Assembly (NCBI RefSeq): GCF_010015585.1
Contig: NW_022985079.1
Coordinates: forward strand, 310,001 to 374,000
Length of the DNA stretch: 64,000 nt
Source: Eremomyces bilateralis CBS 781.70
Lineage: Eukaryota; Ascomycota; Dothideomycetes; Eremomycetales; Eremomycetaceae
Reading direction: 5' to 3'
Shown here: piece by piece, positions 1 to 64,000 of the stretch
Layout: every line of letters starts with the position of its first letter
Numbering within the stretch: the stretch's first letter is position 1
Translations under genes and position numbers: made by a program
Notes under the pieces: model-generated
Told to the model about the DNA's origin: nothing
Seen by the model: the letters and a program-made list of their open reading frames with translations, nothing else
The model's database searches: none

Positions 1-392
1 AAACAATCCGGAATCTACTCCAAACACCAATCCTCCCATTCCCACAGGACACTTCCAAACTTCCGGAATGAGACCATCGTTCGTAGAAATACTCCTTGAT
101 ATCCTGTAAGGGATGGGAAATAAGTGCTCTCCCTTTCTTTATTCTCGAGATTTTTTGATGAGTCGCTCCTTTGTGCAGTGATGATTTCCGACAAGTGGCG
201 AATATTCCTCTCTTCACTCACCTGTTGACACCACGCCAATTATATATACACTCTTTTTGCTCTCGAGACTTTTTTTCTTCATCAGTCATTCCTTTGTCTC
301 CGTGTTAGGATTTGTTCTCGATTTAAGAATCGAACCGAGCCAAAACATTCCCTCCTTTGCACCATTATACACTGTACCTGGAGTACGCAGTC
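1..392. other. Upstream region of the LPMO gene, no gene seen
   Basis: I see no convincing coding sequence here. Short open frames exist on both strands but none has recognisable protein features. The stretch presumably holds the promoter and 5' leader of the downstream LPMO gene; a TATA-like run (tatatata) lies near 240-247. Confidence 0.4.
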
Positions 393-1622
393 ATGATGAA
401 GAACCTTCTCATTCTACTTCCTTCCTTACTGGCATATGTGGAAGCACACATGCACCTCGATGTAGGATCTTTCATCCGGCGCTGAGCCGAATCCACTGAC
501 TTCTATAGTATCCTCCGTCTTTGAATGCGGCCAACAATCCTTTCACAGAAGGTGCTGGTGATCCACACCCAGACTATCCTTACAACTGCTGTGGCATGAA
601 ACATGAGTATCCATGTAAAGGACAGTTGAAACTCCTCGGTACCCCGGCAGGCCGGGCCGTCGCCACGTGGAAACCAGGGTCCACCCAGCACTGGAACATG
701 ACCGGACAATGTACGTAGGATGAACGCCCTGCGTCGATCATGATATGTTGAAGAGGTGCTAATATACAGACCAGCAAATCATTATGGAGGAAGCTGTGGG
801 TGCCCATCAACCCATAATGTGATGTCCATCGTCTCACTGTTACAGGCCAAATCGGATTTTCGGTCGATAAGGGGAAGACATTCCGTGTTGTCAAGAGCTA
901 TGAAGGCAGTTGTCCGCATCGGAACGAAGACGACGATCAGAATTTTGACTTTGTGGTTCCAACGGATCTTCCAGCGGGGGACGTCCTGTTCGCTTGGAGT
1001 TGGACGAACCGCGAACAAGAGGTAAGCATGATGTGGCCTTATTGAACGAAGATACTAAAGCGACCAGCTCAATATGAATTGCGCAGCTATCAGCATCGAG
1101 AGTGATAGTGGAGAAGGCGCTCCACTACCAAGTACCTCCCAAGCACTGGAACCTCAACCAACCGCACCCGCGTCCCCCGTTCTTTCGCAACCTGAAGACC
1201 CGCCGGCACAGTCACTCCCGTCGAAGCCACTGGCCTCGCAGCCACCGACCTCAGAGCCACCAACCTCGGAGGGAGAAGGTCCACATTACGAAATGGATGG
1301 ATGCACCTGCAACTGCGAAGGCGGTACGTCCGATACGTCCGACGGAGGAATCCTGCTCTCCTCGTGCTATTGTTACTGCTCCGAGATGCCACCAGTGCGG
1401 GGACGTGAACCGCGGACGCGCCCAAGGACCAAGCACCATTGGAAGCGGGCCGGAACCACTGTGGCGTTTAGTAACCGACCCGAGATGCTTGCTGTCAATG
1501 TCGGCAATGGATGCACCAGCCCCAGGGAGAATGCAGAGCTGAAGTATCCGAATCCAGGCCCCGATGTGGTGGAAGGTGATGGGGAATATCCGCTGGAACT
1601 TCCCCAAGGGAACTGCGTATGA
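393..1622 (+). CDS. AA11-type lytic polysaccharide monooxygenase with C-terminal extension
   Basis: Secreted copper enzyme that oxidatively cleaves polysaccharide; characterised AA11 enzymes act on chitin. Proposed exons are 393-461, 509-710, 775-795, 846-1021 and 1068-1622 (340 residues). The signal peptide (MMKNLLILLPSLLAYVEA) ends just before His-Met-His, so the mature protein would start with the histidine needed for the copper brace. The catalytic domain shows YPCKG, the HYGGSCQIGFS motif carrying a second histidine, the FAWSWTN motif and MNCA. A Ser/Pro/Thr-rich linker follows, then a Cys-rich piece (CTCNC, CYCYC), and the end carries NRPEML, NVGNGC and PNPGPDV, the X278-like tail found on many AA11 proteins. 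Splice sites are forced by frame: the third exon is only 21 bases and completes GGSCQ. Two adjacent ATGs (393, 396) are possible starts. The gene converges on cnxABC with 88 bases between stops. Confidence 0.88.
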
Positions 1623-1710
1623 AAAGCACGGTCGAACGATGTGAACGAATTGAAATGAAGGGTTTGATTTGCTTCTTGTATAGTACATATCTACTACATC
1701 CAGAACGTCA

Positions 1711-4501
1711 TCACGCGGGCCTCCCATACTCATTCGTGTTAAAAGTGGAATCCTGCTCCCAATCACGGTCGACATCAAACTCCTCCCATCCCGCCTTCCG
1801 CCAGCTCCCACTTTTCCCCCCATCCTTTGCAACTAGATGGATATTCCGCATTGACATCTCCTTATCCACCGCCTTCAGCATGTCGATGATCCCCAAACAC
1901 GCACCCGTCACCGCGCTCAATGCCTCCATCTCCACCCCCGTGACCCCCACCGTCTCGCACCGCGCCCGCACCAGGATACTGGCTGGGGAATTCTCCCGCT
2001 TCTTCCGCTTCTCCGTCGGCCACGCGGCCTTCTTGACCTTCAGCTCCAGCTGGATGTCCACGTGCGTCAAGCTGATCGGGTGGCACAGCGGGATGATCGA
2101 CGGCGTCGCCTTGGCCGCCATGATTCCCGCGATCCGTGCGACGGACAAAGGGTCACCTTTCGCGTTGTGTTTGAGGCTGGCGACGGCGGCGGCGCCGTGG
2201 TTCTCGCTGAAGTGCACTTGGCCGACGGCGATGGCGACGCGGCGGGTGCTAGATTTGCCGCTCACGGACACCATGTGGGGGACGCCTTGCTCGTTTAGGT
2301 GTGTCAGCTTTTGTCGACTCGTTGGGTTGGCGCCAGGCTCTACTGCCAGTCCTTTTCCCCATCGGTCCTGGGCGACATGGCGGAATACTCTCGAGGGAGG
2401 TTGTTCCGGAACGGCTTCCTGTGGTGATGGATAAGGAACGGGTGGCTGTCCCAATGACAGCCCCAATGACAGCATTTCGTTGTGTTTTCCCTCCATCATG
2501 GCTTTCGCTGCCGCAGCTTTGCGTTGTCTTTCTTCCGCCCACCTCTCCTTGGCTGCTTCAATGGTAGGTGGCCAGGATAGCGTAGGGTTCGCCGTCGATG
2601 TATCGGTACTCTCGGCCTCGCTCGGTGACCTCCCAGCGTGAGCCAGTTTGAATCGTTCGGCGCTCTCTTCTTTGAAAATCTGATTACGTATTCCCTCCTT
2701 TTCCGCATAGTTCATTTCCGAACCCGCCTGTTTTCGGCTGGTGTAACGAACTTTCGTTGGCTTCACATCCTCTTCGTTCAAAGAGTCGGTAGTGGAGAAT
2801 GGTCTAGAGTGGGTAGTGTAAAGAAGAGCTGTCGTTTGCCACTGGCCAACGCGTGGGACAGATTGTTGCCAAAGTACAGGGTTCGCCCAGCGTTTCTTTT
2901 GGGTGAACAGTGGGGAGGCTTCTCGATCGCCTGAATGAGGGGATGGTCCAGAGCGCTTCACTGTATCGAAACCAGTGGGCCAAAACGATGCCGTTGGTCT
3001 CAATGTGTCTAGTACGTCATCTGCATTGATCACCAGTCAGAATCTATGACTATGTTTTCAAATAAACCATCTCTCCTCAGCCAACATTGAGTGAAAGCAC
3101 AGAACCTACCCACCGATCAGAATCATAGGCCTATTCTTCATCTTCTCCAGCTCGCCAATTCCAGCGTGCTTTTCCTTCTTCCGCTTCACAGCGTGACCAA
3201 TGATATCGAGAAGACCCTCTTCCCTTTTCCCCCACCCCAGTGGTGTATCATCATTGAAGCTTTCGCCGAGCCGATTCATCTCCGCTTGCTTGATCGTTTG
3301 GAATGCTTCTTCATCGATCGGTAGGCCATCGTTCCCTTCGCGGAGAATATCTCGGAGCGAGACTTCGGAATTGCCAAACAGACAGACTTTGAGATTGCCA
3401 TCGCCGGTGATCCGGAGTCGGTTACATGTTCCGCAGAAGTTATGGGTCATGCTCGTGATAAATCCCATCTTGCCGACAAAGCCCGGCACGCGGTACGTCT
3501 TGCTGGTGTCATTCTTATGATCTTGAACTTTCTCCAGCGTCGGATACTTCGATCGAATGCGGTCGAGCATTTCTTGATAGGGGAACATCTTTCCTTTGCT
3601 CCATTTGTTGCCGTCGAAAGGCATGTATTCGATAAACCGGACCTCGATATCCTGTTCGCGACCGAGTTCGACAAAGGGAAGGATTTCTCGATCATTGAGG
3701 CCCCGCATGACAACGCAATTGATCTTCAACCTGATGTTCGCTCCGAGTCGGTTCATCTCAAGAATCTTGTCGATGGATTTCTTGACCGCTTCAAAACCAT
3801 TTCGCCTTGTCATCAGCTGGAATTGAAATGGGTCCAACGTGTCTAGGCTGATATTGACGCCTGTCAATCCTGCCTCTACCATGCTATCCAGTTTTCGGTG
3901 TAATGATATAGCATTCGTTGTCAAGGCCAACTCCCGTAGTCCCTTCGAGCGCAGAGATCCGATCGATTGCATTAGGGGTATAATATCTTTCCGGATCGTG
4001 GGTTCGCCGCCGGTAAGTCGAATCTTCGTGACGCCTTGAGAGACGAAAAGGGAGGCTAGGTAGTAGATCTCGGGGCTGGTAAGCATGTGTGATTGCGGAG
4101 AAAGTGGCACGCCCTCTGAGTTCCATATCTATCAGTATTATTCCTCACAGCGGATGATGAGACGTACCTTCGGGCATGCAATACAGACACCGCAAATTGC
4201 ATCGCTCCGTAATGCTTATCCGTAAATAGTCATGCTGGCGATTGAAGGTATCAGTCAGGAACTCGGAGAATGGCTTCACGTCGCCTAAGGTTCGTCCTGA
4301 TTGCTGGCGCGGGGGTTCTGATCGGGCCGGATAAGGGTGCGGAGCTTCCAAAGGGGCTTCATGTGGTTCTACCGCCGCCGCAGCGGAAGAGTATCTTCTC
4401 CCGATCCCTCTTTTCAAAGAAGTCGAACTCGAAGCAAAGCTAGCTCCGCGGTATGCGCTTTGGATGCGGCATCTTGACCTCGCCAGGAGTCTTTCTGCCA
4501 T
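1711..4501 (-). CDS. cnxABC: Bifunctional molybdopterin precursor Z (cPMP) synthase, MoaA-MoaC fusion
   Basis: Makes cyclic pyranopterin monophosphate from GTP, the first step of molybdenum cofactor synthesis needed by nitrate reductase and xanthine dehydrogenase. Proposed exons are 4501-4168, 4115-3114 and 3020-1711 (881 residues). Exon 1 has an Arg/Ser/Ala-rich, mitochondrial-type N terminus and the radical SAM cluster motif [11 protein letters not shown]. Exon 2 is the rest of MoaA, with [11 protein letters not shown] and the second cluster near FCGTCNRLR. Exon 3 begins with about 250 poorly conserved residues and ends in a complete MoaC domain ([31 protein letters not shown]). Intron 1 (4116-4167) restores the MPEEGVPLSP motif. 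If intron 2 (3021-3113) is kept, MoaA ends MILIGG and then a stop, which is the natural C terminus of stand-alone MoaA; splicing replaces this with MILIDDVLD and runs into MoaC. This resembles the alternative splicing known for human MOCS1 and Neurospora nit-7. Confidence 0.93.
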
Positions 4502-5081
4502 AGTTGCGGCGGCAGAATACGAAGATCAGGGTATCAAGAAAATAGAAAAGAAGAACCAAACATCTTTCCCCGCAGATTTCGAACGAAATATTAGGACGCG
4601 GGGCACATTATTAAGAAAGCGTAATCACAGAAGGGCGTGCTATGAATCGGAGTGGCGGATACGGATCGAGGTAGATCGATACTGCGAAAACCGGGGATCT
4701 CCGTCCTCCGTGGAGAGTCGACCAATTGGAAGCAACTTTCCTTTCTCGGCCATAAATTCACAACACAGTCACAAGGATACTGACCGTAGCCGAATTCAAA
4801 CTTGGAATGATGAGCGATTTGTATAGTATGACACAACGTCATGGCTGTACTCTGGAATCAATCTGCTGGTGCGGAGTATTGATGATCAATCAAGCATGAC
4901 AGACCAGATGAGACGTAGCGTAAGGCATCAATTATCCCCCCCTAAGGCATCAAGCTTTCTTTGAGACCAGGAAAAAGGGGGTTTGGAATACATACAAATT
5001 GTGATAGCAGTTTACCATGCCATATCTATCGTACAGAGTTCTTATTGTACATAATCTAAACAATCATTCAAATGGGTATCA
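4502..5081. other. Intergenic, no gene seen
   Basis: About 580 bases between the start of cnxABC and the stop of the BTB gene, both on the minus strand. I see no coding signal. It should contain the cnxABC promoter; nothing in it is clear enough to call a nitrate- or GATA-factor site cluster. Confidence 0.4.
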
Positions 5082-7819
5082 TCAAGACGAAAGGAACCTC
5101 CTCTTCGAATTCCTCGCCCACTGATCCGTAAACGCCACCATCTTAACACAAACCATAACCACCTCTACCTTCCCATTATCCGGCTCATCCTCCGCCGGCT
5201 CCACAAGCACGCGCCACAGCGCCCGCTTCACAATCCATTGCTTCGTCACATCGAGCACCCTGTCGTGCCTGTTCACCGACCAGCGGCGAATTCGCGGCAG
5301 CAGGTTGGGAGGCTGACTCGTCATATCGCCGACCGCCTCCCACTCGATCAGTCCGCCGTCCAGCGTCACCGCGGAGTCCGTATCGAAGCGGACGCGCACC
5401 CGATCGCCACTGACACCCGAGTTTGCCGGGCTGACCGGCAGCGCGGACAGGCCCTCCGCGACGGGTTTGGGGGTCGGCGCTCCTTCGCGCTCGCGTTCTG
5501 CGCGGCCTTTCATCATCATGATCCCGAGGGGAAGATGCATCAGGGGCAGGTTCATCTTCGCGGCGATGACTTGGAAGAGACTCGAGATGCGGGACTTGGT
5601 CAGGCCGTAGAAGGTGGCGCGCATGGAGGTGAGATCCAACCGGGTCGCTTCGGGGGAACCAATCTCTACGATCAACGCGCTCGAGGCCTCGTCGGTATAT
5701 GGCCGTGCGTAACAGATGTGTCCGCGATGCGGCGGGATTCCCGCTCCTGGCGCCGGAGCTCCGGAAGCACTTGGGGGTGTGTCTGGAACAGTAGCAGGAT
5801 TGATCCGAGACTCCACCCCCCACCCAAGGTCTGCAAGTCGAGCAGGGGTGAAAGAAACGCCCGACTGCCGTACATCTTCCAGTCGGATGGTGATTTCCGA
5901 CTCGCTTCGTGCCAGATTGTAGCCGATTTCGCACGGCAGCAAGCGCTGCTCCACGCCTTTGAGATTGAAGTACCGCGCATCCCGAAGCAGGTCCTCGCGG
6001 TGTGCGTCATCTCTCACATTCACGGGATACCCCTTCAGGAGTCGGAGGAGATCGGCGAAGATCTCTGCCGATCGATTGGGGACGGCGGGCGGGAGGATGG
6101 AGGGAGGTCGGAGGAGCGTCTGGCGATCCAGGCCTGGGAAGGTGTCGCTTGGAGTGCCGAGGAAGTGGGCGAATCCGAGAGAGAAGAAATTCGGAGTGTT
6201 TCCGGGCCCGGAGAACAGCTCTCTTGGTATCTGGAAGTCACGGTCGCCAACGCGAACAAAGATTTCGGACTTGAAGAGTTGCTGCGTCAAGCGAGGTACT
6301 GTTGACGAGAGTTTAGTGGCGGGTGCATCGTACATTGGTGGTGCACTCACAGCTGTAGAATTGCGCATCGGCGTAGAGTCGTACGTAGTGCAGTCCATCT
6401 CGAGGTTTGATGTGATACCCTGGAGAATGTTAGTGTACACTAGATAGCCACACTATTACCACATACCTTGCAAATGCATTGAAATGTCCCGAAACGTGTT
6501 GGGATCGCGGTCAATATACAACGTGTGAATATTTCCCGATCGACCATCTGCGCTCAGCAATTGCTGGCCAAAGAAGTGCGAGAAGTACGACGGTGCTATG
6601 CACTGTCAGCCGGAGAACCTTCTGTACACGAAGGGAGTGGCACTGCTGCCCAGCGCGCATACTCACAATCCGACGAAATCGACGCCCCTGAAAGACGGAA
6701 GAGTTTCGAGCCGATCTGGATGGGGAACACTTTCCCAGCCGGCAAGACCGATGAAATGCTCGGGACGTCCGGGATCTGCCGGACTCGGACATTGGGTACC
6801 GACTTCTCCACCGAATGATCTCCATTCGCGTTTGCCGTGCCTCTCTCTGTAGACGTCTTCCTTGCTGCTGCAACGGCTTCCTCCTGTCTTGCTTCCCCTT
6901 CCCCTGACGCCCCAGCACCAGTGTTGACCGGTGACCAGTCGACCTCCACGCCATATTGACCCGCCGAAGACCGTCGCTCGGTTGCACCCGACGCGGTTCG
7001 CGACGTTGCTGATCTTTTGGAGGGTGGGAACAGGGGCTTGGCGGCGGCGGGGGCGGTTTGCGAATTGGCGGACGACGGTTCGGAGACGGCCTTCCTTTTC
7101 ATCCCGGTTTGGATCGCAGGTCGGGGAGGCGGCCGCGGCGATGTGGCCTGGGGTGGCGCGGGTGGTTGGGCGTGGAGGGAGGGTTCAGGGGCAGGGGACG
7201 TGGGCGGCGGATGCGATCGCGATGTCGGTTCACTCGCGTTGGCGGCGGCGTTTTTGGGAGGGGTCGACCGGCGGGAGGATTCGCCTACTTGCGGGGGGAT
7301 CGACTGGAACGGGGCAGCCCCAGGGCCAAGGTATTGGGACAGCGTGAAGTCCGGTTGGGAGGACCGCTGATTGTGCAACTCTTCCACCACGAGCTCCCCC
7401 TGCGGCTCGTAGAAGTGCGCGAAATCGCCAAACCCCGCCGTCGAGTTGTCCCAGTCCCACATCAGAGGCCCGGGGGAGGGAGTCTGTCCATATGTGTTGA
7501 TTCCGAGTCCTACTCCCACGCCGTATTGGGATTGCACCGCCAGATGGTGATGGTATTGTGCGGGCTGGCGCTGGTGGCCTGGCCCGCCCAGATTGGTTAT
7601 ACCGGGTGACGACAAGAACGGAGGATTCGGGATATTACTTCGTGTTGGGTCATCGCAGGTGGTATTTATGCTTTGGCTCGGAAGTATCGCATGCGTCTCG
7701 TCTCCTGCTCGGGGGGTACTCCTCCGTTGCGACGAGTTCGATTCGGCAGGCGTTTGGAAAGGCTTCGCACTGGAAAATGGACGGGGACGATCGGTCATTG
7801 GCAGACAGCTCTCTTTCAA
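5082..7819 (-). CDS. Double BTB/POZ (KCTD-like) protein with long disordered N terminus
   Basis: Proposed exons are 7819-6667, 6595-6467, 6419-6351 and 6298-5082 (855 residues). The first 330 or so residues are Pro/Ser/Ala-rich and look disordered. Two BTB-like modules follow. The first reads FPIQIGSKLFRLSG, then SYFSHFFGQQLL, LYIDRDPNTFRDI and GYHIKPRDGLHYVRLYADA. The second reads IFVRVGDRDFQIPRELFSG, FFSLGFAHFL and LLRLLKGYPVNV. The first module is split by three introns, and joining them gives the unbroken domain, which supports the model. The last 250 residues include a hydrophilic loop and a beta-rich tail. Tandem BTB modules of this kind occur in fungal Whi2-like growth and stress regulators; that role is inference. 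Another in-frame ATG, at 7798, could be the start. Confidence 0.78.
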
Positions 7820-8825
7820 TTCGCTCTTCTTGAGCCGACAGCGCCTCGAAAGGCCAGGTCGAAGCGAAACGAAGTTGAAAGGTCAACGACTTCGGGGGTA
7901 TGGTACGTGTACGGCTTACGCCTGTTGGTCGAACGTGCAAGGACCTCCCCTGATTCGCGCCCATAGGATCGAAACCTAACATCAAAGCTACCTTGAACCT
8001 TTGAAAAGGACGGTTCAGCAGAAAAATTCTTCGAAATGAAACTGTCCGGTGCCGAAAATCTGACCGGAATTTTATTTCTAGTTCCCTGGGGATGTCGTGT
8101 CATAAGGATGTCGGCTAGAGGTGAGGTGAGGTCTTGACTCCATCCTCTCATCCATTCACATTTCACAAGCATAACAAAGCACAGAGCAACGTTGCTTCGG
8201 CTTGGGCTTACGTGCGTCGAATACCTTCCAGTTTTACGCCCCCTGATGCCGGAAAGAGGAAATCAAATCTACCAATTTGGGATGGTGTCCTTATTTTCTC
8301 ATCTCACTCTTCGGCATTCCCCGTACCCGAGACGGGCACCGAAGACTCTGCCCGTCAGCCGATGCGATTGGATACCAGATCAATAACGAGAGGCATTGCG
8401 GCTTAGAATATTTGATTTGAAACCGGATCCATAGAGCCTGCCTCTTGGGTCCATACGGACGCTCCCGTTAGAGCCTGTATCCAGGATGGACGATGACGAC
8501 GATAATGTACACACCCCGATTGAGTCTGACTTCGCCTTTCGGGAGATAAAGAGTTGTAAGTTTTGTACTCCTTTAGTTCTGGTTACGGGACGTATATCGA
8601 TCCAGCTCCTCGTTTAATTATTCCGCCTCCACGGCATGAATACGATGACTCCCATCTCGTGGGCTCGAATGATCATTTTGCTTTGCATCTGACTAAGATT
8701 GCATCCGACTTGACACTCTTTGCTTTCAAATGCTTATCTGTGGTACGATGCCACGGTTGATGCTATTGTCTATCAGGAATATGGTATTTTAAATTCAAAG
8801 ACGCCGCTCGACTGAGGTTACCACA
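7820..8825. other. Intergenic, no gene seen
   Basis: About 1 kb between the BTB gene start and the GST stop. Several short open frames overlap on both strands but share no coding features or plausible introns. The half nearest 7820 is presumably the BTB promoter and leader. Confidence 0.4.
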
Positions 8826-9701
8826 TCACTGGAACACCGGGCTGAACGGTTCTCCCGTCAAATCGACGATCTTCTGCACGCCCCGTTTGTACGCGTCCCG
8901 TTCCTCGAGCCGCTTGACGTACGCAACCGTCTTGGGGTGCTCTTCTGCGTTGAGTCCCCCTCGGCTCATCGCGCCTTGGAGCGGGAAGATCATCATGATG
9001 TCCGCCCCCGTGAGGCTCTTCCCGCAGAGGAACTCCCCGGCGTCCGGGCTGCTGGCTACCTGGCTCTCCACGAAGGCGAAGTTCTGCTTGAGCTGGTTAC
9101 TGAGGAAGCCGTCGTTGATTTTTTGGGCGATGCTCTTGGTCACGGGCTTGATGAAGAAGGGCACGGGCGCATCACGGATCGCTATGGCGCTGGTCAGTAA
9201 CGATCAACAGAAATGGAGAAGGTCGATGGCGACGTACTGCCGACCATGAGCGCGATCAAAAGAGGAGGCATGAAGCTCCCTTCGGCGAAATGAAGCAAGT
9301 GCCGATAGCGCAGCCACTCCTCCGACTCGAACCCGATCGTCTCCTTGCCCTCGGGGAACCGCGCCGGGATCATCTGCTTCCCGAAACTCTCGGTCAAATA
9401 CTCCACGATGAACGCCGATTCGGCGATGATCAGAGGCTTCTCCCGACCCGGTGTCTGGATCTCGAGCAGGGGGCTCTTTCCAAGCGGATGGAGGTCGCGG
9501 AGCTCTTTTGGGGCGAGCCTGTCTTCGCCGCGTTTGTAGAGCTTGATTTCATACTCGAGGTTAAGTTCTTCGAGGAGCCAGACAATGCGATGGGAGCGGG
9601 AATAGTTCAACCTGTGCTTCCTTCAGCGGAGGCTCATTTTCTGCAGTTACTAGGATGACGTACCAGTGAATGGTGATCTTTGGAGTCTCCGTGGAAGCCA
9701 T
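8826..9701 (-). CDS. Glutathione S-transferase (Gtt1/Ure2-like class)
   Basis: Conjugates or reduces substrates with glutathione in the cytosol. Proposed exons are 9701-9664, 9611-9238 and 9181-8826 (255 residues). The N-terminal thioredoxin-like domain begins ITIHWLNYSRSHRIVWLLEE, where intron 1 falls inside the codon for Trp and splicing recreates the conserved HWL-SRS segment. It continues with HPLGKSPLLE, carrying the cis-proline position, and with ESAFIVEYL, where Glu-Ser binds the glutathione gamma-glutamyl group. The C-terminal helical domain holds FLCGKSLTGADIMMIFPL, the usual buried Asp region. Intron 2 is read to the second of two close acceptors, because the first would put a stop in frame. 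The length is normal for the family. The gene is divergent from the complex I subunit gene at 10567. Confidence 0.9.
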
Positions 9702-10566
9702 CGTTGCTTTTTTCGTAGGTTTGTCCTTTTCGATGAATTTATAGGATGGTGTGTCCCGCAATTGAATGTCTCGACTTGGTGGTTGAGGTATCGATGTCTA
9801 CTAAAGCTGTCGCCTACAAATATCTGTGTATAAACGTTGCTCACAAGTACAAAACTAGACTTTGACTTGATTTCTCAAATTGTCTCGAGTACGATGAGCT
9901 CCTACAAAGGCGTGACTTGTTCAGTTGTTCTTATAGATAATGGAGGTAGAGCTGGAACAAGGCTAAACGAAGGATGCTTGTGATCCGAATTGCCATGGAC
10001 TTCAATGACGTTACGGCCTTTACGAGCAGGGTCGGAGCAACTTATCTTCGATCGCCCGATTCGCTGGCGATCCTGGGGTGCATCGCTCCCGAACCATGAT
10101 GGGCGGTCGGTGGCGCTCGCGAATACATTTGCCGAGGTTCTTCATTATATCTATTGGGAATTAGGATCGGATTATCATTCCAGACGATCCAGATCATGCA
10201 TCAACCAGGGGACCTTTAATTCAATGCATTATCTCCCTGACGCCTAATTAAGGCAGACGAAGCTTGAACGAAAGACACTGGGGGGTTCCATATATGATGC
10301 TGCAGGCAGTTCAGCCAGACCAATGACAGATCCTTGTTGTTCCGTAAGTTTCGCTGACTAATATTCTTGCGTTACGATCCTCAACCTCATCTTCTCGAAC
10401 GAGCTCCCCACTCGACGGTGTCAAGCAATTGAAGGCCATCCCATTGTCCATTCGATTTCCTAGGGCGATCAAAGACGTCTTAAACAGCTGAGGGAGCGTC
10501 TCTGCCTTGATTATACCATCCACCACATCGGAGTAATCGACCGAGAGTCGGACCACAACCATCATC
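9702..10566. promoter_or_regulatory. Shared divergent promoter region, GST and complex I subunit
   Basis: 865 bases between two divergent starts. No coding features that I can support. By position this must hold both promoters. I could not pick out specific sites with confidence. Confidence 0.35.
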
Positions 10567-10957
10567 ATGGCCGGACACAACCCTCCCAGTAAGCTATCCG
10601 TCGCACACCGCGGCTTGTTGCGACATCTAACAGCCCTCTAGCTATACTCCTGGACCCGGCGCTGGTCAAATATGCCAGTACGTAACCCCTCACCGATGGA
10701 ACGATCGCGCGATAGCCACTGACATGCGACAGGCATGAGCGTCAACCGATATAAATACTTCCGATGGACCCCACGAACATTCGGGCTCACCCTTCTTTAC
10801 GTGGCGATCATCCCGTTCGGTATCGGATATGTTGCGTACAAGACCGATGTAGGTCTATCGATCGGATCGGATTGCTGGACTGAGGCTAATCTGGATTCGG
10901 TAGGGAAAATGGGATATGAGAGGGAAGCGGAAGGGGGATACGGTTTCCGAGTTCTGA
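10567..10957 (+). CDS. Mitochondrial complex I small subunit, NDUFB4/B15-like (6.6 kDa type)
   Basis: Accessory subunit of NADH:ubiquinone oxidoreductase, with a single membrane span in the mitochondrial inner membrane. It is split into four tiny exons, 10567-10588, 10642-10677, 10733-10848 and 10904-10957 (75 residues). The joined protein starts MAGHNPPTILLDPALVKYA, continues through NRYKYFRWTPRTFGLTLLYV into one hydrophobic helix (VAIIPFGIGYVAY), and ends KWDMRGKRKGDTVSEF. That order (LDPAL, YKYFRWTPR, a helix, then a basic R-KR-GD tail) is the known pattern of this fungal subunit. All three introns are 53-55 bases and every junction keeps frame. No single open frame shows more than the third exon, so an ORF-only view would mis-call it as a longer unrelated protein. 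Confidence 0.85.
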
Positions 10958-11384
10958 GCGAGGGATGGAGAGGGGTGAGGAATATAAGCACGGCTTATAG
11001 ACGATATCTTGAGTCGTTCTCATATGGCTTGGAGTTTGGGGTTTGCCGTGCTGCAAGAACGATGAATATCCCTGGATGTGCCGACCATTTCGGGCGGGAA
11101 GCATTGTACATACATAGAACTCGGCAAGAAAGAAGATATTCGATGACCGCCATGAATTCATTTAGGCCGTTGACATGCCCGTGGGATTGATACACCGATT
11201 GCCGCTCGTCCGAGCGAGAGAAAACATCTATCGAAACAGCCATCCGCAAAAACATATCCAAAAAAATCCATCGCCAAAACCCGCGCCTTGAAAGGCGCTC
11301 AGTCTATTACCCCAACCGAGTGATACCTGTCTCGCGACAATTCCTTTGTTCCTCCACGATATCATAACCGTATTCGCCAATCCA
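10958..11384. other. Convergent 3' flank, no gene seen
   Basis: 427 bases between the complex I subunit (+) and the Spd1-like gene (-). It should contain both 3' UTRs. I see nothing else in it. Confidence 0.4.
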
Positions 11385-12116
11385 TCACAGCCCCATTTCC
11401 ACCTCCATCTCCACGTCCTCATCCACCCACTCCCGCGGCTGCAAAAACTCCGCCTCCTCAAAATCCCCCGGGACCATCCTTGCACCACCCAGCGACTTCC
11501 GTCCTCCGCTCTTCGCCACCGCAAACTGGCGCATCCCTGCAACGTCTCCCAGCCCTGCGTCCATCTCCGCGTCTTCCTCCTCATACTCACGCAGAACACG
11601 CTTCCGCGTGTTCCCGGGCCTCCCTGCCGGCACGGAATCGCTCGACATGTGCGAGACGTTGGATTCTTGGGATGAGAAGGACGTCGTGCCATCGGATGCG
11701 ATCCCCAGGTCGCCGGGGAGGGCGTACGCGTTGACGGGGTAGGAGGGGTCTTGCGTGGCGAAATTTCCGGTCTTGAGGAGGCCGCAGAAGGGGAGGAGTT
11801 CCGCGGGCCGTTGTTGGGGGATTGGTGGTGGATGGTCGGGTTGGGAGGCTTCGGGGTGTAGGGTCGAGAATGACGTCGCAATATGGGTGGTGGTAGGAGG
11901 AATGTCGGGGACGTCGGTTAGGGTTTTGTGTGTTTTGTAGCCTTCGGGCACGGCTTTGCGGACGCGCATGCCGACAGAGAGGAGGGAGGATTGGACATTA
12001 TTAGGTATGGGAGGGGAGAGCTTGTGGTTGGCGTTGGGGGAAGACTTGGGTTGCGTGAAGTAGGAGTCGATGGTGGGTTGAAAGGGTCGTTTAACTCGGG
12101 GATTGGAGTTAGCCAT
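11385..12116 (-). CDS. Spd1/Dif1-like small regulator of ribonucleotide reductase
   Basis: Single exon, 243 residues. The start is placed at the ATG giving MANSNPRVKRPFQPTIDSYF, because the KRPFQPTI-SYF motif is the hallmark N-terminal segment of the Spd1/Dif1/Sml1-related proteins, which control ribonucleotide reductase location or activity. A second conserved-looking block, SLLSVGMRVRKAVPEGYKT, follows at about residues 37-55. The rest is low-complexity and acidic (REYEEEDAEMDAGLGDV, EWVDEDVEMEVEMGL), as expected for an intrinsically disordered inhibitor degraded in S phase. The open frame extends 46 codons further upstream, but that part lacks family features and I treat it as leader. The family assignment rests on the motifs alone, and these proteins diverge fast. 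Confidence 0.65.
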   Translation of the reverse strand: MANSNPRVKRPFQPTIDSYFTQPKSSPNANHKLSPPIPNNVQSSLLSVGMRVRKAVPEGYKTHKTLTDVPDIPPTTTHIATSFSTLHPEASQPDHPPPIPQQRPAELLPFCGLLKTGNFATQDPSYPVNAYALPGDLGIASDGTTSFSSQESNVSHMSSDSVPAGRPGNTRKRVLREYEEEDAEMDAGLGDVAGMRQFAVAKSGGRKSLGGARMVPGDFEEAEFLQPREWVDEDVEMEVEMGL

Positions 12117-13038
12117 TTCGACAAGATGGAGTGAAGCGACTGAGCTAGCTCTGATGTGGTGAAAAAGTGTGTTCGGAAGATTGATCGAATGTGGAGGATT
12201 AGATGGTAATCCGGATGGTGATGAAAGCCGATGGAACAAAGAACCGTAATGCAACTGCCCCGGGGAGGATTATTTCTTTAAAAATCGATGATCTCCTCCC
12301 TCGAGGCTGGTTATATAGCCCTGGATTTTCCGTTCACCTCTGGTCCGAAAGTGTCGAATGTGGGCCAACTCAGTCCTGTATGCAGCTTGGAGAATGGAAG
12401 ATGCAGGATGAATGTATGTATTACAGAATAGTATGATGCGAGACTCGTATGCGGCGGATCGCACCTGATTCGTGCCCTCCACTGTGCCCTCCACTTTTCC
12501 ACGCGCATTTGACGCGGTTCCCACCCCCGCGCCGACCGGCATTTTCTGCAGTAGCCCGTGCTGACCCCACGCTTAAGGAGACGTCCGTCCAGTCGTTGAT
12601 GGTGGATTCTCAAGCAATACACAATGTACGACGTGATAGAGATTCCGAACGTTTGCATTGTCTCTAAGGTTGCACGTCATGAGGAGTAGCTCAGTAGGTG
12701 ATGCTTCAGCTCTACACAGTATTGCGCAAGTTCCATCGAACCCATCCCCAGGGTACCTCTCTTCGCTCCATCCCGCTTGAGCATCTTTCGATCAAAGTCA
12801 ATCGTCTTGGTCTTTCTGGCAACAGTGTAATGCCTCCTTGTCCCGTATTCCATGGTGCTTTTCATAAGATATTCCCATTGCTGCGAAATTGGCGTCCGCC
12901 TTCCACAGATTACCCTCCCACAGAAGGATTCCCGAATTCCGTTGGCATCCAGCCGAAAGTAGACCTCCATCCAGTTAATACTTCTACATAGTAGTCCGCC
13001 TACCACAGGTCCACCAATGCTAGGTCTCTGATATTCTG
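12117..13038. other. Spacer with gene debris, no intact gene seen
   Basis: Upstream of the Spd1-like gene. The minus-strand frame at 12677-13006 has some amino-acid character but no recognisable domain. It may be the far 3' end of the decayed gene next to it. Confidence 0.3.
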
Positions 13039-13580
13039 CGTGTGCTCCTCATCTTCACGTTCCCAGCTCTTCCAGCCAAACTGCTTTCTTATCATGTATG
13101 ATAGAGTTTTCCACGTCTGGTACCGTCTTTGGATGCTTGTAACGTCACGAAACACGACCTGTTCCCGGGACTGATCTTGAATTCCTTGCTCAGAAAGACG
13201 TCGCCCCAGATATCTATCAATCTCCATTCGCTCAGCCGCTCCCCCAGGTCGATATGACCGAGGTGGAAAGGCTTGCCGTTATACTTCATCACCACTTCTT
13301 CCACACGCCTGTATATGGGACCGGCCAAAATGTACCATCGTCCTCACAAATCTTTGAATTCTTCCAATGCGTCCTGGGTCCACCACGATTCGAGACCATC
13401 AAATTTGGGGTTTCCCGATTGGCCCGGCGGAGGATCACACGTCAATTTCCAGCCTCCCGATTGCAAAGCCAAGGTCCCCACTCCCAGGTGCGGCGCTGGT
13501 AGCAGGATATCCGCTGCTAGATGTGAGAATCCGGGTATTGGGCATCCGAAAGGGTCCGAATCTGATCACTTGGAATAACA
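13039..13580 (-). pseudogene. Decayed gene of unknown function
   Basis: One minus-strand frame reads as plausible protein for about 160 codons. Fragments include PFGCPIPGFSHLAADILL, GWKLTCDPPPGQSGNPKF, ESWWTQDALEEFKDL, AGPIYRRVEEVVMKYNGK and RLSEWRLIDIWGDVF. The frame is broken by an in-frame TGA at 13346-13344, between KDL and GRWYILAG, where a Trp codon would suit the flanking sequence. There is no obvious start at one end, and the frame runs out near 13090 where a different frame (WEREDEEHTQNIRDLALV) takes over. I do not recognise the family. The Trp-rich, Asp-rich character is reminiscent of F-box-type accessory proteins of fungi, but I see no F-box. Splicing out the stop with a short intron cannot be fully excluded. 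Confidence 0.35.
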
Positions 13581-14292
13581 GGCCTTCCAGGCAGTAACCA
13601 AGCCACTCTATGCTTCCGTACCATTTAAGCTCTCGCTGACGTCGGCGAAGTCAACATCAGACCCTGGGTTCTCTCCAGAAACTGAGACATCGGTCCTCGG
13701 CCGTTACTAGAACTCGAAGCACTGGGATCCGGGGGATGACCTTCGGCAACACTGTCCAAGTGGCGTGAGTGGCTGGCAACTCATCACAATCGAGCCGAAC
13801 ATGAATCTTGCTGAAAAGGTGAGCCCCCAAGCTCAGCAAAAGCTTCTCGCGGCAAAGGCTAGATTACCGCCGAGTGGGCAGCTTAGTAGCGCTATATATA
13901 TGAGTGAGTGCCTTGTACTGGCTCTGGGCTCGCTAGCTGGCTACCTAGGAAGTTTAACATCTTGTAACGAGTGTAAGTTGACATGTTCTAGAATGTCTGC
14001 CTTGATGGCCGACGAGCGGCTCTGTGTAGACTTGCAATCTCGGGGGAGCAAACACAAGCCACGTGGCAAGGGAGGAAGTTCACCAGCAGAATGTTTATGT
14101 CTCTCACACAGAGACCAAAACTACTCCTTCAGATTTCATTTTCACACTGTTCTAGCTAGTAAATATTAGATTGTTACTCATACAGTCCTTCTTAACTGGC
14201 ACTCGTGTCATATCTTTGAGTAGAATATTTGCGTTGGCTAGCGTGCTACAGTTGTCACTATTAGGAAATTACTTTGCTCCGGCTTCGCAGCT
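13581..14292. other. Intergenic, no gene seen
   Basis: 3' flank of the NLR-like gene. It is AT-rich toward 14160-14290. No gene or repeat that I can support. Confidence 0.4.
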
Positions 14293-17200
14293 TTAATTAG
14301 TAACATTAACTAGAACACCCTCTCTAACCGTGCGCTTAGCCAGCGTATGGGATAGATCAGTACAAACAGCTCCGCTGGCAAGACAGTCTTCGCACATATC
14401 GAAATCGCCGTGATCACAGATTCCGCAGTGGTGGTGAGAGTCGAAATCTGGTATGGGTGCCAAACAGATCGAGCAGAAAATACGACATTTGGGGTCCACT
14501 GTAGGGCGCCTTACCGCAGGTAGTTCTTGTTTGGTAACGGGATTGCCCTGCCCCTTAAGCCTCTGAAGAAGAAGCTCTACAATAGGGAGATATCCTCTCT
14601 TGACAGCGTCCGACAGCGGCGTGCGACCGAACATATCCTGGGATCCAGGCTCGATGCTCTTCTTCGTAAGCAGCAGCGCGACAGCCCCCTCGTACCCATT
14701 CACCGCAGCTGCTGATAACGGGGCCCGACCGAACAGGTCCTTAGAATTAGGATCGACATCCTTCCTTGCGAGCAGGATCTCCATGGCCAGTGTATGTCCC
14801 ATCCTTGAAGCCCAAGTGAGCGGTGTCCGACTGTAATTGTCCCTCGAGTCCGCTTCGACGTCGTCCCGTTCGACCAGCAGCCGAACCACCGCCCCGTGCC
14901 CTCTTGCTGCCGCCATCGACAGCGGCGTCTGACCGTCTTTATCCGTCGAGTCCGCTTCGACGTCGTCCCGTTCGACCAGCAGCCGAACCACCGCCTCGTG
15001 CCCATTCTCTGCCGCCATCGACAGCGGCGTCTGACCGTATTTATTCGTCGAGTCCGCTTCGACGTCGTCCCGTTCGACCAGCAGCCGAACCACCGCCTCT
15101 TGCCCGCTTGCTGCCGCTATCGACAGTGGCATCCGACCGTATTTATCCCTCGAGTCCGCTTCGACGTCGTCCCATTCGACCAGCAGCCAAACCACCGCCT
15201 CGTGCCCTCTTGCCGCCGCCCACCATAGCGGCGTGCGACCGTCTTCATCCCTCGAGTCCGCTTCGACGTCGTCCCGTTCGACCAGCAGCCGAACCACCGC
15301 CTCGTGCCCNNNNNNNNNNNNNNNNNNNNNNNNNNNNNNNNNNNNNNNNNNNNNNNNNNNNNNNNNNNNNNNNNNNNNNNNNNNNNNNNNNNNNNNNNNN
15401 NNNNNNNNNNNNNNNNNNNNNNNNNNNNNNNNNNNNNNNNNNNNNNNNNNNNNNNNNNNNNNNNNNNNNNNNNNNNNNNNNNNNNNNNNNNNNNNNNNNN
15501 NNNNNNNNNNNNNNNNNNNNNNNNNNNNNNNNNNNNNNNNNNNNNNNNNNNNNNNNNNNNNNNNNNNNNNNNNNNNNNNNNNNNNNNNNNNNNNNNNNNN
15601 NNNNNNNNNNNNNNNNNNNNNNNNNNNNNNNNNNNNNNNNNNNNNNNNNNNNNNNNNNNNNNNNNNNNNNNNNNNNNNNNNNNNNNNNNNNNNNNNNNNN
15701 NNNNNNNNNNNNNNNNNNNNNNNNNNNNNNNNNNNNNNNNNNNNNNNNNNNNNNNNNNNNNNNNNNNNNNNNNNNNNNNNNNNNNNNNNNNNNNNNNNNN
15801 NNNNNNNNNNNNNNNNNNNNNNNNNNNNNNNNNNNNNNNNNNNNNNNNNNNNNNNNNNNNNNNNNNNNNNNNNNNNNNNNNNNNNNNNNNNNNNNNNNNN
15901 NNNNNNNNNNNNNNNNNNNNNNNNNNNNNNNNNNNNNNNNNNNNNNNNNNNNNNNNNNNNNNNNNNNNNNNNNNNNNNNNNNNNNNNNNNNNNNNNNNNN
16001 NNNNNNNNNNNNNNNNNNNNNNNNNNNNNNNNNNNNNNNNNNNNNNNNNNNNNNNNNNNNNNNNNNNNNNNNNNNNNNNNNNNNNNNNNNNNNNNNNNNN
16101 NNNNNNNNNNNNNNNNNNNNNNNNNNNNNNNNNNNNNNNNNNNNNNNNNNNNNNNNNNNNNNNNNNNNNNGTCTGACCGTATTTATTCGTCGAGTCCGCT
16201 TCGACGTCGTCCCGTTCGACCAGCAGCCGAACCACCGCCTCGTGCCCTCTTGCTGCCGCCCACGACAGCGACGTCCGACCGAAACTATCCTTCGAGTCCG
16301 CTTCGATGCCGATGTCGCCGCATTTGCCCACTAAGAGTTTCTCTGTCAAATAAAGCAGTCCATACCTCGCTGCAAGGTGCATGCCCGTTGTTTGATTTGG
16401 GAATCTCGTACTATAGCCTTCGTATTTATAGTTTGACATAGACACAGCTTGGATGGCGGCGTCAACTAAGGCTTCGTCGCAGAGAAAGGCTAGCGCTAAG
16501 CTAGAAGTTGTCTTCTCCACAGGCCGTATATGCTCGCTCCAATAACGTGCTGAGTAGTCATAGAATGCATTCTCGGTAAGCTTCTCCGCGAAAGCTCTAT
16601 CATTAGCACAGCTGCCGCTCCGAAACGCGTCGAAAGATAAATACGTTAAACAGGCTACCGTTATCGCTTCCTGAGCGCTAGGGTTCCATTCCAGGCGTAT
16701 GCGCTCAAAGTACTCCTGTGTCGTGTAGTGCACGAGCCGGATGACGTTGCTCTCCTCGTCTACCGTAACAAGCCCAGCGCAGACGGAGATAACGTCTTCC
16801 ACGTCATCAACACTATCATTGTTCAGAGTTTTATCGTCTGGCTCGATAGCTAGCGCATGGCATAGCTCTCGAGTAGTAAGTGGTCTCTGGGCATATGTTA
16901 TCCAAGATAGTGCACACCTTGCCAGCGAACGGTCATTGTCCAGTTGCCCGTCTATTCGCTTGATGGCCTCGCCATAGGCTTTTTCGAGCGCCGCTGAACC
17001 CTTAGTCAGTTTCTCTAGCGTAGACATAACACTCTGTTTATTCCTTTTATCAAGGAGTGAGTCGACATGAAGACGCGCGAGAAGGAACCTGGCCATTCAG
17101 TAAGTAAAACTGCTTCGCAATTGTAAACCACTAGAGAGCACCCACATGCCATCAACGGCTCCCGCAATCTTGTCCTGTACAAGATTCTGGAGCTCCTCGT

Positions 17201-18484
17201 TGCGTTGAATACATTTCGGTAGACGTGGTATATGACCATCTATAAAATGCCTGACGTCCGAATCGCTGGCTCGCACCTCTAGACTTGGGCTCGATCGAAA
17301 TCTTTCCGTTACTTCGGGAATGAATCGGGAGGTGAGCATAAGCCGCAAGTCTCCTTTCGTTTGCAGCTCGCAGAGCTTGTCGATAAGTCGTCCCCGCCCA
17401 CCATCTGTGTCCGCGCATTCGTCCAACGCATCTACAAGAATATATACCGTAGTTTGGTTGGAGCAGACAGACTGCAGAGCCTCGAATATGTCGCTGAGGG
17501 ATGGCCGGCTTTTCTTCTTTGTGTGATAATCGTACATGCGCGTCACCGGGGTTGCCATGTCCGGTTGGCTCTGCACTAACTGTTTCAGGAGAGCAGTAAG
17601 CAGATTAAATACGCTCTGGTCGGCTTTCGCCTTATAGCTGCAAAACAGGTAAGCAATTTCAACGTTATCACTCTGCACCGTCCTACAGAGATGGTCGATA
17701 GCAATAGCTGTCATCATAGTCTTGCCGGCTCCAGGGATGCCAGGACAAAATAGCGTCCGATTGGCTCCCTGCGACCACTCTTGAAACTCTGGAGAGTCTA
17801 TAAACCATTGCCCCGTATCTTCTTGTCTTCGGGAGATAATATCGTGTTGCTGGGCCGGGAAGTCTGTCGGCGATAGCCAATCCAGCATCGTCTGGCGCTG
17901 CTGGAGCTTCTGGGCGTCCCATTGCAGGCTTTGAGTGTCCCGGATGGTGACGATATCTGCTTGAAGGAAGGGGATAGCATTTCGCATAACTTTAGTGTCC
18001 TCCTTAATCGCTTCGGATAGTTTGCTTTGATACCATAAGCAAGCATGCTTCGACCCGTTGCCTCGACGACTTACAAATGGTCCATCTCAAGCGAAATACT
18101 CACAAGACTCTTCAACCGCTCCAGTCGTGATAGAATACTCGCAACTTCTGCCTTGATAAACTTCCACAGGACCTGCCTCTTAACCATTTTTGTCGTATTT
18201 TGGATTTCCACTCTCGAACATAGCTGCTCTAAGGTCTGCTTGTACTGGTCGAGAGGTCCATTCGCAACGGTGAGAGCCCGAACTGCTGTGAACCAGGGAT
18301 CATTGGTATGACCCTGTTCAAGGAGATAACGAAGACTCATTAGGAGAGATTGAAGGTTCGATGCCTCGATCGTGCATTGTTGGCATTCTTTCGGCGCGTC
18401 CCTGACATCGTTCAGGTACTGGATGACTTTGCCTGTGAGCTGCAAAATGGCGATAACGCCGGCGGTGACGCTGAGCGGATCCAT
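14293..18484 (-). CDS. STAND receptor (fungal NLR): HeLo-like, NACHT, ankyrin repeats, ZZ zinc finger
   Basis: Proposed exons are 18484-18075, 18024-17146 and 17088-14293; the last contains the assembly gap 16170-15310. Residues 1-130 start MDPLSVTAGVIAILQLTGKV, the HeLo-like N-terminal domain of fungal STAND proteins. The NACHT domain shows the P-loop FCPGIPGAGKTMM, Walker B VYILVDALDEC and the sensor region LRLMLTSRF. A helical linker follows (LARCALSWITYAQRPLTTRELCHAL, LVHYTTQEYFE). Next come 34-residue ankyrin repeats: two and a half before the gap and seven after it. The C terminus carries a ZZ-type zinc finger (FCSICLAP, HHHCGICDHGDFDMCEDC). Intron 17089-17145 restores the DGMFLLARLHVDSL motif. 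Such proteins act in non-self recognition and programmed cell death in fungi; the ligand here is unknown. The N count breaks the reading frame between the two halves, but that comes from an approximate gap length, not from visible mutation. Confidence 0.85.
14600..15309 (-). repeat. Tandem 102-bp ankyrin-coding repeats, C-terminal side of gap
   Basis: Seven repeat units of exactly 102 bases (34 codons). The same landmark recurs at 14621, 14723, 14825, 14927, 15029, 15131 and 15233. The units nearest the gap are almost identical in DNA and protein (core EADS...GHEAVVRLLVERD), while the three nearest the 3' end have diverged. Differences among the near-identical units cluster at a few positions after EADS and around the PLS-AA segment. 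Confidence 0.9.
15310..16170. other. Assembly gap (861 N)
   Basis: A run of 861 undetermined bases inside the ankyrin array. With a 102-base period, the flanks only line up if the real gap is 25 bases plus a whole number of repeats (for example 841), so 861 is an estimate. Confidence 0.97.
16171..16330 (-). repeat. Ankyrin-coding repeats, N-terminal side of gap
   Basis: About one and a half units of the same 102-base repeat as at 14600-15309, reading IEADSKDSFGRTSLSWAAAR, then GHEAVVRLLVERD, then the start of the next unit up to the gap. The unit beside the gap is nearly identical to units on the far side, consistent with array collapse during assembly. Confidence 0.85.
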
Positions 18485-20233
18485 TTTGCGATAGGACTAA
18501 GTGGGGAGAGTGAGGAGAGTTGCTCTTTGATGAACGACATCGTTTGAGCATCTTGTAGCTGTACCGCTGTAATTAGCCTTCCGGTGAACCAGGGGAGCTC
18601 CAGATGCGGCGTACTCTGCCTTGCTGTGCCAATGTCTGCGCCATCTTAATGCGCCTCCTGTTTGCTGGCACGTGTCAGGAACTTTGGTATACTCGTCACG
18701 TCACTGTATTGCTACTTTGTTCGCTCCTGTACTCTATCTTCACCGTGTGAGTATAATGACTGCTTATGAGTACTCAAGGAAAAGGGAAATTTAGTGAGCT
18801 ACCTGAGTCACCACCCGTCCCCGGCGTTGAAATAGACTTATGTACGGGACGGGCGGCGGTCCCCCTAGTATGTGATGTACGCTGAGAGAGCCTAAGTTAG
18901 CTTGTTGAGACTAGTAGCACGAGTCACTCCCACGGCCGGCCACGATCATCCAGGATGGCATCCGTTGAAGGTCTCCACTTATTAACGCATTCATCACTTC
19001 TAGACTTCTAGTAGAGTAGTGCCCAATGCTTGCCAATTGAAACTTCATAGATTCCTTTGGACAATCGATATCATAGAATAGAAGAGTGAGATATGAATAC
19101 AGCTATGAAAGGTGTTGAGGTAGTGAGAAGCATGAGCAATGCCTAATCTATTCAAATTCCAAGTGACGTTTGGTCTTACCTACACCTTATATAACGAGTA
19201 ATTAACCACAACTCTACTTGACTTTAGTTCTTGTAGAAGTGTCCTTTTGGTTTGGTGGTTAAAGTCGTCTTATAAGTTAGCAGTGGCTATAAATCAAGCG
19301 AATGGTACATATCGGGTAAGCATATCCGTCAATCAATCCTCAGTCTCTCTTCGAATGCCTTAGGGTCATTGAGCCCGCCATTAGCATTGACGACACTGCA
19401 AGACGACACCTCTTGGCCACCCCATGGATATCAGGTGGTCATCTCGTTCTCATGGCTCAGCTCCGACAAAACCAGTGATAATGGCGCTGTAAACCAGCAT
19501 AGCGTGCATGAAATGCTCCGCCGCGACGGAGGCAGAAGCGTTACGAATAACAGATTATAACCAGAATTGAGAGCAAGAAACGACTTGAACTTGAGTAGTG
19601 CCGATTTTCTTCTTTCCCCTAACCAGCCGCGTGATCTTACCTTCATCTGGTTTTCTTCGAACGCGGATGGTGCCCAACGTCCCTGAAAGATATGACTGTA
19701 TATTATAGGAAGACTAATAAGGCAGGGAGAATGCGAGTTTATACAAACTGATAAGAAATACTCTATCTAGACAACACATGAAACGACGCGGAATGGAGAT
19801 ATATCACATGGAGCGGGGGAGAGAAATGCCGCGATTAGGAATCGGTCGTCATCGTAGAAAACTATGGAAACTGGCCCAGAGCATAGTTCACCATACTGGA
19901 CGCCGGTAATGTAGGGAACCGAGTTTTCAACATGGCGAAGGCGTGATGCTTCACCGGCCCTAGAGCTGGAACTCTTCAGTGATCCTGGGCCAATCAATAA
20001 GACGCCCAAAACCTACCAAGAGACATCACTCGCGCAGGACATCCTCGACGAACTCCCTACACCTCCACCATATCAACGCCAAATACCTATGTTTCTGGTT
20101 AGAGCCATGGCTTCATTCTTAATATCTTTGCTAATCAGCCATCAGCTATAGCCACTACTCAACATTGCTCTGTAACGCTACCGTGTAGGCATGCGTAAAA
20201 GTCTCCTGTTTGACAAACTTCATTTACATTCCA
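18485..20233. other. Long intergenic region, no gene seen
   Basis: About 1.75 kb upstream of the NLR-like gene. It is rich in stops in all frames and has no recognisable element ends. The promoter of the NLR-like gene must lie in its first part. Confidence 0.4.
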
Positions 20234-21043
20234 CTAAGTAGAGAATGACTGGTATCTATTCCAAGTCATTTCGCCCTCCTCCATGGTCCTAATGATAACC
20301 CAAGCCATCGGCACGACTGGCCTAGAAGGGCCTCCATTCGAAGGCCGAGCGCTAGGCGGTATGATTCTCTCTAGAAACGCAGGAACTTCATCCACGTATC
20401 TCTGGAGACTGGCATCGAAGAACAATATCAGCGATCCTCGAAGGATGTTCGCGCCAAATACCTCTCGGTATCTCGCCTCTGTCGCCCGCAATGTAGGCAT
20501 TATTGCGGGTTCCGGAGATGGGGATTCGGAACTGGAGGGTTCCGAGGACTCGGAATCGTCGGGGGCGGGGGAAGCAACAGGCGCGGATGTTGTAATCGCT
20601 GCAGGTGCTGCATTGGGGCCGGAAGATGGAGCAGGAGGGGCAGACGTTTCGGTTGGCTCTTGGCCGGCCGCTAGGCCCGAGGTGTTAGCATACAACGTGA
20701 GACAGGACTGAATGGGGAGGTTGTATCATAGTCGTCGTAAGCGAAACATACCCATAACCTGGATCCGTCGCAACGTAAACAAGGTGAGCTGACGGAGCAG
20801 GTCCTCTCCTATATGTCCCAAGTCTATAAAGTTAGTACGGCGCCTGGAAACATGAAGGTAAAGGAGGTACTTACCCATACCGGTTTCATCAGATAAGGCC
20901 CCTCTCAGACTTCTATCGGGGATGCCATCGAGTACCCGTCCTAGAACCTCCTCCAGAACGGGAGGGTAATTGGAGAATGGAGATTCTCCTTGAGCTCCAT
21001 GAACGGTATCTCCTTGAACACCATCGTTATCCTGTGAGGTCAC
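20234..21043 (-). CDS. Unknown protein, three exons
   Basis: Proposed exons are 21043-20875, 20823-20752 and 20670-20234 (225 residues). I do not recognise the family. The N-terminal part is NYPPVLEEVLGRVLDGIPD, then LGHIGEDLLRQLTLFTLRRI, likely helical. The middle is Ala/Pro/Ser/Thr-rich low complexity. The end is an ordered-looking block (TLRATEARYREVFGANILRG, LILFFDASLQRYVDEVPAF, VVPMAWVIIRTMEEGEM). Intron 20671-20751 is chosen because a perfect GCTAAC branch site lies shortly before its CCTAG acceptor; another acceptor at a nearby CAG would give a different second junction. No transmembrane segment. The gene sits in the sparse block between the NLR-like gene and another unknown gene. Confidence 0.5.
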
Positions 21044-22196
21044 TGGTCCAATGTCAGTCAGTCATACTCGATATCTCACTTTGTATGGGATACCTTACTG
21101 ATGACTGCTAGATTGAGAGGTTGATAGAACACAGTTTGGAGCGAATATGTAGATGCGTAAAGAGAACCGAAGAGAGCGTTAAAAGATGAGAACACTCTTT
21201 ATGCAGGCCAACGGCTCAGTACATGTTGTTATCACTTATTTTTGCCGTTAATCAGTTGAAATTGAAGCCACACGGCTGAATAGAACTCTGATCCTTTCGA
21301 CATCGCTTCATGGGCGACATCTGTCATCACACCAAAAATACAGATACTTGCCAACAGTCCAACGGGTGCTTGCAACCAATTTCTGTGCATCCACACACTA
21401 AGACAGCGAATGTCTGTTCCACAATGCAATATTATATTGAAACAGTCCGATCCCAGAGCCATCAGGGGCAAATTACCACCAGTCCCTGGACAAAGCCCCA
21501 AAGTGTTATTTTCAGTGCGCTATCAATGTAAAATGCACCGATGATGATTGAGTCCTGGCTAGGTGTTACATTCGACATGGTTTCGGTCATAATACTTAGA
21601 ATGATCTGCTGATGTTGGGCACACATATTTGGAAGCGTAGAAAGGAGAGAGGTCAGAGTTTAGGACAGGGTCAAATATGGTGTCCTCCAAAAGACTTTTA
21701 GAGGATGCAATGGGATCGGCATCAGCTTTGTCATCTACAAGACATCCCTGAGCATCGGCTTACAGTATATTGTTGAACAGTTGATCACCTGGCTAGTCCA
21801 CGGCCAGTGCTCTATTTATCCTCCGACTGAATCTGATGCACTTCATGCCAGTCACCCTCAAGGCATCTGGCTTACCACTAAGAGTCAAATATCCGTGTCA
21901 GAATCTGCTACCACCTTCAGTTCTGACCAAGGAGGGGGGGATTGAGAGCGATATCATTCTCCCCAAGTAATGCGAGCCGATTCTCTCTCACCTCGACAAG
22001 TGCTTCTGTCTGGTCCAGTTGCAGAAATAATCGGATCACTGCTCTGATTTGGTGTCTGTCAGTGGCTGTTGTCACTTGGCCAAGTGTCACGCGTATTACA
22101 ATCAATATGAGGAAGCATACTTGTGAGGAGACGGTTGACTTATCTCCTAGGTGTCTCTTAGGAGCGAGTCACTTTTATAAATAAGTTCTGATCAAC
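21044..22196. other. Intergenic, no gene seen
   Basis: 1.15 kb with only short overlapping open frames on both strands and no recognisable domain. Confidence 0.35.
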
Positions 22197-22214
22197 TCAT
22201 ACATGTAAACAAAG

Positions 22215-22330
22215 GGGGAAAAGCAAGGGAGCCATAGCAGCAGTGACGGAGCCAAAGCACACTGAGAACGGAGCCACAGCGCACAGAGAACGGAACCACA
22301 GCGCAGAGAGGACTGAGACACCACGAATCC
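22215..22330. repeat. Short tandem repeats, about 21 bp
   Basis: Four imperfect copies of a unit like AACGGAGCCACAGCGCACAG (about 21-25 bases) follow each other. They are internally variable and lie between two unknown genes. Confidence 0.6.
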
Positions 22331-22499
22331 ACGACAAGCCACAACCTATTGCTGGCTCTTCGGCAGTTTCTTTTTTAGCCTCTCCTCTATCACAGCTGTT
22401 AGGCTCAACACCCCTTTCCCCTTCTCTTTCATTGACTCTTACCCCATGCCTTGCGGCCCGACTTTCGCTCTGCACTTCATCGGGCCGTGCACTGTACTT

Positions 22500-22605
22500 C
22501 CAGCATGCCCTTCATTGTGTCCCACATCGCGTCTTGCACAATGCCCTTCATCGTGTCTCACTTCGTGTCGTGGGGCATGCCCTTCACCGTGTCCTGTAGC
22601 ATGCC
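22500..22605. repeat. Short tandem repeats with ATGCCCTTCA core
   Basis: Three imperfect copies of a 35-45 base unit built on GCATGCCCTTCA and GTGTCYCAC. It is separate in sequence from the repeat at 22215-22330. Confidence 0.55.
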
Positions 22606-22619
22606 TTCAATTATGTTGC

Positions 22620-23100
22620 TCATGACATTTTCATGGATGAAACATCGATTCTTGCTTCATCATCGCCATAATTTCTGCCGAGAAGAGACCGTTGTTTGTA
22701 CTCGGGTGCCTCCCAGTGTCTATGTGGGCTCCTAGATCGACCTCTCACCTCATGAGTTTCGTTTTCGGAATGTTCTGAAAAGAAGGGTTTCTTATACATA
22801 GGATTATCCCAAATCGCCTGCTTGATATCGGGGGTAGATTCCTCATACTCCTGGGTGAGCCGGTTTCTGAGGATTGCGAAAGCCCCCTCGGCCCGATTTT
22901 TCAATTTTTCAATTCTCCGGTTCGCGCGGATAGCTTCTATTTTGTTAGTTCTCTCTCTTTGGACAAAATGAAGTGAGACAGCGCTTACTTTACCGCCCGT
23001 TAGGAACATGCCAGTGAGGCCATATCAGTTCGAGATCATCGCAAGGGAATTTTGCCTCGATTTCGTACTTTATATCCTTTGGGGATAGACTTGGGGCCAT
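22620..23100 (-). CDS. Small unknown charged protein
   Basis: Proposed exons are 23100-22994 and 22956-22620 (147 residues). The protein starts MAPSLSPKDIKYEIEAKFPC, continues LELIWPHWHVPNGRERTNKI, then a basic helical stretch (RRIEKLKNRAEGAFAILRNR), DIKQAIWDNPMYKKPFF, and an Arg/Ser/His-rich tail (RGRSRSPHRHW). I do not recognise it. Joining the frames needs an intron of only 37 bases (22957-22993), unusually short even for fungi, so either the join is wrong or the gene is degraded. An in-frame ATG at 23184 would add 28 residues. Confidence 0.4.
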
Positions 23101-23231
23101 CAGTTCCGTCGACCACTTGTGGTGGGTGGGCAGTTGTGTATAAATACGGGTGTTTTGGAGGGGGGGAAGAGACAGATGATACATCTAACGTGGACGATGA
23201 GGGTTATTGAGCTGGTCGTGTACCTGCTGTA

Positions 23232-23253
23232 TAAGGCAACCTTTGGTTGAGTA
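23232..23253. repeat. 22-bp motif shared with 50179-50200
   Basis: Contains AAGGCAACCTTTGGTTGAG and is identical over 22 bases to the copy at 50179, in otherwise unrelated surroundings. It could be the end of a DNA transposon or MITE. No partner inverted copy is visible nearby. Confidence 0.45.
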
Positions 23254-24042
23254 GCTACAGTAGTTGAGGGTCCGAACAATAGGGGGTGGCTGAATACGAT
23301 TCAAGAGTGGCTAATCACCATGCCTGACCGCAAAAATAGGAGACTGGAGAGCCATCAGATCAAGCGATGCTAATATACAATTCTACATGCAAGACAGTGG
23401 CAGAACAGACATTTGCAGGAGATGAAATCAGTAATGCGATATCCTTGACGTGCTTCACTATTTTACCCACAAAGAGAGTCATGTAAGAGATCTCGTCAGT
23501 GCCAACGAATAACCACTCGACCAAAAATACACAGGGCCTATTGCAGCGTACTAACAACATGGACTCTGCAACTACTCCTTTTTAATTTTTTTTCTCTTGT
23601 TCCTTTATATTATATCGACCTGTCGAATTTAAGGGGGCATATGGCAGAGCTCGTCAAGGGTTTGTTGTCTTTAAGTTCAACTGACTACGAATCATCGGTT
23701 GATGCGGTGGATCCCTGGGGGTGGGGGATTGGTGGCACGTAATTTCAACATGTCATCGAAATGAGACGCAGAGTAGTTGGTATGGAACGTCTAGGTAGTA
23801 TTTTTTAGTAATGGTCATCTAAAACTCATAATATTCATCAACTCAGGAGGTAATAGCTGCGTCGCGGAGGTCCCGCAAACCTAAGTTCCGCGAACCTGGA
23901 GCTTGACCTCCGTATCACCGTATCACCAAAGATTGGCATAATGGGTGTCTATTCTTGTTGACCCGCACTGTTGAAGGTCCATCTATAGCTCAAGAGCAAA
24001 CACATGTCTTGGCTAATCGGTCTTTCCTAGTCGACCACTTGA
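23254..24042. other. Intergenic, no gene seen
   Basis: About 790 bases before the 3' end of the Mch1 gene. It contains a short T/A-rich tract near 23578-23610. No gene that I can support. Confidence 0.4.
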
Positions 24043-25971
24043 TCAAGCCACCCGGTGCTCCTCCTCAACCCGCTTTCGCCGCAGGACTTTTTGATGGCGG
24101 ATCATCAGCAGCGAAATGACGATTCCCATGGCACTCCCCACTAGCGTGATCCAATACGCGCCAGCATAGCATTTCAAACCCTCCGAGCACGTCCGATCCC
24201 CGTTCGGCAACACCGTCGAGTGATGATCGTAGATCCGGCCGTAGCATAAATTGAACAGATACGCCCCGGCCATACTGCTCAGGATCATATACCCCCAATT
24301 GAGGCTGAGCCCATTGACGCCAAATGCATCGGTAACCAGCGCAGGGAACACGCCAAACAGGGCGCCGTACGCCAGGCCGCTGAAGCCGGAGACGACCCAG
24401 AGGAAGTTGGGGTTCTCGATCTTGATGGCGGCGAATTGGGAGAGGGTGAAGACGCAGGAGCTGGCGACGAGGCACCAGAAGCGGGACATGTGGAGGTGCT
24501 TGACGAGGTAGTCGGAGCCGATGCCGGAGAGGAGGCGGCCGGCGAACGACATGGCGGAGATGATGGAGACGTGCATGAGTTGGCGGCGCATGATGAACTC
24601 TTTGGTGACGGAGTCGTCCCAAGATGTCCAGAGTGCTTGAGCCTAGGTATTGTTAGTAGGAGAGGTCGCCAGGTCTAATGAAGGAGCTTACGTCATTGCC
24701 AATGTTGCTGCGAAGGGTTAGCGGAGTCTACGTTCGAACAATGGTTACTACTCACTTAATCGTCATCAATCCAACCCCGGTCAAAAGACCGAGCATGACC
24801 CAGAGCTGCCAGAACTCAAACTTATAAAGCAAGGCCAACCCGGTGACATCTACATGACAGGAGTGATTGCTGTTAGTACTTCCCATATCTTGCTCTACAT
24901 CGATATCGCCCGGAACCGACGACGAAGTTTTGGACATGAGGGAGGAAACTTCGTCCACCTCTTCGACGGCGTGGGAGGATTGCGGCTGTTGGACTGCGCA
25001 CGTCTTGGCAGCTGCACTTTGATAGGTACCATATGATTGCCTGTCGAAATCTAGCTCACCTTCGCCTGGAATGTCATCCCGGCTGCTTTTGCTGCGGATG
25101 GATCGTGTTCGGAGCATGGGATTCGAGTCGCGGCGGCGTCGGGATAGTCCGTCATCGTCGGTGGGGAGGGAGGCGTACGTTGCCGTTGGGGCGGGGAGAT
25201 AGATAAAGAATTGAGAAATGAAGACGAGCGCGAACGTCCCGATGGAGAGGAGCAGCAGAAAGGACGACGTGTTGTCGGGGAACGCGATCGAGGATAAGGT
25301 CGAAAAGAAAAGAGCGCTTAATCCGAAAGCCGCCAGCGGCATGGCCGTCGCTGTGCCTCGATGAGATGGCCAATTGATGGCCGCTAGAGATGTCAGCGTC
25401 GGCGAGGAATAGGCTCTCAAACTCCTTACCCGTTTTAATAGCCGCTGAAAATGCTGCACAGCTACCCAAGCCCGTCAAGAAAGAAAACAGACATAACAAG
25501 AAGACGCTCATAGACCCGGCGCCATGATCGTATGCTTGGCCGTGTCAGCACCGTTTCCCAAGGACGTCAAGGGTCCGTACCATATCGTATAGGAAAATAC
25601 CCAATCCCAAGGCAGAAAGAACCGAATATCATCGACGGTCGTGGCCCTTTCGTGTCGATAAACATGCCTACTGGTATACCGGTGGCATACATGCCCATGT
25701 TTCCGCATGTTCCCTGCCAGCTATTAGCACCGTGTGGCCCTCGGTTTCCCATCAGAATATCTCTTACAATTAGGTTGCTGTAGGTGGCTGATAGCTTCAT
25801 ACGGTCGGCAAATTGCGGTCCCCATGCTGAATATGCATACTGCGAAGTGTAAGTACCCGACCAGGTAGCTTCCGTCGAGGTAGTTCTTACATTGGACCCG
25901 CAAGCAAGGCTCATAAATGTCACCGCAACCACCGCCATCACCCGCAACTTATGATGAGCAACGTCTGCCAT
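24043..25971 (-). CDS. mch1: Mch1-type MFS transporter (nodulin-like, monocarboxylate-transporter related)
   Basis: Major facilitator of the Mch1 family; the yeast member sits in the vacuolar membrane and its substrate is not established. Proposed exons are 25971-25891, 25839-25768, 25713-25581, 25534-25430, 25383-24756, 24707-24692 and 24642-24043 (544 residues), all in phase. Exon 6 is a 16-base microexon (NIGND) between introns of 48 and 49 bases. Exon 1 and 2 give the first span and YAYSAWGPQFADRM. Exon 5 has INWPSHRGTATAMPLAAFG, a family hallmark, plus a large acidic cytoplasmic loop rich in Ser and Asp. Exon 7 carries SFAGRLLSGIGSDYLVK, GLAYGALFGVFPAL and GLSLNWGYMILSS, the MFS C-terminal half. 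About 11-12 hydrophobic spans are visible. The gene is divergent from the Serinc gene, with 595 bases between starts. Confidence 0.92.
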
Positions 25972-26566
25972 AGTGAACACGAAAGCTGCAATACCAGCGA
26001 TACAATGGTCGCGGCAAGGGGAGTTTTGAGCTTCAATATATCATGTCGTACAAACAATTGCACGTGGCGTCGTGGTCAGGAGGAGGTTCGGACGATATCG
26101 GTGATGGGCGAAGGGGTCAGGTGGTCAGGCCCGTCGTCGGAGATATCGACTGAAGGGGGAACAAGGTAGGCAAAGGGGTAGAATGGCCCTGCTTTGGAGT
26201 TAATTATCAATGTGTTTGTGAAGATGAAGCACACAAATACACGACATATTACAATGGGTCGCAACGGGGTCTTGTACATAATCCCGTCTCCAACAAATGC
26301 CGAGATGCCGTGGTTCATTTGGGTCCAGAATGTGGGGGGACTCCATGTAGATGCAGCGCCTGAGGCAACAAGGCTTGAATGAGTCCGAGGGAGCCGTAGT
26401 TTACCCGCAGTTTATCCACATCCGCCCGCCGCACGCCGCCGGAAGCCTGCTGCTGCATCGCCGCCTGCTTTCGTCACTCCACTCTATCCCGTCCATCCTC
26501 CCCTCTTGAGTCTGGAGACATCTGTAACCTCACTGTTATCGACTGAAGAGCAACAGATCAGTCAAC
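25972..26566. promoter_or_regulatory. Shared divergent promoter, mch1 and Serinc genes
   Basis: 595 bases between divergent starts. The stretch just upstream of the Serinc start is pyrimidine-rich (around 26440-26515), as is usual before fungal start sites. No gene within. Confidence 0.45.
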
Positions 26567-28123
26567 ATGGGCGCCCTACTGTCGCTTCCTCTCCTGGCAG
26601 TGCCCAGTATGGGTACAGTAAGTGTTCCTTTGGTGGGACGATACCATCACCGCTAACTCCGATCTCCAGCTCTTCACCTTTGCCGCCTCATGCTGCGGCG
26701 CTGCGACCTGTTCCGCTGTATGCAGCGCCTGCGGGAAGTGCAATAATAGGTATGGACTGGCATAAAGGAAGGATATCGATGGCATCGCAGATGGCTAACC
26801 CTGACCTATAGCGTCGCTACCCGGATAGCATACGCCCTCCTCCTCCTCGTCAACTCCATCGTATCCTGGCTGATGCTGACGGACTGGGCGATTAAGAAAC
26901 TACAAAACCTGACACTGGACTACATGACGATTACCTGTGGCGGAAAAGAGTGCTATGGCTTCGTTGCGGTCCATCGAATGAACTTTGCGCTGGGTGCCTT
27001 CCACGCGCTGCTCGCCATCATCCTGTTAGGAGTCCGATCCACACGAGACGGCCGAGCGCCGATTCAGAACGGGTTTTGGGGACCGAAGATCATCGGCTGG
27101 CTCGGGTTAATCGTCGTCTCCTTCCTCATTCCTGATGGTTTCTTCATCGCCTGGGGCAACTATGTCGCCTTCGTGGGTGCGATCCTTTTCCTCCTCTTGG
27201 GCCTCATCCTCCTGGTCGATCTGGCCCACACCTGGGCGGAGTACTGCCTGGAGCGCATCGAAGCGACCGACGCCTCCGCCTGGCGCGTTCTCCTCATCGG
27301 ATCTACGCTGTTCGAATACCTCGCCGCGCTCGCCATGACGATCGTCATGTACATCTTCTTCGCCGGCGGCGGATGTTCCATGAACCAAGCGGCCATCACC
27401 CTCAACCTCCTCTTCACCATCGGCATCTGCGTCCTATCAATCCACCCGGCCATCCAAGCCGCCAACCCGCGCGCCGGCCTCGCCCAATCTGGCATGGTCA
27501 CCATCTACTGTACCTACCTCACCATGTCCGCCGTTTCCATGGAGCCTGACGACCGGCACTGCAACCCGCTCGTCCGCGCCTCCGGCACCCGTACCGCCAC
27601 CATCATCCTCGGCGCCATCATCACCTTCCTCACCGTCGCCTACACCACCACCCGCGCCGCCACCGTCGGCCTCGCCCTCGGCGCCGCCCCCGGCGCCTAC
27701 TCCCGCGTCGCTACCGACGACTACGAACACGGCCTCGTCTCCCAGCAGCCGTCCTCCCGCCGCGACCTCCGCGCCCAGGCCCTCCGCGCCGCCATCGAGT
27801 CCGGTTCCCTTCCCGCCTCCGCCCTGGACGACGACAGCGATGATGACTCCGACTCTGGCGCCGCCAACCCTCGCGACGACGAGAAGTCCTCCACACGCTA
27901 CAACTACGCCCTGTTCCACGTCATCTTCCTGCTGTCCACCGCCTGGGTCGCCACACTGCTGACGCAGAACGTCGAAGCGCAAGACACCGACGGGAACTTC
28001 GTGGCCGTGGGGAGGACGTATTGGGCGAGCTGGGTGAAGATCGTGAGCGCCTGGGTGTGCTATCTGATTTATTCGTGGAGTTTGGCCGCGCCAGCGTTGA
28101 TGCCAGATCGGTTTGATTATTGA
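26567..28123 (+). CDS. tms1: Serinc/TMS1 family membrane protein (serine incorporator)
   Basis: Polytopic membrane protein proposed to help put serine into membrane lipids and to act as a lipid scramblase in animals; the fungal role is not settled. Proposed exons are 26567-26617, 26670-26749 and 26812-28123 (480 residues). The N terminus MGALLSLPLLAVPSMGT leads into the Cys-rich FAASCCGAATCSAVC and CGKCNN segment typical of the family. The rest shows about ten hydrophobic spans, including VHRMNFALGAFHALLAIILL, WGNYVAFVGAILFLLLGLIL and IYCTYLTMSAVSMEPDD. A charged loop (DDDSDDDSD) precedes the last two spans, and the end is the conserved VKIVSAWVCYLIYSWSLAAP region. The length is normal. The gene converges on the PH-domain gene. 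Confidence 0.93.
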
Positions 28124-28835
28124 TTTGGTGGATGATTATGTCAATGGAAGCATTTTTGAGCATTTGTGTATTTGTGATTCCAATAGAGTCGGTCCTTGCT
28201 ATATCGCTGGTGCTCTCCGGACCGACATCAATACGATCGGGTAGATACAATTGCATATCTCCCAAACTCAATTTGTTAACGGTGATCAAAACTGTACCTG
28301 CCCGCCCCTGCAGGACTATCACGTTTGTGCCAGTAGGAAAGGCACCAAGTATTTGTATCAGTATATTGTTATCTGTGCATGACACACATCTACCTGTCTC
28401 ACTATCGAAATATCTTCATAACGTACAGATTAGCCATGCCCAGGCTCCCAGCTCGTAACCGAGAATTCAAGTACAATCTCTCCTTTCCGCAGCCACACCA
28501 CACCTCCCATCACCATCGACAAGGGGCAGCTGCTAACGCGGCATTTGTCCCCCAGCCAAAACGCAGCATCTAACGGCTCTACGACCGCGAATCAACAGCC
28601 CGAAAACTCCAACGGAAGGAAAAGAACGCCATATTCATGCACGCGGTCCGCCAGAAACCGAGACAATTAGCGCGCCCGCTTGGCCAATTCAAGACCGTGA
28701 TATCATCAGAGACAAAGGAAAAATAAATAACAGTTTTGCGTCTCGTCGCGACGAGTTTCGTCAGGGTATATGATACAGGATATATGAGAAAGTTGCCGCA
28801 AGGAAACACAAGGGGGGCGGCTCCTCGCGGTGTGG
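28124..28835. other. Convergent 3' flank, no gene seen
   Basis: 712 bases between the Serinc (+) and PH-domain (-) stops. I see no coding sequence. It contains 3' UTRs of both neighbours. Confidence 0.4.
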
Positions 28836-31800
28836 TTATGAGAGGGAGTTGGTTCCGCCAGTGGGCGAAGGTGGGAAGCCCCGAGTCGCGCTGGGTGGGA
28901 TGGGGAGAGGTCCCATGGGTACGGGCTTCATCGGGGGCAATGCCGCGCTGTTGGTATGGGCCGAGCCATTCGCCATCGTGTCTCGTGGTGGTAGGACATT
29001 CGGAGCGGGTGAAACGCGGACCGGTGAAGTGTTGGTGGTCGACGTGGGGGATTCGGATGCACTCTGGGCAACCGGAGGGTTGATTCGATACGGAAGGGAG
29101 AAATTGAGAGCGGAGGAGCGGCGGGGGTTGGATGTTGGGGTAGTGGAGCGGGGGCGGAAACGAGAGGAAGAGAACGGCGCGGAATTCGAGTCGCCGGAGT
29201 GCCGCTCGATACTGGTTCTCTCAGCGGAGAACGCGCCGGGGGTGGAGATCGCGTGTTCGTCGAGGGAGGATAACGCGCTGTGAGAGGCGCTCCGGTACGG
29301 GATGGCTTGACTGAGGGTGGGGCCGATGGTCGATCCCGGTGGAAGCGCGCTCGAAAAACCGGTGAAGCTGGTAGATGAATTGCGTGGACGAGAGGAGAGG
29401 AAAGGAGCGTGGTCAGACCGAACCTGAAGAGAAGTTGGACGTCGAGGATTGCGAGATGTGGTTTGAGCGATGCCTGGAATGGTTGGGCTATCCTTTTGTG
29501 GGGTTCGGGTAGGAGAGTCGCGTGACGGGGTCTCGGGAGTCGTGATAGCATGACTTTGAGGGATGGTTTGGAGAGAACGTGTGCTGGTGAGGGTGAGGGG
29601 AAGCGGCCCAGCAATTGTTCGTTGATGTTCCATCGAGGTAGTAGGTAAAGAAGAGTTGCGTCGAGGGACATGGACTGCCGCACTGTCTATGTTGGAACCC
29701 GCAGTATTAATGACGGAAGGTCGAACAGGGAAGGGGCGGAAAGAGGCACGGCGCGTCACGATGGTCTTTGTAGGACCATCCGACGGCGAGGCAGACCCTT
29801 GAATCGAGTTGGCTGAGGGCACCTTCCTGAGTGGTGCCAGTGGCTCGATATCTCGCGATATCGCTGCATTGCTGATGGCCACCGGCTCATCCTCTTTGGC
29901 GTCTGGAACAGGTGGAAGTATCTTGTGGATGCTCGAAGCAGAGGATGCCTTCGAAGCAGACGATGAAATGCTTCCATTCCTTAGACTTGAAGATGATGGT
30001 GTCCGTAATGGCGCATCCTCGGAAACAACCTGACCGGTGAGGATGAGTGGTTGCATTCCGTTGGCCGGACTAACCACAGAATTCCGTGCCAACCTCGCCT
30101 TCTGCACCCGCTCGGTGATGGAAGCTGATACGGCGTTGTCGGTGGACGGGAGTCCAAGAGAATCTTCGCTCGTCCTAGGCAGTGCTTGAACGCTTCTCCT
30201 CCAGTTAGTGGCTGCAGGACTAAACGCATTACCATTCGGTGCCATGGAACTCCGGTACGAACTCTTCATGCCTGCTGGATTTCGGAGATGTGATTCGTCG
30301 CTTTTGGGGGGAATTGATGTAGAATTATCGAAATGAGGAGTGACTGGAGTAGGGCTGGACTCAGGTGTGTTGGTCACAGTCACACTGGTGTTCTCAGTTT
30401 CGGCCTCCGATGCTTGGGACGAGACGAAGGAATGTCGACTGCTTTCCCGTAAAGTATCTGCGGAAAGAAGGGTGGAGGTGGCGGTTGAAACCGATGATCC
30501 TGCTGACGCTGGACTTTGGTGGTTGTATGAAGCAGCAGGGATGATTGGCGGTGGAGGCTCTTGAAGTACATCACTTCTCTCGGGGCTGACAATGGATATG
30601 GTGCTGTCGGGAGACTTTCGCTTGGTAGAGATTATGCTCAGTCTCGCATTTAGCGGAAACGTCGTTGCTAGCGGGGATGTCGCCGGACTGGCTGTTCGAC
30701 TCTGGGTGGGACTGGTCAATCGACTCCCTGCCCGACTTCCCCTTGGGCTTGAAAGCGAAGATCCAACACCGGACCGTAGAGACCCATTCATCTTCTCCCT
30801 GTGCACTGAGAAACGATGGACCGGTCGTTCTTCATTCTTTTGATCTTCGCTACTGCGACATCCTGGCTCCGGTTCGCGTTTCCGTCCTGAGAGATCACCA
30901 ATCGCCTTTCGCATCGCCTTCAACCACAGATCCATTTCTTCCGGGCTCTCAAGCACCAACAGAAACAAAGAGGTACTCCGAGTTTTTCCATGGGCGCGAG
31001 ATCCGAGTCGCCTAAAGAATCCGCGTACCTTGTCGTCATTTGCAGATGTTGACAGGCCTGGTGTATTCCTTCCGCTTTGATCAACGCGCTCGCAAATCTG
31101 TAGAACCCAATGTCGCCCTGGAATCAAATCACTGGCAAATGCGGCAGACTGCGGTCCCAGTCGAAGAATTTTCTCCGGTTTCCGGTCGCTAGGTCCGCTT
31201 CCGGCATATTGAAGTACATAACCCGCGGTAACCAGAACAAAGATCTTGTCATCCAGCCGAACGAAGGAATCTTTGGTAACGGTGGTGGACAATCGCTTCG
31301 AGCCATTCCGGAGGCTGCCAGCATCAGAAGCTCCATCCCCATTGAGATCGAGACTGCTAGTTCCGAAGCTCGTCAAGCTATCGACACGATTTTGGAGGAG
31401 GCTATACTGCCGCCGATGAGCTTGACCTCGGACGAGGCTTTCAGCAGAAGAGGAAGGGGTTGGGATCTTGGCATGCTTAATGGATTGCGGGTACGCTTGG
31501 AAGAGTGGTGGTGGTTCCCAATCGGCCATCGGACGGGTTAGGCAGACTGTGGGAGGATCGAGGTGCCGTTGAGAAGTGGTCCGGGATTGAACCCGTTGCC
31601 CAACGAATGAATCTGAAGTAATGGAGGGTGAGGTCGAAACTCTTAGGTTCTGTGGTGATTGAGGGCGTGCATTGGTGTGAGCCGCGGAATTGAACACCAG
31701 TGGTTGGGTCGAGGTCGCGGGCGTGTTGCTAATGTTGTCCGGTTGCGATTTCGAGGGCACCGTCGGATGATCCAGACGAGGTTGTACACGAGGGGTCGTC

Positions 31801-32168
31801 ACTGGCGGCTTGGGTTTGGGTTTGGGAATCTCAATGACGGGAGCGAGTCCGGTCTCATGATATCCGCGAGACCTTTCGACCTTTGGTTTGGAGAAGAGAT
31901 CGAATAATGACATCTTACTTTGACGTCGCTCCGGTTTGGAGGTCGTCGGTGGAGCCATCGTCGATGTTGCAGGTTGACCATTGCTTGGCTTTTGTGATAT
32001 ATTTGATTGCTGCTCAGTGCGTTGGAGCCTCGCCGTCGGCTCCGACCTCAAGTCGGTGGTGGTGGCGTTGGACTTGGAAAACGGCCATCGTGGTGACTCG
32101 GTCGGTTCATTGGCGAAGGCGAGTTTCTTCCTCGTCCGCCTGAAGATACTCTCGTCTTCGATGCCCAT
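28836..32168 (-). CDS. Large Ser/Pro-rich protein with a PH domain
   Basis: Single exon, 1110 residues. Residues 1-290 are disordered and rich in Ser, Pro and Thr, with a basic start (MGIEDESIFRRTRKKLAFAN). A pleckstrin-homology-like domain lies at about 300-425: FVRLDDKIFVLVTAGYVLQY, then EKILRLGPQSAAFASDLIP, HWVLQICERVD, and the closing helix SPEEMDLWLKAMRKAIGDL with its conserved Trp. A long loop (FFRRLGSRAHGKTRSTS) interrupts the domain. The remaining 680 residues are low-complexity with many SP and TP sites, suggesting heavy phosphorylation. The PH domain implies phosphoinositide binding at membranes; the actual role is unknown. The long frame with no stop over 3.3 kb and a recognisable domain make the gene call firm, although the exact start could be a later ATG. 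Confidence 0.85.
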   Translation of the reverse strand: MGIEDESIFRRTRKKLAFANEPTESPRWPFSKSNATTTDLRSEPTARLQRTEQQSNISQKPSNGQPATSTMAPPTTSKPERRQSKMSLFDLFSKPKVERSRGYHETGLAPVIEIPKPKPKPPVTTPRVQPRLDHPTVPSKSQPDNISNTPATSTQPLVFNSAAHTNARPQSPQNLRVSTSPSITSDSFVGQRVQSRTTSQRHLDPPTVCLTRPMADWEPPPLFQAYPQSIKHAKIPTPSSSAESLVRGQAHRRQYSLLQNRVDSLTSFGTSSLDLNGDGASDAGSLRNGSKRLSTTVTKDSFVRLDDKIFVLVTAGYVLQYAGSGPSDRKPEKILRLGPQSAAFASDLIPGRHWVLQICERVDQSGRNTPGLSTSANDDKVRGFFRRLGSRAHGKTRSTSLFLLVLESPEEMDLWLKAMRKAIGDLSGRKREPEPGCRSSEDQKNEERPVHRFSVHREKMNGSLRSGVGSSLSSPRGSRAGSRLTSPTQSRTASPATSPLATTFPLNARLSIISTKRKSPDSTISIVSPERSDVLQEPPPPIIPAASYNHQSPASAGSSVSTATSTLLSADTLRESSRHSFVSSQASEAETENTSVTVTNTPESSPTPVTPHFDNSTSIPPKSDESHLRNPAGMKSSYRSSMAPNGNAFSPAATNWRRSVQALPRTSEDSLGLPSTDNAVSASITERVQKARLARNSVVSPANGMQPLILTGQVVSEDAPLRTPSSSSLRNGSISSSASKASSASSIHKILPPVPDAKEDEPVAISNAAISRDIEPLAPLRKVPSANSIQGSASPSDGPTKTIVTRRASFRPFPVRPSVINTAGSNIDSAAVHVPRRNSSLPTTSMEHQRTIAGPLPLTLTSTRSLQTIPQSHAITTPETPSRDSPTRTPQKDSPTIPGIAQTTSRNPRRPTSLQVRSDHAPFLSSRPRNSSTSFTGFSSALPPGSTIGPTLSQAIPYRSASHSALSSLDEHAISTPGAFSAERTSIERHSGDSNSAPFSSSRFRPRSTTPTSNPRRSSALNFSLPYRINPPVAQSASESPTSTTNTSPVRVSPAPNVLPPRDTMANGSAHTNSAALPPMKPVPMGPLPIPPSATRGFPPSPTGGTNSLS

Positions 32169-34745
32169 GTCGTACGCCTGCCACGTTGGGACTCATAGGA
32201 TGCAGAGTCCAAAGGTTTCCCGAGGCGACAAATGGTGTATAAGCAGCCAGGGAATGAATAGATGCCTCGTGTTAAGTTCGGTCGTGTTGGAATCGCAAGG
32301 ATGCAAGGAGGAGTATCCCAGACGTTGAATTGGACCGAGCACCAGGTAGAGAGGGCGATATATTGAATCGGAGAACGGTTGTATAGGGAATACTGCAGCC
32401 CGCCCATGCGATTGGGATTCAATGGAATGATCCGAAATTGAAGTAAGAACGAATAGAGGATCAAAACTGATCGACAAGGACGAGACAAGTCGCTGGAGTG
32501 CTGAAGTTGGGGGTCGCCTAACGGTCGCGAAAGCCCATACCCGCGGCGCGCTTGGTGGCAGCGTAGCGTGGTGGAAGGCTGTAGGAGGTTTAATTAAAGA
32601 TAAGATTGGGGTGGAGAGGCAGGATAAAGAGGGGTTGCGGCACAGTGGAGATGACGACGGGAACCATAACAAAAACCATCCATTCAATAGACTAAACACT
32701 TGAGACTTAGAGTAGACGAGAGTAGAGAGTGTAAGGTGAGGGCTCAAAGGCAAGATCTTAATTGGGTTGCTACAACGGTGAGGAACGGTTATGGTGGCAG
32801 GTGACTGCGAGACTCATGGATGGAGATTGAAGCAAACTGGCACGGTCGATGAGAGGCGGAGGAATTGAGGAGGACGATGATAGAAGGTTTCAGGCTGAGT
32901 GGTGTCCGTGATGGTTCGAATCCATGCGAGGGGAGACGTGGAAAAGTCGCGGAACAGACGTGGAAAAGGGGGGATCGTGCGGCAGATCCGCAGGAGGCGC
33001 GACTCGACGTGCCTGCCCTGAGTAGCGACTAGCGACTAGTAGTGAGTGCCCCGCCCCCCCCAGCAAGTGGCACTCCCCCCCTAGTAGCCCGGCTGCACCT
33101 GCCCGTGCTTGCGGGATTACGGGCCTCTCGCTGCTGGGTGGCCAGCCAGAAGGCTGAATGGCTGCCTGAAACGCAATCAAGGCACCAACCGCGTTGGTTC
33201 CTTGCATGGAAAAGAGCTTGAATTGATTTTTGAAACCACCCGATCGGCCCCTGAGCTCTGAACATACTTTCGCCTCCGGTTACTGCACCTGATATAGATT
33301 TTAGTTCACACTCCAGTGAAACTAAAAGCATAAACGACGCTGATACTGGCCCTCCGCTTCTCTCACATGTATCTTGAGTTCTTGACTTGAAATCTCTTCG
33401 TCTCGTCAGCGACTTTGCAGCCCGCCTAACTAACTCGCCCACGGTCACTTTTCGCTATTACTGACTACTCCTACCAGCTCAGGGGTGCCGAGCGCACCAT
33501 CTGCCCTCTGCATCCTAGCCGTTGACACCACCCATCTCCCCGGGTCTGCACCATCGCCCAATCCGTCCAAGCCGCGCGCCCATCACTGCCCGTTCCTGAC
33601 TGGGCCTGACTCTCGGGCTCGTCCCAATCCGAGCCTGGTCGCTGCCGATGAAAATGTAAATATGAATCGCGAGTCATCCACCCGGTCGATACTCGATTGC
33701 CCATCGCATTATTCCACTGCGTTGGAGCGGCGCGAACTATGAAGGGAAAGTTCACCGCGGATGGGCGTGGGATTGGGCCCAGTCACCAAGCGTTCGGGAG
33801 CTTCCAGGCTAGGGAGGTTACTGCCGGATCCGATGGGGGTGCGGCAGTGCCCAGAGCCCAATCGCCGCGATTTTCGTTGAGCGCGGGAGACAGATCACAG
33901 ATCAACAGACCCATCGCCATCCAGATTCCAGCCATCGCTGATCGGGTTCGGTGTGACGAGAATGTGATGGGCCATCCATTGTTACACGGCATGAACGGCA
34001 ACAAAATGCGTCGGCGCTTCGAGCGCCATTTGCGAGAAAAGCAATTATTGTCGGTTGCGCCTCGTTCTCGGAGAATTGGAGTCGGTTCAGCAGTCAGAAG
34101 GCGCATGAGCCGCGCATCAGTCCCTTCATCAGGTGATCCGTTCCAAGTTCCAACGGTTTTGCCTTTATGTTTTGAGATGAGGTGAGACTCCGAATCGCTG
34201 GCTGCTGTTAGATATGGAATATGGATTGAGGTCTTACCCGATACGCATGGTTAATTGTCCCTGTACGACCAAAACAACAATGGACACTTCGTTGCGCCAT
34301 TAAACATGTGTGCAGTGGGACAAGGTCGTGTAATTAACCATTGAATTGGAATTTGCAGGTGTAATGTTATGCCATTGTCCTAAATCGACCAGACCTCTTC
34401 GAAGACTTGGCCAAAGCCATGAAAAATTGTCCACGATACTCGATTCCAATCCACACGGCTATCCCTTTAGATCAGATGCAGCATGCGTCGGCGATCAGCA
34501 GAATCTCAAGCTTACGAGCCAGCCATGCGAATCCAATTCGATTTTGGCTCGACTTCCAGCTCCTTTGGAAAGCGATTGAGAGCAAAGATCCGTTTATCCA
34601 GACACATCTACATCCAGAACGAAATGCGCCAAATGGCCAAACTTCCGGATCTAGTAAAGCTTCACACGCGATACGCGAAATCAGCTATATCACTTCCTAA
34701 CGATCACGAGGTAATTGCTCAACCGTCCCTTTAAAAGCTGGGTTC
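32169..34745. other. Long upstream region of the PH-domain gene, no gene seen
   Basis: About 2.6 kb. Several overlapping short frames exist on both strands, the longest 186 codons at 32193-32753 (-), but none shows conserved protein features. A C-run (33053-33061) and a repeated TAGCGACTAG motif lie near 33020-33080. The part next to 32169 is probably a long 5' leader of the PH-domain gene. Confidence 0.35.
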
Positions 34746-36729
34746 CTATTCCCTCCAAGTTTCTTCGCCTGCTATTTCTCGATATCCTGGAAGGTTCGTG
34801 CCTGATTTTCCTTTTCGCCGAAGCGGTTCCAATTGAGGAATGTCATCCCCGTCCACTCGGTCCATGGATTCCAGCAACGCCAAATTTTCCGTCCCGTGCC
34901 ACTCTTTCATGAGTCGCGTGTTGCCTACCCTCGGAATGTACCCGGTGACGGCATCAAAGTAGCTGCCGATCGTGATGAGGGCAGAGGCAATCAGCACCAC
35001 GAAGGTACCCAAGGCGCTCAAGGATGAGTGAGCGGCGGAGTGGAACTTAATTTGTCCGCAGAACACCTTCGAAGCCCGTCCCGTCCCACGTATTGAAGGA
35101 AAGTGTGGTGTTTAGGTTGGCCGGCTTCTCGATAGAATTGAACACTTCCAATTGCAGGTTCGCAAGCGCCACGGAGAACCAGTATTTGAGCTCAACCTTC
35201 CACTGCTCAGGATCCAGCTTCATCTGGGTATCCTCTTTCAGGTACCGAGCGGCTTGCTAAACGGACCCAGCTGGGCGCCCGGCAATACTGTACGGGATCG
35301 AGGTATGGCCAAGAAGAAAGGTCACTAAACTGGTTGCATAGATCGCCTCAGTGCCCTCTTTCGGCTTGCCTTCCAACAAGAGCTCCCCTAATATGTTTTG
35401 CATCCTTCGCTTCGTGTTGAGACCAGCCCAGGGACTGCATTGTCCGGTGATGGAGCTGCAGAACTGGGCGGTTTCGTGGCATGCGATGATGTTCAGAAAA
35501 TGGTCCATCTTATATGCCGTGTAATCAGGTGGGATCCCGCCAGAACTTTTGCTAACCTCAGCAACCTCATGGGCGGCGAAAACCGGATCATCGGACGGAT
35601 GCATGAATTGAACCCCAGAGCCTCTTAACAATGTTAGGCTTGTATCGCTATCGTTGGTGTGAGAGAAGAACGGTGGTTTCCAAGCGTATTTAGGTGAGGT
35701 CGGTGTGTAAAAAGAATGGAGATCGTAGCCGTAACTGGAACGTTCGGGTTGAAAAATATATTTGCCACCATCACCGGGCTCTGAACTATTATAGAATTCA
35801 TATTCTCTGACAGTTGCTTGCGAACCCAAGTGCTCGTATCCTTGATCCTGGTTTGTATAAACTCTTCCTAGGAAGGGTTCGTCGGACATTGGAGCACACG
35901 TACTCTTCCGACGAACAAATAATTCTTTTGCCTGTCTGAAGTTGATACCTAGATCTTGAAGGGATATGTTGCCAGAGTCAAACACAACTGCGGAGTTCGG
36001 CCCATTCAAACAGGCCCCAGCTTGAAATGGGCAATCGGCATCGTGCTTCACCGTAAATGGTATCGATCGGGTAGCCAGTTTGCCGCAGTCGAGGATGCCT
36101 CGCGACGATCCTTGGCTGTAGCAGTTGCGCACGTAGTTGTGGGCCTCTTCACTCTTGGTGAACTGGACTTCGTAAGCGTTGGCAAGCAGTGAGGGAAGGT
36201 CAGGCGAATCGTTTTCGACGGCTATATGCTGCCATTGGCCGCAAGTGGCTGTGTTCTTGGAGATCACCGTCCTTCTGGCACTAAAGACTTGTGAAGTCAA
36301 CACTCCGGCAGCGATGAATGCAGCGAAATGAGCGAGCATAACGGCACTCAAAACGATGGGTTTCCAAGGGATCCTGTGAATGTGTTCCGACATCTTTCTC
36401 TGTGCCCATACCAGGCGAAGGATGCCTAGCAAGGCGCTTCCAGCGGTCTCCGAGTTCCGTAAAATGACCTGCTCTTGTTTTCCCAAACGGGCTTTGATTG
36501 TTGTGTCCGACTCCATCGGCCGAGCAAATCGATGAAGGAAGAAACGGCAGATGGCCCAGCTCCGGTTCGCGGTCAAGCCCACGACGGTCGCCAGAACAGC
36601 CATCACCACTACGGAATCCCGACTGCGCAGCGTTATTGTTGCCCCAGACCAGCCATCGTGGTCGTGATTGAACCAGAAACCAAGTCGAACGGCGCTCGCT
36701 CCTGCAACTGGCAAGCCATGAGAAGCCAT
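34746..36729 (-). pseudogene. Broken fungal membrane-protein gene of unknown function
   Basis: The start reads MASHGLPVAGASAVRLGFWF followed by NHDHDGWSGATITL and a hydrophobic span; another span is IVLSAVMLAHFAAFIAAGVL. Next comes a long Cys-containing, probably extracytoplasmic region (ATCGQWQHIAVEND, CPFQAGACLNGPN, FCSSITGQCSPW), and a last span lies at LGTFVVLIASALITIGSYF. This arrangement matches a widespread, uncharacterised fungal membrane-protein family. Two lesions are visible. There is an in-frame TAG at 35259-35257, with coding clearly resuming in the same frame (QAARYLKEDTQMKLDPEQW). There is also a frameshift near 35060-35070, between GFEGVL and CGQIKFHSAAHSS. No intron with good borders removes both. 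The TAG would be one C-to-T change from CAG. Confidence 0.62.
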
Positions 36730-37253
36730 TCCGAATTCGCACGACGATTTCCAAATCGTGCGTTCGCAGCCAAAGGAGTCACGCTGTCAAGAAGCTGAGA
36801 TACGGCTACCACCAGTGGCCAGCGTGAGCAATTCTAGAATAATAAATACCCTCATACTGAATGTTTCTTAGGAATTCTCAGGACACACTATCTCAGTTGG
36901 CGGAGCCTGATGGTGGAGGTCATTAGGGGCGTCCTTTAAGGCTGTAGTCCAGGATCCTGCGGAAGCGTCTGATCATCACTGATATCGATGTCTGTGGCGC
37001 TCTGTATCCTTGGAAAACCCCGGGAAACGCTGTTGCTAAACCATTTCTGGAGTACCCGAGTGTAGATCGAGCATGGTATGTTCAAATTTACGAGAACGTG
37101 AGTAGCCACTTGGCGCAGTTTGGGCAAATAGGATAGCTAAGTTAGGTGCATACATAGTACTACATACTAATCGACGGTGGGTCATGGTTGATGGTAATTG
37201 GTGGTTCGAAAAGAGTTAATAATAATATTGGGCCATCGATTTTCTATACTACG
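36730..37253. other. Intergenic, no gene seen
   Basis: AT-rich spacer between the broken membrane-protein gene and the MITE. Nothing recognisable in it. Confidence 0.4.
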
Positions 37254-37261
37254 TATGCAAC

Positions 37262-37555
37262 CAGGCTGGCTAATCGAGGCGTCGCGACTCGCGAGGCCTG
37301 CGCGAACCATGGTTAAATATACCATCCGTAGTCCTGTATACTATATAGTGACCAATACCACGGTGGCTAAGGTCATTGAATCCTATAGAATCTGGGTCAG
37401 ATCCAGAAAATACGGACTACGACGATGAAAGATTGGTAGCATACGACTAAACGGGACTAGCAACACGTGATACTGCGAAATGCGATGCCTTGATCGAGGA
37501 ACGAGGCGAGGCGAGGCGATGCGCTCAATAAGCGTCGCCTCGATTAGCCAGCCTG
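37262..37555. mobile_element. hAT-type MITE, 294 bp
   Basis: Terminal inverted repeats of about 20 bases start CAGGCTGGCTAATCGAGGCG at 37262 and end with the exact reverse complement at 37555. The element is flanked on both sides by the same 8 bases, TATGCAAC (37254-37261 and 37556-37563). An 8-base target duplication and an end beginning CAG are the signature of hAT elements. The inside is non-coding, with GC-rich subterminal parts (repeated GAGGC near 37500-37520) and an AT-rich middle. It cannot move by itself. The intact duplication and matching ends suggest a fairly recent insertion. Confidence 0.85.
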
Positions 37556-37563
37556 TATGCAAC

Positions 37564-38405
37564 CAACGACTGAGTCACGTGCTGGGCATGTCATTATGGT
37601 AGAGCGCTGGGAGTAGTTTCTCTTCAAAGTTTCTAAATCCTTAATTTCGTTTGATTTCGTTTGATTTCTCTATTACGGTCTCTATCAAGGTCTCTATCAC
37701 GGCTTTTCAATGGAGGGACTCGTAGACTCGTCGTTTACCTCCTCTACCTCGTCTGAGGATCAATCTAATTCGTTGATCCTAGATTTTGTGCCCTTCCGGA
37801 AATATCATGCCGAAACCCGATCGCCTGAGACATGACCCCTGCATAAACCAACCGTTCTATCTATCAGATGAACCACTCCTATGCTTTATCGCCTCCACTA
37901 TCTTGATTCTCCTAGTCCTCCCAGATCCCCACTGGCTCCCAAGCCTGATATCGAGCGTATACTAGCCGTATCGGCCTTGAATGGTCGTTGCAGGTATTCC
38001 CTACAAGGCTGCGTAAAGGTTGAACTGGTGGTGATTGTACGCGGTTGCGGGAAGGCGTTGAGCCGATTAGCGTACAGATATCTCGACGTGGGAAGAGCGC
38101 ATGACATGCCGATGATATAGACTGCATGCAGCTCAAACTGGAAGCTCCCAACGAGCGTCTGAGAGTCGAAATCAGAACCATCACCAATATTTAGCGAGCT
38201 AGTGCATACAGTGAATAAGAGGCTATCGTCTGGGCGAATGGGTACGTATATGTAGCCAAAAAGCGATCGATCAAATCAAGGGCAAGGATAGGGCAAAATA
38301 CGATGAAACCAGAGCAGAAAGAACCAGACCCAAGAACAAAATTACAGTAAGGAAAAAGAGCAGAACTAGCAACAACTACAACATGACTGAGAAGGAAGAA
38401 AAAAA
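37564..38405. other. Intergenic; possible lone first exon
   Basis: About 840 bases. At 37709 a plus-strand frame reads MEGLVDSSFTSSTSSEDQSN and goes on to FVPFRKYHAETRSPET before a stop, preceded by a pyrimidine-rich leader with a repeated TTTCGTTTGA. It could be the first exon of an otherwise lost gene. Nothing downstream joins to it convincingly. Confidence 0.25.
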
Positions 38406-39687
38406 CTAAATAAAGAGACTCTCACCGGCACGAGCACCACCAGAACAACTAGGGGAAGAGGGGAGGTGGGGGAGGGGAGGAGGCGCCGAAACGACCATCC
38501 TGCTATGAGAGACTGTCATGTCTCTCGGAATCTTCGCCTTCTTAAACCTCACGGTCCTTACAAATACCTCTTTGAAGAGGTCTTTACGCTTATATTGCGT
38601 ATATGCGTCATGAGCCGCCATCTCGTCGTAAAATTGCAGCAGCCGCTGCCTAGCATTCTCATCTTTGCCATCCTCAATCCACCGGCGAACCTCGCCCGCC
38701 AGATTCGCAAATACGCCTATTATAGTTAGCTAGTTTCGAAACTAGGAGAACTAGGAAAAGCAAGAGAATTAGGTAAAATAGGAGGAGAATCAGAGGACTA
38801 GGAGAAATAGGGGAAATAGGAGAAATAGGCGGAGAACCAGAGAATCAAGGGAAATAGGAGGAATTGCAGAATTAAGAGAAAACAGGTGAAACTTACTCCT
38901 GCAGTACCACTTCCCAGAAGTAGATGATCCGTCATAATCCAGATATTCATGCATATAGGTGAAAACGTTAAAGAAATTGACCGACGAAAAAACAGACTCC
39001 AACTCGATATAGTTGGCAAATTTATCTACTGCAATTAATGCCGCGACTGTATCCTCTTCGATAAGTTGTTCAACGTGATTCTACGCGAAATAAGCCAAAG
39101 AACAACTCAGTAAGACGTATAGCTAGCCTTCATGTTCCTGATGGTCTCAAATTTGAAACATTTGGACCAGGCATGAATGAAACCATGCGCCTCTCGCCAT
39201 TCGACGTCGTCTGCCGTCACAGATCCGTACACGTTCTGGATCAATTTGTCCTCCTCAAAACAGCTGTGGAAAAAGAAATGATTCCATCTTATTGATCTAG
39301 ACAGCTTCGCAACTCGAGCATCGTTCTCGCTGACGGCTTCGGCGTGCTGATCGCGCTTCGGTCGTACCCGTTTCTTCGGATTGCGGAGGTAGGGTTGGAA
39401 ATTCTCGGGCTACTTAATGCGTTAGATACTGGACTTCCTATATAATTTATATGAGAAAAGCAGAGTGCGGAGCATACAGGAAGACCTGGCTCGCCCTCTT
39501 CAGGTCCAGCTTGGGAACTGGAGAGCCCCAAATCTAGGCCAGCATCATCACCCATCTCATATGTCGATTTCAAGACGTGTCCAGCGGTATGATTAGATTT
39601 CATAGAGAAAGCAGCTAGACTTGTAGAAATCAATACATACACTAGAAGGAACACGCCGCCCGATGGCTGTAATATATATGGCTTCAA
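38406..39687 (-). CDS. Unknown multi-exon protein in a transposon-rich block
   Basis: Exon pieces are 39687-39478, 39409 to about 39110, 39080-38897 and 38716-38406. I do not recognise the family. Readable segments are GDDAGLDLGLSSSQAGPEEG, ENFQPYLRNPKKRVRPKRD, IRWNHFFFHSCFEEDKLIQN, DDVEWREAHGFIHAWSKCF, VEQLIEEDTVAALIAVDKFA, SVNFFNVFTYMHEYLDYDGS, NLAGEVRRWIEDGKDENARQ and KEVFVRTVRFKKAKIPRDM. Introns 39410-39477 and 38717-38896 have good borders; the second has a GCTAAC branch site and holds a GA-rich tandem repeat. The donor ending the second piece is not resolved: no GT in the right phase is present near 39110, so the gene may be damaged there. The first exon might begin further upstream. 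It lies between a MITE and a Mutator-like element, which suggests accessory or mobile origin. Confidence 0.45.
38740..38880. repeat. GA-rich degenerate tandem repeat
   Basis: Many near-copies of an 8-10 base unit such as GGAGAAATA, AGGAAAAG and GGGAAATA in a row. It lies inside the proposed 180-base intron of the unknown gene at 38406-39687 and makes that intron unusually long for this genome. Confidence 0.6.
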
Positions 39688-39754
39688 GTGGATAGAGCTG
39701 AGTTGTCCAGGAAAGCGTCGTTGGTAGCTGAGGTTTTGCCTACCAAACCGTTAG

Positions 39755-39832
39755 TTAACAGTTGGTTAACCAGCCGTTAACAGTTGGTTAACCAGCCGTT
39801 AACAGTTGGTTAACCAGCCGTTAACGGACCGT
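39755..39832. repeat. 22-bp tandem repeat, 3.3 copies
   Basis: The unit GTTGGTTAACCAGCCGTTAA plus two bases repeats three times with almost no change. Each copy contains the palindromes GGTTAACC and GTTAAC, so it can fold or bind a dimeric protein. Confidence 0.75.
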
Positions 39833-40096
39833 TAGCTAAACAAAACGGTCCAGGAAATTAACCGATAGAGTTCCAAACCGCTGATATATCTAACCGTAGA
39901 TAGAACGGTAGATTAGGAGAGACGTTGGAAATTTAGGAATGTTTAATAGAGAAACCACTTAGAGACTGTCGATTAGATTTATTAGTTGCAAAGAAAAACG
40001 TATATAATTTCGCCTGTTTGTTCGTGAATTAGCCGTCCAAACCCGGATTAGCCTATTCAGCGGTCGATGACCGGATAAAACCCCCCCCGGCCCTGT

Positions 40097-40288
40097 TGTA
40101 TGAATGGAGGAGACGTTATCGAATTGCTAGAGAAAAGAAGAAGAGGGAAAGGGCTCTCTCTCTTTCCAGAGTTCTAAATAATTACGCGTTTGCTCATTCA
40201 GACACTGGTCTGAGGCCATAAGGCAAATTATTCCTGAGGCCGCCAGGCCACAATCAACACTCTGGTCGTAGAGCCCAAGACTCTTACA
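40097..40288. mobile_element. Possible solo LTR fragment (about 192 bp)
   Basis: A segment starting TGT and ending ACA, with part of it resembling another stretch near 48326-48400 (shared modules such as GAGGCC-CAAGGC and GCCCAAGACT). Size and ends suit a short, old, solo LTR of a fungal retrotransposon. No internal coding part and no clear target duplication are seen, so the call is weak. Confidence 0.3.
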
Positions 40289-40339
40289 GTTAATTATCCG
40301 TGCCCCATGACCGCCCCACAACCGGATACTCCGTAATCT

Positions 40340-43007
40340 GGGGTAAGGCTATGTCCACACGTAACGTTTGCTCCGCCTACACGTCCCGTATTGCTAGACC
40401 TACACGTATCCATAAATGGTTTAGCGTATATTTATAGAGGGATTCCTACCACGACCAAGACATCGACATCAAGACGTGAGATTCGCGCAAAATAGGCATA
40501 AAAAAGAGTAGATACTAATCAGAGATCGAGCGTCATAAACATCGCCCCTGCTGAGGTCCTCCGTGTATCCCCAGGCACGTCTCCAGTCCCCATTCCAACC
40601 CAGGCACCACGTCCACCACGCCCACGCCCCCGCCCACGGGCGGCATCCTCCCGCTCAGCGGCCTCAAACGCCCCAGGTTCGCGCCGCGATGATGTGTCCC
40701 GAGGTGCCTGCGATCCAGGCGTAGAGACTACACCAGCCGGCGATACTATCAACACGTTTCGCAGCTCTGGAAGTGGTGGTGGGGGCCTGCCATATCTCCT
40801 AGCGACTGCGGGCTCCCGGATAGCCCGGAAGGGGTCCTCTATCGCATCATCCATCTGAGTACGCCTGTACAGCCAATGTGAATCAATCATATTGATAGGG
40901 ATCTGCCAGTTAGCGTTCCCTTGGAGGTGCTCCTTGATGGTATGACAACAAGGCATGCCCATCGATATACGGAAAGTTCCTGTACAGAGATTTAAAGGAA
41001 TAGGACTGAGGCGGCGTATGCTCAATTTCGCAAGGAAGATCTGCTTCTCTAAAAGCTCTACAGCCCTCTTAGCCACCCGGTCGATTACCTCATCAGATAA
41101 CGTGAAATTGTTCCTCCACCGTGTCTGGATGAGGATAGATGCCATCTCGGCAGTAAAGATGGCCTCATTCGCGTTCTTGATAACGTTGTTTAATATCAGG
41201 TCTATAGTAACCATCAGATCTCCCGTGCTTGTTAAAACGTGCTTTTTCAGTATAGCATGCGCACTCTCAGCCCACGATGTTGTCCTGATCCCCCAATTGA
41301 GCGCTTAATCGGTCCACGCCCGGCCCCATCGTTGTCGCTTCGGATACACGTAATCCGCGAAGTATTCAAGTACCGCGGTCTGCTCGCTGAATGTCTCTTT
41401 AATCTTTGTGTAGGCGGCCTCGAAATTGGCGATAGTAACGGTATAAGCAAGCTAGATAGGTAGGAAAAGTGTTAGTCTTAAAAAATGAAATCAGAGGAGC
41501 GACATATCAGCTTACCAGTTTGAATTGCTTCAGAAACGCGGTCCGGAGCTCGCTTATTTCGTCCCTTTGTGCGGTAGTAGGAAACAGGACCTCAAGGCGC
41601 CTAGGCTTCACGAATTTCTTCGTGATATGGGTGTTGATATTCCTGAAGATATGCCAGAGGCATAGATAAGTCGAAATTGCCGGGAATATACCGTAAACCG
41701 CGTTGATCAACGCCTCATCGCTGTCAGTCAGGATAAGACGTACAGAGAGGATTCCCAAGGCGTTTTTAAGCTGTGTCAGCACCCAGATATAATCCTCTTC
41801 ACTTTCTGACTGAAGGAAGGCAAAAGCTATATCGAAATTCCTCCCCATCGCCGTTACCCCAACAGCGTGGAATAGAGGCATGTTGTACTTGTTCGTCTTG
41901 TACGTACAATCCAAGATCAAGGCGTCGTGGTGGTCCTGATAGACCTCAAGAGATCTCCGGTGAGCGAAGAACAGGTGGGTAACGCGGTGGTTCGCGTCAA
42001 CTTGGTAAGCGCAATCCAGATCTTCCCTGGCGTATAGTTCGCGTAGGATTGCTTGTGTAGCGGACTGACCACCTAACCGATGAAGCTTTTGGCCGTTTCG
42101 TCGGTTATAGATATCCTTTATAACGAGATTAGGGCCATCAGACACGCGAAGCAGTGCCATATAGATCTCTTTAGGTGTGCTTCCGGCAAGCGACATCCTA
42201 TCGCATACTTCCTTTTGCTCTATCGTCATCCGACGATGGCAGGGGTGCGCAATAGTCGAGGCAACGCGGTGGTTGTGATCTAGAGACATCCTATTTATAA
42301 CCCATAGGCGCGTCTCACGATCTATCTTTAACCGGACCTCCCATTGGCATCCTGTTTTCTTGCTTCCTCTTTTCCTCGATAGGCCAGGTGTTTTAGGAGC
42401 GGGCCCCCCACGATCGCATGCAACAATTTTCCGGTTTACCTCTTGACATCCACGGTCTTTGATACTCTTCGGGATGAAGATACCGAAGCTGCGATCGTAC
42501 GAGAATTGGAGGAGATATTGGTAGACCTCGTGCCAGGAAAGCCACCCGTTTCCTGGTGATTCTGGGCGGTTAGATACGTCAATTTCATCGGTATCTCCAG
42601 CGTCCTGGAACTCGTTGATAGCGTGCTCAAAATCAGCGTGTAATAGGGGGTCCGAAGGTATGTCTTCGTCGGTAGAAAGGTCTTGATTCTCATCACTAAC
42701 TTCATCGTCCGAAGTATCAAATTCCTCATCTTCAGGCCCCTCTGTAGGGGCATCTTCTCCGTCATCTCCACCGAAATCAGATGAATAATCGTACCCAGCG
42801 AGGCCGGGTAATTGAGCGAGCGCGAGAGACATGTGATACACGAAATCACGACGTTTCTATGTATAATTCGAGCATTAGGGAGATAGGGAACCTTGGTGGT
42901 AGAAATTCCTCTAGAAATCACGCTAAACCATTTATGGATACGTGTAGGTCTAGCAATACGGGACGTGTAGGCGGAGCAAACGTTACGTGTGGACATAGCC
43001 TTACCCC
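40340..43007. mobile_element. Mutator-like DNA transposon (MULE), 2,668 bp
   Basis: Terminal inverted repeats of 88 bases, 40340-40427 and 42920-43007, appear identical by eye. They start GGGGTAAGGCTATGTCCACA, and weaker similarity continues inward. Between them a single minus-strand transposase gene carries FAR1-like, MULE and SWIM parts. Directly outside the ends the same five bases, AATCT, occur on both sides (40335-40339 and 43008-43012); Mutator elements usually duplicate 8-11 bases, so this is short. The identical ends argue for recent activity, although the transposase has one stop. Confidence 0.9.
40519..42841 (-). CDS. MULE transposase with one in-frame stop
   Basis: Exons are 42841-41516 and 41451-40519, with a clean intron 41452-41515. 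The N terminus is acidic and disordered, followed by a FAR1-type zinc-binding domain (FGIFIPKSIKDRGCQEVNRK, KKTGCQWEVRLKID, SLDHNH). The MULE transposase core shows DALILDCTYKTNKYNMPLF with the first catalytic Asp, then VRLILTDSDEALINAVYGIF with the second Asp, and CLWHIFRNINTHI. The C-terminal part has LNWGIRTTSWAESAHAILKK and a SWIM-like FRISMGMPCCHTIKEHL, then an Arg/Gly-rich tail (RGRGRGGRG). One in-frame TAA at 41307-41305 separates RAWTD from ALNWGIR; a CAA to TAA change would explain it. Apart from that the frame is open throughout, so the copy was active recently but is probably dead, unless the stop is read through. Confidence 0.85.
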
Positions 43008-43401
43008 AATCTGCCGTCAGATTGTTTAAAAAGAGTAAAAGAGACGACGGCAGGTCGATCACCCAGAATGGTCGGCTTGCCTACCCTGCACGCTTATTTG
43101 ACTCAACTAACCCGACCCTATCAAAATCGCCTATCACTTCAGCCTTCCATATATTATCCCATAATCGGGTTTTTTGGAGGAAACTTGCTCGGTTGGTAAA
43201 AGCCAACGGTGCAAACCGTCTGTATGAATTCTATAGCAATTAACCGGCGGTAGGGGTAGACTTCTTCAGCCCAAACTTTTGAAGAAGTCTATAAAGAAGT
43301 CTATCAGCAAAGTTTCATGGTCAGGATTTCCTCCCTACTCTAAATCCGAAGAAATCTACTAACGGTTCCAGCGACCATGTTACCGTAGGCATCCGGACTC
43401 G

Positions 43402-46400
43402 TTAGATAACTAAAAATGCATTCAGCTGCTCGTTAATTCGTTCCATCTCCCGCCTAATCCGTTCGACCTCATCATCGACACGTCCCCGAAACTCGGGATC
43501 TCTGTCTCCTTCCAACGCTGCATGTCCATCTCTCAACATACTCAGGACAGTCTGCACTGCCTCCAAATGTGAAATAATGACCTCTTGAACTCTGTTCTCA
43601 AGTTCTTCTGCCCACTGGGAAAACTTATCCCTGCAGCACCTGTGGAGCTCCATGAAAAGACCACATGCATGATCACCAAAGCGGGTGTTAATGATATGCT
43701 TCCGCCTTGCGTCGCTACCCGTTCCTATCGAATCCGTGAGCGAAGTGAGACAAAGAGTAGTAGACGTAGATGAACAGACCAAGTTCGTTTTTACACTTTT
43801 CGTATGACTCTTTCATCAGCTCACCAATGATGGAGGTACGTATTCCAGTGAAAGTCGCCGTTTCGATATGACTAGTCGCTGTTAGTAACTTCAAAGGCTC
43901 CTAGAGCCAAACTCGCATACCGAAGCTTCTCTTCGAATAATTCGTGGGTCTGATCTACTTCATCAAGAAGAAGGTTATGTCGATGTTGAAGCGTGACAAT
44001 CAACGTTTCAACTGTTTCGGATGGGATATCTGCATTGGTAGCTAGACAGTCATAGATTATTAGCGAGTGGCTTCATAAGAGAGGGTTGACTTACATAGCG
44101 ACTGAATTACACCATCCATCGCCTCTCTAATCAGTTCACCACTCTGATTATTCAGCGATGTGAGACGTTGGCGCAGCATATCCCATGGACTGTCCATACG
44201 CGCCACCATTACTGCCATCGCCTCATCATTCCAACATCGACGATAAGGGACAGCTCCGGTAGAATGGTCTCCGTAATTTCGGCAAAAGGCTGTATAGGTA
44301 CCTTCGACAATATTAGAGTCTAATTTAACCTAACTGATGGAGAGTAGAGTTACTGAAATGCCACTGAAGTTTGTTAGTCTTCAATTGCGCACAATATCAT
44401 AATTGAGGATACTAACTCCGTTCCAGTCCATACTCGCTTTCCCAGCAGCGCTGCTCCATAGCGGGCTTTGATTTCCTGTGATGATAAGCTCGGAAATACC
44501 ACTGACTGGAGTAGCTCACGAACTCATGATTTCGGATATATGTTCCTTGAATTCCTGCTTCATCAACTGCGAGGTTTTTCTCAAGCTAGAGCCTGGCATT
44601 GAGAGCTTCTACGGATATCGCATTAGCCAACATGCGGCGCTCAGAGTCACGCGGTGTACCTACTTCTTGGAGTTCCCTGTCGACTTCATCGAGCATGTTC
44701 CGAATGGTTGCTCTTCTTTCAGCGCCGATTTTTTGCGTACCGGATTGAACCCATATCTTGATTGAACCCAGTAATACTGGAATCTCTTTTTCCATGAACT
44801 CTTTTGCTGCACGTAGCTGGCTTTGCGCAACAATGGAGATGCAATGCCTCCTGACCATGGGGATGCCGCTTAAGTCCATATATGGCTGGGCCTTTTCGCG
44901 CGATTTTCCGCGATACGTCCAGTAGTCCTTGCTGCTTACACAAAAGACTTTTTGCTCGATGCTAGGAAACTCTTCATGCTGTTGTGTAGCCAGCTTTCCC
45001 TTGACGTCGAGGTTTCGGGTTACCATGAGATGCGATTTAAGTCTAGCGTGACGTTCAGTTCGTACTTATCCAAGCCTCTTCAATTCGACACTTACTTCAA
45101 CTCGAGACGCTCCTTTTCTGCCCTGGTAGGAGAAACATATGTGAGTATAATCTTAGATGTTGAGCAATAGGAGACTTACTCCAGGGATTTCTTCTCGGTG
45201 TTGAGCTGATTCAATTCTGGCACGTCTCCAACGGATATTCCATTGGGCTTGCCTTCAATATCTTTGAGGTCCTGTTTAATATCTCCGATTTGATTAGCAA
45301 CCTCGTGACGCTCTTCCATCAGCCTTTTGAGAGTCGCTGCATCTCCACCACGCAAGTCGCATGCCGCCTCATCCTCATAAATGACCTGTCTCTATTAGAT
45401 TCCGATGTCACACACCTGATGGATCGGCTGGAGGAAATCCAGAGGGATTGACAAGACGTACCTCGGATTGAGTACAAATGATCCCGGTATTCCTTACGTT
45501 AGCTCTTTTGGCAAGCTGGAGTACATCCTGCACACCCTGATCCGACACAGCACGACGAATTTCGCAAATGGCGAAGATCTCATCGCAACTCCGCACGTAA
45601 GTCTCAGTGATCTTCACTCGAGCGGAGTTGGTGTCTTTTAGTCCTAATAATAAGATTAGTATACCTCCAAGCACCACCATCCGTCCAGTTTCTAGAGTAC
45701 TACTCACCGGGAAGATCAGCTAAGACGAGACCTTGACTCAGTATGTATGCTTTCAAATAGATGCTATTGTCGTCAGCTCTAACAAAAGCATTAATGAAGA
45801 TCAATTTTGTGACGAACCTAATCTTGCGAATGAATGGCCACACTACTCCCCGATCGGGGTTAGAGCTCGAAATAAACTTCTTCAATTGCATGGAGCATTC
45901 TTTAGGAGTAGGAGATTCATATCTCCTGCGGGCATTGATGTCTCCATCACGCAAGGGCGTATCCAACTTTTTAGCCCAGAGAAGGAGAGTGTTCAGCGCT
46001 GTCTCCATATCAACTTCCAAAAGTAATGCTTCACTTTGCCTGAGATGCGGCTCAAAGGCAGCCAGGAAGGTGTCTCGTGCAAGTACAGCGTCGTCCTTAG
46101 AATCTTCATCGCGGTGGAGATAATATCGCCGATAACCATTCAACAGTTCGCGGAAATGGTCCGTAATCTCAGCCTCGTTGAAATAGTCTACTACTGCAAC
46201 GAAGTCATTTCTATTGTGGTAGTGGAACTCGGTAACCACGCATGTGCACGCACCACTGCCGCCCTGTTATCATGTTCAGCTTCATATGTTAGGAAACAAT
46301 GAACAGGACAAATGTCGGTTACTAACAGTCTTAGCCAGACCGTTCACATCCAACAATGCATTCAGGAGACTACTCTTGCCTGGAAAATGTAAGAACATTT

Positions 46401-47351
46401 CCCCTTTCGTAGAAGCACGGAATGATACTCACCTACTCCTGAGACTCCAACGAGGCCGACTGTGCGCTTCGCGGGACACTCGAAACCACTTAAGGTTTGT
46501 GCCCTCTCATAATGACCTGCGAAAGGAGAGGCCGGCTCGGTATGCAACGACGATTGCCGCAGCACTGATGTCAAATCAGAGACGAGATTCTTTGCCTGGT
46601 GATACCCTCGCTGGAAGTCTGGATGATGAAATGGTGCATCTGGAGGTTGTTCGTCCTCGACTCTGTAAGGTTCCTCGTTAACCTGGGCGTTAGATCTCCG
46701 TCGTGACCCTGACCGTCGACGCCTCGTGGAGTCAGGGCTCACACTCTGTGGGCTAAGTAAGTGGCGAGGTGGGGTGGGGATTGGGACAGGGGAATTGCGA
46801 GACGAACTACTCGACCCAATCCCAAGGTTTTGTATCTCATGTGCAATGCTGCTTGTGAAGGTGAAACGAGCTTGCTGGCTGGGGGATGCAGGGCTTGATT
46901 GCCGGGAGGAAACTGGTAGGATCCTTCTTGGACTAGAAATGGTGTTTTCCTGAGGAGGAAACGGCGATGGCGTAGCAGGTCCCCCCAAAGTCAAATTACG
47001 AGTACGTTCAGTGAGGCTATCTCCTGTGGAATTTGGTGTAAGGATTCTCGCGCTCGGTGAAGGCGACGATGTAGTAGTGCCTCCATGTTCCACTGAAGGG
47101 GGTAAACTTATGGAGAATGAAGGGGCTCGAAAGTGAACGGCGGGGCTGCTAAGAGAGCCAATAATTGATGATGCTTCGCCGTCCCGTTCGATTGAAGGAA
47201 GAGCCATGTCTCTGCTAAAAGGTGTTCGAGCAGGCGAGGGAGATGCTCCAAAGATAAATATTTCGGAACTCGGTTTGCGTGGATTGATCGATGGACGACT
47301 TGATTGACTCTGGGTTGGGTCGGATGCAGATGATGATGGATTAGAATCCAT
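43402..47351 (-). CDS. Dynamin-family large GTPase, SLIP-GC-like
   Basis: Resolved exons are 47351-46433, 46379-46327, 46263-45708, 45643-45462, 45385-45180, 45122-45096 (27 bases) and 45042 to about 44667; further exons run to the stop at 43402. The first 250 residues are Ser/Pro-rich and disordered. The GTPase domain follows: P-loop GLVGVSGVGKSSLLNALL, rebuilt by splicing out 46380-46432, then GGSGACTCVVTEFHYHN with the switch I Thr, and ILSQGLVLADLPGLKDTN with the DxxG motif. Later parts are helical (RLMEERHEVANQIGDIKQDL, LNQLNTEKKSLE). Near the end come TYTAFCRNYGDHSTGAV and RRCWNDEA, a motif shared with fungal SLIP-GC-like proteins, and a coiled coil closes the protein (RVDDEVERIRREMERINEQL). 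Middle junctions around 44300-44600 and 43800-44100 are not resolved. SLIP-GC is a nuclear GTPase in vertebrates; the fungal role is unknown. Confidence 0.78.
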
Positions 47352-48325
47352 TACAGCAGTCTGAACGATAAGTCAATTCGGTTTCAATCCCTCGCGCCTT
47401 CCACGCCCGTAATTACTCGCCTCACTATTCCTAACAGGACCCTGATGTGTAGTTTGAACCGAAACTGAATAGACTCGGACTTGGAAGAGCAGTAACTATA
47501 CGCGTAGGTTGAACCACACCGACACAAGCTGAAAGACAGGTAATTTAGAACACTAAAACCTTCGAGAAAGGCTCTTGATATACTCGTTCCAGCAAATAGT
47601 GTGGCTTGGATTGAAACTGGGATGGAACAGATCATTGCGGCACAGCAACCAGCCAGACGACCACATGATATGTAGATGGCCTTTTGGGCGCCAATTGCGG
47701 CCCTCGGTTAATAGACTGTGACCCAACCGTTTCATCGTTTATGTCTCGGGAAATTCTATTGCTCTCGGGACTGCTCAGCGAGGATTTGCGTATCAGAAGT
47801 GTATCACTAGAGGTATGTATGGTGTTGCCGTGTTGATCGTTTTGGCGTGTCAATCAATCACGGGGCAGGCATTCAGATAGAACATACAACTTACACAATA
47901 CAACACCTTTGCTGCTGTCACAAAAATACCCTGACTTCCACCTATTTTAGCACATTCCAGTGCGACATCTACTTCTTACACAATACATGCAGCATCTCAC
48001 CACCTCCGTCAGGTAACATATTGCTTCAGTGATTGATTAACATGCCTAAAAGATCAACAAACCCTTACAAACCAGAGGTTCACCTCAGCTTTCTGCGGCA
48101 CTTGCTCTAAGATCGGTGTTATGTGCAAACCAGAATCATCTACAATCTCTTTTTTCATGTCATCAACCGACGTTGTCGTGTGATGATGCACCCCTCATCC
48201 TACCTCGTCCTTGAAAGTCTCTCGAGTGTAACGGATCACAATCTTGAATGGTGATTCCGGTGGTAACGTTATGAATTTAGCTACAGAAGAAGGGAGAAGT
48301 TCCCAGTGTGCGTCCGGAATGATCT

Positions 48326-48400
48326 ATGAAGCCTCACATCGTGAGGCTGCCTCAGGCCGCAAGGCCAACTATCCACAGTCTGGGCCGACAGCCCAAGACT
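48326..48400. mobile_element. Fragment related to the LTR-like piece at 40097-40288
   Basis: Shares ordered short modules with the other piece (GGCCGCAAGGCC-like, then GCCCAAGACT) in the same orientation. Too short and diverged to assign a family. If both are real they are remnants of one old repeat family. Confidence 0.25.
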
Positions 48401-48867
48401 ATGACATCGAGCGATGATAAGTCCTGTCTGAAGACGAGGAAGAGATCGAGCTTCCGATCCCCTTTTTCGAAGCGCGTCGCTAGGCTGACCTTCGCGGTAA
48501 TTATGCTCGTAATTGATTAGCCGGTTCTAGGGCGCAGACTAGACGAATTCGGATGTGGGTCCTATAGAGAAGGTATTATAAATGAACTTCAATGCATTGA
48601 CATCATAGTAGCGGGATATCCTTAGGATATCAATGATTCTAACTAGTCATTAGAAATTAATTTACTGTCGTTATTATGGTAAGGCTTCAACACAGTTGCT
48701 AACTATCACATGCGAATACGTGCGAATCCTAGCTGCCCTAGGCTTGACCTTGCCGCAATATTCAATCCGTAATGTTTTATCTCATGGATTTTAAAGCCTT
48801 AACTTAATCTTACGCAAGCCACATATAATCCTACGGCCCGTTCCGCGGGTCCGTCTTATATATCTCT

Positions 48868-49275
48868 GTTAACACTGCTAGACAAAACAGCCGTCAGAAT
48901 CCAATCACGTCAGGTCTTGGTGGAGTCACTAGGATAAAGAAACGGATCAAAGAAGACTCGAACCGGCAACGATAACAAAGGATTACATCATCGCTAATCA
49001 CGCCATACAGTCCAAATACAACGTAAGATTAGGAAGTCTTTATATGATGACGTAAACAAAGAAGGCAATAAAAGACATAAGGAATGTAACGTATTGCCGG
49101 ATGCAGCAATACGGTCAGATATATAAGGAGGGAAGATCCTTTAGATCTTGCTCTTATTACCTCAGTTCAGATCGATAACTTAGGCCCTTTAGTACAGTCT
49201 ATCTTACTATTGTTCTTTTATTAGAATTACCTTATTGGTTCCTGTCGTGGCCTACCACTGCTGCTAAAAGAGATT
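48868..49275. mobile_element. Possible solo LTR, about 400 bp
   Basis: It starts TGTTAACACTGCTAG, contains a TATA-like ATATATAAGGAGGG near 49118 followed by a pyrimidine-rich stretch, and ends near CCTACCACTG. This order (TG start, internal promoter, CA-like end) suits a gypsy-type LTR. There is only one copy, with no internal region and no verified target duplication, so it is a candidate only. Confidence 0.22.
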
Positions 49276-50084
49276 GAGCCTCTTCTATTAAGATATTCCA
49301 ATCCCAATAATCTCCATGTTCGAACCGTTGGGGAGATTCCGAATCCCTGGATTCACCCCTGCTCGTTGGGCGGCTAAACCGGGTCGGTCAATGTTGTTCC
49401 TGGACATCTTAAGTTTCATACCCCTTTTTTCTTGCATCTGAACAGTAACCCGACATATTTTAAAGTGATTAACGTTATCAACTACCTGGGCGCTGATGGC
49501 GCCACCCGAAGTATATTTACCCGTACCATGGCCCTGAAGTAATTTGCAGGTGCGCTACTGCAGGGGTATGAGTCAAGATATGAACCGGTGTATTTTCCCT
49601 TAACGTTTTCCTTATTCAATTGCGTGGGACACGGTGAGGGCAATGGTCACCCCCACTGCCAGGCTGAAACAAAGTGTAGGGTTATAAAGTGGAATTTATC
49701 AAATGCTCCTGGATAATAGAGATCGATCTGGACGTGCGAAATGCTGAGAGCGCTAGAGATGAGAACAGAGAAAAGGGAATGACAGCGATCCATCGAGCGA
49801 CGGGCTTCGATCTTGTTTATTATGTGAGAAAACAGAGAGAGACCTCGCAGCGAAGCCATAGCGTTTGACACCATCATGCTTCCAAAATTAGCGTAGAGGC
49901 ATGGAAGTTCTGAAGGTCAAGAAAACCGAGAGTTGGAACCCCCAGGTGTTTTGAGGACTGAGGAGGACTGCATGGAGCAAGGATCCTGCGCTGTGAGTGG
50001 ATGTGAGGCCTTGGCACAACGGCAGGGAGTTTTGGGGCACTGCCGGTAACGAGACAGGAGCGTTTTGCCTAGGCGGAAAACCCT

Positions 50085-50112
50085 CTGAAAACGGCGTCAG
50101 AAACCGCCGTTT
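50085..50112. repeat. Small perfect hairpin
   Basis: AAAACGGCG and CGCCGTTTT are perfect inverted copies separated by about 8 bases. Its role is unknown; it could be part of a decayed element. Confidence 0.4.
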
Positions 50113-50178
50113 TTGGATGCAAGTTCGGTAGCACATAACGTTACTACGTAATATAGTTATGTGAGTCAGAGTGCTAAC

Positions 50179-50200
50179 TAAGGCAACCTTTGGTTGAGTA
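50179..50200. repeat. 22-bp motif shared with 23232-23253
   Basis: Identical to the copy at 23232 (AAGGCAACCTTTGGTTGAG core), here followed by a run of C. A candidate transposon end with no visible partner. Confidence 0.45.
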
Positions 50201-50598
50201 CCCCCCCGCGCCTTATTGGTACAAGAGAGATTTATTGGCTTTGAGGCCTCAGGCTTCAAGTCTGGATTTCCGGCCTCTCATGGGTATTGGCGGATTTATG
50301 TTCATGCCTTAGAGCTTAAGGCACAACTGGGGTGATGGCCGTCTGATGTGTCTGGAGTGGAGTCTGGACTTCAGACAATCGAACACTCGTCGACCGTCCA
50401 GAGAGCAATGGAACTGTCGGCATTCCTTTGACATCCCGCAACCGTCCAACAAGTCACGACATCTCTCGCTACTGAACTTCCCACCACTCATTCAGCCACC
50501 CTCGCCAAACGGGTTAGATCCGTTCTTACTGCTTGCGGGCGCATTTAAACGCACCTAACCGCTGCGTCCCCTACGTCGTTCGTCGCCCAAGCCCCACC

Positions 50599-51774
50599 AT
50601 GCCAGACGTCAATTCACTTCCCACTTCTCCTCCGACCACCACATCTACCGCACCACAACCCGCTGCATCATCTAACAGAACTACCTCCATAGGAACAGCG
50701 ATGTCGCATTCTCCTACCCAATCGCCGTCCGGAAACTCTCCGTCCTCACATTCCCTTGCCGCCGCTGCCACCATGAACGCGGGCATCCAAACCGATGAAG
50801 CCCGGCGCTCAACGCCCAGTTCACCCCTCACCCACAGCATTCGCAATCGTGGCATCGAGCGACGAAGAAGCGGAGTGCGTATGAACCTGAATCTGAACGA
50901 TCCTGCTATTCCAGGTCCGGGAGAGATGGCCGTCACCCCAGGAAGCGTCTCGCGACATGGCAGCATCGGAGGGGGATATACCGGGTTCGATCACCATCGG
51001 GCGCCTAGCCTGGGCGAGCTACATCAAGAGCTAGAGAACGAGCAGGAAGCGCAAGTGGTACCATATATTCTGTTGCTCAAGGTCGTTCGCACGATTGACA
51101 TCTGACTAGAACCGACTCCTCGCCCACATCCGCCAACAGCAAGCCCAAATCGCCACGCTTCAATCCTCCACTACCTCCACTGGCGCCGCCATCGATGACA
51201 GCACCCCGACCTCCGAACGCAGCATGTCCCTCCCGCAACCCGCCCTGTCCACGCAGCCCACCCCCGCGATCGACACCCCACACGGACGAGGACGCGGCAG
51301 CCTCCACCGCTCCACCTCCCGTCCGCGCTCTCCATTCAATCATCCCGCTTCCGGCGCACGCAGCCGCACCAGTTCCTACGGCGGATACAATCGAACGCCC
51401 TCCATCAGCAGCAGCCCGCGTTTACGTCCCACGAGCGTCGTAGATGAGGGCTTAGGGATCATCGGGGGGCTGGAGAGGGACCGAGAGCGGGACGAGGCGG
51501 CGTTTTACCAGGCGGAGACGCAGAATTTGACGCGGGAGAACCAGATGCTGAAGTTGCGGATTCGAGAACTTGGTGAGTACTGCCCTTGGGCATGTTTTCC
51601 GTACACATGCTGATCGGATGGATAGAGCGGCAATTGAATGACTCGAGCTTGACGGGCTCCGTTGCGCATTCGCCATCGATACCGTCGCAGTTACATTCGA
51701 GTTTGGAGGAGGCGGAGGAGCGGAAAGAGGAGCCGAAGCCTGATGCGTCGGGACCCACGACGGCTGCCGAGTAA
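50599..51774 (+). CDS. Ser/Pro-rich coiled-coil protein of unknown function
   Basis: Proposed exons are 50599-51057, 51110-51572 and 51626-51774 (356 residues), all in phase. The N terminus is Ser/Thr/Pro/Ala-rich (MPDVNSLPTSPPTTTSTAPQ), with AGIQTDEARRSTPSSPLTHS and a basic ERRRSGVRMNLNLNDPAIPG. A coiled coil starts across the first junction (SLGELHQELENEQEAQV, then NRLLAHIRQQQAQIATLQ). A disordered Arg/Ser stretch follows, then a second coiled coil (ERDEAAFYQAETQNLTRENQ and MLKLRIRELERQLND) across intron 2. The acidic C terminus is EEAEERKEEPKPD. Both splice junctions restore the heptad pattern, which supports the model. No enzymatic domain. I do not know its role; proteins of this shape are common and conserved in Eurotiomycetes. 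Confidence 0.75.
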
Positions 51775-53107
51775 ACGAAGATGGTTCCCTAATTGCGGAT
51801 TCTCTACTTTTGTTACACATGCATCGCAAAGGCGCTTTAAGTTGCTAAGCATTTTTGGGAATGGGTTGGGTTTGGGTATATCAAGGTTATGGAGCTCCGG
51901 GTATGGTGCTTGACTCTCATATCAATATCAAGGAAACGTAAAGTTCGTGGCTTTACTCCTAATTTTGGTACGATGCAGCCTCTAACGGCGAAATATGTTA
52001 CACGTAATAGGACATCTCCATCTCCTATGCACTCCAGGTTTTGGCTGTACTCCCTGCTCATGTCGACCATCTTCACAGAACTGCGTCACCATCCGCCTTT
52101 TCCCTGGATTTCCACATGTTTTGCATCCGAGCTGTCTACACCTCAAGTGCAGTCATCAACTCCTAGCAGCGCTGAATAAGGCCTTGTAGTAACTTTCGAC
52201 CTTGCTTCGCTGGACAGATCTTTATGAATTGCAATACCGCGTGCTATCACCATTCGTTTATAGGATATCATCTCAATCGTCTCTCAGGGTGTCAACTGCC
52301 GCCTTTACCACATATTTTTTATCCACCCCATGCCAACTGGCCCCGTGTGCGTCCCCCGCTGGAGACCCGTCTACTCTCATCACCAGTCGTCGAATCCACG
52401 CTATCCGAACTCCGATGGAAGTTCAACGTACTATCATTTACCATAAAATTCCTTGCTCTTATGAAGTCGGGTACGCTACGGACGTCGCAGTTTCGGCGTA
52501 TGTTGACTGGTATGGTGAGGATTCAACACGGAAATTGGTCCTAAATCTCGGGGTTGAGGGAGATTAAGTACTGGCAGGACCGCGACCTTTTGCCCAGCGC
52601 CACTCGAGCCTCCCGCACCTCATATAGATAAATTCAGTAAGCAATCTCGCGTCTGTTCTCCGTCCTTCTCGTCAGTCATCACACCTCACCGACCGCGCAC
52701 CATGGCCAGAGAATATGGACTATTCATTGTCCATAGCATCGGGTAGGTGACAGTTTACAGTAGGTTGAACAAAAGACAATCCCCGGCCATGTCACGCGCC
52801 AGCTGGCTGGATCGACATCAGATCCTTGGCCACGACATTCCACCTCTTCGGTCTGGTGCCACCAACATAACCTGTTGCATCAGCAGGATAAAATGAGTGC
52901 TGGGTAGTTGTCCTTTCCTTTCCGTGGCTTGGAAGTTTATTACGTTTATGGGAGTGCGAAGTCATGAATATGTTCTTGCTATTCCGCTAGACGACTCTAC
53001 AGAGAGAGTGTTCAAGTACCTCCGTCAATGCGCCATTGCATCATCGGCATGTGGCATCTAGACGTCTCCTTTATTCGAGATACGATATTAATCGACCTCC
53101 GACGACA
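51775..53107. other. Intergenic, upstream of TOK1
   Basis: 1.33 kb. A start-like ATG at 52702 in good context (CACCATGGCC) gives MAREYGLFIVHSIG followed by a donor-like GTAGGT, but I can find no following exon. Otherwise no coding sequence. Confidence 0.35.
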
Positions 53108-55807
53108 ATGGTGGACATGTCATCGTCAAGCCCGCCAAACATAGCGGAGTCTAAACCACGAGAGCTGGCGCCAGGACTGCTAGCGGAGCTGCGCAGAAGG
53201 GAAACAGAGGATGAAAAGAGTCGGAAAAAGCCGTGGTGGAAACTGAAGATGAGGCCATATCAGGACGAAGATGAAGCGTAAGCGTAGCTTTATGCATCGC
53301 CCATCCCTTCTTGACATCTATTTCGAACCATGATCACGTCATGGGACACTGTTAACATATTTGACAGCACCTGGTGGTTCGCCTCGACTGCAATTCCGTA
53401 TGTTTTCTGTTCTTAAGAACACTTGATCAGTCTTGCTGAGCTCGTCCCCAGTCTCATCGCGGCCTCACTAGGACCTCTGGCCAATGTCTTCTCGCTGGCC
53501 GCGTTGGTGACGTTTTGGAAAATGTGGATTATAGATCCGACCACCGGCGAAGAGTTGACAGAGTTAACTGGTATACCGATACAAGATCCACGATGGTACG
53601 CCTGCATACTCAATCATTTCTTCTTTTGATAGAAGGAAGTGTCTCCCGGCTAATATAGACGTTTCTAGGTGTTATTGGCTGAACGTTGGATCACTGATAT
53701 GTGGCTTTGTTGGCAATATATTCCTTCTTTTCAACTTTACTCAACGAATCCGATACATTATCGCGCTGCCCGCCACGATTGTTCTATGGTACGTTGCTAC
53801 TGCTATTGTAAGTTACCCGGTCTGCTCAAATCCATTCTCTTTCGTGCGGCAAAGGGCCTTTCTCATTATATGGCTAGCTTATCGCAATCACGGCGTCCAT
53901 GAATATCTACTACGAACCTATCCGGCCGCAGCAGACCTACTCGCAAGGGTTCTGGTACGCATTGCTAGCGGCTATCGTATATATGCTTTGTTCTATGCTC
54001 CTAATGGTCAATATGCTTGGCTGTTTCCTCGGTCACTACCCTCAGACGTTCCAGTTGAACGATCACCAAAGGACGTTGATCCTGCAAACCATGCTATTTT
54101 TCATTTGGCTAGCAGGGGGTGCGGCTATTTTCACCGTCGTTCAGAATACTTACGGCGAAACAGAAAAGGATTGGAACTTTGCTAATGCAGTATGTCACTC
54201 AACCACCCGATCCGAATCAACCTAACATCCGACAGCTCTACTATTGTGATGTGACCATCCTCACCGTGGGATTTGGTGACTTAGTTCCTGATAACGACGT
54301 TGGTCGAGGTTTAGTATTACCTTATTCCGTTGGCGGCATCATCATGTTGGGTCTAGTCATCTCGTCACTCTCCAAGTTTGCCGGTGAACTAAGTCAGGAA
54401 AACGTGGTCAACAGACACATTGAGAAAGAGCGGATCCGAACCTTTGGCCGAACGGTCAGTAACTCAATGCAACTTCATCGCAAAATATCCGAAGTCCCGG
54501 CGAGCATGTCAAAGCCTGCGGTCTCGGCACCTTCGGAATCGCATGTCATCAATCCTGCCGCCATTCAAATAGACGATACCCTACCACATCCACTGCACCA
54601 CCACCGTCCTCTGCCAGGTAAACGGAGGCAAACGATGCTTCATCGCGCCGTCACGAGCAAGCCAAAGCTGCTCATGTTACGAGAAGAGAAAGACCGCTTT
54701 GAGGCTATGAGAAAAATCCAGAAATCTACCGTTGTGTTCAAGAGATGGTGGGCTCTTTCCCTTTCCGTCACTGCATTTGGAATATTGTGGTGTGTGGGAG
54801 CAGTCATCTTCTGGCAAGCTGAACGCGAAATACAAGGGATGACTTATTTTCAGGCCCTATACTTATGTTATGTATCGCTTTTGACTATCGGCTACGGTGA
54901 CTTGGCACCGCAGACTTCCGCAGGTCGAGCGTTTTTCGTATTCTGGAGTTTGATCGCCGTTCCGACCATGACTCTGCTCATTAGTGACATGGGTGACACT
55001 ATCATCCGAGGCTTCAAACAAGGAACTTTCAAAGTGGCAGACTGGACCGTCCTTCCGAAGGCCGATATTGTTCAATCGATACTGGCAATGTTCCCTCGTG
55101 TGCGGGACTGGTTCCAAAGGAAAGCGGACGAACGTAACGCACGGAGGCGAATCGACCAAGGTTTCCAGGTGGAAAGCGGAGCGACAAACGGATCCCCCTC
55201 CGGCCCAGAAGCTGCCAACGGTCCAAATATTGATGAGCTTGGAAAGCAGGCAGAGAAGGATACGGAAACGCCGCCGAGCGATGTGGAGTTGGCGCGAAAA
55301 CTCGCAGTTGCCATTCGACGAACAGCCGAACACATGAAGCGGGAGAAAGAGAAGAAGTACTCGTACGAGGAGTGGGTGGATATCATTCGTTTGATACGAT
55401 TTACCTCCCGGGGTCAAAGCAGGCCTGGAGACCTTGTCGATCCGAGAAGCTCACGGGAGCTGGAGAGAAGAGAAGCGGTCTTGAGGGAGGAAGAGGAGGA
55501 GGGCCTGGTTGAGTGGGATTGGATCGGTGAAGACAGTCCAATGATGTCAGGGCAGTCGGAACCGCAGTTTGTCATGGACCGACTGTGTGAAAGTCTGTCA
55601 AGATGGATTGGCGCCGTCGATTTTGAGAGGACAGTAAAGGTGAAGGATGCCGAAGGGTCCGAAGAATTTGAAGGCGAGTATGGGGACGAGAGACCAGAAC
55701 GTTCCAATGGCGGTAATTCAGGTTCTTGCAAGTTTTCTAGGAATCGGGACTTACAACAGGATGGGTCATTTGCAGCCGAAGATACTGACGACAACATTGG
55801 GAAATGA
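53108..55807 (+). CDS. TOK1: Outward-rectifier potassium channel, two-pore TOK type
   Basis: Plasma-membrane channel releasing K+ at depolarised voltage. Proposed exons are 53108-53277, 53368-53397 (30 bases), 53452-53595, 53669-53807, 53878-54189 and 54236-55807 (788 residues), all in phase. The cytoplasmic N terminus (MVDMSSSSPPNIAESKPREL) precedes eight spans, the TOK plan: LIAASLGPLANVFSLAALV, YWLNVGSLICGFVGNIFLL, YIIALPATIVLWYVATAI and ALLAAIVYMLCSMLLMVNML, then two spans around each pore. The two selectivity filters are TVGFGD and TIGYGD, the usual unequal pair. The linker between pores is long and basic. The C terminus is long and charged. The intron at 53808-53877 is placed so that the spans join in frame; an alternative donor at 53789 breaks the frame. 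A start at 53036 would add 24 residues. Confidence 0.94.
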
Positions 55808-55870
55808 ATTGCTCATGATACAGGTGTATGATAGTTATGGTATGGGACCATAATCGAACTGCGATTTGCT

Positions 55871-56816
55871 TCACACTTTCTTAGGGCTACCAGTATCGGT
55901 CAAATACCATCTGATCCCACACATCGTGAAGTAACCGTCACCGCAGAGACCCTCCTCACGGGCCGCGGCGAGAATCTTCTCCATCCGTTCCTTGCCTTCG
56001 ACGCCCACCGTGATGCTGTGAATGCCCTCTTGCTGACCTGGCAAACCCCTAACGAAACCTAACCTCGCATTGGTAAACCCAACCAGATCCCTCACTCGAC
56101 CAACACCGAACAGTTCCTCCCACTGCCTCGACGCCGCTTCCGCGTCCACGTCTCCTGCCTCCAACCTACAGACCACGCCGACGAGTTTCAGTGCGCTGGC
56201 GTTCTTCATCGCTTCCAGGTGCTGCGGATAATTCTTAATCGGCCCCAGCGCATGCCACGGCGAGAATCGCTCCGTCACGGGATTCGGATGTTCCTTGGTG
56301 GGAGTATGGGAGTCCAATTCCGGAATTACTCCACCCTTGACGCCCTTCGGGTGATATTGCACTGCCACGCTGTGATCCGAATCGTGGGTCCAGATCACCC
56401 GGCCGAGTTTGTTGGATTCAATGTAGTTGCGTCTCGCGCTCGCATCTCCGGTTTGCATGATGATCATGTATCCGCCATCACCGCCACGCTTGTTGATGAG
56501 GCGGCCAGCCGTCGTTCCCGGCTGAAATGGAGAGCACACTTCGATTATTTCTCCCCCGAGTGGGAGCAGGAAGTTTTTGAGCCCCCATTTGGCAACCAGG
56601 GGGTCTTCATAGATCACATCGACCCCAAAGATCTTGGTCTGTCGTAGACAAGTGGTTAGTGGCCGTTTTGATACCCCTGGCCGAATAAATCTCGCCGGTA
56701 AGATACGATAGTATACATACCATAAGTCTCCGCGTTTCATCCAAATTCTTAGCCACCAAAGCGACCTGTCGAAGTCTGGTCGGAGCCACCTTAGAGGTGG
56801 AGGCTGGGCCGGCCAT
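55871..56816 (-). CDS. VOC (glyoxalase-fold) family protein
   Basis: Proposed exons are 56816-56721 and 56638-55871 (287 residues), with an 82-base intron falling between LDETRRLM and TKIFGVDVIYED. The N-terminal half is a typical VOC module opening LRQVALVAKNLDET and continuing WGLKNFLLPLGGEIIEVCSP and GDGGYMIIMQTGD. The second half is more diverged (LKLVGVVCRLEAGD, WEELFGV, ARLGFVRGLPGQQEGIHSIT) and ends GDGYFTMCGIRWYLTD. This is a two-module, glyoxalase-like arrangement, with possible metal ligands being Glu in EVCSP and His in GIHSITV. The substrate cannot be told from sequence; relatives include dioxygenases, lyases and resistance proteins. The gene converges on TOK1 with 63 bases between stops, and is divergent from phospholipase D. 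Confidence 0.8.
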
Positions 56817-58098
56817 TATCGGTACTCAGTATGATCCCACTTCCAAATTCCAGGCTCTTTTGTTGGTAATTATATTGTTTGGCTAATTTTCAATTCAAGT
56901 CACCACCGGTGTAATTGAAACTGAATACGGAATAATAATCCCAACTTTTGAAGCCGACTTTCTCATCGCCCTTGGGCAAGAATCGGGATGTCCTCGACCC
57001 TCGGCTTGCATCCGGATGGATCCTGGCTGATCCTGAGCTCTCCCCGCACTCCACGGCCCGGACAGGGGGACGGAATGTGAATATCAGGACGAATCGAGGA
57101 GACGGTTCCATTCCGAGCCAGTTCCATACCGCAAGTCAAAAGTCATCTCGGACTACTTCTTCGCTGTATTTCTTGTCAATTGCAGTGTTTCGATGGTTGG
57201 CAGATGTTAGGCAGCAGGACAACACAAAGCAAACTGGTCCCTGCGACACCCATGTCGAAAGAGTATATCCTCAGGTTAGCATCTAACGTTCCTGCCACGC
57301 GATGACGCGAAGCAAGGTTACGGCGAACGAAATAGGGTCGCGTCCTTCAGGCTTCAGCGCGTTACCTTACACCTATGATCCGATTCTCATATGCCCGGTC
57401 GGCTGACGCGTTGATCGCCGACTGATTTGACCCGAATCTCAACATACATTGGGGAATCCACGATTGTGATCGGTACTAACATGTCCGTGATGGAGCGATA
57501 GACTTGATTTCTTAGATATTCCTGCTTCAATCTCGTCACCGGAACTAAGACCACGTTGCCCCCCCTTCTTCCACACAATTTGGAGACTTGACCGCGGACC
57601 CACGAAAGGCATAGCGGGCACGCTTGAATCGAAGCTTGACAAAATAAGGACTTTTGGCAAGGTAGGTCCTGGCCCAGTGACATTAGTGTCAACTAAATTA
57701 GCAAATCACTTCTGCTTCAAGTCGTAAGTCGTACCAAGTTATGTCAATTTGATGATGTCTGGTTCGCTTGGCAAGATGGTGTTCTCCTCTGACGTCATCG
57801 TGTCAGGACGCGTTTGACATGGTTCAACTATGAAGTACATCTTTAGATTTGCTAGGGACAATTCCCGGTTAGAAATGGATACTATAATTACTTAAATGGG
57901 CCATTCCTATGTCTTCACTGTACCGGTATTCAAGAGATCTTTCCCTGCAGAAACGGGCGATGTTCCACTTGAATAAGAAACTGAAGGTCCGCAGACTAAC
58001 CACTGAACTTTGTCAACCATTGAATTACTCTACGATTTAGATACCACATCACTCCGTACATCATCCAACTATACTAGCTCGAGGAGTAGTCGTGAACC
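56817..58098. promoter_or_regulatory. Divergent promoter region, VOC protein and phospholipase D
   Basis: 1.28 kb between divergent starts. Several short open frames but none coding by character. It holds both promoters; no individual site could be recognised. Confidence 0.35.
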
Positions 58099-60817
58099 AT
58101 GGCCTCTCAGATGAAAGAAGAGGTCGATTCAAAGTTGCCAGAGCACCTCCGCCAATCCGAGAAAGAGAAGGAAGGGAAGGATCAGCCCAAGCATTTCCAG
58201 AGGGGCGTCAAAGACTCTATCCGCCACCCTTTTCCTCATATCCGTGAAAAGCTCAAAAACACCCACCTTCATGACGCGAAGATCAAGGCGGTTCACACCA
58301 GGAATCACCTCGGAAAGTATGCCAACCTCTTCAATCGGAACCATAGACATGATGAAGATCATGAGCAGCGGACAGACGAAAAGCGGAACCACATATCCGA
58401 GACGCACCGATTCTCGAGTTTTGCTCCGGAGCGCGAAGGAAACGAAGCGAAGTTTTATGTGGACGGAAGAGACTATTACTGGGCCGTTAGCACCGCGCTG
58501 GAACGAGCAACGGAGTGCATATACATCGTGGACTGGTGGATCAGCCCCGAGCTGTTTCTCCGACGCCCCCCAGCGGAGAACCAAGAATGGCGATTGGACG
58601 AAATCTTGAAAAGAAGAGCAGAGGCCGGTGTGAAGATCTATATCATGGTCTACAAAGAAGTCGAGCAAGCCCTTTCTTGCCAGAGCACGCATACAAAGCA
58701 TGCACTGGAGGCTCTCTGTCCAGAAGGAAGCCCCGGATTTGGAAATATTCGCGTGATGAGGCATCCAGACCATAATGTCATGGGGAATGCTGCAGACATG
58801 ACATTTTACTGGGCACATCACGAAAAGTTCATGGTTATCGACCATTACCTGGCCTTCATCGCTGGACTGGATTTGTGTTTCGGGCGTTGGGATTTGAATC
58901 AACATCCGCTGGCGGATCTTCACCCCGCAGGTGCGAAGTACGAAATCTGGCCTGGACAGGACTTCAACAATAACCGGATCTTGGACTTCCATGATGTCCA
59001 GGACTGGGAGCAAAATCAAGTCAGCAAGGCCGAGTATGGCAGGATGCCATGGCACGACGTGGGAATGGGCTTGATCGGGCCATGCGTATACGACGTCGCC
59101 GAGCATTTCGTGTTGAGATGGAACTTCGTCAAGCGTGATAAGTACAAACGAGACGACAAATATGCCTGGCTAGAGCTTGAGGGCAGGACTGGAGAACATG
59201 AGGATTTGATTGCGGTACAACGACCGAAGTATCCAATGGGCGGCTATACCCTACATCCCCCGACTGAAGGAGGACTTGATGGGAAGCTCAGTGACTGGGA
59301 AGGACGCGATGGTTCCACAGTCAAAGCCCAGATTGTGCGGTCGAGCGCGGACTGGAGCAGCGGCATCCTTACCGAGCACTCCATACAGAACGCCTACTGC
59401 GAACTCATCCGAAACGCACAGCATTTCGTCTACATCGAGAACCAGTTCTTCATCACTGCCACGGGCGAGGGTCAGGATCTGATCATGAACCAGATCGGCC
59501 GGGCAATCGTCGACGCTTGCGTCCGCGCCGGAAAAGAAGGACGGAAGTTCCGGGTCATCGTCATCATTCCTGCCGTGCCTGGTTTCGCTGGCGATCTACG
59601 TTCGGATGCAGCAAAAGGCACGAGGGCCATTATGGAGTACCAATACAAGTCCATCTGCAGGGGTGAGAATTCCATCTGCGAACAAATCCGAAAAGAGGGC
59701 ATCGACCCAGGGAACCACATATTCATTTTCAATTTGCGAAGCTATGACCGGGTGAACACGACGCCTGCCGTCCGAAAGCAGGAGGAGAAATCCGGTGTGA
59801 AATATCAGGAGGTGCAACGTGCTGAAGCGGAAGAGTTGATGGCACCAGGGGGGCACGGGTTGTCGGATGAGAACAACGGAGCTGTTGGCGGGGATTTCAG
59901 CGAAAAGAAAGAGGCAATTGAGGAACGGAAGCAAAAATTCGAGGAGCTAAGAGTGGAGGTTGGCCTGGGGAATGGCGAGGACAAAGACCCGAAAGAAGCA
60001 GCTCCCAGTGTCGACACGATTGCGGAAGATGCGATGCTGAGTGGCAGACATGTTTCCGACGAACCGTGGACGGGGGGCGACGAAGAGGGCGAAAAGATGA
60101 ATTTCATCCAGGAGCAGCTCTACATCCATGGTAAGGTATGCATAGTGGATGATCAGATCGCGTTGATTGGAAGCTCAAACATCAATGATCGGGTAAGTGT
60201 TCTCCCACAGTTACTTGTCAGCATATTAATAAGTACAGTCGATGCAAGGGGATAGAGACTCGGAGTTGACCATTGTTATCGAAGACACCAAACCTCTTGA
60301 ATCCACAATGGACGGCGCCCCTTACACCGCGAGCCATTTTGCTGCAACACTCCGCCGCACTCTGTGGCGTGAGCATCTTGGCCTCCTCCCTCCTCAACCA
60401 CTCGATGCCTCAGACGACCCCAACGCCGAGCCACCAGGCGACTCGGAGAACCGCATCCTCGACGACGAGCACTGGCAACTCGTTTCCGACCCCCTCGGCG
60501 ACAAAGTATGGGAGACCTGGTGCCAGCATGCTACGACCAACACCGAGGTGTTCCGCGAAATATTCCACGCCGACCCGGACAATTGCATCCGCAATTTCGA
60601 GGACTATGAGAAGTTCCTCCCAGATCCTAAAGATAAGAGCCATGACCACAAGTTTGGGCATCTCATCGATCGGAGTGTGCCGGTGGCGGAGATCAAGAAG
60701 CAGCTGGATCGGATCAAGGGACATCTCGTCTGGATGCCGCTGGATTATCTCTGCGAAGTGGAGATGGCCGAACGCGGGTTACATGTGAACGATTTTACAG
60801 AAACCATCTACGCCTAA
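58099..60817 (+). CDS. pldA: Phospholipase D (short fungal PldA type)
   Basis: Hydrolyses phosphatidylcholine to phosphatidic acid and choline at membranes. Exons are 58099-60192 and 60239-60817 (890 residues), with one 46-base intron. It lacks the N-terminal PX and PH domains of the Spo14 type and starts with a basic, helical MASQMKEEVDSKLPEHLRQS. The first catalytic block is at about residues 235-260 (HHEKFMVIDHYLAFIAGLD, a full HxKxxxxD motif) followed by LCFGRWD. The middle conserved blocks are IQNAYCELIRNAQHFVYIEN and QFFITATGEG. The second HKD is YIHGKVCIVDDQIALIGSSN and INDRS, where the intron falls exactly between Arg and Ser, so splicing completes the motif. A charged insert (about 560-660) separates it from the block before. 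The C-terminal part has SELTIVIEDT and REHLG, both conserved in eukaryotic PLD. The length suits PldA of Aspergillus. Confidence 0.95.
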
Positions 60818-63800
60818 TGTATGGCAGAGTGGATGTATTCATATTGTAGGAGTGTAGCGGATATCGGATCGTTTTTGACGAAGCATGACGGAAGAGTTCC
60901 ACTGAACTTGAAAACTGAACTTGACCGTAGAACATGAGGTACAAGGGAGCTGAAACGTCCATCTGTCGTGGGAAATGTAAATTACTTGGAATGCGTCCAT
61001 TACGGAGTTCTAGAGGGAGGTAGCAGGAATTCACGATGCGTGAGCGAAGATGCATCAGTAGTCCCAACATAGCGAGCAAGAGATTTAAAGGATTGCGCTT
61101 CGTCGTTGCATGAAATTCAACCGAGTGTTATCGTCACTGAACGGGAGAAACAGTTTGAGACAAGAACTTGGCACTTCATTTGATCAGACTACCACCGTAT
61201 GGAGACAAATTGAAGAAGCTCTTCATCCCAAGCACCATCCAGATTCCACCACGCCATATGCACCACTTCGAAATGGTGCTGTATTCTATCCCCTTATGTT
61301 TGTGATTCGTTGAGCGTGACTAGGGATCGTTGGCATCTCTGTTTCGGATTGAACACGACGGACTATAAGATTTGTTAGTCACTGTTGCCTTGCGTGAAAC
61401 TTCTCATGACATACCAATACCAATGATCTTGATGTCGGCCTGCATCCAATTCCCACAAATGGTTCAGTATCTGGCAACTTGCACAGAAACCATGGAAAAT
61501 ATCCCGCTGTCTTGCACGAGAAGAACACTTCCTCTGAAATGCCCATTATTGCCAGACATTGATTGCTGAACTGCCTCTAAAAAGGTCCTTTTTGAATGAA
61601 CCTTCAGAAATTTGAGTGTGTGCTAATAGAACTCGATTCTCTGCTCAACCTGGACTCTCTTCGAAGCTAAAGCATCCAAAATCGCGCTCAGGGTACCGAT
61701 CTCTCTCCAAGATTTCCCAGGCCGTTCCGAGATCTTCCTCACCGAGGCTGCAATCCCATCCTTCGGCCGGCGGGACGAGAGCAACCATCGTGCACGCTGC
61801 AGAATGGTCGTGGAGCCATGGGATTTCCAAAAGCACATCAAGTGTCACAGTGCCCTCGAGTTGCTCATAAATTCAACACGCACTTCGTCTTCATCATTAG
61901 GTGTTCAGTTAAAACCCTCGAAGCGACCAAAATCCCACAAAGAATGCGTTGCATGCTTCCTGATTGCTACAATCAGCCAGAGGAGACACGCCGAAAAAAC
62001 GATGTCAAATGTCCCGAGCCGCGCAAGCACGGCTAGCCCATAATAGAGGAAGACAGGTGACGAATCAAAGACTTATAGTAATTCATTAGCTTAGGATGAC
62101 CAGTCAATTTATTCAGAATTTTGGCGAGACCCCAATCCAACGCGAAGACACTGGTATCAAAACCCCCATAGGAGCACCTTCTGAGTACTGGGACCGCGGG
62201 GATCATCTCGAGGAGCGAACAACATCCGCACTCTTCCGAGTTGCGCTTCGCCTGGCGCCGTGAGGCACGCGGGTGCGAAGGGTCGATTGGTGGTCCACTC
62301 CAGCCCAACCGACGAAGCAGCTTCAACGAGGGATTCTGCATGTTTCGACGCAGGTGGATCAAACCACCCTTTTTACGCAGTCAGAAAGAACAGATGCCTC
62401 TAAATCATAAAACTTTGGTGGAGACTCTGCTCGACGAGGGACGATAGGCAATGAATTTTAGACAGCCGATCCTAATCGGCTGATGAGATTCCTGAAGCCC
62501 AATCCGCTCGAAGGCCTGGATCTCTCAAACTTTGAGAGCTTTTGAGAACCTTCGCCAGGTGGGGGCAAGGAAGTTCATGTTTGTCGATGCATAGTCCCAC
62601 CATTGGAAGAATTCTCGAATGCAAGTACCTTCATCGGGCCTCCAGCCGCCCACGAAGTTGATGTTTGTCGTGTCGTCACTGGGGCCCTGTATCCAGTATT
62701 GTCCTCTAGGAGGAACTTGTGGTTTGAGAAATCGAGATCAATGTTGCCCGAGAGTACTGCCTCTTTTAGAACCAACATTTATGACCCAACAATAGGTATT
62801 GAGAACAGATTGAGATCGGTCGGTACAGAAGTTGCGGAGCATTGCTTCTTGTGGTGACAATATTGTGATCCAAAGGGCGATCTGTTATTGCAATCACTGC
62901 CGGTGTAGAACTTGCGTTGAGAGGTTCCTTTCCGACAATTTGTGATCCAACGGGAAGTATGCATCTGTCCTCGGAATCACTGCCGATGCGGAACTTTCAT
63001 TGAGAGGTTCCTGCCCGACAATTCGTGATCCAACGAAGTATTTGTGTTCGGAAGTTGTGATTGTTGCAGTCACAATGTTGTGTGACCGAAGACGACCACG
63101 GAGCCTTCCCAGCATTGACTTGCAACGTGAACAGCTGACCTCGACAATCCGTGTCGGTACAGAGCTGGCCGCTCCAGGCCTGATCCGGCGACATCCTGTC
63201 AGGTACTGTGCATCACGCAGCAGTGCAACACTTCGAGGCTGGACAGCTTCTTCCAAGCCAGTCCGTCATGAGCAAAGGGAGACCTCATCATAAGGCAGTA
63301 GCACAGCCAAGTCGGGTCTCGGCAAAACCCCGACAGCCAGCCAAAGCCAAACTTCCAGTCAACATTCACACAAGAGAACTGGACAAGAGGGAGCGCCCTC
63401 AGATCGCCTTGCCAAAGTTCCCTATTTCTAAGTCTCATTGGAAGGATTGATCTGTGCAACCCCGTCACAAACACCGACGACGAGTCTCTTGATGCGATAC
63501 GCAACCAGGGTAGAATGTCATGACACTCTCGGTGGACAGGCAACACGGAGATACCGTGATGACAGGGCTTCCAATATGCGCAATCAAGTCTCTCAAAGTC
63601 GGTGAAAGTGAGGTGGAGGAGGGAATGCCTGAAGTTGGAGGAATGGGAGGGGAACGTGTATTTAAAGGTGTGGTATGTGTCACATGCGCCACCTCTCCGG
63701 ACCACTCAGAAGCCAGAACCCGACTCCGCCCTTAAGATCGCGTTGGCATCTGTCCACATGACACGTCAGTATCTCCGATCTCGCCAACCTGAACTCTCCA

Positions 63801-64000
63801 CTCCTCCCAGCCACCTGAATACCTGAATCCTGATTGAACGATTAAAATGAGTAAACAGGCGACTCATGTGCTTATCGTTAGTGTGATGAGTTGGTAAAAG
63901 CTACTGGATTGCACCTGAGAAACCTGGAGAGTGGAGAGAACCTCAGCCAAGCCGTGCGGCTCGCATATCCATATCGGAGTAGGTATCCCGAGTTCCCGGG
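60818..64000. other. 3.2 kb with no supported gene
   Basis: Short frames overlap on both strands, the longest 168 codons at 63199-63705 (-) and the most protein-like a 60-residue basic one starting at 63268 (+). None shows a domain, a splice pattern or a convincing start. The tandem repeat at 62868-63043 lies inside. Confidence 0.35.
62868..63043. repeat. Tandem repeat, about 80 bp unit, two and a bit copies
   Basis: Unit landmarks recur in order: GTGATCCAA, then AATCACTGCCG, then TTGAGAGGTTCCT and CCGACAATT. They occur at 62868, 62942 and again, partly, from 63021. The copies differ at about one base in six, so the duplication is not recent. Confidence 0.65.

What the first reader, a model, noticed from the sequence alone, without database searches (positions are those of the whole stretch)
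14293..18484. NLR-like receptor with HeLo-like, NACHT, near-identical ankyrin repeats and a C-terminal ZZ finger
The combination puts a cell-death-type N-terminal domain, a STAND switch and a fast-evolving repeat array with a ZZ zinc finger in one protein. The array units beside the gap are almost identical in DNA, the mark of concerted evolution seen in fungal incompatibility receptors. The zinc finger at the very end is an uncommon cap and may be a sensor or partner-binding module. This is the best candidate in the window for a non-self recognition system.
Basis: partly seen in the sequence, partly recalled or inferred. Interest (0 to 1): 0.75.

Follow-up and report, generated by a model that had tools for sequence, protein, structure and literature searches.

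The report
Fungal NLR immune-receptor gene with finger
This is a fungal immune-type receptor gene of a known kind, built from a likely membrane-attacking head, a molecular switch, a rapidly changing ankyrin-repeat sensor and a small zinc-finger-like tail; it is a good example of the kind, not a new one.

Summary
A minus-strand gene, 18484 to 14293, has three exons and encodes an N-terminal domain, an intact NACHT switch, a winged helix, an ankyrin array cut by an 861-N gap, and a Cys/His-rich end. The N-terminus matches HeLo-like PF17111 only below cut-off (18.4 against 27.2 bits), but matches a profile of six fungal N-domains at 40.0 bits, against 10.8 for the best of 2460 decoys. Pfam ZZ does not match the tail; a four-sequence ZZ profile ranks it above 5000 shuffles, so "ZZ-like". 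Six array units are 78-99% identical in DNA. Codons 1-19 hold no synonymous difference; 12 of 16 variable residues lie in codons 20-34, the hairpin and inner helix (split chosen after seeing the alignment). This layout is published for fungal NLR ankyrin arrays (PMC4986451, section 17). ZZ fingers in NLRs are published too: 17 in Sordariales (PMC12258605, section 14). It is a new member of a known kind. A role in non-self recognition is plausible but untested; no isolates could be compared.

The parts
18075..18484 (-). Exon 1: HeLo-like N-terminal helical domain (about residues 1-137), hydrophobic first stretch at residues 3-21
   Evidence: gene model; PF17111 18.4 bits, below cut-off, over residues 1-144; profile of six fungal N-domains E 6.5e-11; low-confidence helical model, pLDDT 46; mean hydropathy 1.53 at residues 3-21
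18025..18074 (-). Intron 1, 50 nt, GT-AG
   Evidence: joins ...EMDHF to KLSEAIKED in frame
17146..18024 (-). Exon 2: linker and the NACHT ATPase
17325..17819 (-). NACHT/NPHP3_N switch, residues 206-370, with Walker A GIPGAGKT and Walker B ILVDALDE intact
   Evidence: NPHP3_N E 9.5e-38; motifs read from the sequence (motif names recalled)
17089..17145 (-). Intron 2, 57 nt, GT-AG
   Evidence: the reading frame of relative L001 is also broken at this point
16701..16940 (-). Winged-helix domain, residues 480-559
   Evidence: GPIID_WHD E 9.2e-12
16171..16388 (-). First ankyrin repeats before the gap, including the partial homogenised unit preB (16247-16171)
15310..16170 (-). 861-N gap inside the ankyrin array; equivalent to about 8 units if its length is right
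14800..15309 (-). Five complete 102-nt (34-aa) similar ankyrin units, post1 to post5
   Evidence: block pLDDT 58-96 in the AlphaFold2 model of the fragment
14540..14799 (-). Divergent ankyrin cap repeats (two full, one partial)
14347..14475 (-). ZZ-like finger: CxxC-x12-CxxC-x7-CxxC-x6-C-x4-H
   Evidence: Sequence; PDB match to an S. pombe ZZ protein E 0.0014; small ZZ profile 19.1 bits against 12.9 for the best of 5000 shuffles; no Pfam ZZ match

Best explanation
This is a fungal NLR of the all-in-one type. In the resting state the ankyrin array and winged-helix domain hold the NACHT switch closed. A cell-internal ligand (a variable self protein after hyphal fusion, or a protein of a bacterium, virus or rival fungus) binds the concave face of the ankyrin array, formed by the diversified hairpin and inner-helix positions. 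Nucleotide exchange then lets the NACHT domains form a ring, which brings the HeLo-like helical bundles together so that their hydrophobic first helices insert into the plasma membrane and kill the cell. The ZZ-like finger at the end is most likely an extra protein-binding module that adds to the sensor. Shown here: the gene model, intact switch motifs, remote homology of the N-domain to HeLo-like domains, the homogenised array and where its variation lies. Inferred from the family: auto-inhibition, ring formation, membrane attack, the nature of the ligand and the role of the finger.
For: Domain matches and intact reading frames. N-domain: PF17111 matched along its first 145 of 209 positions, and a profile of six fungal N-domains gives 40.0 bits against at most 10.8 for 2460 decoys. 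Of those six seed rows, two (L017, L012) passed the PF17111 cut-off and four did not. Array: 6 units (one partial), no synonymous difference in codons 1-19 and 7 of 15 codons with synonymous variation in 20-34 (Fisher P 0.0012; P 0.029 without the edge unit post5); 12 of 16 residue-variable codons lie in 20-34 (P 0.0008; 10 of 13, P 0.0034 without post5). The AlphaFold2 model puts codons 27-34 in the inner helix and 11-26 in the loop and hairpin. The same layout is published for fungal NLR ankyrin arrays. The review describes HeLo-like domains fused directly to NLRs as an all-in-one form and HeLo/HELL domains as membrane-targeting.
Against: PF17111 is not reached at its cut-off. phmmer found no HeLo or MLKL structure for the N-domain at E<=10. 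The N-domain model is of low confidence. The 19/20 boundary in the array tests was drawn after seeing the alignment, so those P values are too favourable. Over the whole array the nonsynonymous-to-synonymous ratio is near 1 (1.00 for six units, 1.40 without post5, 1.15 for post1-4 alone); in codons 20-34 it is 0.74-1.02, and in codons 1-19 it cannot be computed (nonsynonymous changes only), so positive selection is not shown by ratio. No ligand, isolate or functional data were available.
Confidence: 0.7

Rival explanations
1. A vegetative incompatibility (het) gene: the array recognises allelic variants of a host protein, as HET-D and HET-E do with HET-C.
For: Homogenised repeats with diversity on the binding face, as in het NLRs (abstract of PMC12222747; section 17 of PMC4986451).
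Against: [quoted passage not shown] No allele data are available.
Confidence: 0.15
2. A receptor for other organisms (bacteria, mycoviruses, rival fungi) with no role in incompatibility.
For: Same architecture; the review proposes broader roles beyond incompatibility for fungal NLRs.
Against: No direct evidence here; no function is known to me for this gene or its close relatives.
Confidence: 0.45
3. A decaying or non-functional copy whose array length changes neutrally by unequal crossing-over.
For: The frame across the gap cannot be verified. The ratio of changes in codons 20-34 is close to 1.
Against: No stop in 735 and 338 codons and intact splice sites, intact Walker motifs by reading, no RIP footprint in the array. 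A neutral process does not simply predict that codons 1-19 have no synonymous difference while codons 20-34 do.
Confidence: 0.1
4. The ZZ-like finger is an integrated decoy copied from another host protein.
For: The best PDB match is a chain with an S. pombe ZZ protein, P35G2.11c (Nbr1, an autophagy receptor; name and role recalled). Integrated decoys are proposed for kinase domains of fungal NLRs.
Against: The match is weak (best stretch i-E 0.14) and spacing and ligands are divergent; no donor gene was searchable, as the genome is not held.
Confidence: 0.08

Closest known systems
Fungal HeLo-like/NACHT/ANK NLRs (Dyrka et al. 2014, PMC4986451, passages and section 17 seen; PMC12258605, passages and section 14 seen)
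   Same: Domain order; NACHT type with ankyrin repeats; homogenised repeats; variable sites in the hairpin and inner helix
   Different: This copy carries a C-terminal ZZ-like finger, and its N-domain is divergent enough to miss the PF17111 cut-off
Sordariales NLRs with treble-clef zinc fingers beside repeats (PMC12258605, section 14)
   Same: C-terminal zinc finger next to canonical repeats; 17 ZZ fingers were reported in NLRs, and 16 treble-clef fingers next to canonical repeats
   Different: Here the finger fails Pfam ZZ and has C-x4-H where the aligned HERC2 finger has H-x3-H
HET-E/HET-D NLRs of Podospora anserina (PMC12222747, abstract and impact statement seen)
   Same: Highly similar repeats, homogenised, that short-read assemblies cannot resolve
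   Different: WD40 repeats and a HET/TIR-type effector (PMC12881547 passage), not ankyrin and HeLo-like
MLKL and plant ZAR1-type resistosomes (PMC12881547, passages seen)
   Same: Helical-bundle effector; in ZAR1 joined to an NLR
   Different: Remote homology by way of the HeLo-like family only; no pore shown here

Membership tests
Fungal NLR (STAND, NACHT) | NACHT-type P-loop NTPase with Walker A and B | tested here: met
   NPHP3_N 130.4 bits against cut-off 24.8; the NACHT model itself 23.7 against 26.7, below cut-off; motifs read directly
Fungal NLR (STAND, NACHT) | Winged helix after the ATPase and a C-terminal superstructure-forming repeat array | tested here: met
   GPIID_WHD 45.7 bits (cut-off 27), Ank_2 161.9 bits after the gap
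Fungal NLR (STAND, NACHT) | Ligand-triggered oligomerisation | not testable with these tools
   Needs biochemistry
HeLo-like PF17111 | Profile match at the curated cut-off | tested here: not met
   18.4 bits against 27.2; filed here as a HeLo-like relative, not as a PF17111 member
HeLo-like PF17111 | Homology to sequences that pass the cut-off | tested here: met
   Profile of six N-domains, two of which pass, 40.0 bits; single best match L017, which passes at 45.8 bits, phmmer E 7.1e-7 at Z=100
HeLo-like PF17111 | Four-helix bundle fold | tested here: inconclusive
   Helical model, pLDDT 46; no HeLo or MLKL structure matched by sequence; no fold search run
HeLo-like PF17111 | Membrane targeting and cell killing | not testable with these tools
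   Only a hydrophobic first stretch seen
ZZ finger PF00569 | Pfam profile match | tested here: not met
   No match at E<=10; filed here as ZZ-like only
ZZ finger PF00569 | Cys/His ligand order of a ZZ treble clef | tested here: inconclusive
   Three CxxC pairs present, last pair C-x4-H; 19.1 bits with a four-sequence ZZ profile against 12.9 for the best of 5000 shuffles; finger not modelled with confidence
Incompatibility (het) gene | Allelic variation with cell death between unlike strains | not testable with these tools
   No isolates and no genome held
Concerted-evolution NLR array | High internal repeat identity with diversity at binding-face sites | tested here: met
   only 6 units of one allele, one of them partial, and a boundary chosen after seeing the data
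Concerted-evolution NLR array | Repeat-number polymorphism among strains | not testable with these tools
   No isolates; the array holds a gap

The most novel reading that the evidence does not exclude
The array is built of two parts that evolve apart: a framework half (codons 1-19, outer helix and loop) kept identical at silent sites, and a paratope half (codons 20-34 plus residue 12) that is exchanged as linked blocks between units, a natural counterpart of a designed ankyrin-repeat binder library. The divergent ZZ-like finger caps it as a second, separate sensor (for example of an autophagy-type ZZ target), so the receptor would have two inputs.
Probability: 0.12. Interest if true: 0.6.

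Novelty: new member of a known kind. Interest (0 to 1): 0.33.

Why it matters
It is a clear, testable example of an all-in-one fungal death receptor with a self-renewing sensor. The split between a silent-site-identical half and a variable half of each repeat is a handle on how fungi make receptor diversity without a somatic system. The finger fits the published suggestion (PMC12258605, passage) that zinc fingers may be additional canonical sensor domains of fungal NLRs.

Tried and rejected
Searches for relatives in viral contigs with residues 1-673 and with residues 1-172 found none. The PDB search with the N-domain gave one match, a stretch of an MCM protein at E 1. AlphaFold2 without an alignment was too weak for the N-domain and for the finger; no fold search was run at all. 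In the fungal-contaminated genome G001, Pfam ZZ had no match at E<=0.1, and the window's tail gave only one chance-level match, E 0.65 over 25 residues, so no second case of the finger was found. The PDB search with the tail also listed non-ZZ proteins at chance level (delta-aminolevulinic acid dehydratase, E 0.53-0.58; the RING protein EL5, E 0.79), next to a second chain with the S. pombe ZZ protein (E 1.5) and KCMF1 (E 8.8 and 9.5). A Cys-rich insert in the NACHT region of relative L013 looked like the same finger by eye but failed a shuffle test (873 of 4999 scored targets ranked above it) and is dropped. A RIP origin of the variation was rejected for the array (no RIP index signal). Positive selection is not claimed, because the ratios are near 1. 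A partner effector gene was sought among 30 of the 151 open frames of at least 110 aa (list): ten, twenty; no NLR or HeLo-type domain was matched. Frames shorter than that, multi-exon genes and the other 121 frames were not scanned, apart from the NLR itself. The paper terms 'NACHT', 'ZZ-type' and 'fungal' together gave 0 papers, but PMC12258605 reports ZZ in NLRs under 'zinc finger'. PMC8683736 (passages seen) was looked at for the randomised positions of designed ankyrin repeats; the passages do not number them.

Seed rows: PF17111 matches in G001 lay at seven places. Six were used (L017, L024, L001, L012, L025, L023); L022, the strongest match, was left out because its frame held stops. L013 was not a PF17111 match and was not used.
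Full report
What is there. On the minus strand from 18484 to 14293 there is a three-exon gene. Exon 1 is 18484-18075, intron 1 18074-18025, exon 2 18024-17146, intron 2 17145-17089, and exon 3 starts at 17088 and runs through an 861-N gap (15310-16170) to the stop at 14293. Both introns are short and GT-AG, and both joins restore smooth protein (...EMDHF|KLSEAIKED and ...GM|FLLARLHVDS). There are 735 codons before the gap and 338 after it without a stop. The frame does not continue across 861 N and the gap is 8.2 units long after correction for phase, so its length is estimated or it is masked. No genome is held for the window. Other genes in the window (MoaC, Serinc, a MULE transposase, an ion channel, a phospholipase D) and the short introns fit a filamentous fungus; that is inference, and the species is unknown.

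The domains. Pfam gives an NPHP3_N (NACHT-type) ATPase at residues 206-370 (E 9.5e-38), a GPIID winged helix at 480-559 (9.2e-12) and ankyrin repeats on both sides of the gap. The Pfam NACHT model itself is just below cut-off (23.7 against 26.7 bits). Walker A (GIPGAGKT) and Walker B (ILVDALDE) are intact by reading; the motif names are recalled.

The N-terminal domain. Scanned as residues 1-197, the N-terminus matches PF17111 at 18.4 bits, cut-off 27.2, along residues 1-144. PF17111 is the HeLo-like family (PMC9815663, passages seen). To test this further I used relatives. A genome scan found one full-length relative in a record labelled as a Deltaproteobacteria MAG, 37% identical in its best segment, residues 2-673 matched. 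Its contig carries a fungal-type Zn2Cys6 protein by eye and an interrupted NLR frame, so I take it as fungal contamination. That genome holds ten stretches that match the query and nine that match PF17111, at seven places. A profile made from six N-domains of that genome, the window left out, scores the window's domain at 40.0 bits, E 6.5e-11, while the best of 2000 shuffles and 460 other frames of the window reaches 10.8. Two of the six seeds (L017, L012) passed the PF17111 cut-off and four did not; the strongest PF17111 match, L022, was left out because of stops in its frame. The single best partner, L017, passes at 45.8 bits. So the domain is a HeLo-like relative, though not a cut-off member. 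The AlphaFold2 model without alignment is helical but of low confidence (pLDDT 46), and no solved HeLo or MLKL structure is matched by sequence. The first stretch is hydrophobic (mean hydropathy 1.53 at residues 3-21).

The array. The unit is 102 nt, 34 residues. Six units can be compared, one partial (preB, 77 nt) and five complete. Fifteen pairs range from 80/102 to 76/77 identical bases; the ten pairs without the edge unit post5 range from 86/102 to 76/77. The next units, post6 and post7, are 54/102 and 61/102 identical to the consensus. Codons 1-19 (outer helix and following loop) hold no synonymous difference in six units, while 7 of 15 codons in 20-34 hold synonymous variation (Fisher P 0.0012; 4 of 15, P 0.029 without post5). 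Of 16 residue-variable codons 12 lie in 20-34 (P 0.0008; 10 of 13, P 0.0034 without post5). The boundary was drawn after I had seen the alignment, so these P values are too favourable. In the confident units of the AlphaFold2 model codons 3-10 are the outer helix, 27-34 the inner helix and 11-26 the loop and hairpin. This is the layout published for P. anserina ankyrin NLRs, where, with one exception, variable sites lie in the inner helices and hairpin of the concave face and repeat number varies among strains (PMC4986451, section 17 read). All six positions that designed ankyrin libraries randomise (recalled, from no call; mapped by eye to unit positions 12, 22, 23, 25, 33, 34) are among the 16 variable ones (P 0.006; P 0.0013 for the 13 variable positions without post5). 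Against a strong claim of positive selection, nonsynonymous-to-synonymous ratios in codons 20-34 are 0.74 to 1.02; in codons 1-19 there are nonsynonymous changes only. The likely reading is homogenisation by recombination, with retained, linked diversity in the variable half; codon 20 and codon 25 types are linked (T with Q, R with R, in 6 of 6 units) while codon 23 (Y or D) occurs with both.

The tail. The last 74 residues carry CxxC-x12-CxxC-x7-CxxC-x6-C-x4-H. Pfam ZZ is not matched at E<=10. phmmer against the PDB puts a chain that includes the S. pombe ZZ protein P35G2.11c (Nbr1; name recalled) first, at E 0.0014 (best stretch i-E 0.14); the other seven hits are at chance level (E 0.53 to 9.5): four with non-ZZ proteins, a second chain with the same S. 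pombe protein, and two of KCMF1. A profile of four ZZ stretches (HERC2, p62, two of the S. pombe protein) scores the tail at 19.1 bits, first of 5002 targets; the best of 5000 shuffles reaches 12.9. The bias term, 9.6, is high because of the cysteines, and shuffles do not keep cysteine spacing. The AlphaFold2 confidence is below 50 there. 'ZZ-like' is therefore justified and 'ZZ' is not proven. No second case of this finger was found in genome G001. That is right but published: in Sordariales NLRs zinc fingers were found in 57 NLRs, in 52 of them C-terminal; 17 are ZZ, and 16 fingers, all treble-clef, sit next to canonical repeats (PMC12258605, section 14 read).

How it most likely works. In the all-in-one form described in the review (PMC12881547, passages seen) a HeLo-like domain is fused to the receptor. 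Ligand binding on the ankyrin face would open the NACHT switch, the receptors would assemble, and the clustered helical bundles would attack the plasma membrane. These steps are inferred from the family. Whether the trigger is an incompatible mate or another organism cannot be told; [quoted passage not shown]

Novelty. Each piece and the kind of combination are published. The most novel reading is the two-speed repeat with an extra finger sensor, which only allele data can test.

Noticed in passing
L001, L012, L013, L017, L022-L025 (genome G001): A record labelled Deltaproteobacteria MAG (NYXK01, G001) holds contigs with interrupted, fungal-type NLR genes and, by eye, a Zn2Cys6-type protein; it looks contaminated or mislabelled.
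   Followed up: partly
window 15106-15207: Array unit post2 differs from the consensus by 8 changes; 5 are of the C>T type and 4 of these are in CpG, including two Arg-to-Trp changes. The array shows no RIP index signal.
   Followed up: partly
L013, about 2980-3220: A NACHT/ankyrin NLR with a Cys-rich insert after the Walker B region. Similar by eye to the window's tail, but not supported by a shuffle test.
   Followed up: yes
window 41507-42856: A MULE transposase with a FAR1 DNA-binding domain, about 23 kb from the NLR's start; the neighbouring frame 40519-41304 has no Pfam match but may be its other part.
   Followed up: no
window 16001-24000: The 2-kb windows here have G+C 0.468-0.485 against 0.510-0.586 in 1-14000. 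None of the five frames scanned between 18.5 and 24 kb had a Pfam match at E<=0.01, and tandem repeats lie at 22.2-22.6 kb.
   Followed up: no
window 26750-28123: A clear Serinc family protein, E 8.1e-165.
   Followed up: no
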